A stretch of 64,000 nt of DNA from a bacterium (GTDB lineage: Bacteria; Verrucomicrobiota; Verrucomicrobiia; Limisphaerales; UBA11358): NCBI GenBank assembly GCA_021780905.1, contig JAJXXW010000010.1:1-64000 (forward strand), in the 5' to 3' direction. Both the position numbers and the translations under genes were made by a program. The notes below the pieces were generated by a model. It was not told the DNA's origin and made no database searches. It was given only the letters and a program-made list of their open reading frames with translations. This document shows, one piece after another, positions 1 to 64,000 of the stretch; within the stretch, counting starts at the first letter, position 1, and each line of letters opens with the position of its first letter.

Positions 1-1
1 G

Positions 2-106
2 ATCACCCATTACAACGAAGTCGCGCCCCACAGCGCTCTGCCCATGTCATCCCCAGCCACTTTCTATCAACGGTCGTTGACAACATCTCAAACAAAAACT
101 ACATAA
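2..106 (+). pseudogene. IS3-type transposase, C-terminal fragment (cut by window start)
   Basis: The first open frame reads ITHYNEVAPHSALPMSSP and stops at 104-106. The pattern YNxVxPHSAL near the C terminus is typical of the rve integrase core of IS3/IS481-type transposases, where it follows the catalytic Glu. Only the last 34 codons lie in the window, so whether the rest is intact cannot be seen. The usual Gly after HSAL is replaced, which suggests decay or a divergent subgroup. A sequence ending CCTGTCCA shortly after the stop could be the element's right end. The next 40 bases carry nothing recognisable before a decarboxylase fragment begins. Confidence 0.55.
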
Positions 107-146
107 ACACCTGTCCAGTTCTAACTGAGTCACACCAATTTAATGA

Positions 147-510
147 TTTTCCCAAGTTGAAACCGATTTGCCAAACGCCGATTTCGTCATCGAAGGTTAC
201 ATTGATCCGATCGAGCCGTTGCGCGACGAAGGGCCGTTCGGCGATCACACCGGCTATTACACGCTGCCCGAGCCGTATCCCGTGTTTCACGTCACGGCCA
301 TCACGCATCGCCGGGACGCGGTGTATCCGGTGACGATTGTCGGCCTTCCGCCGATGGAGGATTTTTACATCGGCGGCGCGAGCGTGAAACTGTTCCTGCC
401 GATTTTCAAATGAATTTTCCCGAGATCGTGGACCTCGCGCTGCCGGCGGAAGGCGTGTTCCACAACCTCGTCTTCGCCAGCATTAAAAAAACTACCCGAT
501 GCAGGCCTAC
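147..510 (+). pseudogene. UbiD-family decarboxylase remnant (internal fragment, frameshifted)
   Basis: The frame reads FVIEGYIDPIEPLRDEGPFG, then a stretch with GDHTGYYT and GLPPMEDFYIGGASVKLFLP. These are central motifs of UbiD-type (de)carboxylases that use prenylated FMN. The frame ends at a TGA (411-413) because one A is missing from the AAAATG that would continue as KMNFPEIVDLALP. That continuation is present in the next frame up to VFHNLVFASIKK. A second one-base loss in an A run (about 485-492) displaces YPMQAYK. The N-terminal part and the C-terminal third are absent, so this is a dead internal piece, not a gene. Confidence 0.85.
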
Positions 511-588
511 AAGTTGACGCAGGCGCAACTCGCGGAAGCGTCCGGATTCTCGGAAGATTTCATCGGGCTAGTTGTAAACGGCGGTTGA
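511..588 (+). pseudogene. XRE-family helix-turn-helix fragment
   Basis: The bases directly after the UbiD remnant read KLTQAQLAEASGFSEDFIGL and then a short tail to TGA at 586-588. The order LTQxQLAEAsGxSEdFIG is the core helix-turn-helix of XRE/Cro-type regulators such as those in restriction-control or antitoxin genes. The first residues (YK) could belong to either fragment, so the junction is within a few codons of 510. No start codon or downstream half of a regulator is present. It is best read as a scrap joined to the UbiD piece by rearrangement. Confidence 0.6.
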
Positions 589-887
589 AAAAGTGCTGCG
601 GGCCAAGTGCGCGTGAGGGTGCGCCGGGTCGATGTGCCGTTGAGCCGCGCTTACCCGCTGCCAGCCTTGTTCCACCGTTGCCAGCAGCGACGCAAACCGC
701 TGGCTCCCGCCAGGGGTTGAGGCCGGCTTTTTTCTGGAAAGCAAAGTCTCCCTGCCGGAGGTGTCGCCAAACACTGCCAGCGGCGAGCCTTCCGGCGTCA
801 CAACGGTCGTTGGGCTTCTCATTTTCCCCCAACCAACCGGCGGAAACCGCAGCCGCTCCGCCTTTTCCCAAAATCAAATACCACTAT
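589..887. other. Non-coding stretch beside an IS-like terminus
   Basis: About 300 bases between the XRE scrap and the IS1380-like end. Frames are open on both strands but none encodes a recognisable family, and composition alone explains them in GC-rich DNA. It may be decayed interior of the element whose end lies at 888-899. Confidence 0.3.
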
Positions 888-899
888 GAAATATCCGGG
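888..899 (-). repeat. IS1380-like terminal sequence, third copy
   Basis: The bases GAAATATCCGGG here are the exact reverse complement of CCCGGATATTTC, which opens both IS1380-type remnants at 49657 and 54531. The similarity continues inward for about 10 further bases (TAGTGG, then ATT and GA). This copy faces the opposite way and abuts the stop codon of rpmB. No transposase reading frame is recognisable beside it. Confidence 0.5.
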
Positions 900-1169
900 C
901 TAGGCCTTCTTGGCGTCTTCCTTTTTCCAAGTGCGCTTGGGCGCCTTGGTGACGATGCCTTGCTTGAGCGCGGCGGCGGAAACACGGATGTAGCGGACTT
1001 CGCCGCTGGGCAGGAGCGCCTTAACACGCTGCAAATTGACATGGAACTTGCGCTTGGTGATCGCAGTGATGTGCGTGCCGATGCCGCCCTGCTTCTTCGG
1101 TTTGCCCGAGCGCCAGATGATACTGCCCTTCATCGGGCGTTTGCCGGTCAATTCACAAATGCGTGCCAT
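900..1169 (-). CDS. rpmB: 50S ribosomal protein L28
   Basis: An 89-residue protein starting MARICELTGKRPMKGSIIWR, a close match to bacterial L28, which binds 23S rRNA in the large subunit and is needed for assembly. The frame is open upstream of this start, but the Met at 1167-1169 gives the normal L28 N terminus and length. The basic centre (ITAITKRKFHVNLQRVKALL) and the Lys-rich tail (KAPKRTWKKEDAKKA) are typical. CxxC zinc motifs found in some L28 forms are absent. It stands alone, diverging from a DUF1015 gene, and its stop codon touches an IS-like terminus, so transcription may end inside mobile DNA remnants. Confidence 0.97.
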   Translation of the reverse strand: MARICELTGKRPMKGSIIWRSGKPKKQGGIGTHITAITKRKFHVNLQRVKALLPSGEVRYIRVSAAALKQGIVTKAPKRTWKKEDAKKA

Positions 1170-1197
1170 AAATTTTTCTTTCGTTAAAGAGCCGCAA

Positions 1198-1225
1198 AGA
1201 GTATCAGCGAATTCCCGGCTGACAA
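1198..1225 (-). promoter_or_regulatory. Possible sigma70-type promoter of rpmB
   Basis: On the minus strand TTGTCA (1220-1225) is followed after 16 bases by TACTCT (1198-1203), about 30 bases upstream of the L28 start. The -35 is good and the -10 is weak. No experimental support; chosen by position and spacing only. Confidence 0.4.
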
Positions 1226-1292
1226 GTTCTTTTTCCGGGAAATTCTGCGTGCCTTTGCCGCCCGCCAAACGTATCTTCCCGACGCGAATTTT

Positions 1293-2507
1293 ATGGCCAC
1301 CCTGAAACCGTTTGCCGCCCTGCGTCCGAAACCTGAACTCGCCGACCAAATCTGCGAGCTGCCCTACGATGTCATGTCGTCCGAGGAGGCGCGCGTCATG
1401 GCCGCCGGCAAGCCGCTAAGCTTCCTCCACGTCAGCAAGCCGGAGATTGATCTGCCGCCGGGCACGGAATTGCATTCGCCGGCTGTTTATGCCCAGGGCG
1501 CGGAAAATTTTCAGAAGCTCATTGCCCAGGGCGCGCTCCAGCAGGACGGCCAGCCGAATTTTTATTTGTATCGGCAAATCATGGGCCAACATTCGCAGGT
1601 CGGCCTCGTCGCCGCTGCGAGTTGCGAGGAATATTTGACGAACATCATCAAAAAGCACGAGTTCACCCGGCCGGACAAGGAAGACGACCGCGTCCGCCAC
1701 ATCGAGGCGCTCAACGCGCAGACCGGCCCGGTATTCCTGACCTATCGCGCCCGCGCGGCGTTTGATGAGTTCGCCGCCCAGAAAATTTCCGGGCCGCCCG
1801 CCGTGGATTTCACCGGCAACGACGGTGTGCGTCATTCGTCTTGGACGATTTCCAGCGCGGATGAAATCGCGTTCGTCCAAAACCATTTTGCGGAGATTCC
1901 GTTTCTCTACATCGCCGACGGCCATCATCGCAGCGCAGCGGCGGCGCGCGTTTTTCAAGCGCGGAACGGGGCCGGCCACAGCGGGCAGTTTCTGGCCGTG
2001 ATTTTTCCGCACAACCAGATGCAGATTCTGCCTTACAACCGCGTGCTGAAAGATTTGAACGGCCTCACCTCGCTGGAACTGATCAAGCAATTGGAAAAGG
2101 TTTTTGACACCGTCCGGCGCGGTTCCGCCACGCCGGCCCGCAAACACACGCTCGGCTGGTTCATTGACGGCGACTGGCACCGGCTCACGTTCAAAACCAA
2201 ATTGACGCTGGGCAAAAATCTGAGCGAGGGCCTCGACGCAACGCTGCTGCAACAGCACGTCCTGGCGCCCATCTTCGGCATTGACGATCCGCGCACCAGC
2301 AGTCGCGTCAGCTTCGTCGGCGGCATCCGCGGCACGGCGGAACTGGAAAAGCTCGTCCGCAGCGGTGAATACGCCTGCGCGTTCTCGCTGTTTCCGACGA
2401 GCATCGAAGACCTCATGCAAATCGCCGATGCGGGCGGCATCATGCCGCCGAAGAGCACTTGGTTCGAGCCGAAGCTCCGTGACGCGATGTTTTGTCACCT
2501 GATTTGA
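1293..2507 (+). CDS. DUF1015 family protein
   Basis: A 404-residue cytosolic protein of the DUF1015 family, found across bacteria and often near serine-biosynthesis genes; its biochemical role is not established. Family marks are the N-terminal ALRPKPELADQICELPYDVM segment, the central HEFTRPDKEDDRVRHIEALN region with TGPVFLTY, the signature YIADGHHRSAAAARVF, and the C-terminal GGIMPPKSTWFEPKL. Length is usual for the family. The ATG at 1293 gives a natural start close to the conserved region. There is no signal peptide or membrane segment. It diverges from rpmB by 123 bases and has its own downstream hairpin candidate. The histidine-rich GHH motif suggests metal or phosphate chemistry, but that is inference. 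Confidence 0.93.
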   Translation: MATLKPFAALRPKPELADQICELPYDVMSSEEARVMAAGKPLSFLHVSKPEIDLPPGTELHSPAVYAQGAENFQKLIAQGALQQDGQPNFYLYRQIMGQHSQVGLVAAASCEEYLTNIIKKHEFTRPDKEDDRVRHIEALNAQTGPVFLTYRARAAFDEFAAQKISGPPAVDFTGNDGVRHSSWTISSADEIAFVQNHFAEIPFLYIADGHHRSAAAARVFQARNGAGHSGQFLAVIFPHNQMQILPYNRVLKDLNGLTSLELIKQLEKVFDTVRRGSATPARKHTLGWFIDGDWHRLTFKTKLTLGKNLSEGLDATLLQQHVLAPIFGIDDPRTSSRVSFVGGIRGTAELEKLVRSGEYACAFSLFPTSIEDLMQIADAGGIMPPKSTWFEPKLRDAMFCHLI

Positions 2508-2577
2508 CGGGTTCCACCGCCGGAAGCCAGACTTGCGGCAGTTGTTTTTTTAACAACCCGGCCAGATTGAGCCAGTG

Positions 2578-2601
2578 CGGCCAGCTGGCCGGAAATTTTT
2601 T
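2578..2601 (+). terminator. Possible intrinsic terminator after DUF1015 gene
   Basis: CGGCC-AGCT-GGCCG (2578-2591) can form a five-pair GC stem with a four-base loop, followed by GAAATTTTTT. It lies 70 bases after the stop codon. The stem is short, so efficiency is uncertain. Confidence 0.4.
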
Positions 2602-2750
2602 CAGCGCCTTTTCATGTTTCCCGCTAGGTCTTGCATGGCAGCAATCTTGCTACCTTTGATTCGTTGTCTCATCCCGACAACATTCCCCCCGCCTTTTCAC
2701 GCGCGCAAAATTTTTTCCGGCGGGTGAAACCGGGAGGGCTTTAAACAAAT

Positions 2751-3668
2751 ATGAGAACTGCCTATTTGATTGATATGGACGGGGTGGTGTATCGGGAAAA
2801 TCACTTGATTCCCGGTGCCGCCGAGTTTATCGAGGCCCTGCAGAGCACCAACACCCCGTTTTTGTTTCTGACCAACAATTCCGCACCCACGCCCGCCGAT
2901 CTGGCGGTGCGGCTGAAACACATGGGCGTGGACGGAATGTCTTCACAGCACTTTTATACCTCGGCCCTGAACACGGCGGATTTCCTCAGCGAGACGGATC
3001 CGAATTCAACTGTTTTCGTCATCGGCGAAGGCGGTTTGCTCGCCGCCTTGCACGAGCGGAAAATTCCCAGTGACGCGATCAGTCCGCGTTACGTGGTGGT
3101 GGGCGAGGGCGCCACCACCATGGAACGGCTGACCAAGGCGCACGAATGCATCGAGCGCAGCGCCCGCCTGTTGGTGACCAATCCCGACAACTGGTGTCCG
3201 GTTTCCAGCGATAAAACCCGGCCGGGCGCCGGTGCCACCGCCGCGTATCTCGAAGCCAGCACCGGCCGGCGCGCCTATTACCTCGGCAAGCCGAACGGCT
3301 ACATGTTCCACCGCGCCCGCCGCAAGCTCGCCGACTGGACGCTGAACGAAATTCATAATTTCGTGATGATCGGCGACACGATGGAAACCGACATCCGGGG
3401 CGCCTTTGAAGCGGGTATGCAATCCTTTCTGGTGCTGACCGGATCCACCAGTATGCAGGATGTGGGCGACTACGTTTACCAGCCCACGCGAGTGCTGCAA
3501 AGCGTGGCCGACCTCACCGAAGAAATCAAAACCGGCAGGGCGGGCGATCGCCTGAACAGCCCGGTGTTCAACGCCGCAACCGGCCCGGGAAGCAAATCCG
3601 GCCTCCGACATCAGACCGACAATTTCACCCTGCACAAACCCCGGCCCCGGCCGGCGATGACCAAGTAA
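2751..3668 (+). CDS. HAD-IIA family phosphatase (NagD-like)
   Basis: A 305-residue haloacid-dehalogenase hydrolase of subclass IIA, the group containing NagD, PNPase-like sugar phosphatases and phosphoglycolate phosphatases. Motif I is DMDGVVY near residue 9 (Asp nucleophile and acid). Motif II is TNNSA near residue 43. Motif III Lys lies in YYLGKPNGYMF, and motif IV is MIGDTMETDIRGA, which supplies the Mg2+ ligands. The cap domain occupies roughly residues 75-195 as in family IIA. The tail after residue 265 is Pro/Arg-rich and probably flexible. The substrate cannot be told from sequence; nucleotide monophosphates or small sugar phosphates are usual. It is preceded by 243 bases and followed 83 bases later by a metal exporter on the same strand. 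Confidence 0.92.
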   Translation: MRTAYLIDMDGVVYRENHLIPGAAEFIEALQSTNTPFLFLTNNSAPTPADLAVRLKHMGVDGMSSQHFYTSALNTADFLSETDPNSTVFVIGEGGLLAALHERKIPSDAISPRYVVVGEGATTMERLTKAHECIERSARLLVTNPDNWCPVSSDKTRPGAGATAAYLEASTGRRAYYLGKPNGYMFHRARRKLADWTLNEIHNFVMIGDTMETDIRGAFEAGMQSFLVLTGSTSMQDVGDYVYQPTRVLQSVADLTEEIKTGRAGDRLNSPVFNAATGPGSKSGLRHQTDNFTLHKPRPRPAMTK

Positions 3669-3751
3669 ATTTTCCGGCGTCAACTTCCGGCGTGGCAGAC
3701 GGACTGATTTTCAATTCGACACGCGAAATTTGAAATTCGACACTGGACGGC

Positions 3752-4648
3752 GTGTCAAACGCCCGCCTGCAACGCAGTCTCCGCGCCACGTTCCTCGGCC
3801 TCGCCGTGAACGTCGCACTGACCGTCGCGAAATTTCTCGCGGGGAAACTCGGCAATTCGCAGGCGCTCATCGCGGACGCCGTCGAATCGCTCGCCGACAT
3901 CTTCAGTTCCATCATTGTCTGGCGCGGTCTCGTCGTCGCCGAGACGCCGCCGGACGACGACCATCCCTACGGCCACGGCAAGGCTGAGCCGCTCGCCGCC
4001 GCGATTGTTTCCGTCATGCTGCTGCTGGCGGCGGGCATGATTGCGTTTCATTCGCTCAGTGGCATCAATGAGCCGCGCGGTGCGCCGTCGTGGTGGACTT
4101 TGATTATTCTCGTCGTCGTCATTGTCGTGAAAGAGACGCTGTTCCGCTTCGTGTTGCGGGAGTCGGAGACCGTTTCCAGTTCCGCCGTGGAAACCGACGC
4201 GTGGCATCATCGCAGCGACGCCATCACCTCGGCGGCGGCGTTTCTCGGCATTACCATCGCACTGGTGGGCGGTCCAGGCTACGAACACGCCGACAACTGG
4301 GCCGCGCTGGTGGCGGCCTGCGTCATCGCGTGGAATGGCTGGCGGCTGCTGCGCCCGGCGTTCAACGAGTTGATGGACCGCGCGCCCGACCGCGAGTTGA
4401 TCGAGCAAATCCGCACCATCGCCCAAAGCATTGCCGGCGTGGACGAGATTGACAAATGCCACGTCCGCAAAATGGGCTACCAGTTTTTTGTGGACATCCA
4501 TGTCGTCGTGCATCCGCAGATGACGGTGGAGCATTCGCATCGCATCGGCCACGACGTGAAGGACAAATTACGCGCGGAAATCCCCGCCGTCCGCGACGTG
4601 CTGGTGCACATCGAGCCGCTCAAACCACCGGCAAAAATTCCGTTATGA
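3752..4648 (+). CDS. Cation diffusion facilitator family transporter
   Basis: A 298-residue inner-membrane exporter of divalent metals (Zn2+, Fe2+, Co2+, Mn2+ or Cd2+) in exchange for protons. It has about six membrane segments in residues 12-210 and a C-terminal cytoplasmic ferredoxin-like domain (about 215-298). Family motifs are ALIADAVESLADI in TM2, the HPYGHGKAE loop, and ETDAWHHRSDAITS in TM5, which carry the Asp/His ligands of the transport site. In TM2 the common His of DAxHS is Glu (DAVES), which may affect metal choice. The start is a GTG at 3752, giving the normal family N terminus. Its stop overlaps the next ATG (ATGA at 4645-4648), so it is probably co-transcribed with the secreted GH-like protein. 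Confidence 0.95.
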   Translation: MSNARLQRSLRATFLGLAVNVALTVAKFLAGKLGNSQALIADAVESLADIFSSIIVWRGLVVAETPPDDDHPYGHGKAEPLAAAIVSVMLLLAAGMIAFHSLSGINEPRGAPSWWTLIILVVVIVVKETLFRFVLRESETVSSSAVETDAWHHRSDAITSAAAFLGITIALVGGPGYEHADNWAALVAACVIAWNGWRLLRPAFNELMDRAPDRELIEQIRTIAQSIAGVDEIDKCHVRKMGYQFFVDIHVVVHPQMTVEHSHRIGHDVKDKLRAEIPAVRDVLVHIEPLKPPAKIPL

Positions 4649-5919
4649 AAGCCGGCCGATCACTCACCATCGCCGCATTCGTCTTGAGCCTTGGCTTTGG
4701 TCAAAAAATCCCGGCACAATCTGCGGCTTCACCCGCCGTGGACGCCGGCACCATGAACCACAAGCTGTTGATGGGCTATCAGGGCTGGTTCGCCTGTCCG
4801 GGGGACGGCTCGCAAGTGAACGGCTGGGTGCATTGGTTTCGCCGGAATGATCCCACCGCCGCCAATGCCACGGTGGATTTCTGGCCGGACATTTCGGAGC
4901 TGGATGCGGACGAGTTGTTTGCCACGCACCTGACCCTGCCCGACGGTTCCGCAGCGAAAGTGTATTCGGCCGCCACCGCCAAAACCGTGCTGCGCCATTT
5001 CCGGTGGATGCAGGAAAATAACCTGGATGGCGTTTTTCTCCAGCGCTTCACGTCCAATCTCTCCAACCCGCGCTTTTTTGCGCTGCGAAACCAGGTCACG
5101 GCCAATGTGCGGGCCGGCGCGGAAAAATACGGCCGCGTCTTCGCCATCATGTATGACATTTCCGGCCAGCCGCCCGACACCCTTGTCCGCACGCTCACGA
5201 ATGACTGGAATTTTCTAGTCCACGAACTTTGCGTCACCGCCAGTCCGCGCTATTTGCATCATGCCGGCAAACCCGTCGTCGCGATTTGGGGCTTCGGTTT
5301 TACCAGCCGCCAAAACACGCCGGAACAGGCGCTGGCGGCGATTCGTTATTTCAAATCCGCCGGCTGCACGGTGGTCGGCGGCGTGCCGTCATACTGGCGC
5401 ACTCTGACGCAAGACGCGCAGACCAACGCGGCGTGGGCGGCGGTGTTTCGTTCGTTCGATGTCATCAGCCCGTGGTCGGTTGGCCGCTATGGCAATGTCG
5501 CCGGTGCGGACCACTATGCAAACAACTTGATCGCGCCGGATTTGGCGGCAGCCAAAGCGGCGGGGCGCGATTATATGCCGGTGATTTTTCCGGGATTCTC
5601 CTGGCACAATTTGAACGGCGGGCCGCGCAATCAAATTCCCCGGCGCGGCGGTGCGTTTTACTGGCGGCAAGCGTTCAACGCAGTGAACGCCGGCTGCCCG
5701 ATGATTTACGGCGCGATGTTTGACGAGCTGGATGAGGGCACCGCGATGTTCAAGCTGGCACCGACCGCCGCGCAACTCCCCACGACGGGCAGCTTCGTGC
5801 CGCTGGATGCCGACGGCGTCAAGCTGCCGTCCGACTGGTATCTGCGCCTGGCCGGTGCCGCCGGGAAAATGCTGCGCGGGGAAATGCCGGTGACCAACGT
5901 CATCCCCATCACGCCATGA
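4645..5919 (+). CDS. Secreted glycoside hydrolase family 71/99-like protein
   Basis: A 424-residue protein with a probable Sec signal peptide (basic N terminus, then LTIAAFVLSLGFG, possible cleavage after AQS). The mature part fits the GH71/GH99-like TIM-barrel group often annotated as xylosidase/arabinosidase in Planctomycetes and Verrucomicrobia. Marks include LLMGYQGWFACPGDGS, the HWFRRNDP loop, FRWMQENNLDGVFLQRF, FAIMYDISGQPPD, the KPVVAIWGFGF strand and the C-terminal MIYGAMFDELDEGTAMFK with acidic residues on a late strand. The substrate is not known; alpha-mannan or alpha-glucan cleavage is only a family-level guess. The start is the ATG at 4645 that overlaps the CDF stop; the frame upstream of it has no signal peptide. 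The stop overlaps the next ATG. Confidence 0.85.
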   Translation: MKAGRSLTIAAFVLSLGFGQKIPAQSAASPAVDAGTMNHKLLMGYQGWFACPGDGSQVNGWVHWFRRNDPTAANATVDFWPDISELDADELFATHLTLPDGSAAKVYSAATAKTVLRHFRWMQENNLDGVFLQRFTSNLSNPRFFALRNQVTANVRAGAEKYGRVFAIMYDISGQPPDTLVRTLTNDWNFLVHELCVTASPRYLHHAGKPVVAIWGFGFTSRQNTPEQALAAIRYFKSAGCTVVGGVPSYWRTLTQDAQTNAAWAAVFRSFDVISPWSVGRYGNVAGADHYANNLIAPDLAAAKAAGRDYMPVIFPGFSWHNLNGGPRNQIPRRGGAFYWRQAFNAVNAGCPMIYGAMFDELDEGTAMFKLAPTAAQLPTTGSFVPLDADGVKLPSDWYLRLAGAAGKMLRGEMPVTNVIPITP

Positions 5920-6755
5920 AACCGGAAACGCATTTCAAAGGCTGGGCCAAGCCGGGACCGGTGCCGCCGGGACTGGGCGACGGTGGCGTCGCCGCCACGG
6001 AGACGCTGGATGCCATCAGCGGACATTTCCGTTTGTTTCAGTTGCGCGACGGCCATCGTTTCTCGACCGACGATATTTTGACGGCATGGTATGGCACGAG
6101 CTGGTGTCCGACGGCGCGCACGGCGCTCGACCTCGGCAGCGGCATTGGCACCGTCGGCATGATCTGCGCGTGGCGTTTGCCCGGCGCGAGATTTGTCACC
6201 GTCGAGGCGCAGACCGACAGCGTGGCGCTTGCCCGAAAGTCCGCCCGCTACAACGGAATTGAAGACCGTTACGAAATTCGCACCGGCGATTTTCGCGACG
6301 CCAAGATTTTGCGGGCGGAAGAAACCTTCGACCTCATCACCGGCAGCCCGCCGTATTGGCCGCTGTCGGACGGGCTGCAAAGCGAGCATCCGCAAAAAGT
6401 CGCCTGCCGCTTTGAGGTGCGTGGGAACATCGCCGATTATTGCGCCACCGCCGCGAAACAGCTCGCGGCCGGCGGATTTTTCGCGTGCGTCTTTCCGCAT
6501 GAAGCCGCGCAGCTTGCGCGCGTGGAAGCGGCCGCGAAAAATTCCGGTCTCGCCATCGTTCGCAAACGGCCGGTGATTTTCCGCGAAGGCGATCCGCCAT
6601 TGGTCGCGCTGTTCGGGATGATGCGGGCGGCGGATTTGCCGGACTGGTTTCGCGGGCAGACGTGGACGGAGCCGGACCTGGTCATTCGCACGCGGGACGG
6701 CAAAATTCATCCCGAATACTCGGCGGTAAAATTGGCGATTGGCTTTCCGCCCTGA
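5916..6755 (+). CDS. SAM-dependent methyltransferase, TrmN6/YfiC-like
   Basis: A 279-residue class I methyltransferase. The SAM-binding motif is ALDLGSGIGTVGMICAWR (about residues 69-86), followed by the acidic VEAQ strand end and GDFRDAKI. The catalytic loop reads GSPPYWP in place of the NPPY/NPPF loop of N6-adenine methyltransferases. The preceding RDGHRFSTDDILTAWY is typical of TrmN6 (tRNA1Val m6A37) and related proteins. The N of NPPY is changed to S, so base specificity is uncertain; another nucleic-acid or small-molecule acceptor is possible. It overlaps the GH-like gene by ATGA, which suggests translational coupling, though no shared function is evident. Confidence 0.82.
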   Translation: MKPETHFKGWAKPGPVPPGLGDGGVAATETLDAISGHFRLFQLRDGHRFSTDDILTAWYGTSWCPTARTALDLGSGIGTVGMICAWRLPGARFVTVEAQTDSVALARKSARYNGIEDRYEIRTGDFRDAKILRAEETFDLITGSPPYWPLSDGLQSEHPQKVACRFEVRGNIADYCATAAKQLAAGGFFACVFPHEAAQLARVEAAAKNSGLAIVRKRPVIFREGDPPLVALFGMMRAADLPDWFRGQTWTEPDLVIRTRDGKIHPEYSAVKLAIGFPP

Positions 6756-6826
6756 CGTAAAAGGTTTTGCCGGCACGCAAGAAAGAAGCATGAAACCTGT
6801 CCGCCCGTGTTCCAGTCTGGTGAAGG

Positions 6827-7543
6827 ATGATTGCTTTAAGAACCAACGGACGCAAACCGGGTTTCACCTTGATCGAGCTGCTCGTGGTCATTGCCATCAT
6901 CGCCATTCTGGCGGCGATGCTGCTGCCGGCGTTGGCGTCGGCCAAGCAAAAGGCTTGGACGACCAGTTGCAGCTCGAATCTCTATCAGATCGGTCTGGGC
7001 TTGAGAATGTTTGCGGACGACCACAACGAGAATTATCCCGAATCCGGCTCGGATATTTATTGGAACGCCGTTGACTCTAAGACGGGCCAGCCCGGCTGGA
7101 TGCAGCAGGCCTTTCCCTATGTCGGAAACACCAACGCCTACAATTGTCCCGGCAACGCCCAGTTGCCGCCGCCGATGCAGGGGCCGTTCAACTATTTCAA
7201 CGGCGACCGCGCGGCCTTTGTGGCGACGGGCGCGTTTGCCCCGGTCAAGGGCACGGCGATTTTGTATCCGACGGCCTACGTCCTGTCGGGTGACACTTGC
7301 GGTATTCCGAGCACCACGACCGGCGAAGGGGCGGGCAGAAGCTTTGACCCGCTGGACGCGGACAAGGATGACTATTCGCAGAACTGCGTTGGCGGCGAGA
7401 TCAACGGCACGCCGTTCGAACTCTGGCAGGTCCATTCGCTGGGGCAGAATCTCCTTTTCGCCGACGGCCATGCGAAGTGGTATAAGGGTTACAACCCGAA
7501 TGAAATGACCTTCCGCTACGTGGCGATGTCCGGCTGGGAATGA
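6827..7543 (+). CDS. Type II-secretion-type pseudopilin with H-X9-DG end
   Basis: A 238-residue protein with a prepilin leader (basic residues, then [21 protein letters not shown]). Cleavage before Phe by a prepilin peptidase and N-methylation are expected. After the hydrophobic helix comes the usual [20 protein letters not shown] segment and a globular domain. The C terminus has [16 protein letters not shown], an exact H-X9-DG motif, as in the large DUF1559-like/general-secretion-protein-G paralogue families of Planctomycetes and Verrucomicrobia. Such genes are scattered singly and are seldom in secretion operons, as here. Role is unknown; cell-surface fibres or substrate binding are suggested for the group. 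The ATG at 6827 sits right behind GAAGG, which is unusually close for a ribosome binding site. Confidence 0.92.
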
Positions 7544-7753
7544 ATTTTTTCCAGTCCGATTTGATTAGTCATCCAAACATCGCCCGCCGCGCCGCCGTTC
7601 TCGGCTTTGCTCATCGGAAAAAGGGGTCGGTGGAGAGTTTGAAATTTCCCGGCAAGTGCGGCTTGAGTGCGAAAGCCCGCCAGATGCGGCAATGGCGGTT
7701 TGGTTGCCGCTCTATTATGGACAGACAAGCCGCAGACGGCTAGGCTGACTTTT

Positions 7754-10700
7754 GTGAAGCATATCCTAATCGGTTTCCGTGGTTTTGTTATGTGTCTCGC
7801 GGTGCTGTGGTTTGGTTTGCCTGCCGGGCTTAAGGCTCAGGCACCGGACCTCACGGTTGGGATCGTCCGCTTTACAGTCTATACCAACAGCCAATACTAC
7901 ATCGGCGGTCAATTCTTCACCTACAATCTGGGTCCCACGGGTCTGCGGGGCTGGATTTACGCGCTCGGTCCAGGGACGCTGGATCAATTCACCTCCGTTG
8001 CGCCGTGGCAGATTTTGGTCACCTCGGTGGGCACCAACACACCGGCAAACGGCATTCTCCAGACTAACGATGTCATCTTGGGGGTGACGGCCGGTTTGTC
8101 GCCAGCGTCTCTCTTTACAAATGATTCCCGCGTGGCGTTGGGCAACGCCATCACCGCCGCCGAGGCGGACACTGGCCAGCTCAGTTTTCTGGTCAACCGG
8201 TATGGGGTTGCCACCAACATGAACTTAACCATTCAGTTGGCAATCTCGCATCTGGCTTACAGCGCTACGGCACCGTATAACTGTCCCAAGTCGGCTTTGC
8301 TCCTGTCCAATGCCTTGAATGTGTTGAGTAAAATGCCGATGAGCCGTTCGGTAGCGCTGGCGCTTCTGGCCAGTGGCGACACCAATTACCTGCCTCAGGT
8401 GCAGAGCTATGCGCGGGGGTTGGCGCCGTCAAATCTGGTGCTCGGCTGGCCGAGTTTTCAGGGAGTGGCGGGCGGACAAACTTGTTGGGACATGGGCTAT
8501 AACGGAACCTTTCTGGCGGAGTATTACACGATGACCAACGATCCTTTGGTGGTCAATGGCTTGACGCAGTATATCGTGATGACGGCCAAAAGCGGCACCA
8601 TGTTTGGTTGTTACGGTCATGGCGGGGCGGTGGTGATGCCTTACCACGTGGCTGCGGGGTTGCATGGTTATGGGGTGGGCTACGGACCGGTCAACTCCTG
8701 TGGTCTGCTCTGCAACCTGTCCGTCGCGCTGGGGGCGCAAACCGGCATTCCCGGCATTGTGACCAACACCGAAGTGCAGGCGGCCATCACGCGCGCCAAT
8801 AATTTTTTCAGTTACTACGTCCAAAAGGGCGGCGTTCCATATGGTGAAATGCCGCCGTATTTTGACAATTATCACATGGGGGCCCGGGACGGGCTGGCGG
8901 CGCTGTTCTTCGGTGTGCAGGGCAATCAACCGACGCAAGCGCAGTATTTCGCGCGGATGTCCTTGTCCTCTTACCATTCGCGGGAAACGGGACATACGGG
9001 TGCGGGCTGGGGCCTATGCTGGGACCCGATGGGCACCGTCATGGGCGGCACCAACGCCGTGGCGGCCTACTTCAGTAATCTACGGTGGGTGTATGAACTC
9101 AATCGCCGCGCCGATGGCTCCTTCGCCTACGATTGCACCGGCGACCAACCCTCGACGGCCAAAAATTATTGGGACAGCGAGAGCTATCAAGGCTACCTCG
9201 ATCCCACGGCGTGGAACGCGCTCTTTCTCGCGGCCTCCCGGCAGGCGCTCTACATCACCGGCAAGAATATCGCCCCGACCAATTTTATTTCCGATGCCGC
9301 CGTCTCGAATGCTGTTTGGGCGGGGCAATGGGCCTTGAACGCGGCGAGCTACACCACCAACCAATTGCTGGCCAATCTCAACGAGTATATGCCGAATGTG
9401 CGGCACGCGGCAGCGCAGCAGCTGGCCGCGATGTGCCTGACCAACTCCGCGTTGAGCAGTGTGCTGACGCCGCAGTTGGTTGCCCTGACCACCAACGCCA
9501 GTCCCGGGGTGCGGTCGGCCGCCTGTGACGCGTTGGCGACACTTAATCATCCTTCGGCGCTGAATGCGTTGGTGGCCTGCGCGAATGACGCGGACGTCTG
9601 GGTGCGGTTCAATGCCAGTCTCGCGTTGGACAATCTCGGCACGGCCGCGCTGCCGCAGTTGACGAATATCATGGCGGCGTTTGTCAGCAATGCCGTGCCG
9701 GATGTCTTTGTGGGCGGCATCAACTGGAATGATCCCTGCGGCTGGGGCAACGGCTTTCTGGCGGACCTTTTGTTCAATAAGTTGGCCGGCAGCACCATCA
9801 AGGTGAATACCAACCTGCTTTACCCGGCGGTCCGGGCCGGCTTGCACCAGCCGGACCGCGGTTGTCAGGGTTACTTGAATTCCTTCCTGACGACTCAATT
9901 GCGCTGGGCGGATGTGCAGGCACTCGCCGGCGACCTGCTCACCGCCAGTGTGCGACCGTCGCAAGCCGACGAAATGTGGGAGGGCACCGAGGGCGCCGCC
10001 CCGGCGTGCCTGGCCAAGTATGGCGTCGAAGATGGCCTGGCGGCGCTGGCGGTGATGACCGACGCCGGCATCAGCCCCCGCATTGGCCGGGAACCCACCA
10101 TTCTTTCTGCGGCCTACCACAACTACGGCGTTTCGGCGACCAATCTGATTCCGTTGTTAAACAACCTCGAGGCGGTGAATTCTGGCGCGCTTTATAGTAT
10201 CATGTCTTCCTATGTCACCACGCTTCAGGGCAACCCCACGCCGCCGGCAACCACCTATTTCAAGCAGTTCACCAATGTGACGGCGAATCCGTCGGTGGTA
10301 GGGTTGGCGTCGGGATCCAATACGCTTTTGAGCGTGCGGACCTCCGTCTTGGGCGGCGGCTTGGCGCGCTATACCTGGTCGGTGGTCCAAGGCCCCGGGC
10401 CGGTCACCCTCTCGCCCAACGGTTCGGTCACCAGTTCTAACTGCACGGCCCGTTTCTCGGCACCCGGAACGTATGTGCTGCAAGTGATGGCGGTCAATGA
10501 TTCCGTGCTGAACAGCAATTACTTTTTTAACCCCAGCCTTCCCGGCGGCGCCTATGTTTCGGGCAGTCCCACCTGGAATTTCAACACTTGGACGAACAAT
10601 TACGGCGGGATCTACACGAACTTGAGCGTGACGGTCTGGCCGGCCAGCGCCAGCCTGACCAATCAGGCCGCCACCGGCATCTCCTCCTCCACAGCCATCC

Positions 10701-13700
10701 TCAACACGACCCTCTTTGGTGCGTTGACGAATGCCTACAACGTCTGGGCTTACTGGGGCACGGCCAATGGCAACACCAATCCGGCCACATGGAGCAACGC
10801 GGCTTACGTCGGGAATTGGGCCAATGTCTTTGCCACCAACTTGAATTGGGCCGTTGCGAGCCTAGCCGCGAACACCAAGTATTATTTCAACTTCCGCGCG
10901 ACCAATGCGGCGGGCGTTTATTGGGCGACCAATGTGTTGAACTTCACCACCCTGAGCGCGAAGAACGCGTATCTGACCAGCTTGGTTCCCAGCGCCGGGG
11001 CTTTGACGCCGGCCTTTGCCAGCAACACCCTCAGTTACACCCTGAATGTTCGTTATGCGAACAGCAACCTGACCGTGACGCCGACGGCCTGGGATCTCAA
11101 TGCCAGCCTGCAAGTCAACGGCCAACCGAATGTTTCCGGCAGCCCGTCGAGCCTCCTCAACCTGAGTGTGGGCACCAACGTCATCACCACCGTGGTAGTT
11201 TCCGCCGACGCCTCGGTCACGAACACTTACACGCTGAATGTGGTTCGGCCCGCCGCCAGTCCAAATGCCTATCTTTCCAGTCTTGCGCCCAGCGTCGGCA
11301 CCTTGTCACCCGCTTTCGTCAGCACCACCTTTAGTTATTCCGCGACTGTGCCGAATACCACGGCCAGCATCACGGTCACGCCGCTGGCGGTGGATTCGAG
11401 CGCGAACATCCTGGTGAATGGCAACGGTGTGGACTCGGGGGCTGCCTCCAGTCCCCTCGGCCTGGCGGTGGGAGCCAATGTCATCAACACGGTGGTGGTG
11501 TCCTCCGACTTGACGGCCACCAACACTTACTCGCTGGTCGTCACGCGCGCCGCCCTGCCGGTGCGTTGGTGGGACGGCGGCACGACGAATCTCCCGGGCA
11601 GCGGCAATGGCGTCGCCTACGGCGGTTCGGGCACCTGGGATACCACCATTCAGAACTGGGATCAGGGCAGCGGCCTGCCTTATGTGGGTTGGAACAACGC
11701 CAACAATGACACCGCCATTTTCGGCGGCACCCCGGGCACGGTGACGCTGGGCGCGCCGATCACGGTCGGCGGGCTTGACTTCGATACATCCGGTTACACG
11801 CTCGCCAGCAACACTCTGACTTTTGGCGGGGCGGGCGTGATTACCAATTTTATGAGCGCGGGCACCACCACGATCAGTTCGACCTTGGCCGGCAGCGCGC
11901 CAATCACTCTGTTCGGGGCTGGAACGCTGGTCCTGAATGGCGCTGCGAACAATCCCTTTAACGGCGGTTTGGTGTTGGGCGGCGGCACGTTGTTGGTGGA
12001 TTTCGCCAACCGCGCCACTCCGACCAACCTGATCAGTGCCAACAACTCCCTGACGCTGGCGGGCAGCAGCTTGAGTGTCAAAGGCAAGAACAGTGGAACA
12101 ACCAGTCAGACGTTGAATAATGTCACGGTCATTGCCGGCGGCGGACAAATCCTCGGGAATAAAAACGGCGGCGGCGGCACCGCCATCAACCTAGGCGCGC
12201 TCACGGCCACGAATGCCGGCGGCAGTTTGCTGGTGGGCAACGCCACGACCACGACCGCCTATGCCCCGGTGATCACTACGACCAGCACCAATCTGGATGC
12301 GACGGGCATCTACGGCGGCCGCGTTGTTTTCTTTAATGGCGCGTCCAGTTCAGGCTATGACTGGGCCACTACCAACTCCGCGTCCGCGCCTTATACGTTT
12401 TCAGCCTATACCAATTATGCCCCGTTTGCCGCCAGCGGCACCAGTGCCGGCGAGAATTATAACTTGACCACGGCCATCACCGGGGTGGGCACGGAATCCG
12501 TGAACACTCTTAAAATCGTCAGCGCAAATCTGGCGCAGACCAGCGGCACCACGTTGACCATTGGTGCTGGCGGCTTGCTATGCACGGGTTCTGGCGGCCC
12601 CACCCTCAGCGACGGGACCCTCACCGCCGGCAACGGCAGCGGATCCTATGATCTGATCGTTCACCAGTTCGCCAGCGGTGGGCTGACCATCAAGTCCGTC
12701 ATCGGCAACAACGGGGGTCAGGCCGTGAATTTCGTCAAAGCCGGCACCGGCGGACTCATGTTTGGTGCCAACAACACTTACAGCGGCAACACCTATGTGA
12801 ACGCGGGCCTCCTGCATTTTGGAACCACCAGTTTGAGTGGCGTGGGCGGTGGTTCGGGCCGCAATATCTATGTGGCCGCCGGGGCCGGGGTGATGATGGT
12901 GACTCCCAACAACGCCTTCTTAAACCGGATTGTCCAAACCAGTGATGAAATCACGATTGGCACCGGCACCGACGGCGGAGCCGGGGTCGTGGATTTCAGC
13001 GGCCAATACGGCGGCACTTATTTCCCGAATGCGTATCTTGGCAACTGGTGGGGCAACGGCGCCAAAGCCGTCTTCTCCGGCACTCTCATCCCGGCGGATG
13101 ACACCTATCGCCTGGGTTCGCCCATCAGCGCCGGCGTGCTGGGCATGCTCACCACGCTGACCGCCGCCGCCAATCCCCGATCCCTGATTGTTGCCGGCGT
13201 GGTGGACTTGGTGGCGGCGAACACATTCAGCGGCGACACGTTCCTGCGACCGACGGCTCGGCTGTTTCTGGGGAACCCATTAGCGCTGCAAAACAGTCCG
13301 CTCACCGTCGGCACGGGTGCCGCCGGCGACCCCAACACCGGGTATTTTTCGCTTTCGGACGGCACCGGCAATTTGAATCAAAATGGCGACGTCGCCGTTC
13401 CCAATCCTACCTTGGGGGGACTCAAAGGCAGCCGGAATCTCCTGTCGGTGTATAGTTCCGCCGGTTACAACGGCTTGGGCAATGTGATTGCGCTCGCCCC
13501 CGGTGCCGTTACCGGCTTCACCCTCAACGTTGGCGCAAACCAAACCTGCGTCTATTCGGGCGTCCTCGGCGAATTTGCCCCCGGCACCACGCTCGATCTC
13601 GTCGGCTGGGGCACCCAAATCCTCACCGGCGCGAACACTTATACCGGCAACACGACGATTGACAACGGCACCTTGTTGCTCTGCAACCCCAGCGGCAGCG

Positions 13701-14452
13701 GCACCGGCAGCGGCAGCGTGATCGTCACTCGTGGCACTGCGGGCGGCGGCACCTTGGGCGGCACGGGCACCATCAGCGGCGGCGTGAACGTGAACCTTGG
13801 CGCGACGATATCGCCGGGTGGAACGCCAGCGGCGACCGACGGCGTCGGCACCCTGACCACCGGCAGCGAAACTTGGAGTGGAGATGCCACGGCTGTGTTC
13901 GAAGTGAGCAGTGCCACGAACGGCGCGGGACGGGATTTATTGGTCATCAACGGCTCCTTGAATGTGATGGCGACCTCCGGCAACGTCTTCACCATCCAGT
14001 TGGTGAGCATGGCGGGCACCAATACGCCTGGCCTGGTGCCGGATTTCAACGCCGGCAGCAATTATACCTGGACCGTGGCGACGGCGAGCGGCGGAATTCT
14101 GAATTTCGATCCCAGCAAGTTTGTGGTGGACGCCAGCAAGTTCGTGAATGCCTACAGCGGCACGTTCAGCGTGGCGGCGCAGGGCAACAGTCTGGTGTTG
14201 AATTACACCGCGCCGGTGGTGCTGGTGCCGCCGACCTTGAGCGTGGCGGGGCCGGTGACCGGCACGTCGTTCGCGCTGACATTCAACGGGCCGGGTGGCC
14301 AAAGTTACGAGGTGTTGAGCAGCACCAACCTGACGCTGCCGCTGGCCAGTTGGACGACGCAATCCAGCGGCGTCTTTGGGGGTGGCCCGGTGATCTATAC
14401 GAACGCCAGCGCAACCAACGCGCAGCAGTTCTACCTCATCCAGTCCCCGTAG
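7754..14452 (+). CDS. Giant secreted multidomain protein (PDZ-like/DUF6288-like, HEAT, cadherin-like, autotransporter-associated repeats)
   Basis: About 2,232 residues from the GTG at 7754, which gives a good signal peptide (ILIGFRGFVMCLAVLWFGLP, then AGLKAQ). The frame is open further upstream, but that part is not signal-like; ATG 7790 is an alternative. Order of parts: a PDZ-like domain (about residues 45-165); an alpha/alpha region with many Trp/Tyr/Gly as in DUF6288 proteins (170-500); HEAT repeats (VRSAACDALATL, VWVRFNASLALDNLG); a PKD/REJ-like beta domain; an FN3-like domain; two cadherin-like beta-sandwiches in tandem (NAYLTSLVPSAGALTPAF and NAYLSSLAPSVGTLSPAF); then beta-helical repeats with NTYSGNTYVNAGLLHFG and NTYTGNTTIDNGTLLL. 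It ends YLIQSP, with no beta-barrel and no PEP-CTERM, so export beyond the periplasm must use another route. An adhesin or scaffold role is inference. Codons are less GC-rich than in neighbouring genes. Confidence 0.88.
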   Translation: MKHILIGFRGFVMCLAVLWFGLPAGLKAQAPDLTVGIVRFTVYTNSQYYIGGQFFTYNLGPTGLRGWIYALGPGTLDQFTSVAPWQILVTSVGTNTPANGILQTNDVILGVTAGLSPASLFTNDSRVALGNAITAAEADTGQLSFLVNRYGVATNMNLTIQLAISHLAYSATAPYNCPKSALLLSNALNVLSKMPMSRSVALALLASGDTNYLPQVQSYARGLAPSNLVLGWPSFQGVAGGQTCWDMGYNGTFLAEYYTMTNDPLVVNGLTQYIVMTAKSGTMFGCYGHGGAVVMPYHVAAGLHGYGVGYGPVNSCGLLCNLSVALGAQTGIPGIVTNTEVQAAITRANNFFSYYVQKGGVPYGEMPPYFDNYHMGARDGLAALFFGVQGNQPTQAQYFARMSLSSYHSRETGHTGAGWGLCWDPMGTVMGGTNAVAAYFSNLRWVYELNRRADGSFAYDCTGDQPSTAKNYWDSESYQGYLDPTAWNALFLAASRQALYITGKNIAPTNFISDAAVSNAVWAGQWALNAASYTTNQLLANLNEYMPNVRHAAAQQLAAMCLTNSALSSVLTPQLVALTTNASPGVRSAACDALATLNHPSALNALVACANDADVWVRFNASLALDNLGTAALPQLTNIMAAFVSNAVPDVFVGGINWNDPCGWGNGFLADLLFNKLAGSTIKVNTNLLYPAVRAGLHQPDRGCQGYLNSFLTTQLRWADVQALAGDLLTASVRPSQADEMWEGTEGAAPACLAKYGVEDGLAALAVMTDAGISPRIGREPTILSAAYHNYGVSATNLIPLLNNLEAVNSGALYSIMSSYVTTLQGNPTPPATTYFKQFTNVTANPSVVGLASGSNTLLSVRTSVLGGGLARYTWSVVQGPGPVTLSPNGSVTSSNCTARFSAPGTYVLQVMAVNDSVLNSNYFFNPSLPGGAYVSGSPTWNFNTWTNNYGGIYTNLSVTVWPASASLTNQAATGISSSTAILNTTLFGALTNAYNVWAYWGTANGNTNPATWSNAAYVGNWANVFATNLNWAVASLAANTKYYFNFRATNAAGVYWATNVLNFTTLSAKNAYLTSLVPSAGALTPAFASNTLSYTLNVRYANSNLTVTPTAWDLNASLQVNGQPNVSGSPSSLLNLSVGTNVITTVVVSADASVTNTYTLNVVRPAASPNAYLSSLAPSVGTLSPAFVSTTFSYSATVPNTTASITVTPLAVDSSANILVNGNGVDSGAASSPLGLAVGANVINTVVVSSDLTATNTYSLVVTRAALPVRWWDGGTTNLPGSGNGVAYGGSGTWDTTIQNWDQGSGLPYVGWNNANNDTAIFGGTPGTVTLGAPITVGGLDFDTSGYTLASNTLTFGGAGVITNFMSAGTTTISSTLAGSAPITLFGAGTLVLNGAANNPFNGGLVLGGGTLLVDFANRATPTNLISANNSLTLAGSSLSVKGKNSGTTSQTLNNVTVIAGGGQILGNKNGGGGTAINLGALTATNAGGSLLVGNATTTTAYAPVITTTSTNLDATGIYGGRVVFFNGASSSGYDWATTNSASAPYTFSAYTNYAPFAASGTSAGENYNLTTAITGVGTESVNTLKIVSANLAQTSGTTLTIGAGGLLCTGSGGPTLSDGTLTAGNGSGSYDLIVHQFASGGLTIKSVIGNNGGQAVNFVKAGTGGLMFGANNTYSGNTYVNAGLLHFGTTSLSGVGGGSGRNIYVAAGAGVMMVTPNNAFLNRIVQTSDEITIGTGTDGGAGVVDFSGQYGGTYFPNAYLGNWWGNGAKAVFSGTLIPADDTYRLGSPISAGVLGMLTTLTAAANPRSLIVAGVVDLVAANTFSGDTFLRPTARLFLGNPLALQNSPLTVGTGAAGDPNTGYFSLSDGTGNLNQNGDVAVPNPTLGGLKGSRNLLSVYSSAGYNGLGNVIALAPGAVTGFTLNVGANQTCVYSGVLGEFAPGTTLDLVGWGTQILTGANTYTGNTTIDNGTLLLCNPSGSGTGSGSVIVTRGTAGGGTLGGTGTISGGVNVNLGATISPGGTPAATDGVGTLTTGSETWSGDATAVFEVSSATNGAGRDLLVINGSLNVMATSGNVFTIQLVSMAGTNTPGLVPDFNAGSNYTWTVATASGGILNFDPSKFVVDASKFVNAYSGTFSVAAQGNSLVLNYTAPVVLVPPTLSVAGPVTGTSFALTFNGPGGQSYEVLSSTNLTLPLASWTTQSSGVFGGGPVIYTNASATNAQQFYLIQSP

Positions 14453-14507
14453 CCGATAGCGCCCGTCCGGGGACCAAACCGGAATGGCCAGCCTCGGCCA
14501 CGCTGCC

Positions 14508-14666
14508 GGCACCAGTGGCACCGGCACCTGGAACGCGGCGATTCAGAACTGGGAGCCGGGCGGTGGCCTGCCCTATGTGGCTTGAACGATGCCAACAACT
14601 ACATCGCCATCTTCGACCACACACCGGACACCGTGACCTTGAGCGCGCGGCTATTGGGTTTCGACG
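14508..14666 (+). pseudogene. Decayed duplicate of an internal segment of the giant secreted protein
   Basis: The translated bases read GTGTWNAAIQNWEPGGGLPY and, one frame over, NDANNYIAIFDHTPDTVTLS. They align with 11622-11785 inside the giant gene (GSGTWDTTIQNWDQGSGLPY, then NNANNDTAIFGGTPGTVTLG). The shared DNA includes ATTCAGAACTGGGA and CTATGTGG-type blocks. A single-base loss turns the expected TGG AAC into TGA AC, giving a stop at 14583-14585. The piece starts 56 bases after the giant gene's stop, so it is a scrap of a paralogue or of a partial tandem duplication. Confidence 0.7.
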
Positions 14667-14759
14667 GTGGGTCGAGACGGAGTCGCGGTGCGTCGCTACA
14701 TTCAGGAACAGGAAAAAGAAGATCAGCGGCTGGATCGACTGACGCTGACGCCGCTTTGA
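14667..14759 (+). pseudogene. Possible transposase-like C-terminal scrap
   Basis: A short frame reads RRYIQEQEKEDQRLDRLTLT and stops at 14757-14759. The pattern YIQxQExEDqRLD at a C terminus recalls IS200-type/REP-associated transposase tails, but 30 codons are too few for a firm call. It follows directly on the decayed duplicate of the giant gene, as expected for a deletion or insertion scar. Confidence 0.2.
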
Positions 14760-14820
14760 GCGGTTCATGCTATCTCAAGCCTCCGACTTTGCCGGAGGTC
14801 GCTGACTTCTGTCTTCGTTT

Positions 14821-14931
14821 TCACAGCACGGGCAGTTCGTCAAAGATTTTCTGGAGGACTGTTTCACTGGTCTTTTCCTCGGCCTCGGCTTCGCAGGTGA
14901 TGGCCACGCGGTGGCGCAGACCAGGCCCACG
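14821..14931 (-). pseudogene. MoxR-type AAA ATPase, C-terminal fragment
   Basis: The minus-strand frame ending at the TGA 14821-14823 reads GLRHRVAITCEAEAEEKTSE, then TVLQKIFDELPVL. The run LRHRv...fEAEAEgxTsxxVlxxi...vPV is the extreme C terminus of MoxR-family AAA+ chaperones. Upstream codons (YDIAVDDKGEGLH) do not continue the family, and no Walker motifs are found nearby. The fragment lies between the giant gene's scar and the AttH-like gene. Confidence 0.55.
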
Positions 14932-14983
14932 ATGTAACCCTTCACCTTTGTCGTCCACGGCAATGTCGTATTGGGAAAAAGCC

Positions 14984-16162
14984 CTAAAATCTCCCTTTCA
15001 AACTGTGGCTGTAGCCCGTCAGTTCCATGTAGGCGCGGCCGATTTCCTTCCGGTTCGCATCGAGCACCCGACTGGCGCCTTCCCAATAACCCACGCCGCC
15101 CACCTGGCCGGTCAGTTCCTGATCCGCCACGAATGGTTGCACGATGAAAATTTCCGTTTTCTCCGTCGCCGGATTCACCGCTTCCAACCGCACCCGCGAC
15201 GGATAATCCGCGCCGCTTTTCGGACTGTGCCAATGGTCCAAGATCGTCCACTTGAACTCCGCCGGCCCGACCTGGCGCACCCCGCCTTGGGCGTCAATCC
15301 ACGCGACGGTGGAAAACGGATCGGTCGAACCATCGCGGCGGCGCATCCGGTAGGCCATCACTTCGCGGCCGTCGAAAAGTTGGAGGCTCAACCAGTCCCA
15401 GCCCACCTGGCCCGCGCCCAACTGGCTGCTGCTGAATTCGTGATCCATCCACGCCTCGCCGGTCACCGGCAGATTAGTGTCGCCAAGCGTGAGCGCACCG
15501 GCAACAGCAAGGCGCGGAAACGTCAGGTAATGGCTGGCCGCGCCGGGATCGGCGGCTTTGCGGGAAACGCCGTTCGTGCCGAAAATCACCAGCGGCGTCC
15601 GGGCGGTCAACTGCAGTTCATAAGCCGCCTCCGCACCAACGCCCGCCTGCAATTGAAATTTTTCCGGCGCGCCGTTTGTCGGGGCCAGCCGCCGCAGCGA
15701 CCAGTTGCCGTTGCGGACATCCATGGTGTTGGTCGCCGCCGCCGCGTCCCAGCCATCGCGGTTCAAGCGCTCCTGATAAAGAAATTTGCCGGTCGTCTTG
15801 TTCACCAGCGCGGTGTGCGCGAGAAAAATCTGGCGGCTGCCGAACGCGGCAGACGAGGAATGGCTGGTCGCGCCCGGCGGCACCAGGGCGCGGCGGAAGA
15901 ACGTCGCTTGAAAACCAAACTGCTGATCGTTGGTGGCAAACAGATGGCCGGTGACATACCACCATTCGATGGCGAACTCCGGATGGCTGCCATGATCGCG
16001 CGGAAAAACAAAATGCCGGCCCGGCTGCGGCAAGGCAAAACCGTCGGCGGTCGTTGCGGGAATGTCCGCCGCCCGCGCCTGACCAAAAAACGGAAGTGTC
16101 AGCCAGAGGGCACAAACGCCGGGCAGATATTTTTTGGATAAAATGGTTTCTGAATTTTTCAT
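14984..16162 (-). CDS. AttH/CrtC-type lipocalin-like protein (carotenoid 1,2-hydratase family)
   Basis: A 392-residue exported protein. The start at 16160-16162 gives a signal peptide (MKNSETILSKKYLPGVCALW, then LTLPFFGQARA) and overlaps the FtsX-gene stop by ATGA. The fold is the double lipocalin-like AttH/CrtC domain. Marks are FVFPRDHGSHPEFAIEWWYV near the start, the TGEAWMDHEFSS motif with Asp/His near the middle, VGWDWLSLQLFDGREVMAYR and a terminal YMELTGYSHSL. CrtC members hydrate carotenoid end groups, but AttH members linked to ABC transporters, as here, have no proven reaction. The three-gene set ATPase-FtsX-AttH is a recurring arrangement. A role in receiving or modifying a hydrophobic molecule moved by the transporter is inferred. 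Confidence 0.88.
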   Translation of the reverse strand: MKNSETILSKKYLPGVCALWLTLPFFGQARAADIPATTADGFALPQPGRHFVFPRDHGSHPEFAIEWWYVTGHLFATNDQQFGFQATFFRRALVPPGATSHSSSAAFGSRQIFLAHTALVNKTTGKFLYQERLNRDGWDAAAATNTMDVRNGNWSLRRLAPTNGAPEKFQLQAGVGAEAAYELQLTARTPLVIFGTNGVSRKAADPGAASHYLTFPRLAVAGALTLGDTNLPVTGEAWMDHEFSSSQLGAGQVGWDWLSLQLFDGREVMAYRMRRRDGSTDPFSTVAWIDAQGGVRQVGPAEFKWTILDHWHSPKSGADYPSRVRLEAVNPATEKTEIFIVQPFVADQELTGQVGGVGYWEGASRVLDANRKEIGRAYMELTGYSHSLKGRF

Positions 16163-18819
16163 TCTTCCCGTTCCGCCGGCAGGCGCGCGGCCCAGCGGCC
16201 GACGCACCACCCGGCCGCCGTCGCGCTGGCCAGCACCAGCAAAGCGAGCGCCGCGAGCTGGCCCCACGGCCGGTCGGTTTGCAGCGTCCAGCCGAAGGTT
16301 TGCTTGTTGATGCGGTAAATCAGCAGCCAGCCCAGCGCCAGGCTCACCGTGAGGCCCGTCACCACGCCCGCCGCCGCCGTCAATGCGCCTTCCCACGCCG
16401 CTGCGCCGGCCAGTTCGTTGCGGCGCATGCCGAGCGCACGCAGGGTGTTCAAGTCGGCGCGCCGCTCCCACAACAGGCTGGCGAGTGTGAAGGCCAGGCC
16501 CGCGACGGCGACCACCACGCCGATCAACTCCAGCGCGTAGGTCACGGCAAAAGTCTGATGAAAAATCCGCAGCGATTCGCCGCGCAAAAAGCCGCTCGTG
16601 AACACACCGAGGCCCGGATGCGCCGCCCGCAGTGCCGCGCGGAAGGCTTCCGGATCATGGCCGGGCTGGAGTTCCAGAATCAGGCTGGCGGCAAGTTCGT
16701 TGCCAAACCAGTCCGCAAACGGGCGCCGCCCGATCAGCAGCGAACCGCGTTCGTTGCCGTAGTCGGAGAAAATTCCCGCAATGGTCACGGGCCGGAAACC
16801 CTTCGGCGTCGGCACTTGCACCGTGTCGCCGCGATGCACCTGGAAGCGCCCGGCAAACGCCTCGCTGGCCAGCGCGAGCGTGGCGTTGCGTTCAGGATCA
16901 AAGACGGCGTCGGTTAACGGCGGCTCGATCCACGCCGGCCGCGCGTGATCGCGGAAGAAGGCGAGGCGATTGCCGACGAGCAGGGTGCTGATGCCCGCCA
17001 GTTGTAGGTTCAGAAACTGAATGACATTGGCCTGCCGGACCGCCGGGTCCGCCACGATTTGTTTCCAGGTGGCGGGCGAAATGCGGCTGGCGGACGATGC
17101 GTTTTGCGCGCCGTCGCTGGAAATAAAAATGTCGGCCTGAAACGTCCGCGCGATCCAGCCACGCATCGTCGTGTCAAAGCTGCCGACCAGAATCGCCATG
17201 CCGGCGGTCATGCCGACGGCGCACACCAAGCTCGCGACCAACAGGCGGTGTCGTCCGCTCGGCGCGCGCAGGTGACTGCACGCGAGGCGCAGTGTCACCG
17301 AGTTGATGTTCAAACCGTGCAACCACCGGCCGAGTCCGGCGAGCAGCGTGCCGGCAAAGATTCCCGAGCCGAAAATCCAGCACAAGGCCGCAGCATACGC
17401 GGCGATTGCGAGTCGCCCGCCGCCAGCGAGCCGCAGCGGCGGGAACCGGGTCAGGAAGATCCCCAGCACGATGAGCGCGAAACCCAGTTCTGGCCGGCGC
17501 AGAGATTTTCCGGCGGGATACTGGTGGGCACCGGCGCGGACGGCGATTTGGGCGGGCGGCGTGTTGGCGGCAACGCGCGCGGGCCGCCAGCCGGCCAACA
17601 TGCTCGCGACCACCGCCAGCGCCAGCGCCAGGCCGGCTTCGGAAAAATTGAAAGCCGCCGAATCCGCCGCGCTGGCGAAGTAAAGCGCGTTCACGGTGCG
17701 GGCGACCATTTTCACCGCGAGCTGCGCGCCGAGCCAGCCCAGACCGAGGCCGAGCAGTCCGCCGGCCAGGCCGATGCTCGCGGCCTCGACGAGCCATGCG
17801 CCCTGGATCTGCCGCGACGTCACGCCGAGCGAACGCAGCACGGCGATTTCGCCGCGCCGCCGGACGACCGCGCCATCAAGTCCCTGAAACACGAGATAAA
17901 GTCCGACCAGCAGCGCGAGCAGCGAGAGAATCGTCAGGTTCAAACGAAACGCCTCGGTCATGGTGGCGGCGCTGGCGCGGCGGTCGGCCGGCGAACCGAC
18001 CACCCAGCGCGGGGCGTTCGGCGGGTTGGCCGCTGCGAGCATTTTTTTGATCCGCTGCCACTGCGCCGCACGATGCGGGCCGGCTTCGAGCACAAACTCC
18101 ACGCGATCCAACCGCCCCGGCTGATCGGTCAACTCCTGTAAGGCCGGCAGATCCATGATCAGCAAATTCGGCGGCGCGGCCGGCTGGCGCGGATCGGCGG
18201 GAATGATGCCCGCGACGCGGAGCGTGACCGGATGCTCGTTGATGATGAGCGTCAGGGGCGAACCGGTGTTGAGCCGGTCGCGTTTTGCCAGCGCCGCGCT
18301 GATGAAAACAGAATGCGGATTTCGCAACATCGGGGACAAGCCGGTTTGTGAATCATTCGTCTGGTCCGCCGGCGCGGAACCGAACCAGCCGGGGGCGTTG
18401 TCCGCCTGGCCGGCCAAATTAACTAGCGCCGGCAAATCCAGTCCGAGCAATTGAAACGTCGGGCGGGAGCCGATGCGTTGCGCGGCATCGCGGCTCGGGG
18501 CGACGGCGGTGGATTCGAGCACCGGCACAAGATTCACCGGCTGATTGCCGAGCCGTTGGCGCAGTTCCGGCAAAATTGATTCCGCCAAAGTCCCCGCCGG
18601 CGCAGTGATCACGCCGTCGCTCGACGACGTGACCAGATCGGTGAAATTCTGGAAGCTGGCGACGGCCGCGTGGTTGGCGAGCCGGATGGAGAAAAACGCC
18701 GCCACGCCGAGGGCGAGAATCAGCAGCAACAAAACCGACGAGACCGGCGACAGCCACCAGTGCCGCCACGCGAAGCGCGCCCAGAGAATCCGCCGCACGG
18801 TTTGATCGCTGGCCGCCAT
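16159..18819 (-). CDS. FtsX-like ABC transporter permease
   Basis: An 886-residue inner-membrane permease of the FtsX/MacB type with two FtsX domains, about ten membrane segments and large periplasmic parts. TM1 is near residues 22-42 (SPVSSVLLLLILALGVAAFF). Middle segments include LLALLVGLYLVFQGLDGAVV and the coupling stretch RRRGEIAVLRSLGVTSRQIQ. The C-terminal FtsX unit has VVVAVAGLAFTLASLLWERR followed by ADLNTLRALGMRRNELAGAA. The start was set at 18817-18819, two bases after the ATPase gene's stop; the frame is open upstream in GC-rich DNA but that part is not membrane-like. Such permeases usually move lipids or lipoproteins, or transmit force, rather than carrying small solutes. Its gene lies between the ATPase and AttH genes. 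Confidence 0.93.
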   Translation of the reverse strand: MAASDQTVRRILWARFAWRHWWLSPVSSVLLLLILALGVAAFFSIRLANHAAVASFQNFTDLVTSSSDGVITAPAGTLAESILPELRQRLGNQPVNLVPVLESTAVAPSRDAAQRIGSRPTFQLLGLDLPALVNLAGQADNAPGWFGSAPADQTNDSQTGLSPMLRNPHSVFISAALAKRDRLNTGSPLTLIINEHPVTLRVAGIIPADPRQPAAPPNLLIMDLPALQELTDQPGRLDRVEFVLEAGPHRAAQWQRIKKMLAAANPPNAPRWVVGSPADRRASAATMTEAFRLNLTILSLLALLVGLYLVFQGLDGAVVRRRGEIAVLRSLGVTSRQIQGAWLVEAASIGLAGGLLGLGLGWLGAQLAVKMVARTVNALYFASAADSAAFNFSEAGLALALAVVASMLAGWRPARVAANTPPAQIAVRAGAHQYPAGKSLRRPELGFALIVLGIFLTRFPPLRLAGGGRLAIAAYAAALCWIFGSGIFAGTLLAGLGRWLHGLNINSVTLRLACSHLRAPSGRHRLLVASLVCAVGMTAGMAILVGSFDTTMRGWIARTFQADIFISSDGAQNASSASRISPATWKQIVADPAVRQANVIQFLNLQLAGISTLLVGNRLAFFRDHARPAWIEPPLTDAVFDPERNATLALASEAFAGRFQVHRGDTVQVPTPKGFRPVTIAGIFSDYGNERGSLLIGRRPFADWFGNELAASLILELQPGHDPEAFRAALRAAHPGLGVFTSGFLRGESLRIFHQTFAVTYALELIGVVVAVAGLAFTLASLLWERRADLNTLRALGMRRNELAGAAAWEGALTAAAGVVTGLTVSLALGWLLIYRINKQTFGWTLQTDRPWGQLAALALLVLASATAAGWCVGRWAARLPAEREE

Positions 18820-18821
18820 GC

Positions 18822-19535
18822 TCAATCCTTTTCGCGCCGGCCGCCGATCTGGCCGTCGCGCAGGTGGATTTCCCGGTGGCAAATCTGCGCCGCCGCGCCG
18901 CTGTGCGTGACGAGCACGAGCGCGGTGCCGGTTTCGTCGGAAAGTTCGCGGAGCAATTCCAGGATGACCGCACCGTTCCGCGAATCGAGATTGCCGGTCG
19001 GCTCGTCGGCGAGCAGCACGGAGGGCCGGTGCGCCAACGCCCGCGCGATGGCGACGCGCTGCATCTCGCCGCCCGAAAGCTGGCCGGGGAAGGCATCCGC
19101 GCGTCCAGCCACGCCGACGCGTTCCAACAGCGAACACACCCGCGCCGCGCGCTCGGCCGGAGCGACGCCGTTCAGTTGCAGCGGCAGTTCGACATTTTCC
19201 GCCGCCGTCAACGTGGGCAGGAGATGAAAAAATTGGAAAATGGTGCCGATGTCGCGCCGGCGCACTTCGGTCAGGCCGTCGGCATCGAGCGATTCCAGCG
19301 CAAGGTTTTTGAATCGGATGCTGCCGGAGTCGGGCCGGTCCACGCCGCCGAGGCAATTCAGCAGCGTGGATTTGCCGCTGCCCGAAGCGCCAGTCAGCGC
19401 GAGCCGTTCGCCCACGCGGACTTCGAGCGACACGCCGCGCAGCACCGGCCGCCCGCCGTAGGACTTCACCAGTTCATGGGCCGTCAGCACGGCCGCAGTT
19501 TCATTTTTGGTGGTTGTATGATTTTCTTCATTCAT
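18822..19535 (-). CDS. ABC transporter ATP-binding protein (LolD/MacB-type)
   Basis: A 237-residue ATPase. Walker A is GASGSGKST, with the Q-loop in TIFQFFHLLPTLTAAENVEL, the signature LSGGEMQRVAIARAL, and Walker B plus D-loop VLLADEPTGNLDS. The H-loop is in LVLVTHSG. The DEPTGNLDS form and the QFFHLLPTLTA loop place it with LolD/MacB/FtsE-type ATPases that pair with FtsX permeases. The start chosen is MNEENHTT at 19535; a Met 24 bases earlier (19559) is possible. It follows the FAD oxidoreductase gene by 38 bases on the same strand, so it may belong to the polyketide operon. Confidence 0.95.
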   Translation of the reverse strand: MNEENHTTTKNETAAVLTAHELVKSYGGRPVLRGVSLEVRVGERLALTGASGSGKSTLLNCLGGVDRPDSGSIRFKNLALESLDADGLTEVRRRDIGTIFQFFHLLPTLTAAENVELPLQLNGVAPAERAARVCSLLERVGVAGRADAFPGQLSGGEMQRVAIARALAHRPSVLLADEPTGNLDSRNGAVILELLRELSDETGTALVLVTHSGAAAQICHREIHLRDGQIGGRREKD

Positions 19536-19573
19536 GGTTGGTCGCTTTGCGGAGGGCATGGCCGGCTTGGCCT

Positions 19574-20617
19574 TCAGCGCGTTTGGGAAAAGGCCAGGCG
19601 GCAAAGCCAGTCTCCGCGGGCGGCGAGCGCGAGGAGTGGATTTTGCAGCACCGGCATGAGCACCAGGCGTTGCAGCCATTGTGCCCAGGCCAGGCGGCGG
19701 GCGAAAAGCGCGTCGCAATCGCGCGCGATTTTTTGGCGGGCGGCGTCCCAGGTGACTTCGCCCCGGCTCCAGGCCGCGAGCGGCGCCACCGCCAGCTCGG
19801 CGGACTCGAAGGCCATGGACATGCCGTTGCCAGTGACCGGTGGAATCATGGTGATGGCGTCGCCGGCGCAAATCTCCGCGCGCGCGGCGGCTTGGCGCGG
19901 TTGCAGCGACAGGCCGGCGACCGCGCAGAAGGAATCCCCGTCAAATTCCGCCCCGGCCAGCCGGCGCTGCAAAGGCGAACCGGGCTCGCCGCGCAGGAGT
20001 TCAAGCCGGTCCCGGGCGTCGCCGTTTTCGTCCGGGCGTTTGCGAAACAGGCCGCAAACATTCACCTGACCGCCGCCGACGTTGCACAGGCCGACGTAGC
20101 CGCGCGATGAGAAGTGCATTTCCAGATCGGCCTGGAGCGCGACGTGGCGGGCGTGAATTTTCAGCCCAAACCAGCGCGCGCCATTTTCCTCCGCGCCGGC
20201 ACGGCGGCCGGTGGCGCGGACGCAGCCTTCGCCAATATCCTCCGCGGTCGCCCGCCGGCCTTCGCACAATTCGCCGCCGAGTTCGCGAAAGTATTTTGCG
20301 AGCACGGCGTCCAGCGAGAAACGGGAAACGCAGATGGCCGGTGACGGCAAAATGTGCGTGGCACTTGATTTCGTGGCCGAATGAAACGCGACGGTGCGCG
20401 CGCCGACGGCACCCGCGTCGTCCATTAATTGCCGGCAGCCGAGGCGCGCGAGGGTGCCCTGGCCGCGCCCGCTGATGAATTCGCCGCAGACGCGGTGGCG
20501 CGGATAACAGCCGGCCTCAAGAACCGTCACGGGGATTTCCTGGCGGCGCAGCGCCAGGCCCAGCGTGAGCCCGGCCAGACCGCCGCCAATGATTTGAATG
20601 GGCTTGAGCGCTGACAT
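19574..20617 (-). CDS. FAD-dependent oxidoreductase (geranylgeranyl-reductase/hydroxylase-like)
   Basis: A 347-residue flavoprotein. The dinucleotide-binding motif IIGGGLAGLTLGLALRR is at residues 9-25, with VTVLEAG ending strand 2 and RHRVCGEFIS close to the substrate-pocket motif of geranylgeranyl reductases. The second FAD motif is GDAITMIPPVTGNGMSMAFE (GD, then a Pro-Gly loop). Similar flavoproteins accompany type III polyketide synthases, where SrsC of Streptomyces griseus hydroxylates alkylresorcinols to quinone-type phenolic lipids. By that analogy it may hydroxylate or reduce the polyketide product; this is inference. It starts one base after the methyltransferase gene's stop. Confidence 0.88.
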   Translation of the reverse strand: MSALKPIQIIGGGLAGLTLGLALRRQEIPVTVLEAGCYPRHRVCGEFISGRGQGTLARLGCRQLMDDAGAVGARTVAFHSATKSSATHILPSPAICVSRFSLDAVLAKYFRELGGELCEGRRATAEDIGEGCVRATGRRAGAEENGARWFGLKIHARHVALQADLEMHFSSRGYVGLCNVGGGQVNVCGLFRKRPDENGDARDRLELLRGEPGSPLQRRLAGAEFDGDSFCAVAGLSLQPRQAAARAEICAGDAITMIPPVTGNGMSMAFESAELAVAPLAAWSRGEVTWDAARQKIARDCDALFARRLAWAQWLQRLVLMPVLQNPLLALAARGDWLCRLAFSQTR

Positions 20618-20618
20618 T

Positions 20619-21305
20619 TTATTCGCGTCGCCGGGCGACGAACAAGTGACTGAACCAGCCGGCCCGGTGTTCGGTCAGTTGCCAGTTCGATTGATCCGGC
20701 CAGCGCGCGGAAATCTCCACGCCGGCAAACCCGGCGCGGATGCTCGCCACGGCGTCGTGCCGCGTGACGCCGTTGCAGCCGATGAGCCAGAGCAGTTGCC
20801 CGACCAGCCACGGCGCGGTAAACCGATGCGGTTCAATGGCCACAAACAACTGGGTGTTTTGGGAAACTTTTTGGAGCAAGCGTGACAGTTGTGCGTCGTC
20901 AAAGTGGTGGAGAAAAAGATTGGCGACGAACACGGATCCGGCATCGCCGGGCGGCGACCAGGCGAAAACGTCCGCCACCACGGCCTCCGGGTGCCAGCCC
21001 AAGGCCCGGAGCGAAGCGAGGGTTGGCGCTGAAAAGTTGTCTTGCAAGTCCAGCAAGGTGGCGTCCACACGCCGCCAGCGCGCGGACATTTCTTTGGCCA
21101 GCCGAAGCAGAAAATGGCCATCGCCCGCGCCCAGTTCGGTGATTCTTTCCGGCGCGGCGGTGAGATTTTTCCCGAGCACCCGCGCCATGATGACGTGGTT
21201 GCGCATCCACCAGTTGATCCGGCGCAAATCGCGGCGCGAGTGGACCGCCCGCGGGTCTTCGGGCGACAGCGTGTCGAGCAGTTCGGGTCGGACGAGGCGT
21301 TTCAT
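20619..21305 (-). CDS. SAM-dependent methyltransferase of the type III PKS cluster
   Basis: A 228-residue class I methyltransferase. SAM motif I is ITELGAGDGHFLLRLA, with DLQDNF as the acidic strand-2 end and VVADVFAWSPPGDAGSVFVA for strands 3-4, followed by NLFLHHFDD. The start at 21303-21305 overlaps the polyketide synthase stop (ATGA), so translation is probably coupled. In type III PKS clusters this position is usually filled by an enzyme that methylates the phenolic ring or hydroxyl, such as SrsB. The acceptor cannot be read from sequence. Confidence 0.88.
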   Translation of the reverse strand: MKRLVRPELLDTLSPEDPRAVHSRRDLRRINWWMRNHVIMARVLGKNLTAAPERITELGAGDGHFLLRLAKEMSARWRRVDATLLDLQDNFSAPTLASLRALGWHPEAVVADVFAWSPPGDAGSVFVANLFLHHFDDAQLSRLLQKVSQNTQLFVAIEPHRFTAPWLVGQLLWLIGCNGVTRHDAVASIRAGFAGVEISARWPDQSNWQLTEHRAGWFSHLFVARRRE

Positions 21306-22378
21306 GGTCCAATCTCCAGCAGCGCGCCATGACAACTGAAACCCGCGCCGAACGCCGACATCCACCAGAAGCCATCGGGCACGGCGTCATGCAAAGAGCG
21401 TTCGAGGACAAAATACACGGTTGGACTGCTCAGGTTGCCAAACTCGCGCAACACGGCGGAACTGTGACGCACATCGAACTCGCTCAATTCGAGCTGGTCG
21501 CGCAGGGCGAGAATCACGTCGCGTCCGCCGGTATGCAGAATCCAGCCGGTGACGGCTTCACGTTTGACACCGGCTGCCGCCAGCGTTTCATAAAATAGTT
21601 TTCGGGCCGCCGCGCCGGCGATTTGCGGGACTTCCGGCTTGAGGATGTTCCGCAACATGCCGTTTTGATGGCGGAAGCGAAGGAGGTCGCGCTGCGCGGG
21701 GAGGAGATGTGAGGCGGCGGATTTCCATTCCACGCGCCGGCGACCGGGCAAGGGCTGATTCGACAGAACCGCCGCGCCCGCGCCGTCGCCAAACAGGCAG
21801 GCGCTGATCAGCACGCCAGGGTCATTGTCGAGATAGAAGGCGGCGCTGCAGACCTCGACACAGATGGAAAGGACTTTACTGGCGCGGCCGGCAGCCAAGA
21901 TTGACTCGGCGGCGCGCAAGTTGGGCAGTGCCGCGCCGCAGCCCTGGCCCACCAGATCAAGCGCCAAAACGTCCGAACGCAGGCCGAGCAACTCGCTGAC
22001 ATAACTCGTCAGCCCCGGACAGAGATACCCGGTGCAGGTGCTGATAAGGATGGCGTCCATTTCGCCGGCGGTGCAGTGGGCGTCTGCCAGCGCGCGTTTG
22101 GCCGCCGCCACCGCGAGCGCCGGGGCGTGACGGGCAAACCGCGCCTGCAGCGCGTCGGGCGTGAATTCGAATACTTCCGTGATCGGATCGAGCGCCAGGT
22201 GACGGGCATGGATGCCATTGTCGCCGCAGAGAACTTTTTTCAAGATGGCGTGGGAGCGAGTAGAGAGTCCCGCGAAGACATCCGAACCGCGCAAAGCTTC
22301 CCAGCAGTCATGCTGGGTGTAACGCGGCAGCGGCGTGGCCGTTCCCAGACCGATGAAGCATATACCGGCCCTGGTCAT
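21302..22378 (-). CDS. Type III polyketide synthase (chalcone/alkylresorcinol synthase family)
   Basis: A 358-residue ketosynthase homodimer enzyme that loads an acyl-CoA and extends it with malonyl-CoA, then cyclises the chain. The catalytic triad is complete: Cys147 in LVGQGCGAALPNLRAAE, His282 in WILHTGGRD and Asn315 in FGNLSSPTVYFVL. The family C-terminal loop appears as SAFGAGFSCHGALLE (usual form GFGPG), and CTGYLCPGLTSYVSELLGL precedes the active site. The start MTRAGICFIGLG at 22378 was chosen; a Met 18 bases upstream is possible. Bacterial members make alkylresorcinols, alkylpyrones or tetrahydroxynaphthalene. The flavoprotein and methyltransferase neighbours favour phenolic lipids or quinones, as in srsABC. 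The product is not proven. Confidence 0.95.
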   Translation of the reverse strand: MTRAGICFIGLGTATPLPRYTQHDCWEALRGSDVFAGLSTRSHAILKKVLCGDNGIHARHLALDPITEVFEFTPDALQARFARHAPALAVAAAKRALADAHCTAGEMDAILISTCTGYLCPGLTSYVSELLGLRSDVLALDLVGQGCGAALPNLRAAESILAAGRASKVLSICVEVCSAAFYLDNDPGVLISACLFGDGAGAAVLSNQPLPGRRRVEWKSAASHLLPAQRDLLRFRHQNGMLRNILKPEVPQIAGAAARKLFYETLAAAGVKREAVTGWILHTGGRDVILALRDQLELSEFDVRHSSAVLREFGNLSSPTVYFVLERSLHDAVPDGFWWMSAFGAGFSCHGALLEIGP

Positions 22379-22465
22379 AGTTGCCTCCAACGGCAAAAAC
22401 CACTGCTTACGGAATTGGCATTCATGGAGAATCGCCGACGGGTGGTGTTCATGAAAATTAAAAAT

Positions 22466-22879
22466 TTAGCGGCGTGGCCCTTTCGCCACCGGATTGACGC
22501 AGGCTTGGGCGGCGCAATTCCGGCCGAATATTCTACCGATGCCCACGCGGTGGCGCGCAAACCAGTTGTAGCCCAAGTCCCCCAGCCAGCGCAAACCGGG
22601 CCAGGCCGTCGGTGCCAGCAACCAGCCCAGGCCGACGGCGCGGTAGGCCTGGCGAAAAACCTCCAGCCGCGTGACCATGCGCCCGTCCGGAAAAACGCCA
22701 TGAATCACGCCCATCAATTGCTCCCGGCTCACGCCATAGATCGTCGGATCAAATTCGGGCGCGGCAATATCCTCGAAGACCAGCCGGCCATGTCGGTTTC
22801 GCCGTTGCAGGAAACGCGCCTCGCGCCGGCACAGCGGGCAGCCCCCGTCGTATAAAAGTTTGAAGCGCCATGGAATCAT
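22466..22879 (-). CDS. DCC-family thiol-disulfide oxidoreductase (DUF393)
   Basis: A 137-residue protein with a thioredoxin-like fold and the DCC motif LLYDGGCPLCRREARFL (Cys14 and Cys17), followed by FEDIAAPEFDP. DUF393 proteins are predicted disulfide oxidoreductases; few have been tested. The start at 22877-22879 gives the usual short lead to the DGxC motif. It is the first gene of the minus-strand cluster, 87 bases ahead of the polyketide synthase. Within the cluster it could keep an enzyme or haem/quinone carrier reduced, which is inference. Confidence 0.92.
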   Translation of the reverse strand: MIPWRFKLLYDGGCPLCRREARFLQRRNRHGRLVFEDIAAPEFDPTIYGVSREQLMGVIHGVFPDGRMVTRLEVFRQAYRAVGLGWLLAPTAWPGLRWLGDLGYNWFARHRVGIGRIFGRNCAAQACVNPVAKGPRR

Positions 22880-23025
22880 GAGGTGGATATAAGTTCTAGA
22901 TTTTTGCCAGGGCAATGCACTTTTTGATTTCGAGCGTCCGGCCGGCGGGCGCACACAAGGGCAAGTGTCGAGCTTCATGTTGGTTTAACTCTCATGGCTT
23001 CGCCAGCCGGCAACGAAGATACTTA

Positions 23026-23054
23026 ATACTTGTATAACTCATGTATAATGTCAA
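23026..23054 (-). promoter_or_regulatory. Candidate promoter facing the type III PKS cluster
   Basis: On the minus strand a perfect TTGACA (23049-23054) is followed after 17 bases by AAGTAT (23026-23031, three of six consensus bases). The two TGTATAA repeats lie in the spacer and overlap the -10. This is where MerR-type regulators usually bind. The implied leader to the DCC start is about 140 bases. Confidence 0.5.
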
Positions 23055-23185
23055 TTTTTTCGAGGCTGTTATTTTTGACGACCGAAGCGGTGGCAAATCT
23101 AGGAAAATGTTTTTAATTATGGCTCATTTCAGCAAGATGTTAAAATTGGAATATTTCGCCTTGCCGGCGATGGCTATTTGTATAA
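23031..23185 (+). repeat. TGTATAA repeats, candidate operator sites
   Basis: TGTATAA occurs at 23031-23037, 23042-23048 and 23179-23185. The first two start 11 bases apart, about one helical turn, so a regulator could bind both on the same face. The third is 18 bases ahead of the regulator's own start, which would allow autoregulation. The repeats are read directly; their function as operators is inferred. Confidence 0.5.
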
Positions 23186-23203
23186 TTATTGTCTAATTAA
23201 GTT

Positions 23204-24166
23204 TTGAGCACCAGTCACCCCATCAAAGCCGTGGCCCGTCTCACCGGGTTGAGTCCCTTCGTCATCCGGATCTGGGAGCAGCGCTACGGCGCCGTGAAAC
23301 CAAGGCGGACCGGCACCAACCGCCGCCTCTATTCGGATGAGCAGGTGGAACGGTTCAAATTATTGCGCGCAGTGACGCAGGGTGGGCGCAACATTGGTCT
23401 GGTTGCACAGTGGACGACGCAAAAATTGCGGAAGCACGCGGCGGAAGCTTCCAGTCCGCCGCCACCCCCGAACCAGGCCACGACGCCCCCTGCTTCCCCC
23501 GTGGAGACGCTCACCCAGGAATGTGTTGTGGCCATGAAAGCACTCGACGCCAGGGGCTTTGACGACGCCCTCAAGCGGGGCGCGATGGCCCTGGGCACCA
23601 TGGGATTGCTCCAACGCGTCGTCGCACCGCTGACGCAAATGATCGGCGAATTGTGGATTGAGGGTGGCATCACAGTAGCCCACGAGCACCTCGCCAGTTC
23701 GGTGCTCCGGGCGTTTCTGTTGAACGCGGTCAGGCCCTTCGGCGAAACCAGGCACTCGCCCCGATTGGTCGTGGCCACGCCGGCGGGGCAGATCCACGAA
23801 CTCGGCGCGCTGCTGGTCGGCGCGCTGGCTGCGCAGTTGGACTGGCAGATCACGTATCTCGGCGCGAGCCTGCCAGCGCCGGAGATTGCCGGCGCGGCGC
23901 GGCAAAGCCGGGCGCGCGCGGTTGCCTTGAGCGTCGTCTATCCCGAGGACGATCCCCGGCTGTCAGGCGAGTTGATGCTGTTGCGGGAATTGCTCCCGGC
24001 AAACATCGCGATTTTGACCGGCGGCCGGGCTTCGCCTGCCTATCACGACGCCCTCCACAAAATCGGCGCGGTGCCCATCGGCGACCTGTCCGATCTCGCC
24101 ACCAAATTGGAAGCTTTGCGGAAACCCGCCCCAACAGTTTCCATCCGCAAGCGGGCGCCGAAATAA
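23204..24166 (+). CDS. MerR-family regulator with B12-binding domain (CarH/LitR-like)
   Basis: A 320-residue regulator. The N-terminal MerR winged helix is residues 1-75 (HPIKAVARLTGLSPFVIRIW, then EQRYGAVKPRRTGTNRRLYS). After a Pro-rich linker (84-98) come a four-helix B12-cap domain and a Rossmann-like cobalamin-binding domain. The W-x9-EH motif is intact (Trp151, Glu161, His162). The cobalt-ligand motif reads QIHELG (His198), with Gln196 where CarH has an acidic residue. CarH/LitR proteins use adenosylcobalamin as a light sensor: dark tetramers repress and light releases them, often controlling carotenoid genes. Here the divergent neighbour is a type III PKS cluster. The start is a TTG at 23204, needed for a full MerR domain. 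Light sensing by this protein is inferred. Confidence 0.9.
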   Translation: MSTSHPIKAVARLTGLSPFVIRIWEQRYGAVKPRRTGTNRRLYSDEQVERFKLLRAVTQGGRNIGLVAQWTTQKLRKHAAEASSPPPPPNQATTPPASPVETLTQECVVAMKALDARGFDDALKRGAMALGTMGLLQRVVAPLTQMIGELWIEGGITVAHEHLASSVLRAFLLNAVRPFGETRHSPRLVVATPAGQIHELGALLVGALAAQLDWQITYLGASLPAPEIAGAARQSRARAVALSVVYPEDDPRLSGELMLLRELLPANIAILTGGRASPAYHDALHKIGAVPIGDLSDLATKLEALRKPAPTVSIRKRAPK

Positions 24167-24173
24167 TTTTGTG

Positions 24174-24347
24174 ATGGTAAACAACCGATCCATGCACATC
24201 GTCGTGCTCGACCCCGGCTTCGGCAGCCGGACGTTTTGCAAACAATTACAGGTGCCCGATTCGCGAATTTCCCTCGTGGATCGCACCAATGATCATCGGT
24301 TACGGCCGTTGCTCTACCGGACGGCGATATTTTGGATTGGCAAATAA
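24174..24347 (+). pseudogene. Type II NADH dehydrogenase, N-terminal remnant
   Basis: The 57-codon frame reads MHIVVLDPGFGSRTFCKQLQ, then ISLVDRTNDHRLRPLLYRTA, then IFWIGK and stop. This matches the first 50 residues of NDH-2 flavoproteins (normally HIVVlGaGFGGLxxxxxL and ItLVDRxNhHLFQPLLYQvA). The GxGxxG motif is damaged (DPGFGS), so FAD would not bind normally. Similarity stops at about 24320, where a truncated SDR-type sequence takes over. It lies eight bases after the CarH-like gene. Confidence 0.7.
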
Positions 24348-24886
24348 AAATATTCCGGCCCGCCCTGCTGGCTGGCGTGGTGAATTGCGCCGGGTCCATT
24401 TTGTTGAAGTCGACCCATTGGATCAGCGACCAGGAATTCGCCGACACCATTGCGCTCAATCTCACCACCGCGTTCAACCTCATGCGCGGCGCCACGCGCC
24501 TGATGATGAAGCAGGCGGGCGGCGGCAGCATCATGCTTTGTTTCTCGGTCGCCGCGCGGCGCGGGCTAGTCAACCACGAGGCCATCGCCGCCGCGAAGGC
24601 CGGCGTGGAAGGTTTGGTGCTTGCCGCTGCGGCGAGCTACGCCCGCTATGGGGTGCGCGTCAATTGTGTCGCGCCCGGCCTGACGCGCACGGAACTGACG
24701 CGTTCGCTCACGCAAAATGAAACCGTCGCCAGAATTTCCGCCGCGCTGCATCCGCTCGGGCGCATCGGCAAGCCGAACGAAGTGGCCTCCGCCATCTGCT
24801 GGCTGCTGGATTGCGAACAAAGCTGGGTCACCGGCCAGGTCATCGGCGTGGATGGCGGCCTGGGTCACGTTCGGGTGCGAAATTGA
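24332..24886 (+). pseudogene. Short-chain dehydrogenase/reductase, truncated at the N terminus
   Basis: The recognisable part begins at GVVNCAGSILLKSTHWISDQ, which is strand 4 of an SDR (NAG motif), and runs to the normal C terminus VTGQVIGVDGGLGHVRVRN. The first 80-90 residues, including the cofactor-binding GxxxGIG, are missing. Kept features are ALNLTTAFNLMRGATRLMMK, the NHEAIAAAKAGVEGL helix (Lys of the active site; this subgroup has Ile at the usual Tyr position) and NCVAPGLTRTELTRSL. The serine strand reads LCFSVAA in place of the usual SSVAA. The frame stays open for 184 codons, so a short protein might be made, but it could not bind NAD(P). It appears joined by deletion to the NDH-2 scrap. 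Confidence 0.7.
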
Positions 24887-25177
24887 ATTTGCGGCGGGCC
24901 GCCGAGGCTGGTTTCGCCCCGCTGAAATTTTGCGCGGCCAGCAACCTCGACTCCGGCCACTTCCCCACACCGATCATGGCGGTCGAGCCGCATTCGGGCG
25001 CTGGCCAGCGCGTCATGGAGTTGCCCGGGCGCCGTCCGGCATGGGTTTGGATTTTAATTCTTCTTTAATACGTCATTAATGCAGCGAGGCTAAAGTGACT
25101 GTAGGAAACGTGGCTGAATGTCGCAGGCCCATGGAGGTTTTTGCTTTTTGCCGAATTGGATACACAGCTATTTCTGC
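24887..25177. other. Non-coding stretch before the PAS protein
   Basis: About 290 bases. Nothing recognisable in the first 180 bases on either strand. The later part (TTTAATTCTTCTTTAATACG near 25050-25075) is AT-rich and may hold the promoter of the next gene. Confidence 0.3.
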
Positions 25178-25912
25178 ATGACCATCAATGAATCTATGTC
25201 CGGTGAGCTGAACCGAATCAAGTGGAGTCATTTCCTTTGGATTTTGGCCGGCGTGCTTCTGGCCACGCTGGTTCGTTTTCCGCTCCAGATGGTGATGCGA
25301 CATACCAGCCCTTTTTTCTTTTACATTCCGGTGGTCGTGGTTGCCGCCATCATTTTCGGAAAGCGCTGGGGATTGTATGCAACGCTGGTGTCCATCCTGC
25401 CGGCGAATTATTTCTGGATGCCGCCCGACAACGCTTTTGGACTTGATCTGCGTGAGCTGTTTCAAATTCTGGCCTTTTCGCTCGCCGGCTTTTCAGTTTC
25501 ATGGGTGAGTGACGAAGCCCGCAAACACAAGCAAATGGGGGAGTATTTGCGCGCCGCGCTGGCCAGTTTGGGGGACGCCGTCGTGACCACGGATTGCTGC
25601 GGGAAAATCGTTTATTTCAATGCGGAGGCCCAGGTGCTGATCGAGCGGAACGACCGGGAATTGACCGACTGCATGATCCGAGACGCGCTGGATCTGATGA
25701 CAGAAGATGGCGGGCAAGCCCTTGGGGAAACATTTCAATTGGCGATCCGTAACAATGAAATCGAACACCTGCCGCGCAGAGTCATCTTGAGCAACCGCAT
25801 CGGCAGGCGGCATTTGTTGGAGCAAAAGACGGCGCGCATATTGGATGCCGGTGGAAAAAGAGTCGGCGTGGTCATTTGCTTTCGCCGGTTGGAGTCCGAC
25901 CCCAAAACCTAG
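25178..25912 (+). CDS. DUF4118-type membrane protein with PAS domain, no kinase
   Basis: A 244-residue protein. Three or four membrane helices (FLWILAGVLLATLVRFPLQM, FFFYIPVVVVAAIIFGKRWG, LVSILPANYFWM, ILAFSLAGFSVSWVSDEA) resemble the DUF4118 sensor found in KdpD and many histidine kinases. A PAS domain follows (ALASLGDAVVTTDCCGKIVY, then FNAEAQVLIE). The sequence ends after the PAS core (GVVICFRRLESDPKT) with no HisKA, GGDEF or other output. It could be a truncated kinase or a stand-alone sensor that works through a partner. The start MTINESMSGELNRIKWSH at 25178 was preferred to a more distant Met because the intervening residues are not conserved-looking; Met 25196 is also possible. Confidence 0.75.
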   Translation: MTINESMSGELNRIKWSHFLWILAGVLLATLVRFPLQMVMRHTSPFFFYIPVVVVAAIIFGKRWGLYATLVSILPANYFWMPPDNAFGLDLRELFQILAFSLAGFSVSWVSDEARKHKQMGEYLRAALASLGDAVVTTDCCGKIVYFNAEAQVLIERNDRELTDCMIRDALDLMTEDGGQALGETFQLAIRNNEIEHLPRRVILSNRIGRRHLLEQKTARILDAGGKRVGVVICFRRLESDPKT

Positions 25913-26722
25913 GCTGACGATTTCCAGAAGGGTTTGCGACAGTCAGCGCAACTTCGATTTTGCCCGGCGGGAAAGACATCCTGCGGGCCGCGCCCTTCTC
26001 AAATGAAGGACGTCACCAAAGCCCGGCCATTTCGACGGGTTAAAGTGAACTGGTTTTGCGATGCACGGTTTCGGGCAGCGATGGATTATATCCCCGATTT
26101 TCCCGCCAAATGTTTCCAGGTAAAAAGAAAAGCGCTTTGATGTTTTAAAACCAGTCCGTCAAAAATTCTCCGCCCAGCTGGGAGATTTATTGCCTGGTGG
26201 ATTCAGCGTGCCCATATCCGGGTAAATGCGGGTTCCGCTGTTTGCGAAAATGCTCGCTGCGAGTTCAAGCCGGGCGACAAAATCAAAGGAACGACACGCG
26301 AGGACGAAGGGGTATTTCGCGGAAATAGTTTTGAATGATCCGCCTCATGTTGTATTTTCGGGCCGAACCGGCGTTTCTGACCGCCGAAAACTGGATTCCC
26401 GCCGGCCGCGCCATTCGATCCTATGTTGAACCACCGGTTCTTTATCCGCGCAGACAGTCTTGCCTTTGCGCTGGTCGCCGTCGCGGTGAACCTGTTAGCC
26501 GCGACCAACGGCGTGGTCCCCATCCGACCGGTTGACACCGGCGCAGCTTTGGGATGGCGAACCGGCGTGGCCACCGCAAGCCGCTATTCGTTCGCATCGA
26601 GCAAGTTGCCGGCCTGATAAACCTGGAGAGATTTTTTTGTATTGATCCTTGTCGTCTTCGTCGGCGAGGGCAATCGCCTTTTGCTCCGTGGCCGCTGGCG
26701 CGCTGGAAATTGCACGGAAGGA
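25913..26722. other. 810-base stretch without a recognised gene
   Basis: Several short open frames exist, the most gene-like being 26423-26617 (+), with 64 codons starting MLNHRFFIRADSLAFALVAV, but none matches a family or has a convincing ribosome binding site. A run of seven T at 26631-26637 follows CTGGAGAGA. The stretch separates the PAS gene from the 3' end of the barrel-cytochrome-NHL operon and may hold decayed genes. Confidence 0.35.
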
Positions 26723-27985
26723 TCAATTTAATCGCACTACGCGAAAATACCGCTGACCGCTCGGGGCGGTGTCGGTGACGCTCATGTTTAAATTAGTAGC
26801 CGTCACGTCCACTCCCAGAATTGTCCAGGCAGCCGACAGATTCGCCTGAAATTGAACCTGGTAGTTTTTGCCCAGAACGGCATTCCAGGAAAGCGTGGTG
26901 ACGCGGGCGGCGCCGGAAATTTGCACCGACAACTTGAACGGCACCAGCACGACCCGCACCAGCTCATTGTAGGCATCCGCCACGACCAGCGAGCCGTCCG
27001 CCGCCACGACGAGGCCGTAGGGATTGAAAAATCTCGCTCCGCCGTTCGTGCCGTCGGCCGCGCCGGAAATTCCCGCCGCGCCGCACACCGTGCTGACGAT
27101 GCCGTTGGTGGAGATTTCCCGGACCGTCTGGTTGAATGAATCCGCCACAAACAGATTTCCCTTCGGGTCAAACGCCAGCGACGCCGGACTGCGGAAACGC
27201 GCGGTCAACAAATCGCCGTTCGCCGTTCCGTCCTGCCCCGCCGCGCCGGCGAAAGTCGTCACGAGTCCGTTCGTGGTGATCTCGCGGATGGTGTCGTTGT
27301 TGGCGTCGCTGACGAACAGATTTCCGTTCGCGTCCAGCGCCAGTCCGCACGGCGCGTTGAACTGCGCGTTCGTGCCGGTGCCGTCCGCGCTGCCCCAGAC
27401 TTGCGGGCTGCCGGCGAAAGTTGAAACCGCCCCGCCGGCAATTTTGCGGATGCAATGATTCCCGCTGTCCGCCACGAAAACCGTCCCGTTTGTCGAAACC
27501 GCCAGGCCGAGCGGCGAACTAAACAGCGCGCTGCCGATTGCGCCGTCGAGAAAACCGCCGTCACCGGCGACGCCCGCAAACGTCGTCACCGCGCCCGCCG
27601 AAGTGATGTTGCGGATGGCGTTGTTGCCCGTGTCGCTGACGAATAGATTTCCGCCGCCGTCGAACGCCAGTCCGCTTGGCGTGTTGAACAGCGCGTTTGT
27701 GCCGGTGGCGCTGGCGATTCCCGAAACGCCCAACTGTCCGGCGAAGGTCGTCACCACGCCGTTCGTGGTGACTTTGCGGATGGCGTGGTTGCGCGAGTCG
27801 GCGATGAAATAATTTCCGCCCGCATCCACCACGATGGCCGCCGGATCGCCGAACAACGCATTCGTGCCGCTGCCGTTCGCCGCCCCGCTGACCTGCGGCT
27901 GGCCCGCCAGCGTCGTGACGGCATCCTGCGCGCGCAACGCACCAGCGAGCGCGAGCAAAATCAAAATGGTGGACAGTTTTCTCAT
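26723..27985 (-). CDS. Secreted NHL-repeat beta-propeller protein
   Basis: A 420-residue protein with a signal peptide (MRKLSTILILLALAGALRAQ). It is then built of about six NHL repeats of roughly 55 residues, each with AGGNYFIADSRNHAIRKVTT-type and NGVVTTFAG-type strands, for example NLFVSDTGNNAIRNITSAGA and NLFVADSFNQTVREISTNGI. Repeats like these form a six-bladed propeller that binds protein or ligand. The last 80 residues (VQISGAARVTTLSWNAVLGK, then YFRVVRLN) form a small beta domain common at the end of secreted Verrucomicrobia proteins. Its start overlaps the stop of the decahaem cytochrome gene (ATGA at 27982-27985), so the two are probably co-translated. It may be an extracellular or periplasmic partner of that cytochrome. 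Confidence 0.9.
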   Translation of the reverse strand: MRKLSTILILLALAGALRAQDAVTTLAGQPQVSGAANGSGTNALFGDPAAIVVDAGGNYFIADSRNHAIRKVTTNGVVTTFAGQLGVSGIASATGTNALFNTPSGLAFDGGGNLFVSDTGNNAIRNITSAGAVTTFAGVAGDGGFLDGAIGSALFSSPLGLAVSTNGTVFVADSGNHCIRKIAGGAVSTFAGSPQVWGSADGTGTNAQFNAPCGLALDANGNLFVSDANNDTIREITTNGLVTTFAGAAGQDGTANGDLLTARFRSPASLAFDPKGNLFVADSFNQTVREISTNGIVSTVCGAAGISGAADGTNGGARFFNPYGLVVAADGSLVVADAYNELVRVVLVPFKLSVQISGAARVTTLSWNAVLGKNYQVQFQANLSAAWTILGVDVTATNLNMSVTDTAPSGQRYFRVVRLN

Positions 27986-30900
27986 TGGCCCCGGCGCATC
28001 AGGCGTTCGCTTTCAGCCGGCGTGGAAACGGATTCGGCTGCCGACGATTTATATTCCGTCGCCGGCGGCAATTCCCCGCCGCCGCGCGTCATCAATTTTC
28101 CATCGCGCATGAAAATATTTTCCACCGTGTAAAGCCCACCGTCGCGTTCGTAGAACTTTTTCATCTCGTCGAGCTTGAATGGCCGCGAGCCTTTGCGGCC
28201 AAACACCACGGTCTGGTTGCCGCTCTCGTCCACCACGCGGTCGCGGTCGAGGCCGCGGCCCACGGCCACCGCCGGTTCGCGCGTCGGGTGGGTCGCGATG
28301 AGCTTCGGATTCGGCACCGGACTGAAGCCCATGTGGCCGGGAACATTTTCCGGCGAAATCATCTGGAGAACGCGCAAGCCGTTTTGGCCGTCGGCCACGA
28401 GCGCGAACATCGAAGCGTTCACCGAGCCGATCTGCACGGCACGGACGTCGTTCAATTTTCCGTCGGCGTTGTAAAGCCGTTCAAGTTTTGGCTTCTCCGG
28501 ATTGGAAATGTCAATGAACGCCAGGCCATCCGCGCCATCGGCGACGTAGGCAAATGTGCGCGCAAGATAGAAACGCCGCGCGTGTTTCAGCGGCACGAAG
28601 GCGCCAGTAATCAACTTCGGTTTCGTCGGCTGGGTGAGGTCGAGCACCTTGAAACCTTCGTCGTCCGTCACGAACGCGTAGCGGAACTGCACGCCGACGG
28701 CGCGCGGATTTTTCAGGCCGGCGGTGAGTTCGCCCGCGAGTGTCGGCGCTTCGAGCGCATCATTCCGCAGGCCGACGACGAACAAACCATTTTCGCCGAC
28801 GACGTAAAGATTCGTCCCCGCCATGAACGAATGCATCGCGCCGGTGAGTTTTCCGCCCGGATTGAAGCGGACGGTTTTTTCCTTGTCGAAAAAGTTGTTA
28901 TCGGGATTGCCGTCGAGCAGCGTGCCGACGGTGACCATCACGAGCCCTTCCTCGCGGTCGGTGACGAAGACCCACGCATAAATCGGACTGACGGGCTGCT
29001 CCATGTTTTCCGGTTTGCGGGAGCGCAGCGGATCCACCCCGAGCGTGCTCGGCAGCGTCACGCTCGTGGCGTATTTCGTGCGGATGTAAGTGCGCTGGCC
29101 GAGCGGCGAAACCGGCGCGGTGGTGATGCGCTCGGAGAAACCTTTCTGGTCAATGTTCGCAATGTCAAAAACCTGGAAGCCGTCCGGGCCGTTGGCGGTG
29201 TAGAGATACTCGCCGCGCTGCACGAGGTCGAGAATCTCCGTTGCCTCCTTGTGCTCGCCGTCGTGCAAAATGCCGTGGTCTTGCTCGACGAATTTTTTGT
29301 AATTGTCGGGATACGCAATCTTGTGGAGATGGCTGCCGAGTGCGGCTTGCGGTTCGTCCTGTTCCGTCCAAATCACGGCGTCGAGTCCGCCCTTGCCCTC
29401 GCCGACAAAGGCGTAGCGGCCGAAGAAATTCACCGTGCCGGTGCCGAAACCCAGCAGCGACGCGAGCCACGCGTTGTTGTCATTGGCCTGCGCAACATGG
29501 CAGTCTTCGCAATTCTTCGTCGTGCCGACGCCGCTGGTCGTGTGCGGCAGATGCGGATTGTAAGCCTGGCCGCTGTAACCCTCCGCGCTGATGGTCTGCT
29601 GCTGCGAATAAACCCACTCGCGGTTCGCGTTCTGCGAACTCACAATGACCGCGCTGGAGGAACGCAGCACCGCGAGACGGTTGCCCTTGTAACTGGCGTC
29701 CACGCCGAGCTGGAACACATCGTCGCGCACGACTTGGGGGTTGTAGCTGGTGAAATTCCGCGTGGTCGTGCCTTCAAATTTATTCGCCGGCACGCGCTGG
29801 TTCGCCCGCATCGGCAGATGACAACCGAAGCAACTCGTCGCCCACGACGAATGGCAGACTTGGCAACCGACATTGGAATTATCGTGCGCCAGGTCGCGCG
29901 GACATTTCTCCGGTTCGGTAACAGCGCCCCAAGTTTTGCCATCGCGTTTCAGCGTTTTGGCATAAGCGGACTTGGCGTTGTAATGTTCGGAGGTCGGGTC
30001 AATGGTGTCAATGGTTTGCGGCACTTCCCAAATCAGGTCGGGCGCCATCGAGGAGCGTTGGAACAATTTTCTGCCTTGCCAGAAAAAGCGCGGGCCGTAG
30101 GCGGTGTTGTTCGCGCGCAAGTCCACGCCGGCGATGTTGGTGCCGGTCCAGATGCCGCCGCTGCCGCTGGTCACGAGCGGCGGCCGCTTCTGGATCGTGC
30201 CGTGACAGTCAACGCACTCGATGGTCGTCGCGGCGCGCGGCTCGCCGTAAAGCAAACCGTTGCCGTGGACATCCACATCGAAATGGCAATCGGCGCATTG
30301 CATGCCGTGACGCAAATGTTCGTCCTCGAGGTGAACGGCCTTGGCGAATTTCTGCGGGTCGTCGTGCGAAATGAGGTTGTCATCGCGGTCGCGCAGATTG
30401 CCTGCGCGGTCGTGCTTGAAGACGGCGCGGAAAATCCAACCGTGCCCGTGGTAGTCGGCGAACTGCGTGTTTTTCAATTTCGGATTCAGCTCGGCAACTT
30501 TTTCCAGAAAATCCAGATCGCCCCACAAGCCGCGCGCCGCGGCGGCTTCGGGATTGTCACGCAGGCGGCGCGTCAATTCCGCCGGCGTCGGATTTTTCTG
30601 TTTGGCCGGATACATGAATTCGCCGTCGGTTTCCTGATCCCACCAGGTGTAGCCGAGATAGGGATTCACGAAGAGATTGCCCTGATGCATGTGGCAGCTC
30701 ATGCACTGGCTCGTCGGGATCGCGCGGGTGAATTGATGTTGGATCGGATGCCCTCGCTCGTCTTTGCGGATCGCCTGGTCGGCGGTGAAGCTCAAACCCT
30801 GGTTGCCGTATTTGGCATACCAGCCGGAATGCGTCGGCGAACGGTCGTTCGCGTAAACCACATGGCACGCCGTGCAACCGCTGCTGCGATAATCACCCGG

Positions 30901-31821
30901 GTGATTGTTCGAGCCCATGAAATCCAGCAGCGGATCATGCAGGCGCGTTTTTTGCAGATTCAGATAGACCGGATCAATGCGGTTTAGCGTGCCGAGGCCG
31001 CGTTCGCTCAAACGGCGAGCGGGCTTGCCGGGATCCTCAAACGGATCAGGAATGCCGAGTTGATTTTGTTTTTCGCCGCCGCGCTCGAAGATGCGCAGGA
31101 TGTTGCTCGGCGGCATGATCTCGAAACGCGGCAGCGGCTCGATAAATGGCAAAATCCCCCATCGGTCGGTCATCTGCGGCGTGACGGGCACGGGGCTTTC
31201 CAGCCGCAACGGCACGCCGTCCGCGCCATAAGCCTGGCCGAAACGGTAATTTTTCTGGTTGAACGCGCCGTTGTTGTAAAGTGCCGCGCCCCAGAGCATC
31301 GCGCCGTGGCGCATCATGCTGTGGCCGACATTTTTCACGATGTTGCCGTGGCACGGACCGCAAGTTTCATCGGCGACACGCAGATCGCCGGGATTGACAA
31401 ACTTGATGAACTCGCGCGATTCGTGATTGAGGAGAACGGTCGAGTCGTTCGGATTGGCCGAGCTTTCCCAAAACACCGGATTGCGCGGCGCGATGTGCGC
31501 CTGCGTCTGCCTGAGTCCGGGCGTGGCGTTGCCGCCATGACAATCGGTGCACCCCAGCACCACATTCGGCGATGCGTGCATGGATTCGCTACCGGCGTGA
31601 CATTCCAAGCAACCACGGGATTTTTTGTCGGCCACGGCTTGCGATTGGTCGATCAAGTTGGGCGGCGGTGGTGATTGGGCGGGGTCGCGCGGCAAATCCT
31701 TCGGCACGGAAATCGCCGGGCCGGAGCCGTCGCTCTGCGCGAGCAACGCCAGACTGGCCGCGAGCCAGCCCGCCACGGCCAGCGTGGCAAATCGTCGGGT
31801 TGAAAATAATTTTGTTTTCAT
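27982..31821 (-). CDS. Decahaem cytochrome c with C-terminal LVIVD propeller
   Basis: A 1,279-residue exported protein (signal peptide MKTKLFSTRRFATLAVAGWL, then AASLALLAQS). Ten CxxCH haem sites are present: CLECH, CTDCH, CGPCH, CTACH, CMSCH, CADCH, CVDCH, CQVCH, CFGCH and CEDCH, all within about the first 790 residues. From about 830 onward LVIVD-type repeats follow (GEYLYTANGPDGFQVFDIAN, FAYVADGADGLAFIDISNPE, MFALVADGQNGLRVLQMISP), which form a beta-propeller. Haem spacing is wide, as in large cytochromes with long inserts. It starts two bases after the barrel gene and overlaps the NHL gene. The position next to an outer-membrane barrel suggests transfer of electrons across or to the outer membrane. 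The electron acceptor is unknown. Confidence 0.92.
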   Translation of the reverse strand: MKTKLFSTRRFATLAVAGWLAASLALLAQSDGSGPAISVPKDLPRDPAQSPPPPNLIDQSQAVADKKSRGCLECHAGSESMHASPNVVLGCTDCHGGNATPGLRQTQAHIAPRNPVFWESSANPNDSTVLLNHESREFIKFVNPGDLRVADETCGPCHGNIVKNVGHSMMRHGAMLWGAALYNNGAFNQKNYRFGQAYGADGVPLRLESPVPVTPQMTDRWGILPFIEPLPRFEIMPPSNILRIFERGGEKQNQLGIPDPFEDPGKPARRLSERGLGTLNRIDPVYLNLQKTRLHDPLLDFMGSNNHPGDYRSSGCTACHVVYANDRSPTHSGWYAKYGNQGLSFTADQAIRKDERGHPIQHQFTRAIPTSQCMSCHMHQGNLFVNPYLGYTWWDQETDGEFMYPAKQKNPTPAELTRRLRDNPEAAAARGLWGDLDFLEKVAELNPKLKNTQFADYHGHGWIFRAVFKHDRAGNLRDRDDNLISHDDPQKFAKAVHLEDEHLRHGMQCADCHFDVDVHGNGLLYGEPRAATTIECVDCHGTIQKRPPLVTSGSGGIWTGTNIAGVDLRANNTAYGPRFFWQGRKLFQRSSMAPDLIWEVPQTIDTIDPTSEHYNAKSAYAKTLKRDGKTWGAVTEPEKCPRDLAHDNSNVGCQVCHSSWATSCFGCHLPMRANQRVPANKFEGTTTRNFTSYNPQVVRDDVFQLGVDASYKGNRLAVLRSSSAVIVSSQNANREWVYSQQQTISAEGYSGQAYNPHLPHTTSGVGTTKNCEDCHVAQANDNNAWLASLLGFGTGTVNFFGRYAFVGEGKGGLDAVIWTEQDEPQAALGSHLHKIAYPDNYKKFVEQDHGILHDGEHKEATEILDLVQRGEYLYTANGPDGFQVFDIANIDQKGFSERITTAPVSPLGQRTYIRTKYATSVTLPSTLGVDPLRSRKPENMEQPVSPIYAWVFVTDREEGLVMVTVGTLLDGNPDNNFFDKEKTVRFNPGGKLTGAMHSFMAGTNLYVVGENGLFVVGLRNDALEAPTLAGELTAGLKNPRAVGVQFRYAFVTDDEGFKVLDLTQPTKPKLITGAFVPLKHARRFYLARTFAYVADGADGLAFIDISNPEKPKLERLYNADGKLNDVRAVQIGSVNASMFALVADGQNGLRVLQMISPENVPGHMGFSPVPNPKLIATHPTREPAVAVGRGLDRDRVVDESGNQTVVFGRKGSRPFKLDEMKKFYERDGGLYTVENIFMRDGKLMTRGGGELPPATEYKSSAAESVSTPAESERLMRRGQ

Positions 31822-31823
31822 CG

Positions 31824-34151
31824 CTAGTAGGTGAACGTGATGGCGATCAGGCCGCTGTAGGGAAAATCATTCGAGTTGCCGGTGTTGTTGCTGCGGTCGA
31901 AGCCGGGCACGGGCTGCGTGCTCGTCTGGTAAATGTCGCGGTAGCCCTGACCGGGAATGAGCACGCCGAAGCCGGCCGAAATAATGACGTTGTCCGTGAG
32001 AAACGGGCGATACTGGCAGCCAAGGCTCAAGTCCCAGCCGACCTCGTCGCTCTGTTTCGAGGTGAACAGCGCGGTTTTGATCGCGTCGGTTTCGGCGAAC
32101 AAAATATAATTCGCGTTCAGAAACGTCCGTAGTTTCGGCGTCATGTCAAATTCCGCGCCGACGCCAAAAATGTAAACGCCGGGATTCACGAAGTTCGCCT
32201 GACCCTCGGTTTTGCTCGTGCGCAAATCCGGCACGAGGCTGCCTGCGTTTTTCAGATTCACCATCGTGCCGCCGAGGTTGAAGCCCTGCCGGTTCCAGAA
32301 ACTGAACGGCCCGCCGGTGAAATTCGGGTTGTCCACGATGGTGTCGAACCCCGTCGCCGTGCCGTCCGTGGCGTTGCCGTCGCCGGACGCGTAGAAAAAC
32401 GACGCCTTGTAGCGCGCCCAATCGCGGTCGTAGGAAATTTCCAGCGCCGCCATCTGCGCGTTGATGTTCACGGCGCGGCCGGCGAGGTCGTTGAATTCAT
32501 CGCGGCCCAGCGCCTCGTAAAATTGATGGGATATATTCAGCCGCCCGATGTGCCCGTCACCGCCCCAGCCGAGATAATACGCCGTCACGTCATGCGGCCG
32601 CACCGTGCCGAGCGGTTCGGGGCGCACAAGATTTCCGTTCTCGTCGTAATGCGTTCCGCCGTGGTCGAAGTTCGCGAGGACGCTCCACTCCGCCGTGTAG
32701 CCCGGGCAAAGGAAATCCTGCCGGTATAGATTGGCGATCAAAACCTCCTGGTTGCGGCTATTGAACGTGTTCAGCTCCGAATCCGTGTCCTTCTCGCGCA
32801 TGTCGAAAAACGCCAGATTGTATTGGTAAAGATTGTTCGCGTAATTGCCGAACAGCCGCACGCCGGAATTCACATCGTTGAACAGGAAGCCGCGAAAGTC
32901 CGCGTTGAACGGCTGGTTGCCGACGCGCAGCGAAAGAAAATCATAATTGTCCGACAGGTCGGCAAGATGAATTTCGACGAACGCCTGCTGCAAGGCGAAA
33001 TAGGTTTGGGTCCGCTGCGTGTGCTGCGTCGCGCGGTAGCTGTCCGCCGGGCCGGTCTGGCCGTTGAGCAGACCACCGATGTCGCCGGGATTTTGCACGC
33101 CGCCGTTGTTCGGCGGCGGCGGGCCGTTGCCGCCCAGCGCGCCGCGCGGATCGGGCGAGACGATGCCCGCCTCCTGCGTCTCCAGATAATTCACATTGAA
33201 CACCGGTTCGATCTTCACCGCCCAGTCCACCGGCCGGAAAACTGTTTCCCCCTGAAAAAGATTCATTTCGAACGCGAGGTTGTTCTGGATGCTCAACGCC
33301 TCGCCTTGGCCGTAAAATTCATATTCGCCCGGCACCGCGCCGCTCACGCCGCTGGCCGACGGCACGCGCTTGAATTCCGTCACCGTGTTGGCCGACGCGG
33401 TGAGATCGAGAAAAATATCCTGGCCGATGACCGGCAGATCGCCCTTGAGATAACTCTGCCGATACGGATGCCAGAGCAGCGGCTCCGGGCACTCGAACGG
33501 ATTTTCGATGCTGCCGCTCGTGTAGCGTTTCCACGGCGCGAACCCGATGCGCCAGCGATCCGGCACCGGCACGGTGTTCGTTGGATAATCGCCCTTCTCC
33601 AGGGAATATTTTCGCAGTTGAAAATCCTCATTGATTCTTAATTCCCGCCGCACATTCGCGCGGGGCAGGGCCAGCCCGTTCGTCAACGGTTCGGAACCAA
33701 AATCGCGCGTCGGCGGCAGGGGCGGCGGCACAATTTCGCCGAGCCGCGAATTTTCGCGCGGCAGTTCCAGGCCCGGCGGAATCGCCGGCGGCGTGAACGG
33801 CGGCGGCGCGACCGGCTCGTTGAATAGCGGCGCGGGCGGATTGGTTTCCGGCTGCAGGCTCGCGCCCGGATCGGGATTGAATCGCGGCTCCGTCAGCGAA
33901 TTCGTGACGATGAGGACCCGGCGCGTCCAGTGAAAATCGGTTGGCGGCGGCTCCGGCAGTTGGGCCGGATTCGGATCGGGATTGAAAATTTCCGGCGACG
34001 CCGGCGGCGCGTTCGTGCTGACGGATTGATGCGGCTTCACCGTGTCGTCGGCCAAACCCGCCGAAGACACGCCGGTCGCCAGCCCGGCGCAGATCAGCCG
34101 CTGGAGAATAAATTGATTTGCTTTTGATTCCGGCCACCGCATTGGCTCCAT
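31824..34151 (-). CDS. Outer-membrane beta-barrel protein with Pro-rich N terminus (cytochrome partner)
   Basis: About 775 residues. After an N-terminal export signal (KANQFILQRLICAGLATGVS) there is a roughly 130-residue Pro-rich periplasmic stretch (AQLPEPPPTDFHW, PVAPPPFTPPAIPPGLELP, EIVPPPLPPTRD). A large barrel with alternating aromatic strands follows, ending in the terminal-aromatic signal SGLIAITFTY. Strands such as NNLYQYNLAFFDMREKD, HIGRLNISHQFYEALG and LRTFLNANYILFAETDA fit a barrel of about 20 or more strands. It lies two bases ahead of a decahaem cytochrome gene, the order seen in porin-cytochrome conduits. No N-terminal CxxC typical of Shewanella MtrB was found, so it is not a plain MtrB. 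The start is ATG 34151; a TTG at 34178 is possible. Confidence 0.85.
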   Translation of the reverse strand: MEPMRWPESKANQFILQRLICAGLATGVSSAGLADDTVKPHQSVSTNAPPASPEIFNPDPNPAQLPEPPPTDFHWTRRVLIVTNSLTEPRFNPDPGASLQPETNPPAPLFNEPVAPPPFTPPAIPPGLELPRENSRLGEIVPPPLPPTRDFGSEPLTNGLALPRANVRRELRINEDFQLRKYSLEKGDYPTNTVPVPDRWRIGFAPWKRYTSGSIENPFECPEPLLWHPYRQSYLKGDLPVIGQDIFLDLTASANTVTEFKRVPSASGVSGAVPGEYEFYGQGEALSIQNNLAFEMNLFQGETVFRPVDWAVKIEPVFNVNYLETQEAGIVSPDPRGALGGNGPPPPNNGGVQNPGDIGGLLNGQTGPADSYRATQHTQRTQTYFALQQAFVEIHLADLSDNYDFLSLRVGNQPFNADFRGFLFNDVNSGVRLFGNYANNLYQYNLAFFDMREKDTDSELNTFNSRNQEVLIANLYRQDFLCPGYTAEWSVLANFDHGGTHYDENGNLVRPEPLGTVRPHDVTAYYLGWGGDGHIGRLNISHQFYEALGRDEFNDLAGRAVNINAQMAALEISYDRDWARYKASFFYASGDGNATDGTATGFDTIVDNPNFTGGPFSFWNRQGFNLGGTMVNLKNAGSLVPDLRTSKTEGQANFVNPGVYIFGVGAEFDMTPKLRTFLNANYILFAETDAIKTALFTSKQSDEVGWDLSLGCQYRPFLTDNVIISAGFGVLIPGQGYRDIYQTSTQPVPGFDRSNNTGNSNDFPYSGLIAITFTY

Positions 34152-34195
34152 GAGAAATTGTTTATTTTCAGAAAGCAAGCGCTTATGCTGGGCGC

Positions 34196-35770
34196 GTGGT
34201 GAGACGGATTTTGTCCAATTTGATTTTGGCCCTGCTGGCGGCGCAGACCGCCCCCGCGCAACTCACGCTGGCCGACGTTCAAACCGTCGTCGCCCAGGCC
34301 GTCACCCGCGCCACCGCGCTCGCGCCGCCGCTCCAGACCAACGCCGTCATCGCGCTCACCGACCGTGAAGGCTGGGTTCTCGGTGTCTGGGCGCTCAACC
34401 CGAATGTGACCGGCAACGATCCGCTCGTGGCCGAGGCCATTGCCAAGGCCGGCACGGCCGCATTTTTAAGCAGTGATAATAACGCCTTCAGCTCGCGCAC
34501 CGCCGGCGACATCGTGCAGCAGCATTTTCCGCCGGGCAGCGCCAACACGCCGCCCGGCCCGCTCGTCGGGGTGAATTTTTCGCAGCTCGGTTTTTCCGAC
34601 ATCAATAAATTCAAGGCGCCCGGCAGCGTCATCAGCTATGGCAGTTCGCCCGGCCTCACGCTGGTCGCGCCGCCGCTGCCGCTGACCGGCGGACTCGCCG
34701 GCACGCCCGGCGGTTTGCCGCTCTACAAAAATGGCGCGCTTGTCGGCGGTCTCGGCGTCGCCGGCAACGGCGTGGCGCCGACCGATGTGACTCCGACCGT
34801 CATCACCGGCGCCGACAGCGACGAGGATGTGGCGCTGGCGGGACAAGCGGGCTTTCAGCCGGCAACGGCTATTTTCGGCTCGCAGGTTTTCATCAATGGC
34901 ATCCGGCTGGAATACGTTGAAAGCGCCGCCAGCCCCGGCGCGGTGTTGCCCTTCGGCAGTTTGCCGGGCGCACCCGTTTCGCCCTACACGCTCATCGGCA
35001 CGCCGCCGCCGTTTCCTTATCCGGTGGTGACGCTCGGCGGCGAAACCGGCGAACTGCGCCAGCCGATCATTGACGATCCCTCGACCGTGCCGCTGGGCGC
35101 GACGCGCCTTTCGGGCACGGAAGTTTCCAACCTTCTCGCCGCCGCCGCCAACCGCGCCCGCACCACGCGCGCCGGCATCCGCCTACCGCGCGGCCAGGTC
35201 GCGCAGGTCTTCATCACCGTCGTCAACAATCCTAATTCCAACGGCGTGCCGCCGGTCGTGCTCGGCACTTTTTGCACTTCCGCCCATGCCACGCGGTTCA
35301 GCTGGGACGTGGCCGTGCAAAAGGCGCGCACGGCGGTTTTCTTTTCCGCGACCAACCGCGCCTATTCCGCGCGCACCGTCGGATTTCTGGCGCAAAGCAA
35401 CTATCCGCCGGGCATTGACGGGACGCAGCCGGGAATATTTTTCGGCTTGCAGGAAAGATTTAGCATCACGAATTCAACGGCAATCCTCGCGACGAATCCC
35501 GTGAATGGCGCGGTGTTCACCACTTCAACCAACGTGAATCCGAATCTGCCGAACGGCATCACGATTTTTCCGGGCGGCTTTCCGCTGTATCGCAACGGCG
35601 TGCTGATCGGCGCGATCGGCGTGAGCGGTGACGGCGTGGACCAGGACGATTTGATTGCGGCCAGCGGCGCGTCGTTGTTTCTCGCGCCGGTGCCCATCCG
35701 CGCCGACCAGACGCAATACCGGGGCGCGCGGCTGCCGTTCGCGAAATTTCCGCGCAACCCGGCGCTGTGA
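34196..35770 (+). CDS. Secreted tandem GlcG/HbpS-like (haem-binding-type) protein
   Basis: A 524-residue protein with a signal peptide (VVRRILSNLILALLAAQTAP, start GTG at 34196 or 34199). Two GlcG/HbpS-like domains repeat. The first has VIALTDREGWVLGVWAL, AKAGTAAFLSSDNNAFSSRT and GLPLYKNGALVGGLGVAGNG. The second has VAVQKARTAVFFSATNRAYS and GFPLYRNGVLIGAIGVSGDG. Single-domain relatives include HbpS, which binds haem, and GlcG of unclear role. Such proteins occur beside multihaem cytochrome genes, as here. It diverges from the barrel-cytochrome operon across only about 45 bases. Haem binding or a redox-linked sensing role is an inference from family and place. Confidence 0.85.
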   Translation: MVRRILSNLILALLAAQTAPAQLTLADVQTVVAQAVTRATALAPPLQTNAVIALTDREGWVLGVWALNPNVTGNDPLVAEAIAKAGTAAFLSSDNNAFSSRTAGDIVQQHFPPGSANTPPGPLVGVNFSQLGFSDINKFKAPGSVISYGSSPGLTLVAPPLPLTGGLAGTPGGLPLYKNGALVGGLGVAGNGVAPTDVTPTVITGADSDEDVALAGQAGFQPATAIFGSQVFINGIRLEYVESAASPGAVLPFGSLPGAPVSPYTLIGTPPPFPYPVVTLGGETGELRQPIIDDPSTVPLGATRLSGTEVSNLLAAAANRARTTRAGIRLPRGQVAQVFITVVNNPNSNGVPPVVLGTFCTSAHATRFSWDVAVQKARTAVFFSATNRAYSARTVGFLAQSNYPPGIDGTQPGIFFGLQERFSITNSTAILATNPVNGAVFTTSTNVNPNLPNGITIFPGGFPLYRNGVLIGAIGVSGDGVDQDDLIAASGASLFLAPVPIRADQTQYRGARLPFAKFPRNPAL

Positions 35771-35776
35771 CGGGAC

Positions 35777-37885
35777 CTACTTCGTCTCCATTTTCCAGAT
35801 GCCGCTCCAGTTTGCCGGCGGATGCGCAAGCAGTTCGGCGCAGCGGGCGGACATCATTTTGCTGGGGCCGTCGTCGGTTTCGCCGGCCAGCGCGGAGAAT
35901 TGTGTTTGCGCCTCGGCGAACCGGCCGAAGTGATACGCGTCAAAGGCCGCTTTGTAGCGCGCGCAAAGCTCCGCGTAATTTTTCGCCGTGCAGGGATTTT
36001 CGCACTCGTATAATTCCACCGGCTCGCTCTTGCCCTTGACAATGACACGGTCCAGCAACCGGCGGGCGCCTTGCACCTTGAACTGCGCAAAGGTGTCGCG
36101 CGTCACGATCAGCCGCACGCCGTAATATTTCGTCAGCGACTCGACACGTGCGGCCTCGTTGATCACATCGCCGACGAGACCGTAGTCCAAACGCAGGGCG
36201 GAGCCTTTGTTGCCGACCAGCACGCGGCCGCTGTGCAACGCCACGCCGTAGCCAAACAGTTGCCGCACTTCCGGGGTCAAGGTGGTCCGGAGTTTTTCCA
36301 TGGCGGCGATGAGTTTCATCGCGGCCGCCTCCGCCCGGTCGGCGGCGTCCGGCTGTTTTTGCGGCGCGCCCCAGTAGCTCAGGAACTGGTCGCCCAGAAA
36401 ATGTTCCAGGTTCCCCTCCTCGCTCATGATGGCGCTGGTCTGCGCCTCAAAGACCTGGTTCAGCAGATTGAACATGCCTTTCGGCCCCAGGGCTTCGGCC
36501 AGCGGCGTGGAGTTGCGCAAATCGGTCAGCAGCAAAACCACGTCGGCGCGGCGCGGCTGCATGGAGCCGGGATCCGCCAGCACGGCTTCGAGCACGCGCG
36601 GCGAAAAATACAGGCCCATCGTGTGCCGCAGCCTCATTCGTTCCAGACGTTCGACGATGAAATCGTAAACCAGCGCGATGATGCCGATTGAAACCAGCAC
36701 CAGAGCCGGATTCACCACGGGTATGATCAAGCCCGGCTGGTTGAAACAAAGTTTGCCGGCAAAGAAAATCGCGCCGACCAGGACGAAAATGACGGCCAGC
36801 CGCCGCCCCGGCGCGCGGATGAACTGGCACAATAGCGCGCCGATCAAACCGGAGAACGCAACGACGCAGGCATCGGCCCAATCCGGCAGGTCGCGGAGAA
36901 ACTCGCCGTGCAACGCGGCGTTAAGGATTTGCAGGTGGACTTCCGGCCCGGCCATTTCTTCGCGGAAAGGCGTCCGATGAAAGTCCTGAAAAATGTTCGC
37001 GGTTGGGCCGATCAGCACCAGCTTGCCGGCAAAAAAATTTCCGTTCGCAAAATTCCGCTCCCAAATCTTCGGCGTCAGCACGTCGGCGACCGAAATGGCC
37101 TGCCAGGTCCCCGGCGGACCGGTGAAACGGATCCTTGGCCGCGTGCCGGGAGCGGGGATTTTTTCCGCCGCGCCAAGTTTTTCCAGGATGCGGGCGTCAA
37201 ACGAAGGGACGACGGCATCCGGCGCGGTGTTGACAACATCGCCCAACTCGTGGTTCGTGACACGGAACCGCGCGCGGCGGAAAACATCGTCGTGGTCAGG
37301 CCAGATGTTGACAAAGCCCACGCGCGAATCGAGCGCCGCCGGCTGACTTGGCCAATCCGGAATCAGCGAACTGGTCGGCGGTGTGAACTGCGCCGGAGTT
37401 CCCCGGTCGGTTTCGGCGACGGCAATATTCGCGCCAATGACCACGCGGTCCTTGTATTTGTCCAACACGGCCCGCAGTTCGCTGTCGCCGTCCGAGTCCG
37501 CGACGAACACCAGGTCTATGGCGATGGTCCGGGTGCCCGCGGCGGCGAGCCGGGCGATCATCGCCGCCCAGACCCGCCGCGACCACGGATACCGCCCGCG
37601 CAAGGCGGCCAGCAAGGGATCGTTTTTCACGTCGGTGGGGAAAATCACGTCGGCGTAGCTCGGCCGGTCAATGCCGATGAGGACGAGGTTCGTGTTGGCG
37701 GGCGTGCAGCGGCCGGTGCGCGCAAAAAAATCCTGAAAGTAAATGTCCGCGTCCCGCAGCGGCGCGGTCAGCCCCGGTGGGGCAAGAAAATCCAGGGCCA
37801 GCACCGCGAGCGTGATGGTCGCGCATAAACCCACGATGACGGAAGCGCGGCGCGGGCCGGGGCGGCTGAAGCTGTTTGCGGACAT
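35777..37885 (-). CDS. CHASE2-domain class III adenylate/guanylate cyclase
   Basis: A 702-residue membrane enzyme. TM1 (VIVGLCATITLAVLALDFLA) precedes a periplasmic CHASE2 sensor (about residues 40-340, with TNLVLIGIDRPSYADV and GKLVLIGPTANIFQDFHRTP). Three more helices follow (DACVVAFSGLIGALLCQFIR, AVIFVLVGAIFFAGKLCF, VNPALVLVSIGIIALVYDFI) and then the cyclase domain. Both metal aspartates are kept (LLLTDLRNSTPLAE and HFLGDQFLSYWGAP), as are the purine Asp and transition-state Asn and Arg in LDYGLVGDVINEAARVE. The Lys that normally precedes FIGD is His (codon 36401-36403), so substrate choice (ATP or GTP) is uncertain. It diverges from a FecR-domain gene, a common pairing for CHASE2 cyclases. 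The start MSANSF at 37885 gives a normal TM1. Confidence 0.93.
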   Translation of the reverse strand: MSANSFSRPGPRRASVIVGLCATITLAVLALDFLAPPGLTAPLRDADIYFQDFFARTGRCTPANTNLVLIGIDRPSYADVIFPTDVKNDPLLAALRGRYPWSRRVWAAMIARLAAAGTRTIAIDLVFVADSDGDSELRAVLDKYKDRVVIGANIAVAETDRGTPAQFTPPTSSLIPDWPSQPAALDSRVGFVNIWPDHDDVFRRARFRVTNHELGDVVNTAPDAVVPSFDARILEKLGAAEKIPAPGTRPRIRFTGPPGTWQAISVADVLTPKIWERNFANGNFFAGKLVLIGPTANIFQDFHRTPFREEMAGPEVHLQILNAALHGEFLRDLPDWADACVVAFSGLIGALLCQFIRAPGRRLAVIFVLVGAIFFAGKLCFNQPGLIIPVVNPALVLVSIGIIALVYDFIVERLERMRLRHTMGLYFSPRVLEAVLADPGSMQPRRADVVLLLTDLRNSTPLAEALGPKGMFNLLNQVFEAQTSAIMSEEGNLEHFLGDQFLSYWGAPQKQPDAADRAEAAAMKLIAAMEKLRTTLTPEVRQLFGYGVALHSGRVLVGNKGSALRLDYGLVGDVINEAARVESLTKYYGVRLIVTRDTFAQFKVQGARRLLDRVIVKGKSEPVELYECENPCTAKNYAELCARYKAAFDAYHFGRFAEAQTQFSALAGETDDGPSKMMSARCAELLAHPPANWSGIWKMETK

Positions 37886-37953
37886 CGCGTTTTGATGGTT
37901 TGACTTTTGGACGGCACCGGCGTAAAACCGGGGCAGATTAACCGGCATTTACC

Positions 37954-38826
37954 ATGAAAACAATTCTTCTTATCACGGCCGTGACGTTGGCGGGCTGGTT
38001 TTCCGGCGCGGCCGCGCCGCTGACGGAAAGCACTTTCACGGAAATCATCAACGAGGTCAACACCCTCTCCGCCGCCGGCCACGCCACGCCGGCGCGAATG
38101 GACGAGGTGCTCAAGGCACCGGAACGCGTCCGCACCGGGCCGCAGTCGCGCGCGGAACTCACCGCGCCAGACCGGACGATCACGCGCGTCGGCGCGAACA
38201 CGGTGTTTTCCTACGCGGACAGCGGGCGCACGCTGAACCTGGAACAGGGCAACCTGCTCTTCCACGCGCCGAAGGGTCTCGGCGGCGGCACGATCAAGTC
38301 CGGTGGCGCGGCGGCGGCGGTGCTCGGCACGACGCTGATCGTGTCGGCGACAGCGGGCGGCGGGTTCAAGGTGATATTGCTTGAAGGCACAGGCACGGTG
38401 ACGTTGCCCGGCGGAAATTCCGCGACGTTGCACGCCGGTCAGTTGGTGTTCATTTTGCCGGGCGGAAAATTAAGTCCCGTGTTGAATATCAACCTCGGCA
38501 GGCTTGTGGACGGCTCGCTGCTGGTGAAGGGATTTTCGCATGAGCTTTCGTCGCTGCCGCTGATTCTGGCGGCCGTTCAAAATCAAGATTCCAAAATCAA
38601 ATCTGGCGCGGCGGCCGACACCGGACGGTCGCCGGACAACTATTTGAATCCACCCGTGCCTGGCAACGGCTTCAACACCTTGACGCCGGGCACCTATCAG
38701 ATCGCCGTGCCGCAGCCGCTCTCGCCGAACCAGTATTACAACGCGATTGGCGGGTCCACCGGCCAAGGCCCCACCGGCGGCACCGGGGGACGCGGCATTG
38801 TCATCACCACCATTCCCGTCGGTTAA
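37954..38826 (+). CDS. Secreted FecR-domain protein
   Basis: A 290-residue protein with a signal peptide (MKTILLITAVTLAGWFSGAA). The FecR domain covers about residues 55-165: RVRTGPQSRAELTAPDRTIT, then VGANTVFSYADSGRTLNLEQ, GNLLFHAPKG and TAAVLGTTLIVSA-like strands (here AAAAVLGTTLIVSATAG) with NSATLHAGQLVFILPG. The rest is Gly/Pro-rich and ends in GGTGGRGIVITTIPVG. Stand-alone exported FecR proteins, unlike the sigma-factor regulators, are often encoded beside CHASE2 cyclases and may present a periplasmic ligand to the CHASE2 sensor. That link is inferred. It is followed 10 bases later by an outer-membrane barrel gene. Confidence 0.9.
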   Translation: MKTILLITAVTLAGWFSGAAAPLTESTFTEIINEVNTLSAAGHATPARMDEVLKAPERVRTGPQSRAELTAPDRTITRVGANTVFSYADSGRTLNLEQGNLLFHAPKGLGGGTIKSGGAAAAVLGTTLIVSATAGGGFKVILLEGTGTVTLPGGNSATLHAGQLVFILPGGKLSPVLNINLGRLVDGSLLVKGFSHELSSLPLILAAVQNQDSKIKSGAAADTGRSPDNYLNPPVPGNGFNTLTPGTYQIAVPQPLSPNQYYNAIGGSTGQGPTGGTGGRGIVITTIPVG

Positions 38827-38836
38827 AATTCATACT

Positions 38837-39871
38837 ATGCGCACCCGGAAAATATTTTTCAAAGCCGGCCTGACGGTTGGCGCATCGCTTGCCTGCCTGC
38901 CCGCCCTGGCCCAAATGCCCAACGCCTACCAGCAGGTGGACACGCTGGACCAGCAGCGCCAGCTTCAACAGTCGGCGCAAGCCCTGAACACCAACAGCGT
39001 TCCCGCCCTGTATGACGGCGAAACCAGCGATGTCGGCCCGCAATCGGTTTTGCAGTTGAATCCGCGCCGGACCTGGCTTCAGGCTTACGCCGACGCGCAG
39101 TTTTTTTACACGGACAACGTATTCCTCGCCGATCACAACAAGCAGGACGCCAATGTGCTGGTCAGCACCGTGATGGCGGCGCTGGCGCCGACGCCGTATA
39201 ACTTTGAGGACGGCCAGATCGCGCCGCGCCTCGGCTACCAGCACCAGTGGTTCAACTATGACCTGACCGGTTCCAGCCGTCTGCCAATCGTCAACAACCA
39301 GTATGGCGTCAGTCCGGGCGGAGTGGACACGTTTGATTTCAATGTTTCGACGGTCTTTGCCGACGTGAGCTGGCGGCGGCATAACTGGCAGTTCACGCTG
39401 GGCGCCGATTTCCGCCAGTTGCTGGACTCCGGCAGTTACCGCGAATTTTACCGCGAATACGTTCCGCGCTGGTCGGTGAGCCGCGACTTCAACCTCACGC
39501 CCGCCACCGGCATCTCCATCGGTTATCAGGGCGATTACCGCGTGACGGACACCGCCGGTCCGGTGCCCTCCGGCTCCGGCACGGACTACAACGACCGCAC
39601 CGACCAGGGCGTTTATGTCGTGGGAAGCTGGCGGCTGTGCCGCCACGCCATTTTGCAGCCCTATTACAATCTTCAATACACGCACTACACACGCATCCAC
39701 CGTGACGATTTGTTGAATGCGTTCGGTCTGACGCTGTATTGCCCGCTGACGCAAAACATCACGCTGCGCGGATTTGTCGGTTACGACGACTTCAACACGG
39801 ACGGGTTTTACGCCCAGAATTATGAGCAGCTCGCTGCGGGTGGCGGGCTGAACCTTTCCGTCCGGTTCTAA
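38837..39871 (+). CDS. Outer-membrane beta-barrel protein (about 14 strands)
   Basis: A 344-residue protein with a signal peptide (MRTRKIFFKAGLTVGASLAC, then LPALAQ). The mature part alternates beta strands rich in Tyr, Phe and Trp (TWLQAYADAQFFYTDNVFLA, HNWQFTLGADFRQLLDSGSY, ILQPYYNLQYTHYTRIH, NITLRGFVGYDDFNTDGFYA) and ends GGGLNLSVRF, with the terminal Phe of Bam-recognised barrels. It resembles the uncharacterised barrels that follow FecR-domain proteins in other genomes, with which it probably forms one operon. The start is an ATG at 38837, just after the FecR stop; the frame is open upstream but lacks a signal there. It meets the decahaem operon tail to tail with six bases between. Confidence 0.88.
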   Translation: MRTRKIFFKAGLTVGASLACLPALAQMPNAYQQVDTLDQQRQLQQSAQALNTNSVPALYDGETSDVGPQSVLQLNPRRTWLQAYADAQFFYTDNVFLADHNKQDANVLVSTVMAALAPTPYNFEDGQIAPRLGYQHQWFNYDLTGSSRLPIVNNQYGVSPGGVDTFDFNVSTVFADVSWRRHNWQFTLGADFRQLLDSGSYREFYREYVPRWSVSRDFNLTPATGISIGYQGDYRVTDTAGPVPSGSGTDYNDRTDQGVYVVGSWRLCRHAILQPYYNLQYTHYTRIHRDDLLNAFGLTLYCPLTQNITLRGFVGYDDFNTDGFYAQNYEQLAAGGGLNLSVRF

Positions 39872-39877
39872 GCCGTT

Positions 39878-41443
39878 TTAGCGCGCCGCGATTTGAGGCT
39901 GGTGGTAAGTGTGGCACTCCGCGCAGGTGTCCGCCACGCCACCGCGCGGACTGTGGCATTCGGCGCAGGTTTCTTTCGCGGGCAACAGGATATTCGCCGT
40001 GTCTTTGCTGTGAACTGCATCGTGGCACTTCTCGCAGGAAACTCCCGCATGTTTGGCGTGAATGAACTTCGCCTGCGCCAGCCAGCGTTCCGTTTGAATC
40101 GGCTTCGTGATTTCCGTTGAACTGGCTATCGAGCTTTCCACCTCATGGCAATACGCACAACCGGGGAAAATCGCCCGCGTCGCGCCATTCACGCTGCCCA
40201 CGGTGATTTCCGGCGCGGTTGTCGCCGTGCTGAAGAAAATACGCTTCTCCAAATCTTCGCCGCTGCCAAACTGTGTCCGCAAACCCGCAAGTTTTTTGGC
40301 GGCAAAATCATTTGCGTCCGTCACACCCGCTTTCATGGCCAGATCCAAATACTGCTTCGGCAAGCTGCGCAGATACGCCGACACAAATTCCGCGCTGCCG
40401 TGCGGCAGTTGCAGTTGGGGCGTCTCCGGATCGAACTGCAAGGAGTGGCACACGCGGCAATTTTTCTCGAACGCCACCGGCTTCATCAACGCGCCCGCCG
40501 CGTCCGGCTGATGGCAAAACGCGCAGTCCAATTTCTCGCCACCGGGCAATTTGGGAATCGTCGGGCCCGTCAGGTGCAGCGCGTGATTGAATTTCAGCGT
40601 GTCCGGATCGCGCAGTTTTTCCGTGAGGAATCTGAACTGCGGATGGTCAGTGGCGAAATGGTGCATCACCGGCGTCTTCGGACTGACCGCCAGCTTCGCC
40701 GCATCTGCATGGCAAAAACCGCAGTTCGCGTCCGTCGTCGCCGCCATCTTGATGCCCTGATGCTCCGCGTGGCAAAATGAACACGAAATCGGCGGCGCGT
40801 CCGGCTGATGCACGTTCCGACCCGCGTGACATTTCAAACACGATTCATCAATCGCCGTCGGTTCCTCCGCCTTTGCCAGCGCGAGTTGTTTCAAATCCAA
40901 AATGCCCGGCTGTGCGCGCAACGCCGCGTTCACCAGGCCGTCCGGCCCGGAATTTCCGGCGTTGTGACATGCGCCGCAATTTTGGTTCAAATGATTCGTC
41001 GCCGCGAGCACCGCGAACGCCGCACCGGTATGTGGCGCGGAAACTGTCCCGGGATTGATGAAATGGTTTCGCCACGTCGGATTGCCGAGAACAATCAGCA
41101 GCACCGCGCACGAAGCGGCAATGACTGCGAGCGTCACGCGCCCGCGCCACACACGCAGCGTCGGCACTGGTGAACATTTCGGGATGGGATTGCAGCAGCT
41201 CCCGTCCGGTAGCGGACCGGCTTCGCATTCGCCGCAGGTGCGCGTGCAAATCCAGCGGCCTTTTGTTTCGCCCGGTTTGATTTTCAGCACCGGCTTGCAC
41301 TCGGCGGTCGCCTGGCAATAGCCTTTCGCATCGGGGCCAAGCCGGCACGCTTTGCCTTCGCACGCGTGACCGCAGATCCAATTTTGATTCGGTCGCGCAT
41401 AATTCTGCGCGTCAAAATCCGGCGCCGGCAGTTGCTCGCTCAT
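39878..41443 (-). CDS. Membrane-anchored decahaem cytochrome c with duplicated Cys-rich N-terminal head
   Basis: A 521-residue protein. Residues 22-92 are a cytoplasmic-side head with eleven cysteines in two repeats, NWICGHACEGKACRLGPDAK and RWICTRTCGECEAGPLPDGS, each ending C-x-P. A single membrane helix follows (about 102-119, RVTLAVIAASCAVLLIVLG). The periplasmic part has ten CxxCH sites: CGACH, CLKCH, CSFCH, CGFCH, CAFCH, CRVCH, CAYCH, CEKCH, CAECH and CAECH. Extra His residues (HQPD, MHHFATDHPQ, NHALH, IHAKH) can serve as distal ligands. It is the last gene of the operon reductase - cNMP/FeS - cyt b - this gene, with ATGA overlap to cyt b. It probably receives electrons from cyt b and passes them into the periplasm. 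Confidence 0.92.
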   Translation of the reverse strand: MSEQLPAPDFDAQNYARPNQNWICGHACEGKACRLGPDAKGYCQATAECKPVLKIKPGETKGRWICTRTCGECEAGPLPDGSCCNPIPKCSPVPTLRVWRGRVTLAVIAASCAVLLIVLGNPTWRNHFINPGTVSAPHTGAAFAVLAATNHLNQNCGACHNAGNSGPDGLVNAALRAQPGILDLKQLALAKAEEPTAIDESCLKCHAGRNVHQPDAPPISCSFCHAEHQGIKMAATTDANCGFCHADAAKLAVSPKTPVMHHFATDHPQFRFLTEKLRDPDTLKFNHALHLTGPTIPKLPGGEKLDCAFCHQPDAAGALMKPVAFEKNCRVCHSLQFDPETPQLQLPHGSAEFVSAYLRSLPKQYLDLAMKAGVTDANDFAAKKLAGLRTQFGSGEDLEKRIFFSTATTAPEITVGSVNGATRAIFPGCAYCHEVESSIASSTEITKPIQTERWLAQAKFIHAKHAGVSCEKCHDAVHSKDTANILLPAKETCAECHSPRGGVADTCAECHTYHQPQIAAR

Positions 41444-42258
41444 CGCGCACCTCCCGAAAATCCGAACACCAAAACAAGGTGTAGCGCGGTGAATATTAAT
41501 AGTCCGTAAGTCAGCGGGATGTGGACGAACAGCCACAGCCGCAACGCGAGTTGCAGGGCGCGGTGATAGTCCAATCCGTCTTTCTGACGAACGTAGGCCG
41601 CGAGCTTCTCAAGTTTTTCCTTTTCCGCGACGGTGGCGAAACGGCGCAGGTCCTCCAGTTCGGCCAGCAATCCGCCGACTTCCCGCCGCGATTCCGACAG
41701 ATGTTTCCAGAAGTTTTTCGGGCCGGAGAAAAATGCGGCCAGCCGCTGGGTGTAAAATTCCGCGATGACCACGGATTTGGCCTCCGCACCCAATGCCAAA
41801 CTTTCGGCCCCAGTTTTCAACGCGTGGCGCAGTGCCGGTATTTTTTCAAAGATGACCTCACCGCCGCGCGTCGCGAGCCGGCGCGGCAACACGCGGCTGA
41901 AAAATAATCCGACGAATCCGCTGCCGCTAACGAGCACGAACAGCCACGCCAGCGTGATTTCAAACCAGCCATGCGGCAGGCGAAAGTTCAGATGGATGAG
42001 AAACAGCAGCGTCGTGAAAAAGCCGAGGTAAACGTGGATTTGCAGCCACGTCTCGGATTTGCCGAGCGGCAGGAACGGCAGTTTTTTCCGCACATTGTAG
42101 ATCGTCAGCACAAACATTCCCGCGAGCAGCACCCAGCCGGTGAGATAGGCGTAGTTCATCAGCGCGTTGAATTTTGCATTCAGCCACAAGGCTCCCGCCG
42201 TCGCGGCAATCAGCGCGGACAAACCGGAAAAAAGTTGGCGGCGGAAGCGGTTCATCAT
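41440..42258 (-). CDS. Di-haem cytochrome b-type membrane protein
   Basis: A 272-residue integral membrane protein with about five helices. His75 and His89 (WLQIHVYLGFFTTLLFLIHL) and His246 and His260 (WLFVHIPLTYGLLIFTALHL) are both spaced by 14, the pattern that holds two b haems across a four-helix bundle. A soluble, charged, probably helical insert lies between (about 125-235, EKIPALRHALKTGAESLALG and onward). It carries electrons across the inner membrane between the cytoplasmic iron-sulfur protein and the periplasmic decahaem cytochrome. Overlaps with both neighbours (ATGA each side) indicate strict coupling. The start is the first Met of MMNRF at 42258; Met2 is equally possible. Confidence 0.88.
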   Translation of the reverse strand: MMNRFRRQLFSGLSALIAATAGALWLNAKFNALMNYAYLTGWVLLAGMFVLTIYNVRKKLPFLPLGKSETWLQIHVYLGFFTTLLFLIHLNFRLPHGWFEITLAWLFVLVSGSGFVGLFFSRVLPRRLATRGGEVIFEKIPALRHALKTGAESLALGAEAKSVVIAEFYTQRLAAFFSGPKNFWKHLSESRREVGGLLAELEDLRRFATVAEKEKLEKLAAYVRQKDGLDYHRALQLALRLWLFVHIPLTYGLLIFTALHLVLVFGFSGGAR

Positions 42259-43976
42259 TTCAGCCACTTCGACAGCGAATCCAGATTGTTCAGGTTCATC
42301 CGTGTGAGCGCGCCGTGCGGACAGGCGCGTTCGCAGGACGGGCCGCCCCAGTTTTCCACGCAGAGATCGCACTTGGTCGCCTTGGCGATGGGTTTCATCT
42401 CCTGATCCACAAGCAGTTCGCCGCGTTCATCGCGCACCTCGACCATGCGGATGGCGTCGTAGGGACAGTTCGTGAAACAGGATTTGCAGCCGATGCACGT
42501 CGCGGGATTGATGACGACCTGTCCGGCGAACGACTCGCGATGAATCGCGCCGGTCGGGCAGCCAATCATGCAGACGGGATCGGCGCAGTGCATGCAGGCG
42601 TTGGCGATCATCAGCCGCCCGGCGCTCGGACCGTGACGCAGGAAACGCGGGTTATTGTCGTGCGTCGAGGCGCAGGCGCGCACGCAATCGTCGCAACGCG
42701 TGCAGCGGTCGAGGTCAATCACCATCGTGGCCGTGCCGTTGAAGAACCGGTTCACGGTGAGAAATTCCAGAATTTCCGCGCCAACTTTTTCGCGCGCGAC
42801 GGTTTCTGGCGGTGCGGAATCAAAAACGTCGTCGCGTTCTTCAATGAGCGGCGGCAGTTCGCTTTTCGGTAGCGACGGCAAAACAATTTCTTCCATGACG
42901 CGCGTCGGCACGATGAGCAAATGTGTGTAGCCGATGGCGCGGAGCGAGAATTGAAAATTCACCGGCGCGTCTTTTTTGCGCCAGTTGTGGGCGATTTCGT
43001 CCAGCCCAAAAATCTGTCCTGCACCAATGTAATTCAAAGTGCGTTCGCCGGCGCCGAATTTCTGGCTCACGCGCGCGAAACCGGCGCGCAATAGCACGAT
43101 ACCATTCGGGTAATCACCTTCGCCAACAATGACGGGCTCTTTCTCCGGGCGCACGCTGCCGGATTGCGCGAGGCGTTTGTATTCGCCGGACCAGTCGTAA
43201 TCGCCGTAGGTCGAAAACTCCACAGCCTCGGCCACACTGGCGAGTTGCTCCTTCGACAAATTTTTGAAGAGCGGCGTGGCGCGGAGATACGAGGCGAGCG
43301 CACGTTCGCGGTAAATCTGGTTGATGTGCGTGCGCAGCGCGTCGTCGTATTTCATCAGGTCGCGCAGACCCTGCCAGCGGATTTCCAGAAGTTCCGCATC
43401 TTCGCTGTCGGCAAAAATCGTGGACGTGCGCGCCATGCGGCTGAGCGCGGCGATCTCGCCGAAAAATTCCCCGGCGAACATTTCCGCCGTGCGGTGCTGA
43501 TCCAAAATGCGCGGCACGTCCTGCAAGAAAACGCGCGTCTCCTTTTCATTCTGCCGCGCGCTGACTCCGGAACTTTGTCCCAGCCGAGTGCGCGGCCGCA
43601 TTTCCGGCGGACGCGAGCCGTTGAAGATTTGCGCGAGTGTGCGGAACATCCCTTTTTTGTTCGTCGCCTGGCGGCCGAGGAGCGACGGCGGAAGGTCAGG
43701 CTTCAGCACCACACGCGCTGTGCCCTGCAAAATCAGGAACGCCGAAGTGCCGTAATCGCCCTGGCGCATGATGATTTCACCCGTGCGGAATTTTAGGAAG
43801 CGCGTGTCGTTGCGGAGAATTTCGCGGAGCGGCGTGCGGTTGGGAAATTTCTCGGGGCGCATCCCGCTGAACGGCGCGGTGGCCAGCAGGCGATCCACCG
43901 CCGCATCCGTCATGTTCGGATCGAACGCGGCGTCCCAGCGTTGCGGACGTTCGAGGATGGTCGGGGCGGCGGGCAT
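42255..43976 (-). CDS. Fusion of two cyclic-nucleotide-binding domains with a four-cluster ferredoxin domain
   Basis: A 573-residue soluble protein. The first cNMP-binding domain (about 55-225) has a 65-residue insert and keeps the phosphate-binding cassette GEFFGEIAALSRMARTSTI with Glu and Arg183. The second (236-365, GAGQIFGLDEIAHN) has lost the Arg and is probably structural. The ferredoxin part has sixteen cysteines in four groups: 425/428/431/435, 461/464/469/473, 494/497/500/504 and 536/539/548/552, enough for four 4Fe-4S clusters, as in HybA/DmsB-type electron-transfer subunits. It overlaps the reductase and cyt b genes. It probably moves electrons from the flavoprotein to cyt b. Control by cAMP or cGMP is suggested by the intact first cassette but unproven. 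Confidence 0.92.
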   Translation of the reverse strand: MPAAPTILERPQRWDAAFDPNMTDAAVDRLLATAPFSGMRPEKFPNRTPLREILRNDTRFLKFRTGEIIMRQGDYGTSAFLILQGTARVVLKPDLPPSLLGRQATNKKGMFRTLAQIFNGSRPPEMRPRTRLGQSSGVSARQNEKETRVFLQDVPRILDQHRTAEMFAGEFFGEIAALSRMARTSTIFADSEDAELLEIRWQGLRDLMKYDDALRTHINQIYRERALASYLRATPLFKNLSKEQLASVAEAVEFSTYGDYDWSGEYKRLAQSGSVRPEKEPVIVGEGDYPNGIVLLRAGFARVSQKFGAGERTLNYIGAGQIFGLDEIAHNWRKKDAPVNFQFSLRAIGYTHLLIVPTRVMEEIVLPSLPKSELPPLIEERDDVFDSAPPETVAREKVGAEILEFLTVNRFFNGTATMVIDLDRCTRCDDCVRACASTHDNNPRFLRHGPSAGRLMIANACMHCADPVCMIGCPTGAIHRESFAGQVVINPATCIGCKSCFTNCPYDAIRMVEVRDERGELLVDQEMKPIAKATKCDLCVENWGGPSCERACPHGALTRMNLNNLDSLSKWLK

Positions 43977-45286
43977 CAGGCGTCGAGCACGAGGTCGTTT
44001 TTCGGGCGGCAAACGCAGGTGAGACACGAGCCGGCTTCCGGTTCCGCATCGGGTTTTTTGAGGTAATCCACCGCGCCGGATTTGATGGCGACGACGCACG
44101 AGCCGCAACTGCCCGCGCAGCAACCGGAATCAATCTTCACGCCCTGCGCGGCGGCAAATTCCAGGAGATTTTCCGCCGACGGCTCCCAGCGGACGGTCTT
44201 GTTTGAGCGCGCAAACGTCACGTTTATTTTTGCGAGATGGACGGTTTCGCTCGGCGAGGGCGCGGCGGTTTTTTTCTTCACCGTCGCCGGGCCGAACGCC
44301 TCGAAGTGCACGTCCTTGTCCGGCACGCCCCACGCTTCGAGGCCGTCGGTGAGGCTCTTCATGAACGCGCCGCTGCCGCAAAGGTAATATTCAAAATTGT
44401 TTGACGGCAAAACTTCCTTGAGCAGCTCGATGCTCACGCGGCCTTCGTGCTGAAAATCCTTTCCCTTCACCTCGTCCGGGCCGGGCTTGCTGTAGGCGAC
44501 GTGCAATTGGATGTTGTCGTTTTCCGCCGCGAGCTTTTCCAGTTCCTCCTTGTGGATGTGTTCGCGGCGGTTGCGCACGCCGAAGAAGAAATAGGCCTCG
44601 CGCTTGGAACCGCTTTCGGCGATGGCCCTGGCCATGCACAGCATCGGCGTGATGCCCACGCCGCCGGCGAGCAGCACGATGGGATTGGATTTGGCCATGT
44701 CCAAAAAGAAATGCCCGTTCGGCGCCTTCACGTTCAGGATGTCGCCTTCCCTCACCACGTCGGTGAAGTAGCTGGAGCCGGCGCCCGGCGGCGCGTCGGG
44801 TTTGGCCGGCGGCGCTTTTTCCTTTTTGATGGTGACGCGGTAGAAATCCTTTTTGCCGTCGTTGCAATCCGACAGCGAATAGCAGCGGATGAGCGGCTTG
44901 TCGCGGCCGGGCAGGTCGAGTTGGAAGGTCAGGTATTGACCGGGCTTGAACGCCGGCAACGGCCGGCCGTCGTGCGGCTTGAGGTAAAAAGCGTTCACGT
45001 CGTCGCCCTCGCGGATTTTTTTGGTGACCGAGAATTTGCGGATCCCATTCCAGCCGGCCTGCACCTGCTCCGCCTCGCGGCAGCGGATTTTCGCCTCCTG
45101 CAACTGCCAGTGAAGCTTTTCCAGGGCGACCGTCCGCTGGCGGCGCTCACCCATGAGCCGGAGCAGCGCCCGCCAAACTTCCACGGCCAGCCAGGCCAGC
45201 AACCCCGCCAGCAGCACCACGCCGGCCCGGGTGCTAAAACTATCTCGGCTTGCGTCGCGCAAAGTATCAATTAGGGTTGCATTCAC
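43976..45286 (-). CDS. Membrane-anchored FNR-type flavoprotein with C-terminal 2Fe-2S domain
   Basis: A 436-residue NAD(P)H-type reductase. A membrane helix (about 20-43, RAGVVLLAGLLAWLAVEVWR) and a coiled stretch precede the FAD domain, with LIRCYSLSD (RxYS, residues 134-137) for the flavin and GGVGITPMLCMARAI (208 onward) for the nucleotide. EAFGP closes the reductase. The plant-type 2Fe-2S domain has CCAGSCGSC and CLTCVC (Cys389/394/397 and 424 the likely ligands). The order FAD-NAD-2Fe2S is that of Hmp/oxygenase reductases. As the first gene of the operon it is the likely electron entry point. It diverges from a c554-like cytochrome gene by 29 bases. Confidence 0.93.
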   Translation of the reverse strand: MNATLIDTLRDASRDSFSTRAGVVLLAGLLAWLAVEVWRALLRLMGERRQRTVALEKLHWQLQEAKIRCREAEQVQAGWNGIRKFSVTKKIREGDDVNAFYLKPHDGRPLPAFKPGQYLTFQLDLPGRDKPLIRCYSLSDCNDGKKDFYRVTIKKEKAPPAKPDAPPGAGSSYFTDVVREGDILNVKAPNGHFFLDMAKSNPIVLLAGGVGITPMLCMARAIAESGSKREAYFFFGVRNRREHIHKEELEKLAAENDNIQLHVAYSKPGPDEVKGKDFQHEGRVSIELLKEVLPSNNFEYYLCGSGAFMKSLTDGLEAWGVPDKDVHFEAFGPATVKKKTAAPSPSETVHLAKINVTFARSNKTVRWEPSAENLLEFAAAQGVKIDSGCCAGSCGSCVVAIKSGAVDYLKKPDAEPEAGSCLTCVCRPKNDLVLDA

Positions 45287-45315
45287 GCCGCCACTCCATT
45301 AACCAATTTGAAGTT

Positions 45316-46434
45316 GTGAGTAAAACTTTTTGTTTGATTGCGGCCGCGGTCGCCGGCGCAGCCGCCTGCGTTTCCGGGGGCGATTTGACCGCAAAATTTC
45401 TGGGGGCGAACTCCTGTGCCAGCACCAGTTGCCACGGTGGCGGCGGCGCCGGACAAAATCAGTTCCTCGTCTGGTCGCTCAAGGATTTTCATTCGCAACG
45501 GCCGCCGGCCACGCTGGCCACCGCGCGCTCCAAACAGATTGCCGACGCGCTTGCCATCAAGGACCCGACGGCGGACGCGCGCTGCACGGTCTGCCATGCG
45601 CCGCTCGCCTCGGTTCCGGAAAATCGGCGCGGCGAAAATTTCAAGGTGTGCGAAGGTGTGTCGTGCGAAAGCTGCCACCGCCCGGCGGAAAACTGGCTGC
45701 GCGGCCATGCGCGGCCCGATTGGACGCGCGCCGATCGCGCCGCCGCCGGGATGCGCGACCTGCAAAATCTTTACGTCCGCGCCAACACCTGCGTCGCGTG
45801 CCACCAGAATGTGGATGCGGACATCCTCAAGGCCGGCCACCCCGAATTAATTTTTGAACTGGACGGCCAGAGCGTGGCCGAGCCCAAACACTGGCGCGCG
45901 GAGAAAAATGGCAACGGCGCGCAGGCGTGGCTGGTCGGGCAGGCGGTGGCGTTGCGGGAAATGAGCTGGCAGACTAGCCGGGAAAAATCACCGGATGAGA
46001 ATTTAAAAATCCGCTGGCTGGCTTTGTATTGGCTGATGAAAAGTGGATTTTCTCTGGCTGAATCCGAAGCGGTTCCCGTTTCTACGGCGGCCGTGGGGAA
46101 CGCCCCATGGATTCAAAATTGGAGCGATGGTCGCGCCAAATATTTTTCCGGGGTGGCCTGGTCTGATGAAATGACGCGCAAGACATTGGCGGCATTGGCC
46201 GGCATGCGTGACGCTTTCGCTGACAAAACTGTTGCGCAAAATCTCCAAGCCCGCCGCGCCGAGCGGCTGGTGCTCGCCCTCGACCGGCTGGTCGCTGCGC
46301 TGCCGGAGTTGAAAAACAACGAACCGGTGCAAACGTCGCTCGACCAGTTGTTCAAGCTGGCGCAGTCCGTCCCCGATTTTGATCCCCCACAGTTCGCGGC
46401 GGCCCTCACGAAATTTTCCACGGCCCTCCAATAA
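45316..46434 (+). CDS. Periplasmic c554-like multihaem cytochrome (one CX4CH site)
   Basis: A 372-residue exported protein, start GTG 45316 (signal VSKTFCLIAAAVAGAAACVS). Haem sites are CASTSCH, CTVCH, CESCH and CVACH. The first has four residues between the cysteines rather than two; CX4CH sites are known in some multihaem proteins. The segment FLGANSCASTSCHGGGG and the CESCHRPAENWLRGH and CVACHQNVDADILKAGHPEL parts resemble cytochrome c554/hydroxylamine-oxidoreductase relatives, with His in GHPEL a possible distal ligand. The C-terminal half is helical and haem-free. The start lies 29 bases from the divergent reductase gene, so both may share a control region. A role as periplasmic electron carrier or acceptor reductase is inferred. 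Confidence 0.88.
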   Translation: MSKTFCLIAAAVAGAAACVSGGDLTAKFLGANSCASTSCHGGGGAGQNQFLVWSLKDFHSQRPPATLATARSKQIADALAIKDPTADARCTVCHAPLASVPENRRGENFKVCEGVSCESCHRPAENWLRGHARPDWTRADRAAAGMRDLQNLYVRANTCVACHQNVDADILKAGHPELIFELDGQSVAEPKHWRAEKNGNGAQAWLVGQAVALREMSWQTSREKSPDENLKIRWLALYWLMKSGFSLAESEAVPVSTAAVGNAPWIQNWSDGRAKYFSGVAWSDEMTRKTLAALAGMRDAFADKTVAQNLQARRAERLVLALDRLVAALPELKNNEPVQTSLDQLFKLAQSVPDFDPPQFAAALTKFSTALQ

Positions 46435-46648
46435 ACGCAGGCCGCACCGCTAATTCCATTTGTGTTTCCGTTATCTATGTCTTGATTCCGATCCAGTGCT
46501 GACCCATAGCCTGGGAAATTGGCAAAGCACCCTTGTTTCCGATGATGTTCTTGCGTTTCTTGTGAGTTGGCTCTGAAAAAGTTTTTAAAACGGCCATTTA
46601 CAAATGTTGCCGGCCTTGCATCCGCCAACAGTCCGGGCGGAATACGGG
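46435..46648. other. Intergenic, nothing recognised
   Basis: 214 bases between convergent genes (cytochrome, plus; rhamnosidase, minus). No strong hairpin with a T run was seen and no coding signal. Confidence 0.3.
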
Positions 46649-49603
46649 TCAAAACGGGGCAATTTCAGCAAGCCCTGGCTTGAATTCAATCGCATGCCGT
46701 CCCGAACCCAAAAGGCGGCTTGCGCTTTCGCCGGGAAGCCATAGTTCCGCTGTGGTGTTGGGCGGGATGCCCACGATTATCGCCACCGCATCGTTTCCCG
46801 TGCGTTTCCAATAAACGGAAACCTGCCCGTAAGGAGTTTCAATGGATGATTTGACCCACGACAACCCGGACGGGAAACACGGGCGGATGTTTACTCTCTT
46901 GTAGCCCGGCTCCGCAGGTCGAATGCCGGCCAGGTATTTGTAAAACCAGTCATCCACCGTGCCCAGGAAGGCGTGGTCGCGGGAACGCAGCGCCGGGCCG
47001 GTGATCCACTGTTCCCAGGTGGTTGTCGCGCCATTGGCCAGCCACCAACCCCAACTGGGATAGTTGGTTTGGCTGGCAATTTCATAGGCGAGTTGCGCCT
47101 CGCCGTGCTCGGACAAGGCGGGGAGCAATGCGGCGGTGCCGAAACTGCCGGTGTTCAGATGGTTGCCGCGCTGCCGCACATCCGCAGCCAGATTGGACAC
47201 GACCAGCGACACCATGTCCGCCGGCACCATGCCATAGTCCAACGGGAGCGCATTGGAGGTCTGACGGTAGCCAGCCTCCCGTTCGGTGCGATATACGCCG
47301 CTGGCACGATCCAGATATTTTGCGTTAAATGCCAGTTTAATTTCCCCCGCCAAAGCCCGATAATGTTCGGCGTCGTCTGTATAGCCGAGAACCGAAGCCA
47401 TTTCGGAAAACAATACGACATCCCGGTAATAGTTGGCGCTGGCCGTCAAATCCGCGCCTTCCGGCGGGTCGATAAATCCGGGCGAGACCCAATCACCGTA
47501 GAAGCCCTTCACCAAATGGTTTTTCGCCTGGGAGGAGAGATGGTCAACATATCGTTTGATCGCCTCATAATGCGTGGCGAACGCGTGGGTGTCGCCGTAT
47601 TCCTGGTAGAGTCGCCAGGGAAGAACCACAAAGGCGCTACTCCAGGACGGATCGTGAAAGTCCAAGCCGACCGCTGGCGAGATATCAGAAATATTGCCCT
47701 GGGCATTCTGGGTGTCGGCGATATCGCGCAGCCATTTTTCATCAAACTTCTGCATGTCAAAATTGTCGTCGGCTTGCGCACAAAGCACGCCATCATCCCC
47801 CCAGCCGCGCTTTTCATACATGGGACTGTCCGTAAAAATACTGTGCAGGTTGCCCAACAAGGAGCGTTTGCAGATTTCATGCACTTGATTGAGCAGGGCC
47901 GATGAGCAGACGAACTGTCCAATGGTCGAAACATCCGAATGGACCACGCAAGCCACAACCGAGTCTGCCGTGGGGGTGCCCGGGAAATGATCCACTTGGA
48001 TGTATTGGAACCCGGCATAGCTGAATTGAGGTTCCCAAACTTCGGTTCCGTGCCCGGCCAGGGTGTATTCGTATCGTTGGAGTTCCCCGGGCGTCAGGCC
48101 GGGATCTCCCAGATTATTCACCGTGCCGTCGGCATTCAGGCTTTCCCCACACCGCAAGACGACTGTCGTCCCCGCTGGCCCGGATACGTTTAACTTGGGC
48201 CAGCCGGCCATCATCAGTGGAAATTTGAAGACATAAGTGTCCGGCTTGGGCTGGGAAATACTGACGGCTTTCAGTTGGTTCACAACGCGAATGGGTTCGG
48301 CCATTTGCGCTTGCAAATTGGCCGAGGGCGCACCGCCAGCGGCTGTTTTGATCACGGCATGATTCGGAAGGTTTGGCAGTTCAAAATCAACCGTGCCGAA
48401 ATCCTTCGCACTGGCGACCAGTGGCCGGCCATGGATTGAGTATTCCACACGCAGGGTTTTGACCACTCCGGGTGCGGGATCTCCCATGTCAGTGATTTTG
48501 GTCACGGGCAGGGTTTGCGCATCGCCGACTAACAGTGCCTGCACCACCGCCGTGACATCTCGCGTTCGGGCCGGATCATCCAAGACCCCGTAGAGCGCTT
48601 TTTTCACCAGGATATCCGACTTGGCTGCAACCCAAACCTTTGGCCAATCACCGGCCTCATAACCAGGCGTATCCCAGCCGGACGGAAACAGTCTGGCGTC
48701 GTAGGTCTCGCCGCGATATAAATTATCCGATATGGTTGGTCCCGGATGAGTGCGCCAGTCTGGGTCGCTGACCACGATGGTGTGGGTTTGGTCGGCATAA
48801 GTAATATCCAGTTTGGCCAGCAACAGGGGTTGTTTGGCGAGCCACGGAGCTAGATTCCACCAAAATATTTTTTCGACGGCGGTTTTCATCGCATAGAAGC
48901 CCCGCCCCAAAACCACTCCCAGAGCATTCGTCCCGGAAACGACGCGGTCGGTCACATCATAGGTCGAATACAGCCCCCGTTTGTTATACGCAGTAAAGCC
49001 GGGATCCAACACCGCGTCGCCCACCCGCTGGCCATTTAGCGAGGCTACATAATAGCCCGCCGCGCTGATATACAACCGCGCTTGGGCAACGGGCTTGGTG
49101 ACGTTCATAACAGTGCGGAGAAGCGGGGCGGCGGGCGAATTCGTGCCGGTTATCCATTGCGCCCCGGACCAATCCTGGGCGTTCAATAGTCCCATTTCCC
49201 AACCTCCCGGTTTGGCCCAAGAAGAAACGTGTCCTTGATTGTCCCAGACCTTCACCGACCAATAATAGCGCCGAGTCGCTTCAAGGGCGGCACCGCCATA
49301 GACCATCAGCGACCGTGAAGCGGCAATGCGCCCGCTGTCCCAAACGTCGCCTCTGCCTGCTGCGGCCAAAGCCGGCGAACTGGCCACCACCACCTGGCAG
49401 GCTGTTTGCAAAATGTTGGTGTCGTCGGAAACGATCTGCCAAGACAACCGGGGCTGTGGCGCATCAACCCCCAAAGGATTGGCGCGATGCTCGCAACGCA
49501 AGGCCGTCGGTGACATGGCGGCAAGCAGGTTGCCGGCCAGCAACGGAAGAAAAAGCCATTTCACCCCAGCAACGGGAACACGGCGATAATTTGGTTTGCT
49601 CAT
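46649..49603 (-). CDS. Secreted alpha-L-rhamnosidase, GH78 family
   Basis: A 984-residue enzyme that removes terminal alpha-L-rhamnose from plant or bacterial glycans. The start at 49601-49603 (MSKPNYRRVPVAGVKWLFLP) gives a signal peptide and a GGTG ribosome site; a longer frame reaches into mobile-element DNA. Domain order fits GH78: N-terminal beta domains with PTALRCEHRANPLGVDAPQP and SWQIVSD, the carbohydrate-binding part with YISAAGYYVASLNGQRVGDA, then the (alpha/alpha)6 catalytic domain containing SPMYEKRGWGDDGVLCAQAD (acidic active-site residues), HDPSWSSAFVVLPWRLYQEY, SYWGWWLANG-like (PSWGWWLANGATTTWEQW) and a C-terminal beta domain (YGQVSVYWKRTGNDAVAIIV). It stands alone. Confidence 0.95.
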   Translation of the reverse strand: MSKPNYRRVPVAGVKWLFLPLLAGNLLAAMSPTALRCEHRANPLGVDAPQPRLSWQIVSDDTNILQTACQVVVASSPALAAAGRGDVWDSGRIAASRSLMVYGGAALEATRRYYWSVKVWDNQGHVSSWAKPGGWEMGLLNAQDWSGAQWITGTNSPAAPLLRTVMNVTKPVAQARLYISAAGYYVASLNGQRVGDAVLDPGFTAYNKRGLYSTYDVTDRVVSGTNALGVVLGRGFYAMKTAVEKIFWWNLAPWLAKQPLLLAKLDITYADQTHTIVVSDPDWRTHPGPTISDNLYRGETYDARLFPSGWDTPGYEAGDWPKVWVAAKSDILVKKALYGVLDDPARTRDVTAVVQALLVGDAQTLPVTKITDMGDPAPGVVKTLRVEYSIHGRPLVASAKDFGTVDFELPNLPNHAVIKTAAGGAPSANLQAQMAEPIRVVNQLKAVSISQPKPDTYVFKFPLMMAGWPKLNVSGPAGTTVVLRCGESLNADGTVNNLGDPGLTPGELQRYEYTLAGHGTEVWEPQFSYAGFQYIQVDHFPGTPTADSVVACVVHSDVSTIGQFVCSSALLNQVHEICKRSLLGNLHSIFTDSPMYEKRGWGDDGVLCAQADDNFDMQKFDEKWLRDIADTQNAQGNISDISPAVGLDFHDPSWSSAFVVLPWRLYQEYGDTHAFATHYEAIKRYVDHLSSQAKNHLVKGFYGDWVSPGFIDPPEGADLTASANYYRDVVLFSEMASVLGYTDDAEHYRALAGEIKLAFNAKYLDRASGVYRTEREAGYRQTSNALPLDYGMVPADMVSLVVSNLAADVRQRGNHLNTGSFGTAALLPALSEHGEAQLAYEIASQTNYPSWGWWLANGATTTWEQWITGPALRSRDHAFLGTVDDWFYKYLAGIRPAEPGYKRVNIRPCFPSGLSWVKSSIETPYGQVSVYWKRTGNDAVAIIVGIPPNTTAELWLPGESASRLLGSGRHAIEFKPGLAEIAPF

Positions 49604-49656
49604 ATAGTTCACCATATTGACATTTTTAGACCGCCGCAAAACTCTTTTGATCCTAG

Positions 49657-50215
49657 CCCGGATATTTCCTAGTGGGATTGAACCAAAAAGGGGTGAGCGG
49701 GTCAGAAGGCTTGAAAACACTGAGCCAAATGAAAACACCACTCACCGCTGCTTCGATGGCAGGCTGTCGAGAACTGCCCTGGCTCTTTCCAGACCTCGGT
49801 TCCAGAAAAGTCGTGGCCGATTTTTCCGGGGCGGGGGAACCCCGTGCTCAATTACTGTCTGGGCTTGGCGAAGAACTCCGTGCTGGTGGACCGCTTGGGG
49901 CCGGCGCTGGCCGACGCGCAGTCCCGCCGGTGTCTGACCGGAGCGGCCAACACGCGGACCTTCACCGTATTTGAATACCAGACGGTCAAAAGCTGGAGCC
50001 GGTCGCGCCGGGTGATCGGGCAAGGCCGAAGTGACGGCCCAAGGTCCCAACCCGCGTTTCGTGGTGACCAACCTCTCCGCTGAAGAATTCCCGGAGCAAG
50101 AGGACAAAACCCGGTTGGCGCTGGCGCGTCTCTACGAGGAACTCTATTGCGCTCGCAGCGAGATGGAAAACGTGCTCAAGCAACAGGTGCTGGATTTGCA
50201 GGCGCACCTCCCGCC
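49657..50215 (+). mobile_element. IS1380-family transposase remnant, internally deleted (copy 1)
   Basis: It opens with CCCGGATATTTC (49657-49668), shared with the copy at 54531. An N-terminal frame from 49729 reads PDLGSRKVVADFSG, as at the start of IS1380 transposases. The sequence then jumps to the C-terminal half: NYCLGLAKNSVLVDRLGPAL, FEYQTVKSWSRSRRVIG, then in another frame GPNPRFVVTNLSAEEFPEQE and LYEELYCARSEMENVLKQQV, all typical of this family. The middle third with the first catalytic residues is missing, and frameshifts break the rest. A right-hand terminal repeat was not found. It lies between the rhamnosidase start and the fusA terminator. Confidence 0.8.
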
Positions 50216-50304
50216 GCAACCGGCGGTTCACCCAACGCTTGTCCACCAAATCGAGGCAAGGTCACTTTCGGTCAGGATTGCCAAGTCAATTTTGCGAAAT
50301 AAAA

Positions 50305-50328
50305 GAGCCGGAACTTCCGTTCCGGCTC
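50305..50328 (-). terminator. Intrinsic terminator of fusA
   Basis: GAGCCGGAAC (50305-50314), loop TTCC, GTTCCGGCTC (50319-50328): a perfect ten-pair stem. On the minus strand it is followed by TTTTATTTC and lies 17 bases after the fusA stop. It closes the str operon. Confidence 0.85.
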
Positions 50329-50345
50329 GTGGTTGAAAAATAATT

Positions 50346-52559
50346 TTACGTGCGCGCGGCGGGCTTCTTGGCGGCGGCGTCGAGAATCGTCGTCAGCACG
50401 CTGTTCGGCACCTGCGCGAACGTAAGCGGCTCCATCGAGTAGCTCGCGCGACCTTTGGAGAGTGAGCGGATTGCCGTGGCGTAACCGAACATTTCAGCCA
50501 ACGGCACTTGTGCGTTCAACACGGTCTGGCCGTTTTTGGCCTCGATGCTTTCAATTTGTCCGCGCCGGCGGTTGATGTCGCCGAGGAGATCGCCCTGGTA
50601 TTCGTCGGGTGTGGTGCATTCGACCTTCATGATGGGCTCAAGCAGAATGGGGTTCGCCTTCTTGAACGCATCTTTCAGGGCGAAAATACCCGCCATGCGG
50701 AAGGCCAGTTCGTTCGAGTCCACTTCATGGAAACTGCCGTCCACGACTTCAACCTTGATGTCAATGACTTCGTAGCCGCAATACACACCGCCTTTGATGG
50801 CTTCCTCAATGCCGGCGATGACCGCCGGGATGTATTCCTTCGGGATGGTGCCGCCGACGATTTCATCAACGACTTCCACGCCCTTGCCCTTTTCATTCGG
50901 CGTGACCGTGATGCAGGCGTGACCGTATTGGCCTTTGCCGCCCGACTGGCGGATGAATTTGCCCTCGCCTTCCGCCGGCTTGGTGATGGTTTCGCGATAC
51001 GCAATCTGCGGCGCGCCGGTGTTGGCCTCCACCTTGAACTCCCGCTTGAGGCGGTCAATGATGATTTCCAGATGCAACTCACCCATGCCGGCGATGATGA
51101 GCTGGCCGGTTTCTTCGTTGGTAAAGCAGCGAAACGTCGGATCTTCTTCCGCGAGGCGCTGTAACCCTTCGGACAACTTGTCGCGGTCGGCCTTGGTCTT
51201 CGGCTCAACGGCCATGCTGATGACCGGCTCCGGAAACGTCGGCGGTTCAAGCGTCACGTCAAACTCCTCATCGCAAAGCGTGTCACCGGTGGTGATGTTG
51301 CGCAGACCGACCAGCGCGGCGATGTCGCCGGCGTAGACCTCGTTGATGTCCTTGCGTTCACTGCCCTGAATAACCATCAGGCGGGAAACACGTTCGCGTT
51401 TGCGCGTGCGGGGATTGTAAATGGTGTCACCCTTCTTGAGTTGGCCGGAGTAAACCCGGAAGAACACGAGTTTGCCCGCGTAAGGATCAGTCCAGAGCTT
51501 GAACGCCAGCGAGCAGAACTTGGCGTTGTCATCCGTCGGCACCTTGACCACCACATCGGTGCCAAGTTCGTGGCCTTCCGCGCCGGGAATGTCCAGCGGG
51601 CTGGGCAGATAATCAATGACGGCGTCCACCAAAACCTGCACGCCCTTTTTCTTGAACGCGGAGCCGCACAGCACGGGCACGAGTTCAATCTTGCACGTCA
51701 GACGGCGAATGGCGGCCTTGAGCACGGCCGGCGTGATCGGTTTTTCCTCGAGCACGAGTTCAGCGATGGCGTCGTCCTTGTTGGAGACGGCATCAATCAA
51801 TGCCGCGAGCGCGGCCTTGGCCCGCTCCTGATCTTCCGGGGCGATGTCGCGAATTTCGTAATTGAGACCTTCGTTCGCCTCCCCCGGCCCCCAGTAAATG
51901 GTCTTTTGGTTGACCACGTCAATGACGCCTTCAAAACCCGTCGTCACCGGCTTGCCTTCGGACTCCGTCGGTCCCTGGCCGAGCGGCAGGTAAATCGGAA
52001 ACGCATACGCCTTGAGCTTCGTGCGCATGTCGTTCAGCGCATTTTCAAAATTCGCGCCGGTGCGGTCCATCTTGTTCACGAACGCGATGCGCGGAACATT
52101 ATACTTCGTGGCCTGGCGCCAGACGGTTTCGGATTGCGGCTGCACGCCAGCCACGCCGCAGAACACGGCGACCGCGCCGTCGAGCACGCGCATGGAGCGC
52201 TCCACCTCGGCGGTGAAATCCACGTGACCGGGCGTGTCAATGATGTTGATGCGGTGCGGGATGTTGTTGAACGCCTTGTAAATCTTGTCTTCGCCCGCCT
52301 TGGCGCATTTCTGCGTCCAGAAACAGGTGACGGCGGCGGACGTGATGGTGATGCCGCGTTCCTTTTCCTGCTCCATCCAGTCGGTCACGGTATTGCCGTC
52401 ATCCACGTCGCCGATCTTGTGGATGAGTCCCGTGTAAAACAAAATACGCTCGGTGGTCGTCGTCTTGCCCGCGTCAATGTGCGCGGCGATGCCGATGTTG
52501 CGGGTGCGTTCGAGGGTGTATTCGCGGTTCGGCGAATTGGGGGATTTGACGTCGCTCAT
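50346..52559 (-). CDS. fusA: Translation elongation factor G
   Basis: A 737-residue GTPase that drives ribosomal translocation and, with RRF, recycling. The G1 loop is AAHIDAGKTTTTERILFY, switch I follows HKIGDVDDGNTVTDWMEQEK with ERGITITSA, G3 is DTPGHVDFTAEVERS and G4 is NKMDRTGANF. Domains II-V are complete (GDTIYNPRTRKRERV, MGELHLEIIIDRLKREF, GGTIPKEYIPAVIAGIEEAI, QVPLAEMFGYATAIRSLSKG). Length is a little above the usual 700 because of an Ala-rich tail and insertions in the G domain. The start MSDVKSPNS at 52559 was chosen; the upstream open frame overlaps the hairpin. It is the third gene of the str operon (rpsL-rpsG-fusA). Confidence 0.98.
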   Translation of the reverse strand: MSDVKSPNSPNREYTLERTRNIGIAAHIDAGKTTTTERILFYTGLIHKIGDVDDGNTVTDWMEQEKERGITITSAAVTCFWTQKCAKAGEDKIYKAFNNIPHRINIIDTPGHVDFTAEVERSMRVLDGAVAVFCGVAGVQPQSETVWRQATKYNVPRIAFVNKMDRTGANFENALNDMRTKLKAYAFPIYLPLGQGPTESEGKPVTTGFEGVIDVVNQKTIYWGPGEANEGLNYEIRDIAPEDQERAKAALAALIDAVSNKDDAIAELVLEEKPITPAVLKAAIRRLTCKIELVPVLCGSAFKKKGVQVLVDAVIDYLPSPLDIPGAEGHELGTDVVVKVPTDDNAKFCSLAFKLWTDPYAGKLVFFRVYSGQLKKGDTIYNPRTRKRERVSRLMVIQGSERKDINEVYAGDIAALVGLRNITTGDTLCDEEFDVTLEPPTFPEPVISMAVEPKTKADRDKLSEGLQRLAEEDPTFRCFTNEETGQLIIAGMGELHLEIIIDRLKREFKVEANTGAPQIAYRETITKPAEGEGKFIRQSGGKGQYGHACITVTPNEKGKGVEVVDEIVGGTIPKEYIPAVIAGIEEAIKGGVYCGYEVIDIKVEVVDGSFHEVDSNELAFRMAGIFALKDAFKKANPILLEPIMKVECTTPDEYQGDLLGDINRRRGQIESIEAKNGQTVLNAQVPLAEMFGYATAIRSLSKGRASYSMEPLTFAQVPNSVLTTILDAAAKKPAART

Positions 52560-52598
52560 AATTTGAAAATGCTGGTTTGCTGAATCTGGACGAGGAAC

Positions 52599-52630
52599 AA
52601 AAAACGCCCCGGCGATTTCCGTCGGGGCGT
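52599..52630 (-). terminator. Terminator-like hairpin between rpsG and fusA
   Basis: ACGCCCCGGCG (52604-52614), loop ATTTC, CGTCGGGGCGT (52620-52630): eleven pairs including one G-T. On the minus strand it is followed directly by six T (52599-52604), the form of an intrinsic terminator. It lies inside the str operon, 14 bases after the rpsG stop and 39 before the fusA start. It may partly uncouple fusA from the ribosomal genes. Confidence 0.75.
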
Positions 52631-52644
52631 GTTGAAAAAACTTC

Positions 52645-53118
52645 CTACCAACGGAAATGCGCAAAGGCTTTGTTCGCCTGCGCCATCTTGTGAACCTCGT
52701 CGCGTTTGCGGATGGCGTTCCCCTGGCCGGCAAAAGCCTCGAGGATTTCCGTGGCCAGCGCAGCCTTCATCGGCACGCCCTTCTTGGCGTCCGCAAAATC
52801 CACGATCCACCGCAACGCAAGCGCGTTCTGGCGCTCAACCGGAATCTCCAGCGGCACCTGATACGTCGCGCCACCGACGCGGCGGGCCTTCGTCTCAATG
52901 CGGGGCTTGGCGTTGTCCACCGCGCGCTGCAAAATTTCGATCGGGTTGCTCGCCGGGTTTTTTTCCGAGATGGTGGCGAACGCGCCGTAAACGATGCGTT
53001 GCGCCGTGCTCTTCTTGCCGGAAAACATCACGGTGTTCACGAGGCGGCTGACCAGCGTGTTCTGGTATTTGCCGTCCTTGGCCAGGGGCCGTTTGGTTGC
53101 TTGACGTCTGCGAGACAT
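52645..53118 (-). CDS. rpsG: 30S ribosomal protein S7
   Basis: A 157-residue protein that nucleates assembly of the 3' domain of 16S rRNA and contacts E-site tRNA. Family sequence throughout: MSRRRQATKRPLAKDGKYQN, VSRLVNTVMFSGKKSTAQRI, NPIEILQRAVDNAKPRIETK, ARRVGGATYQVPLEIPVERQ and the terminal KMAQANKAFAHFRW. Normal length and start. It follows rpsL by 18 bases in the str operon. Confidence 0.98.
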   Translation of the reverse strand: MSRRRQATKRPLAKDGKYQNTLVSRLVNTVMFSGKKSTAQRIVYGAFATISEKNPASNPIEILQRAVDNAKPRIETKARRVGGATYQVPLEIPVERQNALALRWIVDFADAKKGVPMKAALATEILEAFAGQGNAIRKRDEVHKMAQANKAFAHFRW

Positions 53119-53136
53119 AATTAATCTTTTAAAGTG

Positions 53137-53532
53137 TTACTTGGCCGGCGCGGCTTTGGCAGCCTTCGGTTTCTTCACGCCGTATTTGGAACGGCTGACG
53201 CGGCGTTTTTCCACGCCGGCGGCGTCGAGCGTCCCGCGCACGATGTGATAGCGCACACCGGGCAAATCCTTCACACGGCCGCCGCGCACCAGCACGATGC
53301 TGTGCTCCTGCAAGTTGTGCCCCTCGTCCGGAATGTAAGCAATGACCTCGTAGCCGTTCGTCAAACGCACCTTGGCCACTTTGCGCATCGCGGAGTTCGG
53401 TTTCTTCGGCGTGCGCGTCATCACTTGGATGCACACCCCACGGCGAAACGGCGAGTTTTCCAAGGCGGGCGACTTGGACTTGTATTTGACTTTATTGCGG
53501 CCCTTGCGGACCAGTTGATTGATTGTCGGCAT
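53137..53532 (-). CDS. rpsL: 30S ribosomal protein S12
   Basis: A 131-residue protein of the decoding centre and a classic streptomycin-resistance locus. It has [20 protein letters not shown], the [20 protein letters not shown] loop with Lys at the usual position (TPKKPNSA, wild-type form), [20 protein letters not shown] and [20 protein letters not shown]. The C-terminal tail [11 protein letters not shown] is slightly extended. It is the first gene of the str operon with a good promoter upstream. Confidence 0.98.
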
Positions 53533-53590
53533 TTGCTTTAAATTCGCTGTAAATACAGCCGTCTCCCGGTTTTGGAGAAACGGAGCGCGG

Positions 53591-53618
53591 AATATATCAG
53601 ACCCGCCCGGCGTGGCAA
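53591..53618 (-). promoter_or_regulatory. sigma70-type promoter of the str operon
   Basis: On the minus strand TTGCCA (53613-53618) and TATATT (53591-53596) are separated by 16 bases. They lie about 60 bases ahead of the rpsL start, where a ribosomal operon promoter is expected. Confidence 0.65.
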
Positions 53619-53681
53619 CATTATTTTCAGGCTAATTCAGAGGACTTGCGCCGGCGGCGGCTCCGGCCTGATAATCCCGCC

Positions 53682-54530
53682 ATGATTCCCGCCCCGGCAG
53701 CCGGCCAGGCCAACCGCACATTGCGGGTTTTTGTCACTGGGTTCCTGGGGCTGGTCGCCTGCGCCGCCGCGGCGTTTGGTGGCGGAACCGATTACAAACC
53801 GGTGCTCGTCACGGCCGGCACGAACTATGTCCGCGTGCGCCTGCCGCTGACCGACGTGACCGGCAAAGTCCGCGTGAAGGAAATGACGCCGGACGGATTT
53901 GGAATTCCCGTTGCGCCATCCAAATCCTTGCTGGGCGGGAAGCATTATCTCGAATGGCAGATTGGCTACGACATTTCGAGCACAAACAGCCCCAGCGTGG
54001 TTCCGCAAATCAAATTCATGCGCAACGGCGAAACAAAATATGGCCACGAGCTTGCCAAAATTATCTTTGAATCGGTGCGGCTCAGAATACTCACGACGAA
54101 TGACCTGATTCGCGAAGTCGCAACCTTGCAGAAAATCCAGCCGGCCGAGTTCGAGGAAAGCCAGCCGGTGCAAGTGGAGACTTCCACCAATGCGGCAGCG
54201 AACGGCTTTCAGAGCGCCGTCCAGCGCCTGCCGCAGTTCACGAAATTCACGCCGCACGGCTGGGTGCAAATCCAGCTCAAACAAAAGCAGCGCGCGGTCG
54301 GTTATCAGGCGATGATTTATGTCTGCCTGCCGATGAGCGAAGTGCGGACGGCGGATGGCACGCCGCGCCAGCCGGCGCCAGCCCGGCCGAAAGAAACCGT
54401 TTGTTACGATTTCAATTCCGAGAACGCCCTGTTCCTGCTCGACATCGTTTACGCCTTCGGCCTCGCCTCGCCGCCGCACAACCGGGACATCCGAATGATC
54501 CTCGGAAAAATTTTGGAGACGGCGCGCTAA
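53682..54530 (+). CDS. Secreted protein of unknown function
   Basis: A 282-residue protein from the ATG at 53682. A hydrophobic signal (NRTLRVFVTGFLGLVACAAA, then AAFGGG) indicates export. The first mature part looks like an all-beta domain (DYKPVLVTAGTNYVRVRLPL, TGKVRVKEMTPDGFGIPV, HYLEWQIGYDISS). A mixed region follows (KYGHELAKIIFESVRLRILT) and a C-terminal helix (ENALFLLDIVYAFGLASP). I do not recognise the family. The sequence HELAKIIFESVRLRI beside a membrane-exported beta domain could suit a surface or pilus-related protein, but this is weak. It faces away from rpsL, and its stop codon is followed at once by an IS1380 remnant terminus. Confidence 0.75.
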   Translation: MIPAPAAGQANRTLRVFVTGFLGLVACAAAAFGGGTDYKPVLVTAGTNYVRVRLPLTDVTGKVRVKEMTPDGFGIPVAPSKSLLGGKHYLEWQIGYDISSTNSPSVVPQIKFMRNGETKYGHELAKIIFESVRLRILTTNDLIREVATLQKIQPAEFEESQPVQVETSTNAAANGFQSAVQRLPQFTKFTPHGWVQIQLKQKQRAVGYQAMIYVCLPMSEVRTADGTPRQPAPARPKETVCYDFNSENALFLLDIVYAFGLASPPHNRDIRMILGKILETAR

Positions 54531-54945
54531 CCCGGATATTTCACGGTGGGATCGAATAAATGAAGGGGCGAGAGCGTCCATAGGCTTGAAAACACTGAGC
54601 CAAATGAAAACACCACTCACCGCTGCTTCGACGGCAGGCTGTCGAGAACTGCCCTGGCCTTGCCAGACCTCGGTTCCCGAAAAGTCGCGGCTGATTTTTC
54701 CGGGGGAAAGCCCGGTGGGCTATTACGGCCTGAGTTTGGCGAAGAACTCCGTGATGGTGGAGCGCTTGGGGCCGGCGCTGGCCAACGCGCGGGTGTTCAC
54801 CGAATTTGAATACCAAACGGTCAAAAGCTGGAGCCGGTCGCGCCGGGTGATCGGCAAGGCCGAAGTGACGGCCCAGGGTCCCAACCCGCGTTTCGTGGTG
54901 ACCAACCTCTCCGCTGAAGAATTCCCGGAGCAGGAGGACAAAAAT
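54531..54945 (+). mobile_element. IS1380-family transposase remnant, internally deleted (copy 2)
   Basis: It begins with CCCGGATATTTC directly after the TAA of the preceding gene. About 30 codons match the transposase N terminus in shifted frame (PDLGSRKVAADFSG equivalent). The sequence then jumps to YYGLSLAKNSVMVERLGPAL, FEYQTVKSWSRSRRVIGKAE and GPNPRFVVTNLSAEEFPEQE. The deletion between the N-terminal piece and LAKNSV falls at nearly the same place as in copy 1. Similarity to copy 1 ends at about 54945 (GAGGACAAAA), earlier than in that copy. No right terminal repeat was seen. Confidence 0.8.
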
Positions 54946-55161
54946 GACTTCGCAGAATTACAGATCCAAGACGATCAACCAGCCCAGTTCGTCCGTGAGC
55001 GCGGGGAAAAGCTGGCGTTGTGGTGGTGGAAAAGCGTCGTGAGGTCAGACATGAAAGACAGACGCGCCGCACGCCTTTCCGTTCAAACAAACCAGAAATG
55101 ATCCCCAATAAACCTCGGTTTTGAAAGAGCCTCTCCAGATTGAAGAAGTTTCCTGCAGGTT
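54946..55161. other. Non-coding stretch after IS remnant
   Basis: The open frame of the remnant runs on to a TGA near 55100, but the residues after FAELQIQDDQ match no known family. Probably flanking or unrelated decayed DNA. Confidence 0.3.
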
Positions 55162-56046
55162 TCAGTTCGGCCAACTCCGGTTCCAATAAAGGGTGTTTAT
55201 GTCTAATAGATTGATTAACGGGATGTTTTGGGCATGACCGTCGGCACAGCCCACATTAATGCTTCCAGGAGGAGTTTTGGCTTGGGCGGCGGTCAGATTT
55301 CGAGGCGCGCCAGCGGAGGATTTTGACCAATGGCGACAGATATCGACGACATTTAAAATGTATCTATTGCCCGGCCAATATCCCTGACCATTTACTTGGA
55401 GGGTATCGCCGTTGTATAGGTCTTTGTTTGGATTAGCCAATTCGCTGCTGTAGGGAGCCACCCAATCCATCAGGCCATCCGAAAAAAAGGGCGTTTGGCT
55501 GGGGTGCGAAATGGAGGAATCCTTATTGAAGGCATGGGGATCCGTCTGATTATACCCGCAGAATCCATTGTAAGCGTAGCTGCCCAATTGATCACCAGGA
55601 ATGGCACCGTAGTAAGCCCAATTCCAAGGATAATCCGCGGTGCCCGCGACGGCATTGACCCACGATACATGGGCACCGGTGTTATGCACCGTCCAGGCGC
55701 TGACTCCGCCGGGGTCCGGAGCCGCCGCACAAAACCGAACGGCTTGGAAGGCCGAGTAATTGCTCCGAAGAATCCCCATCCAGCTCACGGAGATGTTGTA
55801 ACCAAAAAAATTGCCACGGTTATCGCCGAGATACATGGCCATCGAAAGCCCGATCTGTTTTTCGTTATTCAGGCAACTCATGCTTTTGGCCCGAATCTTG
55901 GCTCCGTTCAACGCCGGCAACAGCATGGCCGCCAGGATGGCAATGATGGCAATGACCACAAGCAGTTCAATCAGGGTAAACGCCAAACGCCGCCTTGGTC
56001 GTGAGGCTACTCGAATTCCCCCCCAGTCCAGTCGCAGGTTTTTCAT
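55162..56046 (-). CDS. Type II-secretion-type pseudopilin
   Basis: A 294-residue protein with the prepilin helix [20 protein letters not shown] preceded by a long basic leader ([20 protein letters not shown]). The helix is followed by [20 protein letters not shown] and [18 protein letters not shown], the usual start of the globular domain in planctomycete/verrucomicrobial DUF1559-like pilins. The C terminus has [17 protein letters not shown], with ADGH but no perfect H-X9-DG. It is encoded alone, like the paralogue at 6.8 kb. Function of this expanded class is unknown. The start at 56046 was taken because it gives a leader of usual type; an earlier Met adds 19 residues. Confidence 0.92.
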
Positions 56047-56167
56047 ATCAGATTCCAAAGCTAAAGGCCGGAGCGGCCATTCGCTTCTTAAGGAATATGC
56101 CACCAGCTTGGTGAATTACAATCTCTTTTTCGGCAGATTGTATTTCATTATACCTGGCCGGTAGTGC

Positions 56168-57100
56168 TCATGAAAAATGAACGTAGCCCTGCGCATTCAA
56201 CGGGTGCGCGCTGTTTTTGTCGCGCAGCAAAATTCCCTCCCCGGCGATGATTTTGCCGATGCAGCTCAATTTCACCCGCGGAAATTCCTGCTTCCAGGCG
56301 TCCAGCAACTTCACCGCGTCCCGACTGGCGACGGTGAACAGCAGTTCAAAATCCTCGCCGTCGGTCAGCGCCGCCAGCGCCGCCGGTTTGGCCGTGGTGC
56401 CAGCCTTCGCATTCAATTTGGCCGCGCGCGAAACCGGCAGGGCGGTTTTCAGCAGCACGGCGCCCACTTTTCCCGCGTTCAAGATGTGCCGCAAATCGCC
56501 GGCCAGCCCGTCACTCAAATCCAGCAGGGCATGAAGGGAAAAATGCGCCGCCAGCCAGCGCGCCTCTGCCAGCCGCGGCTCGAAGTCCAGATGCCGGCCC
56601 GCGCGCGAACCGCCGAGTTCGCCGGTCACGAAAATGGCATCGCCGACCTGGGCGCCGCGCCGCAAAACCGGTTTGCCGCGCGGCACGGTGCCAAGCAGCG
56701 CGATGGAGATCAGGATGCGCTCCGGATTCGTCGTCGTCTCGCCACCCACGATGGCCACGCGGTGTTGTTCCGCCAGCGCCTTCAGGCCGGCGTAAATCTT
56801 CCCGGCAAACTCCGCGTCAAAATCTTTGGGCAGTGCAAGGGTCACGAGCGCCGCCGTCGGCGTGCCGGCCATGGCCGCGATGTCGCTCAAGCCGCGCGCC
56901 AGCGCCTTGCGTCCGATTTTTTCCGGCGGCGTTTCGCGGGTGAAATGAAAACCTTCCACCACCGCGTCGGTCTTGAACAAAATCAAACAGTCCGGCGCGC
57001 CCAGATCCAGCACGGCGCAGTCGTCGCCCGCGCCGACCACGACGTTTTCATTGGTCGGCAGCGACTGCGTCAGGTGCGCAATGAGCTCGAATTCGTTCAT
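56168..57100 (-). CDS. thiL: Thiamine-monophosphate kinase
   Basis: A 310-residue enzyme that phosphorylates thiamine monophosphate to thiamine diphosphate with ATP. PurM/ThiL fold marks are complete: [50 protein letters not shown] (metal-binding TD...E.xHF), IGRKALARGLSDIAAMAGTP, HRVAIVGGETTTNPERILIS and LLDLSDGLAGDLRHILNAG with LTDGEDFELLFTV. Normal length. The start at 57100 overlaps the upstream protease-like gene by ATGA. It is the only thiamine gene in the window. Confidence 0.96.
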   Translation of the reverse strand: MNEFELIAHLTQSLPTNENVVVGAGDDCAVLDLGAPDCLILFKTDAVVEGFHFTRETPPEKIGRKALARGLSDIAAMAGTPTAALVTLALPKDFDAEFAGKIYAGLKALAEQHRVAIVGGETTTNPERILISIALLGTVPRGKPVLRRGAQVGDAIFVTGELGGSRAGRHLDFEPRLAEARWLAAHFSLHALLDLSDGLAGDLRHILNAGKVGAVLLKTALPVSRAAKLNAKAGTTAKPAALAALTDGEDFELLFTVASRDAVKLLDAWKQEFPRVKLSCIGKIIAGEGILLRDKNSAHPLNAQGYVHFS

Positions 57101-57813
57101 CGGGTTTGGTGGAACAGGATGATCAGATTGGCGGTGTTGAACAGGCTGTGCACCGCGATGGGTGCCAGCAGGCAGTCGGTTTTTTGGTAAAGCCACGTCA
57201 GCGCCAGCGCGAGGACCAGCAGCGGCACGAAGGTCGGCGCGTTGACGTGGATGAGCGCGAACAAAAAACTCACGCCAAACCACGCCAGCTTCGGCCAGCC
57301 GAGCTGCTTCACGAATGGAAACAGCACGCCGCGAAACATGAACTCCTCCGACACCGGCGCGAGCACGATCGCAAAAAAGGCGAGATAGCCGCGCAGCCAC
57401 GGCGATTTGGCGTTGATGATCAGCGCCACGGCGCGCTGGTCCTCCGGCGACCAGCCGAGTTTTTCCAGCACCCAGACCGAACCTTGTTCCAAACCCAGCA
57501 CGACCGGCAACGCCACGGCCAGCACGACGACGGCCAGCAGCAAGGATTCGATCAGGCTCGGCTGGCGGAGGCCAAACGCATCGCGCCAATCTACTTCGTG
57601 CTGGTTTAAAAAATAAAAAATCAGAAGCCAGGCCGCGCCTTGAAAACTCAAGGTCGCCAGCAGGATATTCGCGAGGCTGTCGGGCACCTGGAATGCCGCC
57701 ACGCCGACCTGCCGCAGCACGCCGGCCGCGACCACGCCCGCGCCCAGGCAGGCGAGCACGCCGGTGATCAATTGGATCACGGCCTCGGCCCGCCACGGCT
57801 TGTGCGTCAGCAT
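57097..57813 (-). CDS. CPBP-family (CAAX-like) intramembrane metalloprotease
   Basis: A 238-residue membrane protein with about seven helices. The three CPBP/ABI motifs are present: [20 protein letters not shown] (EExxxR), [15 protein letters not shown] (FxxxH) and [18 protein letters not shown] (HxxxN/D). These residues form the metal-binding site in Rce1-type proteases. Bacterial members act in prenyl-protein processing, bacteriocin immunity or signalling, and the substrate here is unknown. It overlaps thiL and is probably co-transcribed with it. It diverges from the DUF255 gene by about 80 bases. Confidence 0.93.
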
Positions 57814-57894
57814 GAGTCCAGCCTAGCGCAGCCGCGCGCGGGTGACGACGCAAAATTGTTCGCGGCCCCGGCGTTTTTGCGGCAGATTGAGGCG

Positions 57895-59976
57895 ATGTCC
57901 GTCCAGCACACCAACTGGCTTGCGAAGGAAAAATCGCCCTACCTGCTCCAGCACGCGCACAATCCCGTGGATTGGTATGCGTGGAATGACGAGGCCTTCG
58001 CGCAGGCGCGCACGGAGAGCAAACCGATTTTTTTAAGCATCGGCTACTCGACCTGCCACTGGTGTCACGTCATGGAACGGGAATCGTTCGAGCGGGAAAG
58101 CATCGGGAAATTTCTCAACGAAAATTTTGTCAGCATCAAGGTGGACCGCGAGGAGCGGCCGGACGTGGACAAGATTTACATGACGTTCGTGCAGTCCACG
58201 ACCGGCGGCGGCGGCTGGCCCCTGAACGTGTTCCTCACGCCGGACTTGAAGCCGTTTTTCGGCGGCACTTATTTTCCGCCGGACGCGCGCTACGGCCGGC
58301 CGAGTTTTTTGCAACTGCTGGAACAGATTGCCGGACTCTGGCGCGAACGGAAAACGGAGGTCGTCGCGTCCGCCGACGAGTTGCACGCGCGACTGGAACT
58401 CATCACGTCGCGCGCCGCAAAGGAAAATCTGCCGCTCACGCCGGAACTACTCAAACGCGCGGTGCAAATGTTCAAGGAATCTTTCGATGCGACCAACGGC
58501 GGCTTCGGCGGCGCACCGAAATTTCCGCAACCCAGCATCCCGTCGCTCCTGCTGCGCACGGCCAGACGCTTCGGCGATGATGAAGCCGTGAACATGGTCT
58601 TGCACACCTGCGACCGCATGAATGCTGGCGGAATTCACGACCAGCTTGGCGGCGGCTTCGCGCGCTACGCCGTGGACGCCGAGTGGCTCGTGCCGCATTT
58701 CGAGAAAATGCTCTACGACAACGCGCAACTCGCGCAGCTTTACCTTGACGTCTTTCTCGCCAGCGGCGACCCGCGGCACGCGGCGACGGCGCGTGCCATT
58801 TTGGACTATGTTTTGCGCGACATGACCAGTCCCGCCGGCGGATTTTTTTCCGCCGAGGACGCCGACAGCGAAGGGCAGGAGGGAAAATTCTACTGCTGGA
58901 CGCACGACGAACTTTCCACGCTGCTCACGCCCGAGGAATTCAACGTCGCCGCGAAATATTTCGGCATCACGAAAGCGGGCAATTTCGTGGATCACAGCCA
59001 TCCGCATCCGCTGCCGGGTTTGAATGTTTTGAGTCTCGCGAATCCCGTCCTGCCGGCGGCAGACCAGCCGCTGCTGGCGGCGGCCAGGGGCAAGCTGCTC
59101 GCCGCCCGCGTCCGCCGCCTCCGCCCGCATCTCGACGACAAGGTGCTCGCGTCCTGGAACGGCCTGATGCTCGGCGCATTTGCCCGCGCCTCGGCGGTTT
59201 TGGGCGAGGAAAAATACCGCTCGGCGGCGGAAAAGAATCTGGAATTCATCAGGTCAAAACTGTGGGAACCACCGGTTCAATCAGCCATCGGCCATCGGCC
59301 ATCGGCCATGCACGGCACGCTTTTCCATCGCTGGCGCGATGGCGAGCGCGACAATGTCCAGTTGCTTGAAGGATATGCGTTTCTGCTCGACGGCGTCGTC
59401 CAGCTTTATGAGGCCACGCTGGAGCCGGCGCATCTGGATTTTGCCGGCGAACTTGCCGGCGCGATGATTGCCCGATTTTACGACCCGGCGAACGGCGGTT
59501 TCTGGCAGAGTCCCGCTGGCACGGGCGATTTGATTTTGCGTGTGAAGGACGATTACGACGGCGCGGAACCGAGCGGCAATTCCGTCGCCACGCTTGCGCT
59601 GCTGAAACTAGCCGCCATCACCGGCCGCGAGGATTTCCGGCAGCCCGTCGAGGCGACGCTGCAACTCTTCGCAGCGCGTTTGCAGCAGCAGCCCGCCGCG
59701 ATGGCATTCATGCTGCACGCGGTGGATTTCTGGCTGGACGAACCGCGCCGCGCGGTGATTGTGGGAAAAATGGATTCTGCTGAATTTCAAAGCCTGCTCC
59801 GCGCTGCGCACTCGGTTTATCAGCCGAACAAAATTGTTCTGGGCAATACCGGCGCGGTGGAGCCATTCGCCAAAACCCTGGTCGCGAAGAAGGAAGCGAC
59901 CGCCTACGTCTGCACCGGCACCGTCTGCCAGCCGCCGACAAATCAGGCGGCAAAGGTGAAAGAGTTGTTAAAATAA
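57895..59976 (+). CDS. Thioredoxin-fold/alpha-alpha-barrel protein (DUF255, YyaL/SSP411 family)
   Basis: A 693-residue cytosolic protein. The N-terminal thioredoxin-like domain (1-165) has [20 protein letters not shown] and the active-site-like motif [15 protein letters not shown] (Cys54 and Cys57). It is followed by an (alpha/alpha)6 barrel like those of N-acylglucosamine 2-epimerases and cellobiose epimerases ([80 protein letters not shown]). The human relative is SPATA20; no reaction is established. The start at 57895 matches the family N terminus. A small heptamer repeat at 59284-59310 interrupts a variable loop. Length is normal. Confidence 0.95.
59284..59310 (+). repeat. GCCATCG heptamer repeat inside the DUF255 gene
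   Basis: Three copies of GCCATCG (59284-59304) and a partial fourth. It encodes AIGHRPSAM in a loop between LWEPPVQ and HGTLFHRW. Seven bases are not a multiple of three, so gain or loss of a copy would shift the frame. Confidence 0.7.
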
Positions 59977-60225
59977 TGGGGAGCAGCCATCGCCTGTGCG
60001 GCCGGAGAAAAACAGCGAAACGGGCAAAATCTTTGATGAACTGTCCGGGCCGTGATGTAATTCAGAATCAGGAAAAATCCTAACGTCCCGGAATCCTGAG
60101 GCAAATCTGGAAATCCTTTGCCCGGTGGATTTGAACAAAAAGCGCTCTGTGAATAAGTCTTACCAAATAGTTATTGCCTTACATTTAGACTCGTGCCAGA
60201 CTTTCCGCAGAAAGACGAAATCATT
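59977..60225. other. Intergenic region ahead of the toxin-antitoxin string
   Basis: 249 bases. The last 80 are AT-rich (ATAGTTATTGCCTTACATTT at about 60167-60186) and probably hold the vapBC promoter; TTGAAC near 60130 with a weak -10 17 bases on is one candidate. No gene seen. Confidence 0.35.
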
Positions 60226-60477
60226 ATGAATGCCGCTTACGTCACCTCCAAAGGCCAGTTGGTCGTTCCCTCGCCCATCCGGCGGCGCTACGGCATCAAG
60301 CCCGGCACGCGCATCAACTTTGTGGAAGAGGGCGACCGCATCATCTTCCAGCCCGTCACCCGCGAATACATCAGCAGCTTTCGCGGCATCTTCAAGCAGA
60401 AGCCCGGCGAAAAATCTGCCGTGCAGGAGCTGATTGAGGAACGCCGCGCCGAAAAGGAAAAGGAAGACCGCGAATGA
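60226..60477 (+). CDS. vapB: AbrB/MazE-type antitoxin
   Basis: An 83-residue DNA-binding antitoxin. The swapped-hairpin domain is AAYVTSKGQLVVPSPIRRRY, then GIKPGTRINFVEEGDRIIFQ. The C-terminal part is charged and helical (EKSAVQELIEERRAEKEKED), the type that wraps the toxin. The ATG at 60226 was chosen; a GTG 33 bases upstream would add MPDFPQKDEII. The stop overlaps the PIN toxin start (60474-60477, ATGA), the classic vapBC arrangement. It should repress its own promoter together with VapC. Confidence 0.92.
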   Translation: MNAAYVTSKGQLVVPSPIRRRYGIKPGTRINFVEEGDRIIFQPVTREYISSFRGIFKQKPGEKSAVQELIEERRAEKEKEDRE

Positions 60478-60875
60478 AAACCACCGTGCTGGATGCCTCC
60501 GCGATGCTGGCATTGTTCTTTGACGAACCGGGCGCGGAAAAAATGGAACACCTGTTTCAGGCGGCTTCCGAAGCTGACCGGCCGGTGTTTATTTCGGCGG
60601 TGAACTGGGCGGAAGTGCTTTACAAGACGGAGCGCAAGCATGGCAAGGCCGGCTTGGAAACCGCGCGCCAGTTTGAACGCACCACGCCGCTGGAGGCCGT
60701 GCCGGTGGACCGCGAACTGGCCGAAGCCGCCGCGCTGCTGAAGAACAAACACGGCCTGGGACTGGCCGATGCCTTCGCCGCCGCGCTCGCCAAACACAAG
60801 AAAGCCGAACTCGTGACGGCGGACCACGAATTCAAGGCCGTCGAAAAGGAAGTCAAAATCCACTGGCTGAAATGA
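60474..60875 (+). CDS. vapC: PIN-domain ribonuclease toxin
   Basis: A 133-residue toxin. The four acidic Mg2+ ligands of PIN nucleases are kept: Asp7 (TTVLDASAMLAL), Glu47 (SAVNWAEVLYK), Asp99 (LGLADAFAAALA) and Asp117 (LVTADHEFKAVE). Such enzymes cut tRNA or rRNA at single sites when freed of antitoxin. The start overlaps the antitoxin stop and the end overlaps the start of the zeta-like kinase gene. A second, broken copy of its last codons lies at 61583-61618. Confidence 0.95.
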   Translation: MKTTVLDASAMLALFFDEPGAEKMEHLFQAASEADRPVFISAVNWAEVLYKTERKHGKAGLETARQFERTTPLEAVPVDRELAEAAALLKNKHGLGLADAFAAALAKHKKAELVTADHEFKAVEKEVKIHWLK

Positions 60876-61402
60876 ATGGCTCTCCCGCCAACACGCCGCG
60901 CTGCTACGTCATTGCCGGGCCGAACGGTTCCGGCAAGACGACGTTCGCCCGCGAATACCTGCCCAAGGACGCGCGCATCGTCCATTTCGTGAATGCCGAT
61001 CTGATTGCCGGCGGCCTCTCGCCGCTGCGCCCGGAACTCGCCGCCCTCGCCGGCGGCCGGCTGTTTCTCGCCGAACTGGATCGCCTCGCCCGCGCCCGCG
61101 CGGACTTCGCCTTTGAGACCACCTTGAGCGGACTGGTTTACCTCCGCCGCCTCCAGACGTGGAAAGCCGCCGGCTATCGCATCGAAATCATTTTTCTCCG
61201 GCTGCCCGCGCCGCAACTGGCGCTGCGCCGTATCGCCGCCCGCGTGCGGCAGGGCGGACATCACGTGCCGCGTGCCGACGTGCTCCGCCGCTTTGCCCGC
61301 AGTTGGCTCAATTTCCATTCCCACTACCGTCCGCTTGCCGACGCCTGGGCGGTGTATGATAATTCCGGCACACAACCCGTGCTCCTCGAACAAGGCCCAT
61401 GA
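60872..61402 (+). CDS. Zeta-toxin-like P-loop kinase
   Basis: A 176-residue P-loop protein of the zeta toxin/AAA_33 group. Walker A is VIAGPNGSGKTTFAREYL (Gly16-Thr23), then FVNADLIAGGLSPLRPE (substrate-side Asp) and FETTLSGLVYLRRLQTWKAA, then IIFLRLPAPQLALRRIAARV and a C-terminal helix with SWLNFHSHYRPLADAWAVYD. Zeta proteins phosphorylate UDP-N-acetylglucosamine in epsilon-zeta systems; short chromosomal relatives like this are little studied. It overlaps vapC (ATGA) and the small downstream gene (ATGA), so four genes appear translationally coupled. No epsilon antitoxin is present; the small basic protein may take that role, which is inference. Confidence 0.9.
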   Translation: MNGSPANTPRCYVIAGPNGSGKTTFAREYLPKDARIVHFVNADLIAGGLSPLRPELAALAGGRLFLAELDRLARARADFAFETTLSGLVYLRRLQTWKAAGYRIEIIFLRLPAPQLALRRIAARVRQGGHHVPRADVLRRFARSWLNFHSHYRPLADAWAVYDNSGTQPVLLEQGP

Positions 61403-61551
61403 AAACCAAAATCAAACGTCCCTCCCTCTTTGCGGCGGCGGTGGGGCGCGCCCTGCGCCGCTCCGCCCGCGTGGCACGCAAGACCGCCCGCGCCCACGGC
61501 ACCCCCGTCTATTTCTGGCGCAACGGCAAGGTCGTGGCCGAAAAACCCTGA
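61399..61551 (+). CDS. Small basic protein downstream of the zeta-like kinase
   Basis: A 50-residue protein starting MKTKIKRPSLFAAAVGRALR and ending HGTPVYFWRNGKVVAEKP. It overlaps the kinase gene by ATGA. The first part is Arg/Lys-rich and helical. The ending HGTPxYxWrxGKVVxxKP is a pattern I have seen in small proteins next to zeta-type kinases and other toxins, which supports a real gene. Antitoxin or regulator roles are possible but untested. It is too small for most gene callers' usual thresholds. Confidence 0.75.
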   Translation: MKTKIKRPSLFAAAVGRALRRSARVARKTARAHGTPVYFWRNGKVVAEKP

Positions 61552-61582
61552 CGGCTTCCGCCGCCGGCACCGAATCTGAACC

Positions 61583-61618
61583 GCCGAAAAGGAAATCAAA
61601 ATCAACTGGCCGAAATAG
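61583..61618 (+). pseudogene. Scrap of a PIN toxin 3' end
   Basis: In one frame the bases read AEKEIKINWPK and a stop, against VEKEVKIHWLK and a stop at the end of vapC (60840-60875). The DNA is nearly identical over about 30 bases. It lies just after the small basic gene. It shows that a second PIN gene, or a duplicate of this one, was once present. Confidence 0.6.
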
Positions 61619-62015
61619 TGGGCGCACCGCCGGCTTTGACGGCGGCTTCAACGGCAACAAATTCTTCGTCTTTCAAAATGGCAGACATGGCGGAGAAAAT
61701 AGCCGTTTCCGAAACGCAATGAAATGCAATTTTTTAACGCAAAGACGCCGAGACACAAAGGCTGGACACGAATTCCACAAATTTACACGAATTGAAATGC
61801 GCTGAAGGCGCTGCGAAAATTGGCCCAAGGTTGGAGCAACGCGACTACCCTGGGTTTGCGTCCCACAAAATAATTTTCTCCCTCTCCTCGCCGAACGAGG
61901 AGAGGGAGAATTATTTTGTGGGACGATTTCCGAGGGTAGATGCTTGCGCACGGCGCACGGCGCACCATCGCACCAGCCCTAGGCTAATTTCCGCAGCGCC
62001 TTCAGCGCATAAAAT
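61619..62015. other. Repeat-rich intergenic region
   Basis: It carries AACGCAAAGACGCCGAGACA (about 61737-61756), the near-repeats CACGAATT-CCACAAATTTA-CACGAATT, and the long palindrome at 61845-61939. No gene is evident. Such stretches often recur between genes in Verrucomicrobia and resemble dispersed non-coding repeats. Confidence 0.45.
61845..61939. repeat. Long imperfect palindrome (MITE-like or structured repeat)
   Basis: The core pairs GTCCCACAAAATAATT...CTCCCTCTCCTCG (61860-61890) with its complement ending at 61924 around the loop CCGAA; the only mismatch is two extra T in the left arm. Outer arms CTACCCT (61845-61851) and AGGGTAG (61933-61939) extend it imperfectly. A transcript would form a hairpin of about 29 pairs. 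Neither side has a clear target duplication. Confidence 0.8.
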
Positions 62016-62039
62016 ACAGCCTCCATTGCTGGAGGCTGT
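62016..62039 (-). terminator. Intrinsic terminator of the helical-protein gene
   Basis: ACAGCCTCCA (62016-62025), loop TTGC, TGGAGGCTGT (62030-62039): a perfect ten-pair stem. On the minus strand it is followed by ATTTTATG, 38 bases after the gene's stop. It may serve both directions. Confidence 0.75.
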
Positions 62040-62077
62040 CGCATTTTCTGGATTTGATTTTTATTGCCCGCCGTGGC

Positions 62078-62785
62078 TCACGGCTTGGGTGCTGCCGGTG
62101 TCGGCGCGGGCGTCGGCGGGTTCGGGCTGGCGTGGCTGGCCGAGGTGTCAACAATCGTCCGCGCATTGTTGTAGTCGCTCACGAATTTCGCGTTGGTGGC
62201 CTGGAATTGCACAACCAAGCCGTCGAGGATTTCTTCCAGCGTTTCATCTGCCGCATCGAACTCATCGCTCAATTCCTGTGTCACCGTCGCGCCCGCCACG
62301 ATATTGTCGCGCGGTTTGCTGACGTTTGCTTTGAATTCATCAATGTTTGCCTGCAATGCGGTCAGCTTGGCCGCCGTCACGCCATAGCTGCCAAGACTGG
62401 CGAGGTTGGTATTCACAAGGTCGTGGATGTTCTGGCAATCCTTGATGGCCTCCGCGTCCCGTTCGCCGATCAGGTCGGAAACGGTAAAATCCGTCTCGTT
62501 GGTCAGCGTGTTGTTTTTGGTTTTGACAGCGTAGGCGTGAACCGCCGCACTGATTTGCTGCGCTGCCGTTGCCATCGCCGCCTTGGACTGCTTTTTGTCC
62601 TGAGCGATGCCGGTGGAATCCGTCACTTGGGAAAGTTCCAAGGTCTGGATTTGAGTGACGTGGCCGGTGAAGTCCGCGTATCCGTCTGCAAAGGCCAACA
62701 GCGATTGCCAAATGGAATTATTAGCATCGAGCACGCTCTTTACCGCCAGATACATGGCCAGCTTGTTTTGCTGCTTGGTGTTCAT
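62078..62785 (-). CDS. Alpha-helical protein of unknown function
   Basis: A 235-residue protein starting MNTKQQNKLAMYLAVKSVLD at 62785; an earlier Met adds 12 residues. Nearly all of it is predicted helical: ANNSIWQSLLAFADGYADFT, QSKAAMATAAQQISAAVHAY, AVKTKNNTLTNETDFTVSDL and ETLEEILDGLVVQFQATNAK. A low-complexity Pro/Ala tail ends it (PNPPTPAPTPAAPKP). There is no signal peptide or membrane helix. The family is not one I can name; similar MNTKQQNKL-type proteins occur in Bacteroidota and Verrucomicrobiota without known function. It stands alone with its own terminator. Confidence 0.75.
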   Translation of the reverse strand: MNTKQQNKLAMYLAVKSVLDANNSIWQSLLAFADGYADFTGHVTQIQTLELSQVTDSTGIAQDKKQSKAAMATAAQQISAAVHAYAVKTKNNTLTNETDFTVSDLIGERDAEAIKDCQNIHDLVNTNLASLGSYGVTAAKLTALQANIDEFKANVSKPRDNIVAGATVTQELSDEFDAADETLEEILDGLVVQFQATNAKFVSDYNNARTIVDTSASHASPNPPTPAPTPAAPKP

Positions 62786-63149
62786 AACAGCCCGAAATAA
62801 ACCTGCCATTTTTGCCATCACACTAAAAATTGTCGTTTTTCAGCATAAAATTGCGAAAAGACGGGGTTTTGAGCGAAAAAGGCGACTTTCAGCACTCGTA
62901 AGTCAACCGGCAGCAGTCATAAACCAATCTGCGATGGTCAAAAGTCAACAGCACATCGTCATCCGGCAACCGACAGATGCGATCCAGCGACCGATGAAAA
63001 CGATTTTTTAAACGCAAGATTGAATCCGGCGGGTGGCAGACGCGATTTTTCAACTGGAAGATGGAATCGGTTGGCTGGTGGATTTTTCCGAGGCAAGGAA
63101 AAATTTCCTTGCGGACTTGTGCCCAGCAATTTTTTGAATCCGCATAAAA
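62786..63149. other. Intergenic region with short degenerate repeats
   Basis: About 360 bases. Stretches such as GCGATTTTTCAACTGGAAGA (about 63040) and AACGATTTTTTAAACGCAAG (about 63000) repeat loosely with ATCCGGCGGGTGG-type and ATCGGTTGGCTGG-type words. The part near 62840 is AT-rich and could hold the promoter of the helical-protein gene. No gene seen. Confidence 0.35.
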
Positions 63150-64000
63150 TTATTTCAACCCCAGCACCAGGATCACCAGGTCAATCACGAAGAGCAGCAC
63201 GATGGTGATTTCCAGCCAGACCATCAGGCGGTTGTTCTGGTCCTGCTTGAGGAGCTGGTAGAGGTCGTCGAGGGTCTTGAGCTTGCCGCCAATGTTGCGG
63301 TGCCAGTCGGCCAGATGGAAGCGGGCGGCGATTTTCTCGTAGATGCGGGCGAGGTGCCAGTCGCCGAAAAATTTCGTGGTGTTGGACAGCTCGTCGTTGA
63401 AACGCGCCATGTCTATGCGGATTTCGCGCAGCTCGCGGAGGATGTCGCCGCGCGAGCGCAGCGGGCGCTCGCCCAGGTCGCGATAGGAGCGTTCCAGCGC
63501 GTCGTCGAGCAGCCGGTCGTAGGCTTCCAGTTCGGCGAGCTGGAGGTTCGCCAGTTCCATGATGTAAAGCGTCTCGTCGAAATCCGGCGGCGCATCCACC
63601 AGCAGCGCCGCGTCCCAATCCACCACGCACAGGTCGTCCTCGTAGTAACTCAAGTAACGCGCGGTGGATTCCTCGGCTTCCTGCTTGGAAAGCCGCTCCG
63701 GCTCCTCCTCCTGCGTGAGCAGCGCCGCAACCTGCCGGCGGTGTGCGTGAAACCATTGCTCCGCGTTCATCGGCTCGTTGTCGGCGTTCAACACCGGCGA
63801 CGCGAGGCAGAAAACCGTGTAAGCTTCTTCCTCCGCCAGTTGCGGATGCGGGCGGATAAGCCCCGGCTTCAGCTCGGCCAAAATATCCTGCGCGAGCCGC
63901 AGCACTTCGTCGTGCAACGAGCCGTTGCTGAATTGCAAATCGTGGAAGGCCACCAGTTCCTCGAGGTGCTGCGCCGTGAACGGCACGCGCACCGTGATGC
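63150..64000 (-). CDS. C-terminally membrane-anchored protein (RMD1/DUF155-like?), 5' end outside window
   Basis: At least 282 residues, open to the window edge (codons before the GTG at 63992 read I-T), so the true start may be outside. The body is acidic and helical: LYIMELANLQLAELEAYDRL, then DDALERSYRDLGERPLRSRG, DILRELREIRIDMARFND and KFFGDWHLARIYEKIAARFH. It ends with WHRNIGGKLKTLDDLYQLLK and a single C-terminal membrane helix (RLMVWLEITIVLLFVIDLVI, then LVLGLK). The layout, with a helical body, a KL..L..lY..l.....R lead and one C-terminal helix, resembles RMD1/DUF155 proteins. The N-terminal match is weak, so the call is tentative. Confidence 0.6.
   Translation of the reverse strand, partial: ITVRVPFTAQHLEELVAFHDLQFSNGSLHDEVLRLAQDILAELKPGLIRPHPQLAEEEAYTVFCLASPVLNADNEPMNAEQWFHAHRRQVAALLTQEEEPERLSKQEAEESTARYLSYYEDDLCVVDWDAALLVDAPPDFDETLYIMELANLQLAELEAYDRLLDDALERSYRDLGERPLRSRGDILRELREIRIDMARFNDELSNTTKFFGDWHLARIYEKIAARFHLADWHRNIGGKLKTLDDLYQLLKQDQNNRLMVWLEITIVLLFVIDLVILVLGLK

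Follow-up and report, generated by a model that had tools for sequence, protein, structure and literature searches.

Can a cyclic nucleotide act on the flow of electrons itself? This question is raised by four adjacent genes, g1 to g4, in the window analyzed here (the whole stretch of 64,000 nucleotides from a member of the Verrucomicrobiota), in which a protein combining cyclic-nucleotide-binding (CNB) domains with Fe-S cluster sites is encoded between a flavin reductase and membrane cytochromes (Table 1). On balance, and with modest confidence, we favor the reading that the locus specifies an electron conduit from NAD(P)H to the cell surface, the Fe-S relay of which is under cyclic-nucleotide control. 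Where cAMP governs extracellular electron transfer, the known mode is transcriptional, as described for CRP in Shewanella, and we know of no earlier case of a second messenger controlling electron flux itself. If the reading is true, this redox relay, into which a fully conserved nucleotide pocket is built, would be the first such case known to us.

Table 1. Features of the locus, with positions in the window
Feature	Position	Strand	Basis or occurrence
NHL-repeat beta-propeller	26723..27985	-	ATGA overlap with LVIVD cytochrome; 6/80 loci
Decahaem LVIVD-repeat cytochrome, 1279 aa	27982..31821	-	ten CxxCH, LVIVD repeats
Predicted outer-membrane beta-barrel ('porin'), 784 aa, ends ...ITFTY	31824..34178	-	size, context, C-terminal aromatic
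HbpS-like haem-binding protein, 524 aa	34196..35770	+	recurrent neighbor, 31/80 loci; Sphingobium 34%
CHASE2 sensor - class III nucleotide cyclase, 723 aa	35777..37948	-	Pfam, catalytic residues
FecR-domain protein, travels with cyclase	37954..38826	+	12/80 loci
Second predicted outer-membrane protein, 374 aa, ends ...LSVRF	38747..39871	+	10/80 loci
g4, 8-Cys domain + one membrane span + decahaem c domain, 521 aa	39878..41443	-	CxxCH, Cys conservation
g3, di-haem cytochrome b, 272 aa	41440..42258	-	His pairs, model, weak Pfam
g2, tandem CNB + four 4Fe-4S sites, 573 aa	42255..43976	-	Pfam, motif conservation
g1, FAD / 2Fe-2S NAD(P)H reductase, membrane-anchored, 436 aa	43976..45286	-	Pfam domains, hydrophobic segment, motifs
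c554-type tetrahaem cytochrome (CX4CH + three CxxCH)	45250..46434	+	family match, loci

A conserved operon of electron carriers

Gene calls, coordinates and the bases at the joints confirmed the operon as the sequence-only reading had described it, with all four genes on the minus strand and joined by one-base or ATGA overlaps: the g1/g2 joint is TGATG, with one base common to both genes, and ATGA overlaps form the g2/g3 and g3/g4 joints. A genome scan (tblastn, E ≤ 1e-3) gave 522 relatives, some of which perhaps have only the Fe-S or the CNB part in common, and the best 80 of these provided the loci to which all counts out of 80 refer. The four-gene order, which the same reading had suggested looking for in other genomes, recurs in 77 of the 80 loci, and the arrangement is thus not due to chance; in the other three the operon is interrupted by a contig end. 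A binning artefact was rejected, since g1-g4 occur in records titled complete (CP011265.1, NZ_AP019860.1 and CP050848.1) and counterparts occur on a plasmid (NZ_CP020539.1). Several records have taxon titles that seem mistaken (for example, Akkermansia, Klebsiella and a Proteobacteria MAG), and these played no part in assigning taxonomy. No g2 relative was found in viral contigs, and scans of the window for Rfam families and tRNAs gave no matches.

The g1 product matches the Pfam families NAD_binding_1 (E = 1e-19), Fer2 (6.9e-11) and FAD_binding_6 (1.4e-6), contains the motifs RCYS, GGVGITP and CCAGSCGSC, and has a hydrophobic N-terminal segment at residues 23-41, in agreement with its first assignment as a membrane-anchored FAD/2Fe-2S reductase. 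The reductase half of flavohaemoprotein is nearest to it, at 257.7 bits versus a cut-off of 432.

In g3, which had been taken for a di-haem cytochrome b, the His pairs H75/H89 and H246/H260, each 14 residues apart, are invariant in 41 of 41 members, and the H-x13-H spacing is retained in lineages that are about 30% identical. The structural model (pLDDT 92.5) places the pairs on two helices. Weak Pfam matches were obtained to DUF4405, Ni_hydr_CYTB and Ferric_reduct, the last in only two of the 41 members (best E = 0.026). A PDB sequence search with g3 gave no significant match, and a Foldseek search of the haem-free model against PDB gave none at E ≤ 1e-3; the top fold matches, helical proteins, were taken as chance. 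NADPH oxidases and ferric reductases carry electrons from NAD(P)H through FAD and two b haems to the outside, and their haem ligands are His residues 13-14 apart on two helices. The window's system resembles them in its own His pairs on two helices and in that its flow would depolarize the membrane, but it differs from them in that flavin and haem are carried by different proteins, between which a 2Fe-2S and four 4Fe-4S clusters are placed.

The ten CxxCH motifs and single hydrophobic segment (at about 103-121) of g4 bear out its description as a membrane-anchored decahaem cytochrome. N-terminal to the membrane span, and cytosolic by our reading, is a domain with eight Cys residues (C24, C33, C43, C49, C66, C73, C83 and C90) present in 79 of 79 rows, for which a Pfam search found no family; its best PDB matches, MCM8 and NuoE, were weak (E = 0.014 and worse) and were set aside. 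The g4 counterparts of three loci (L097, L107 and L110) exceed the cut-off for Pfam MtrC/MtrF domain II/IV. A cytosolic Fe-S protein, a membrane part and a periplasmic multihaem cytochrome also make up the Hmc, Tmc and DsrMKJOP complexes, which the window's system resembles in these three parts. However, no NrfD-type subunit was recognized in the window's cluster, and to our knowledge Hmc, Tmc and DsrMKJOP have no CNB domain.

A Sphingobium plasmid carries counterparts of the system's electron carriers, and there the CNB/Fe-S protein is fused to a flavoprotein domain of NAD(P)H type that is different from, and not homologous to, g1. In Sphingobium herbicidovorans MH the CNB/Fe-S gene is B6S01_RS18455 and the LVIVD cytochrome gene is B6S01_RS18425. 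This swap and fusion provide independent support for the steps from NAD(P)H to flavin and Fe-S. The electron path that the sequence-only reading had drawn stands, as does its conserved nucleotide site. NAD(P)H would reduce the FAD and 2Fe-2S of g1. The four 4Fe-4S clusters of g2 would receive the electrons next, and the two b haems of g3 would carry them across the inner membrane, where the membrane-anchored decahaem g4 and the c554-type cytochrome would take them over. With a counterpart in a cultured alphaproteobacterium, the system is testable now.

The CNB/Fe-S subunit and its possible signal inputs

The match of g2 to cNMP_binding (PF00027; E = 4.9e-21, 74.9 bits versus a gathering score of 27.5) falls in three stretches, namely CNB1, split by an insert, and CNB2. 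With four 4Fe-4S motifs, and with no hydrophobic segment found, g2 stands as the cytosolic protein with two cNMP-binding domains and four cluster sites that had been proposed. Among the 25 NCBIfam models listed, of 64 matching g2, none reached its cut-off, and no named subfamily of the DmsB/HybA type could be assigned from them (DmsB 61.6 versus 214.1 bits, HydN 63.3 versus 260, HybA 48.2 versus 263).

The g2 alignment comprised 99 rows (the window, 80 and 18 sequences); left out were L001 (the window itself), L012 and L013 (from a distant lineage and displayed separately) and L014/L015 (a second copy in genome G121, which is split). The cassette residues G173, E174 and R183 of CNB1 and all 16 Fe-S Cys of the four motifs are identical in every row. 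Had most homologues lost the phosphate-binding Arg, the sequence-only reading would have been refuted by its own criterion; with R183 in 99/99 rows, this check left it standing. A vestigial CNB1 was rejected on the same conservation. CNB2 is degenerate in the window's lineage, as Glu is absent from the cassette position in 99/99 core sequences and the aligned Arg is present in only 72/99, counts that depend on the alignment because an invariant Glu (E327) lies two places past the expected one. In two distant lineages, both CNB domains retain Glu and Arg.

The conduit might operate as described with its CNB domains serving as structural or docking parts, or as sensors of another ligand, and with no gating. 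The state of CNB2 indicates that at least one domain is kept without the full cassette, and CNB folds with other ligands exist, as in CooA, CprK and NtcA. However, a purely structural CNB1 would not require Gly, Glu and Arg in all 99 sequences, and the two distant lineages with both residues in both domains also speak against this alternative; we consider the non-gating alternative unlikely.

AlphaFold modeled g2 with low confidence, at a mean pLDDT of 68.7; residues 461-550 fall in blocks of 37-56 and residues 176-181, inside the CNB1 cassette, below 50. A Foldseek search with this model retrieved the tandem CNB domains of PKA-R and PKG (E down to 2e-16), a likeness to PKA-R in fold and not in arrangement (rmsd 14.9, TM 0.41 by target). 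The cassette of g2 is also like the PKA-R/PKG motif, FGE...R-T-A/S-T. In those proteins the effector is a kinase, whereas in g2 it would be an Fe-S electron relay.

Under the gated reading, the CNB domains would stand in the chain after the flavin and before the Fe-S relay. A cyclic nucleotide bound to CNB1 would most likely act as in the tandem CNB domains of PKA-R, by switching g2 between a state that conducts and one that does not (or is undocked). Outward flow of electrons from NADH without a pumping subunit would drain NADH and the membrane potential together, so that a gate would be needed whenever the flow is unwanted; NADPH oxidases likewise consume NAD(P)H and membrane potential together. 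We tentatively propose a ligand-gated, NADPH-oxidase-like 'electron channel', to which we give slightly less than even odds, in which the CNB part of the relay would open or close NAD(P)H-driven export through both membranes, and for which the signal in the window's group would come from the cyclase of the same locus.

This CHASE2 cyclase, a candidate for the local signal source, is encoded between the g1-g4 half and the barrel/LVIVD cytochrome half of the window's locus. Its catalytic domain exceeds the Pfam cut-off (41.5 versus 21.9 bits), and the alignment rows contain the metal Asp pair and the Asn and Arg of such domains. Counting against the gated reading, the adenine-Lys position is occupied by His in 12 of 13 covering rows (the window and 11 loci), the exception being the distant cyclase of L103. 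A cyclase of this type lies inside the locus in only 11/80 (57-74% identity), plus one at 24%, and that of the window is one of two PF00211 genes found in its genome. Signal input of another kind recurs, since an FHA domain is fused to g1 in L096 and to g2 in L092, which a Ser/Thr kinase gene adjoins, and an FHA-like stretch, below the Pfam cut-off, is present in the Sphingobium g4 counterpart.

The outer part of the proposed route

Periplasmic haem c, at which the sequence-only reading ended the path, proved too short an endpoint, as the locus and many of its relatives add the c554-type cytochrome, the predicted barrel and the decahaem LVIVD cytochrome. The c554-type gene, divergent from g1, has its likely start at GTG 45316, 29 bases from the g1 start; it is found at 68/80 loci (E ≤ 1e-5), with haem Cys in 67-69 of 69 rows, and belongs to the system as its fifth member. 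The barrel is recognized at 33/80 loci and the LVIVD cytochrome at 28/80, many loci being cut by contig ends. A Pfam search gave no family match for the barrel, which is 35% identical to a Sphingobium homologue over 575 aa and is detected by its own profile (E = 4.9e-149) among eight proteins. The barrel is predicted to lie in the outer membrane and the LVIVD cytochrome is likely at the outer membrane or surface, and electrons would pass through the former to the latter outside. Seven loci were treated as lying outside the phylum; within the stretch examined none has a barrel or LVIVD cytochrome of the window type, and three are without a c554 match at E ≤ 1e-5. The 8-Cys domain of g4, the c554-type cytochrome, the barrel/surface-cytochrome operon and the cyclase all lay beyond the earlier reading.

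The LVIVD cytochrome co-occurs with g2 (thresholds of 1e-100 and 1e-30, respectively). Among 40 relatives, it was present in 9/9 genomes with g2 versus 2/31 without (Fisher p = 2e-7), and among 288 genomes of the phylum in 8/13 versus 1/275 (p = 1e-11), the own genome being included in both samples and kinship of genomes ignored in both tests. However, five of the 13 genomes with g2 in the phylum sample lack it; two of the 13 (G013 and G166) have a distant form of g2.

Porins with multihaem cytochromes have been described in Verrucomicrobia, IMCC26134 included, with a periplasmic cytochrome that, unlike that of the window, has eight haems; the inner-membrane step is marked only 'ET in IM', and the main text contains 0 occurrences of 'cyclic nucleotide' and 'ferredoxin' (He et al. 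2017, PMC5615132). The genome of IMCC26134 (L080, CP011265.1) carries the window's system, which is a candidate for this missing inner-membrane step. No description of such a system was found among the literature matches listed. MtrCAB-type conduits consist of a periplasmic decahaem cytochrome, a barrel and a surface decahaem cytochrome, and CymA feeds them with electrons from the quinol pool. The window's system would resemble them in its periplasmic decahaem, predicted barrel and decahaem cytochrome likely at the surface, but its entry would be from NAD(P)H via flavin, Fe-S and cytochrome b, and a nucleotide domain lies within its chain. The MtrC/OmcA model cut-offs were reached by none of g4, the c554-type and the LVIVD cytochrome of the window.

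The c554-type or LVIVD cytochrome could instead be a periplasmic or surface reductase of nitrogen oxides, selenite, tellurite and the like, serving no general extracellular respiration. This is consistent with the c554 family match, with the flavohaemoprotein-like g1, and with a stretch of 50 residues in the LVIVD cytochrome that matches ExtM, a protein encoded in operons for selenite/tellurite reduction (E = 2.1e-14, 52.8 bits versus a cut-off of 800). However, no named catalytic family exceeded its NCBIfam cut-off among the matches listed, and we regard such a role as rather unlikely. Inward flow, in which electrons from a surface donor would enter through the LVIVD cytochrome, under control by the nucleotide, and end on NAD(P)+ or another acceptor in the cytosol, appears very improbable: each part is reversible in principle, and g2-g3-g4 occur without an adjoining NAD(P)H reductase in L107 and L108, but formation of NAD(P)H would be uphill and would have to work against the membrane potential, no ion-coupled subunit was recognized in the cluster, and Fer2-bearing reductase domains usually oxidize NAD(P)H. 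Export to the outside is the direction that we prefer.

Among the other neighbors, the 374-aa predicted outer-membrane protein, which has no credible Pfam match, travels with the FecR and cyclase genes, and the NHL-repeat beta-propeller is an optional member of the system.

A four-gene operon of patchy distribution

The sequence-only reading had described four overlapping minus-strand genes, g1 to g4, and these were confirmed at the same positions, with the joint TGATG between g1 and g2 and ATGA at g2/g3 and g3/g4. That observation is right, yet understated. A one-genome-per-species scan (tblastn, E ≤ 1e-3) gave 522 g2 relatives, and the order g1-g2-g3-g4 was found on one strand in 77 of the best 80 of these 522 loci; in the other three (L025, L053 and L084), a contig end falls inside the operon. 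Seven of the 80 are taken, from record title and sequence distance, as lying outside Verrucomicrobiota: four in Planctomycetota (L092, L093, L095 and L096, with L092 and L095 titled complete genomes), and one each in Poribacteria (L094), Latescibacterota (L097) and an alphaproteobacterial MAG (L099). The distribution of g2 is patchy, because a protein search at E ≤ 1e-30 recognized it in 13 of 288 genomes of the phylum, and it occurs in 9 of 40 near relatives (the window's own included in both). Two of the 13 (G013 and G166) hold a distant form. Genome G121 carries a second g2 copy split in two overlapping frames (L014 and L015) and keeps an intact one on another contig (L011).

Features of the window and their recurrence among the best 80 of 522 loci, many of which are truncated by contig ends
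Feature	Positions	Strand	Loci
g1, membrane-anchored FAD/2Fe-2S reductase	43976-45286	minus	
g2, tandem cNMP-binding domains (CNB1, CNB2) and four 4Fe-4S sites	42255-43976	minus	
g3, di-haem cytochrome b	41440-42258	minus	
g4, membrane-anchored decahaem cytochrome	39878-41443	minus	
g4 N-terminal eight-cysteine domain	41147-41443	minus	
c554-type tetrahaem cytochrome, divergent from g1	45250-46434	plus	68 (E ≤ 1e-5)
g1/c554 start region	45281-45320		
Predicted outer-membrane barrel	31824-34178		33
Decahaem LVIVD cytochrome	27982-31821		28
Barrel-LVIVD operon	34178-27982		
HbpS-like protein	34196-35770		31
CHASE2/class III cyclase	35777-37948		12 (including L103, 24% identity)
FecR			12
Predicted second outer-membrane protein			10
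NHL			6
2261-aa ORF	7667-14452		
Polyketide synthase cluster	19574-22978		
MerR/B12-binding regulator	23204-24166		
Elongation factor G	50346-52733		

Nucleotide site and redox centers

Pfam recognizes FAD_binding_6, NAD_binding_1 and Fer2 in g1, and in g2 cNMP_binding (74.9 bits against a gathering score of 27.5) together with several 4Fe-4S models. No NCBIfam model exceeded its cut-off among the matches listed for g1 (25 of 30; relatives are flavohaemoprotein and other reductases) or for g2 (25 of 64; HydN, DmsB, HybA and others lie below).

In all 99 aligned g2 sequences, that of the window among them, F172, G173, E174, A177, R180 and R183 of the CNB1 cassette are identical, as are the 16 Fe-S cysteines; T184 is kept in 94. 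The proposed gating by a cyclic nucleotide thus survives the check on cassette conservation, and stays unproven. The cGMP-accepting domains of PKG and HCN have Thr after the Arg, and since Thr mostly follows the CNB1 Arg too, cGMP is as good a candidate ligand as cAMP. In CNB2, the Glu position is occupied by Leu, Phe or another hydrophobic residue in all 99 sequences, an invariant Glu lies two places further on, and the aligned Arg is present in 72; distant lineages (L012/L013, also labelled L107/L108, and Sphingobium) keep Glu and Arg in both domains. CNB1 is interrupted by an insert of some 60-65 residues. In the AlphaFold model of g2 (mean pLDDT 68.7), the CNB part has good stretches and the Fe-S part is poor; within the CNB1 cassette, residues 176-181 have values <50. 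Compared with the PDB, the model best matches the tandem CNBs of PKG and of PKA regulatory subunits; TM-scores are low when the arrangement is taken as a whole.

For g3, no Pfam match exceeded the cut-off, and its model (pLDDT 92.5) matched no solved fold at E ≤ 1e-3; weak matches of g3 members are to DUF4405 (21/41), cytochrome b561 (4/41) and ferric reductase (2/41). From the positions of H75/H89 and H246/H260 on the helices of the model, one haem would sit close to each membrane face, in an orientation that we read from the positive-inside rule; both His pairs are retained in L012/L013 and Sphingobium. In g4, matched by multihaem Pfam models, ten CxxCH motifs are present, and the domain preceding the membrane span contains two groups of four cysteines, all eight of them invariant (79 of 79 sequences), and is without a Pfam family. 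We read it as cytosolic, and as a candidate second metal site it could be Fe-S, rubredoxin-like or zinc. L107 and L108 represent a distant three-gene form (CNB/Fe-S, cytochrome b and decahaem proteins) with no adjoining reductase, in which the cytochrome b has a long Pro/Ala-rich insert and the decahaem protein lacks the eight-cysteine domain; their genomes have an LVIVD cytochrome gene at another place.

Recurrent neighbors and a plasmid counterpart

In Opitutaceae-like loci (such as L072, L076, L077, L080 and L086), g4 is followed by the predicted barrel and LVIVD cytochrome genes, which occur once each in the window's genome, both within the window. The LVIVD cytochrome is present in all nine near relatives with g2 versus 2 of 31 without, and in 8 of 13 versus 1 of 275 genomes of the phylum. 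G013 and G166, with no g1 adjoining g2, have it elsewhere in the genome; G075, G121, G122, G126 and G155 have g2 only, and G292, G320 and G257 the cytochrome only. Within the locus stretches examined, none of the seven outside-phylum loci has a window-type barrel or LVIVD cytochrome; L097 and L099 have a different predicted barrel, with a c554-type cytochrome, upstream. In L094-L097 and L099, the c554-type gene is inserted between g1 and g2 and shares their strand (in L097 at E ≤ 1e-3 only); it was not found in the L092 and L093 loci. In the window, g1 (start 45286) and the c554-type gene (likely start GTG 45316) begin 29 bases apart, so that there is hardly room for two separate promoters.

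A plasmid search for g2 relatives gave 12 records, all from Sphingobium (about 28% identity over ≤70% of the query), many of them probably near-identical; all 10 of those listed are among the 13 LVIVD-cytochrome records. Plasmid pMSHV of S. herbicidovorans MH encodes an 825-aa protein combining a pyridine-nucleotide oxidoreductase domain, two CNBs and four Fe-S sites. Next come the genes for a 296-aa cytochrome b and for a decahaem protein, whose N-terminal part has one FHA-like stretch that scores under the Pfam cut-off. From about 2 kb further lie LVIVD cytochrome (45% identity), barrel (35%), HbpS-like (34%) and c554-like (36%) genes; no cyclase, FecR or second outer-membrane protein counterpart was found in the region. 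Because a different flavoprotein type replaces the FNR-type reductase here, the NAD(P)H-flavin input previously assigned is supported.

Proposed electron path and signal

Cofactor sites, membrane spans, gene order and the nucleotide cassette are established at the sequence level. Electrons would run outwards from NADH, a direction suggested because such export is downhill and no pump was recognized, and humics, Fe(III) and metalloid oxyanions are candidate outside acceptors. A cyclic nucleotide may gate the Fe-S relay of g2, since the relay contains a fully conserved nucleotide pocket, and adjoining FHA domains, a kinase gene and the cyclase recur. In Shewanella, cAMP controls extracellular electron transfer through transcription, by way of CRP. 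The cyclase retains its metal and transition-state residues, and has His at the adenine-Lys position (EHFLGDQ) in 12 of 13 covering sequences (the window and 11 loci), the exception being the distant cyclase of L103. The signal is not private to the locus, because the genome has one further PF00211 match and three more cNMP domains on contig 67. Among the literature matches listed (titles and abstract starts, with most subscription journals and bioRxiv outside the scope), none linked a CNB domain to an electron chain of multihaem or Fe-S type, and a search pairing cyclic nucleotide-binding with multiheme cytochrome gave no match. For Verrucomicrobia, IMCC26134 among them, a porin-multihaem system was described by He et al. 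2017 (PMC5615132), who left its inner-membrane step open.

Elsewhere in the window, a type III polyketide synthase, a methyltransferase, an FAD-binding protein and a DCC1-like thiol oxidoreductase are clustered, near the MerR/B12-binding regulator. The 2261-aa ORF has DUF6288, HEAT, cadherin-like and autotransporter-type repeats. In elongation factor G, the GTP-binding domain match (model of 188 positions) spans residues 76-378, so the domain is probably enlarged by a sizeable insert; the start as called may also lie too far upstream.
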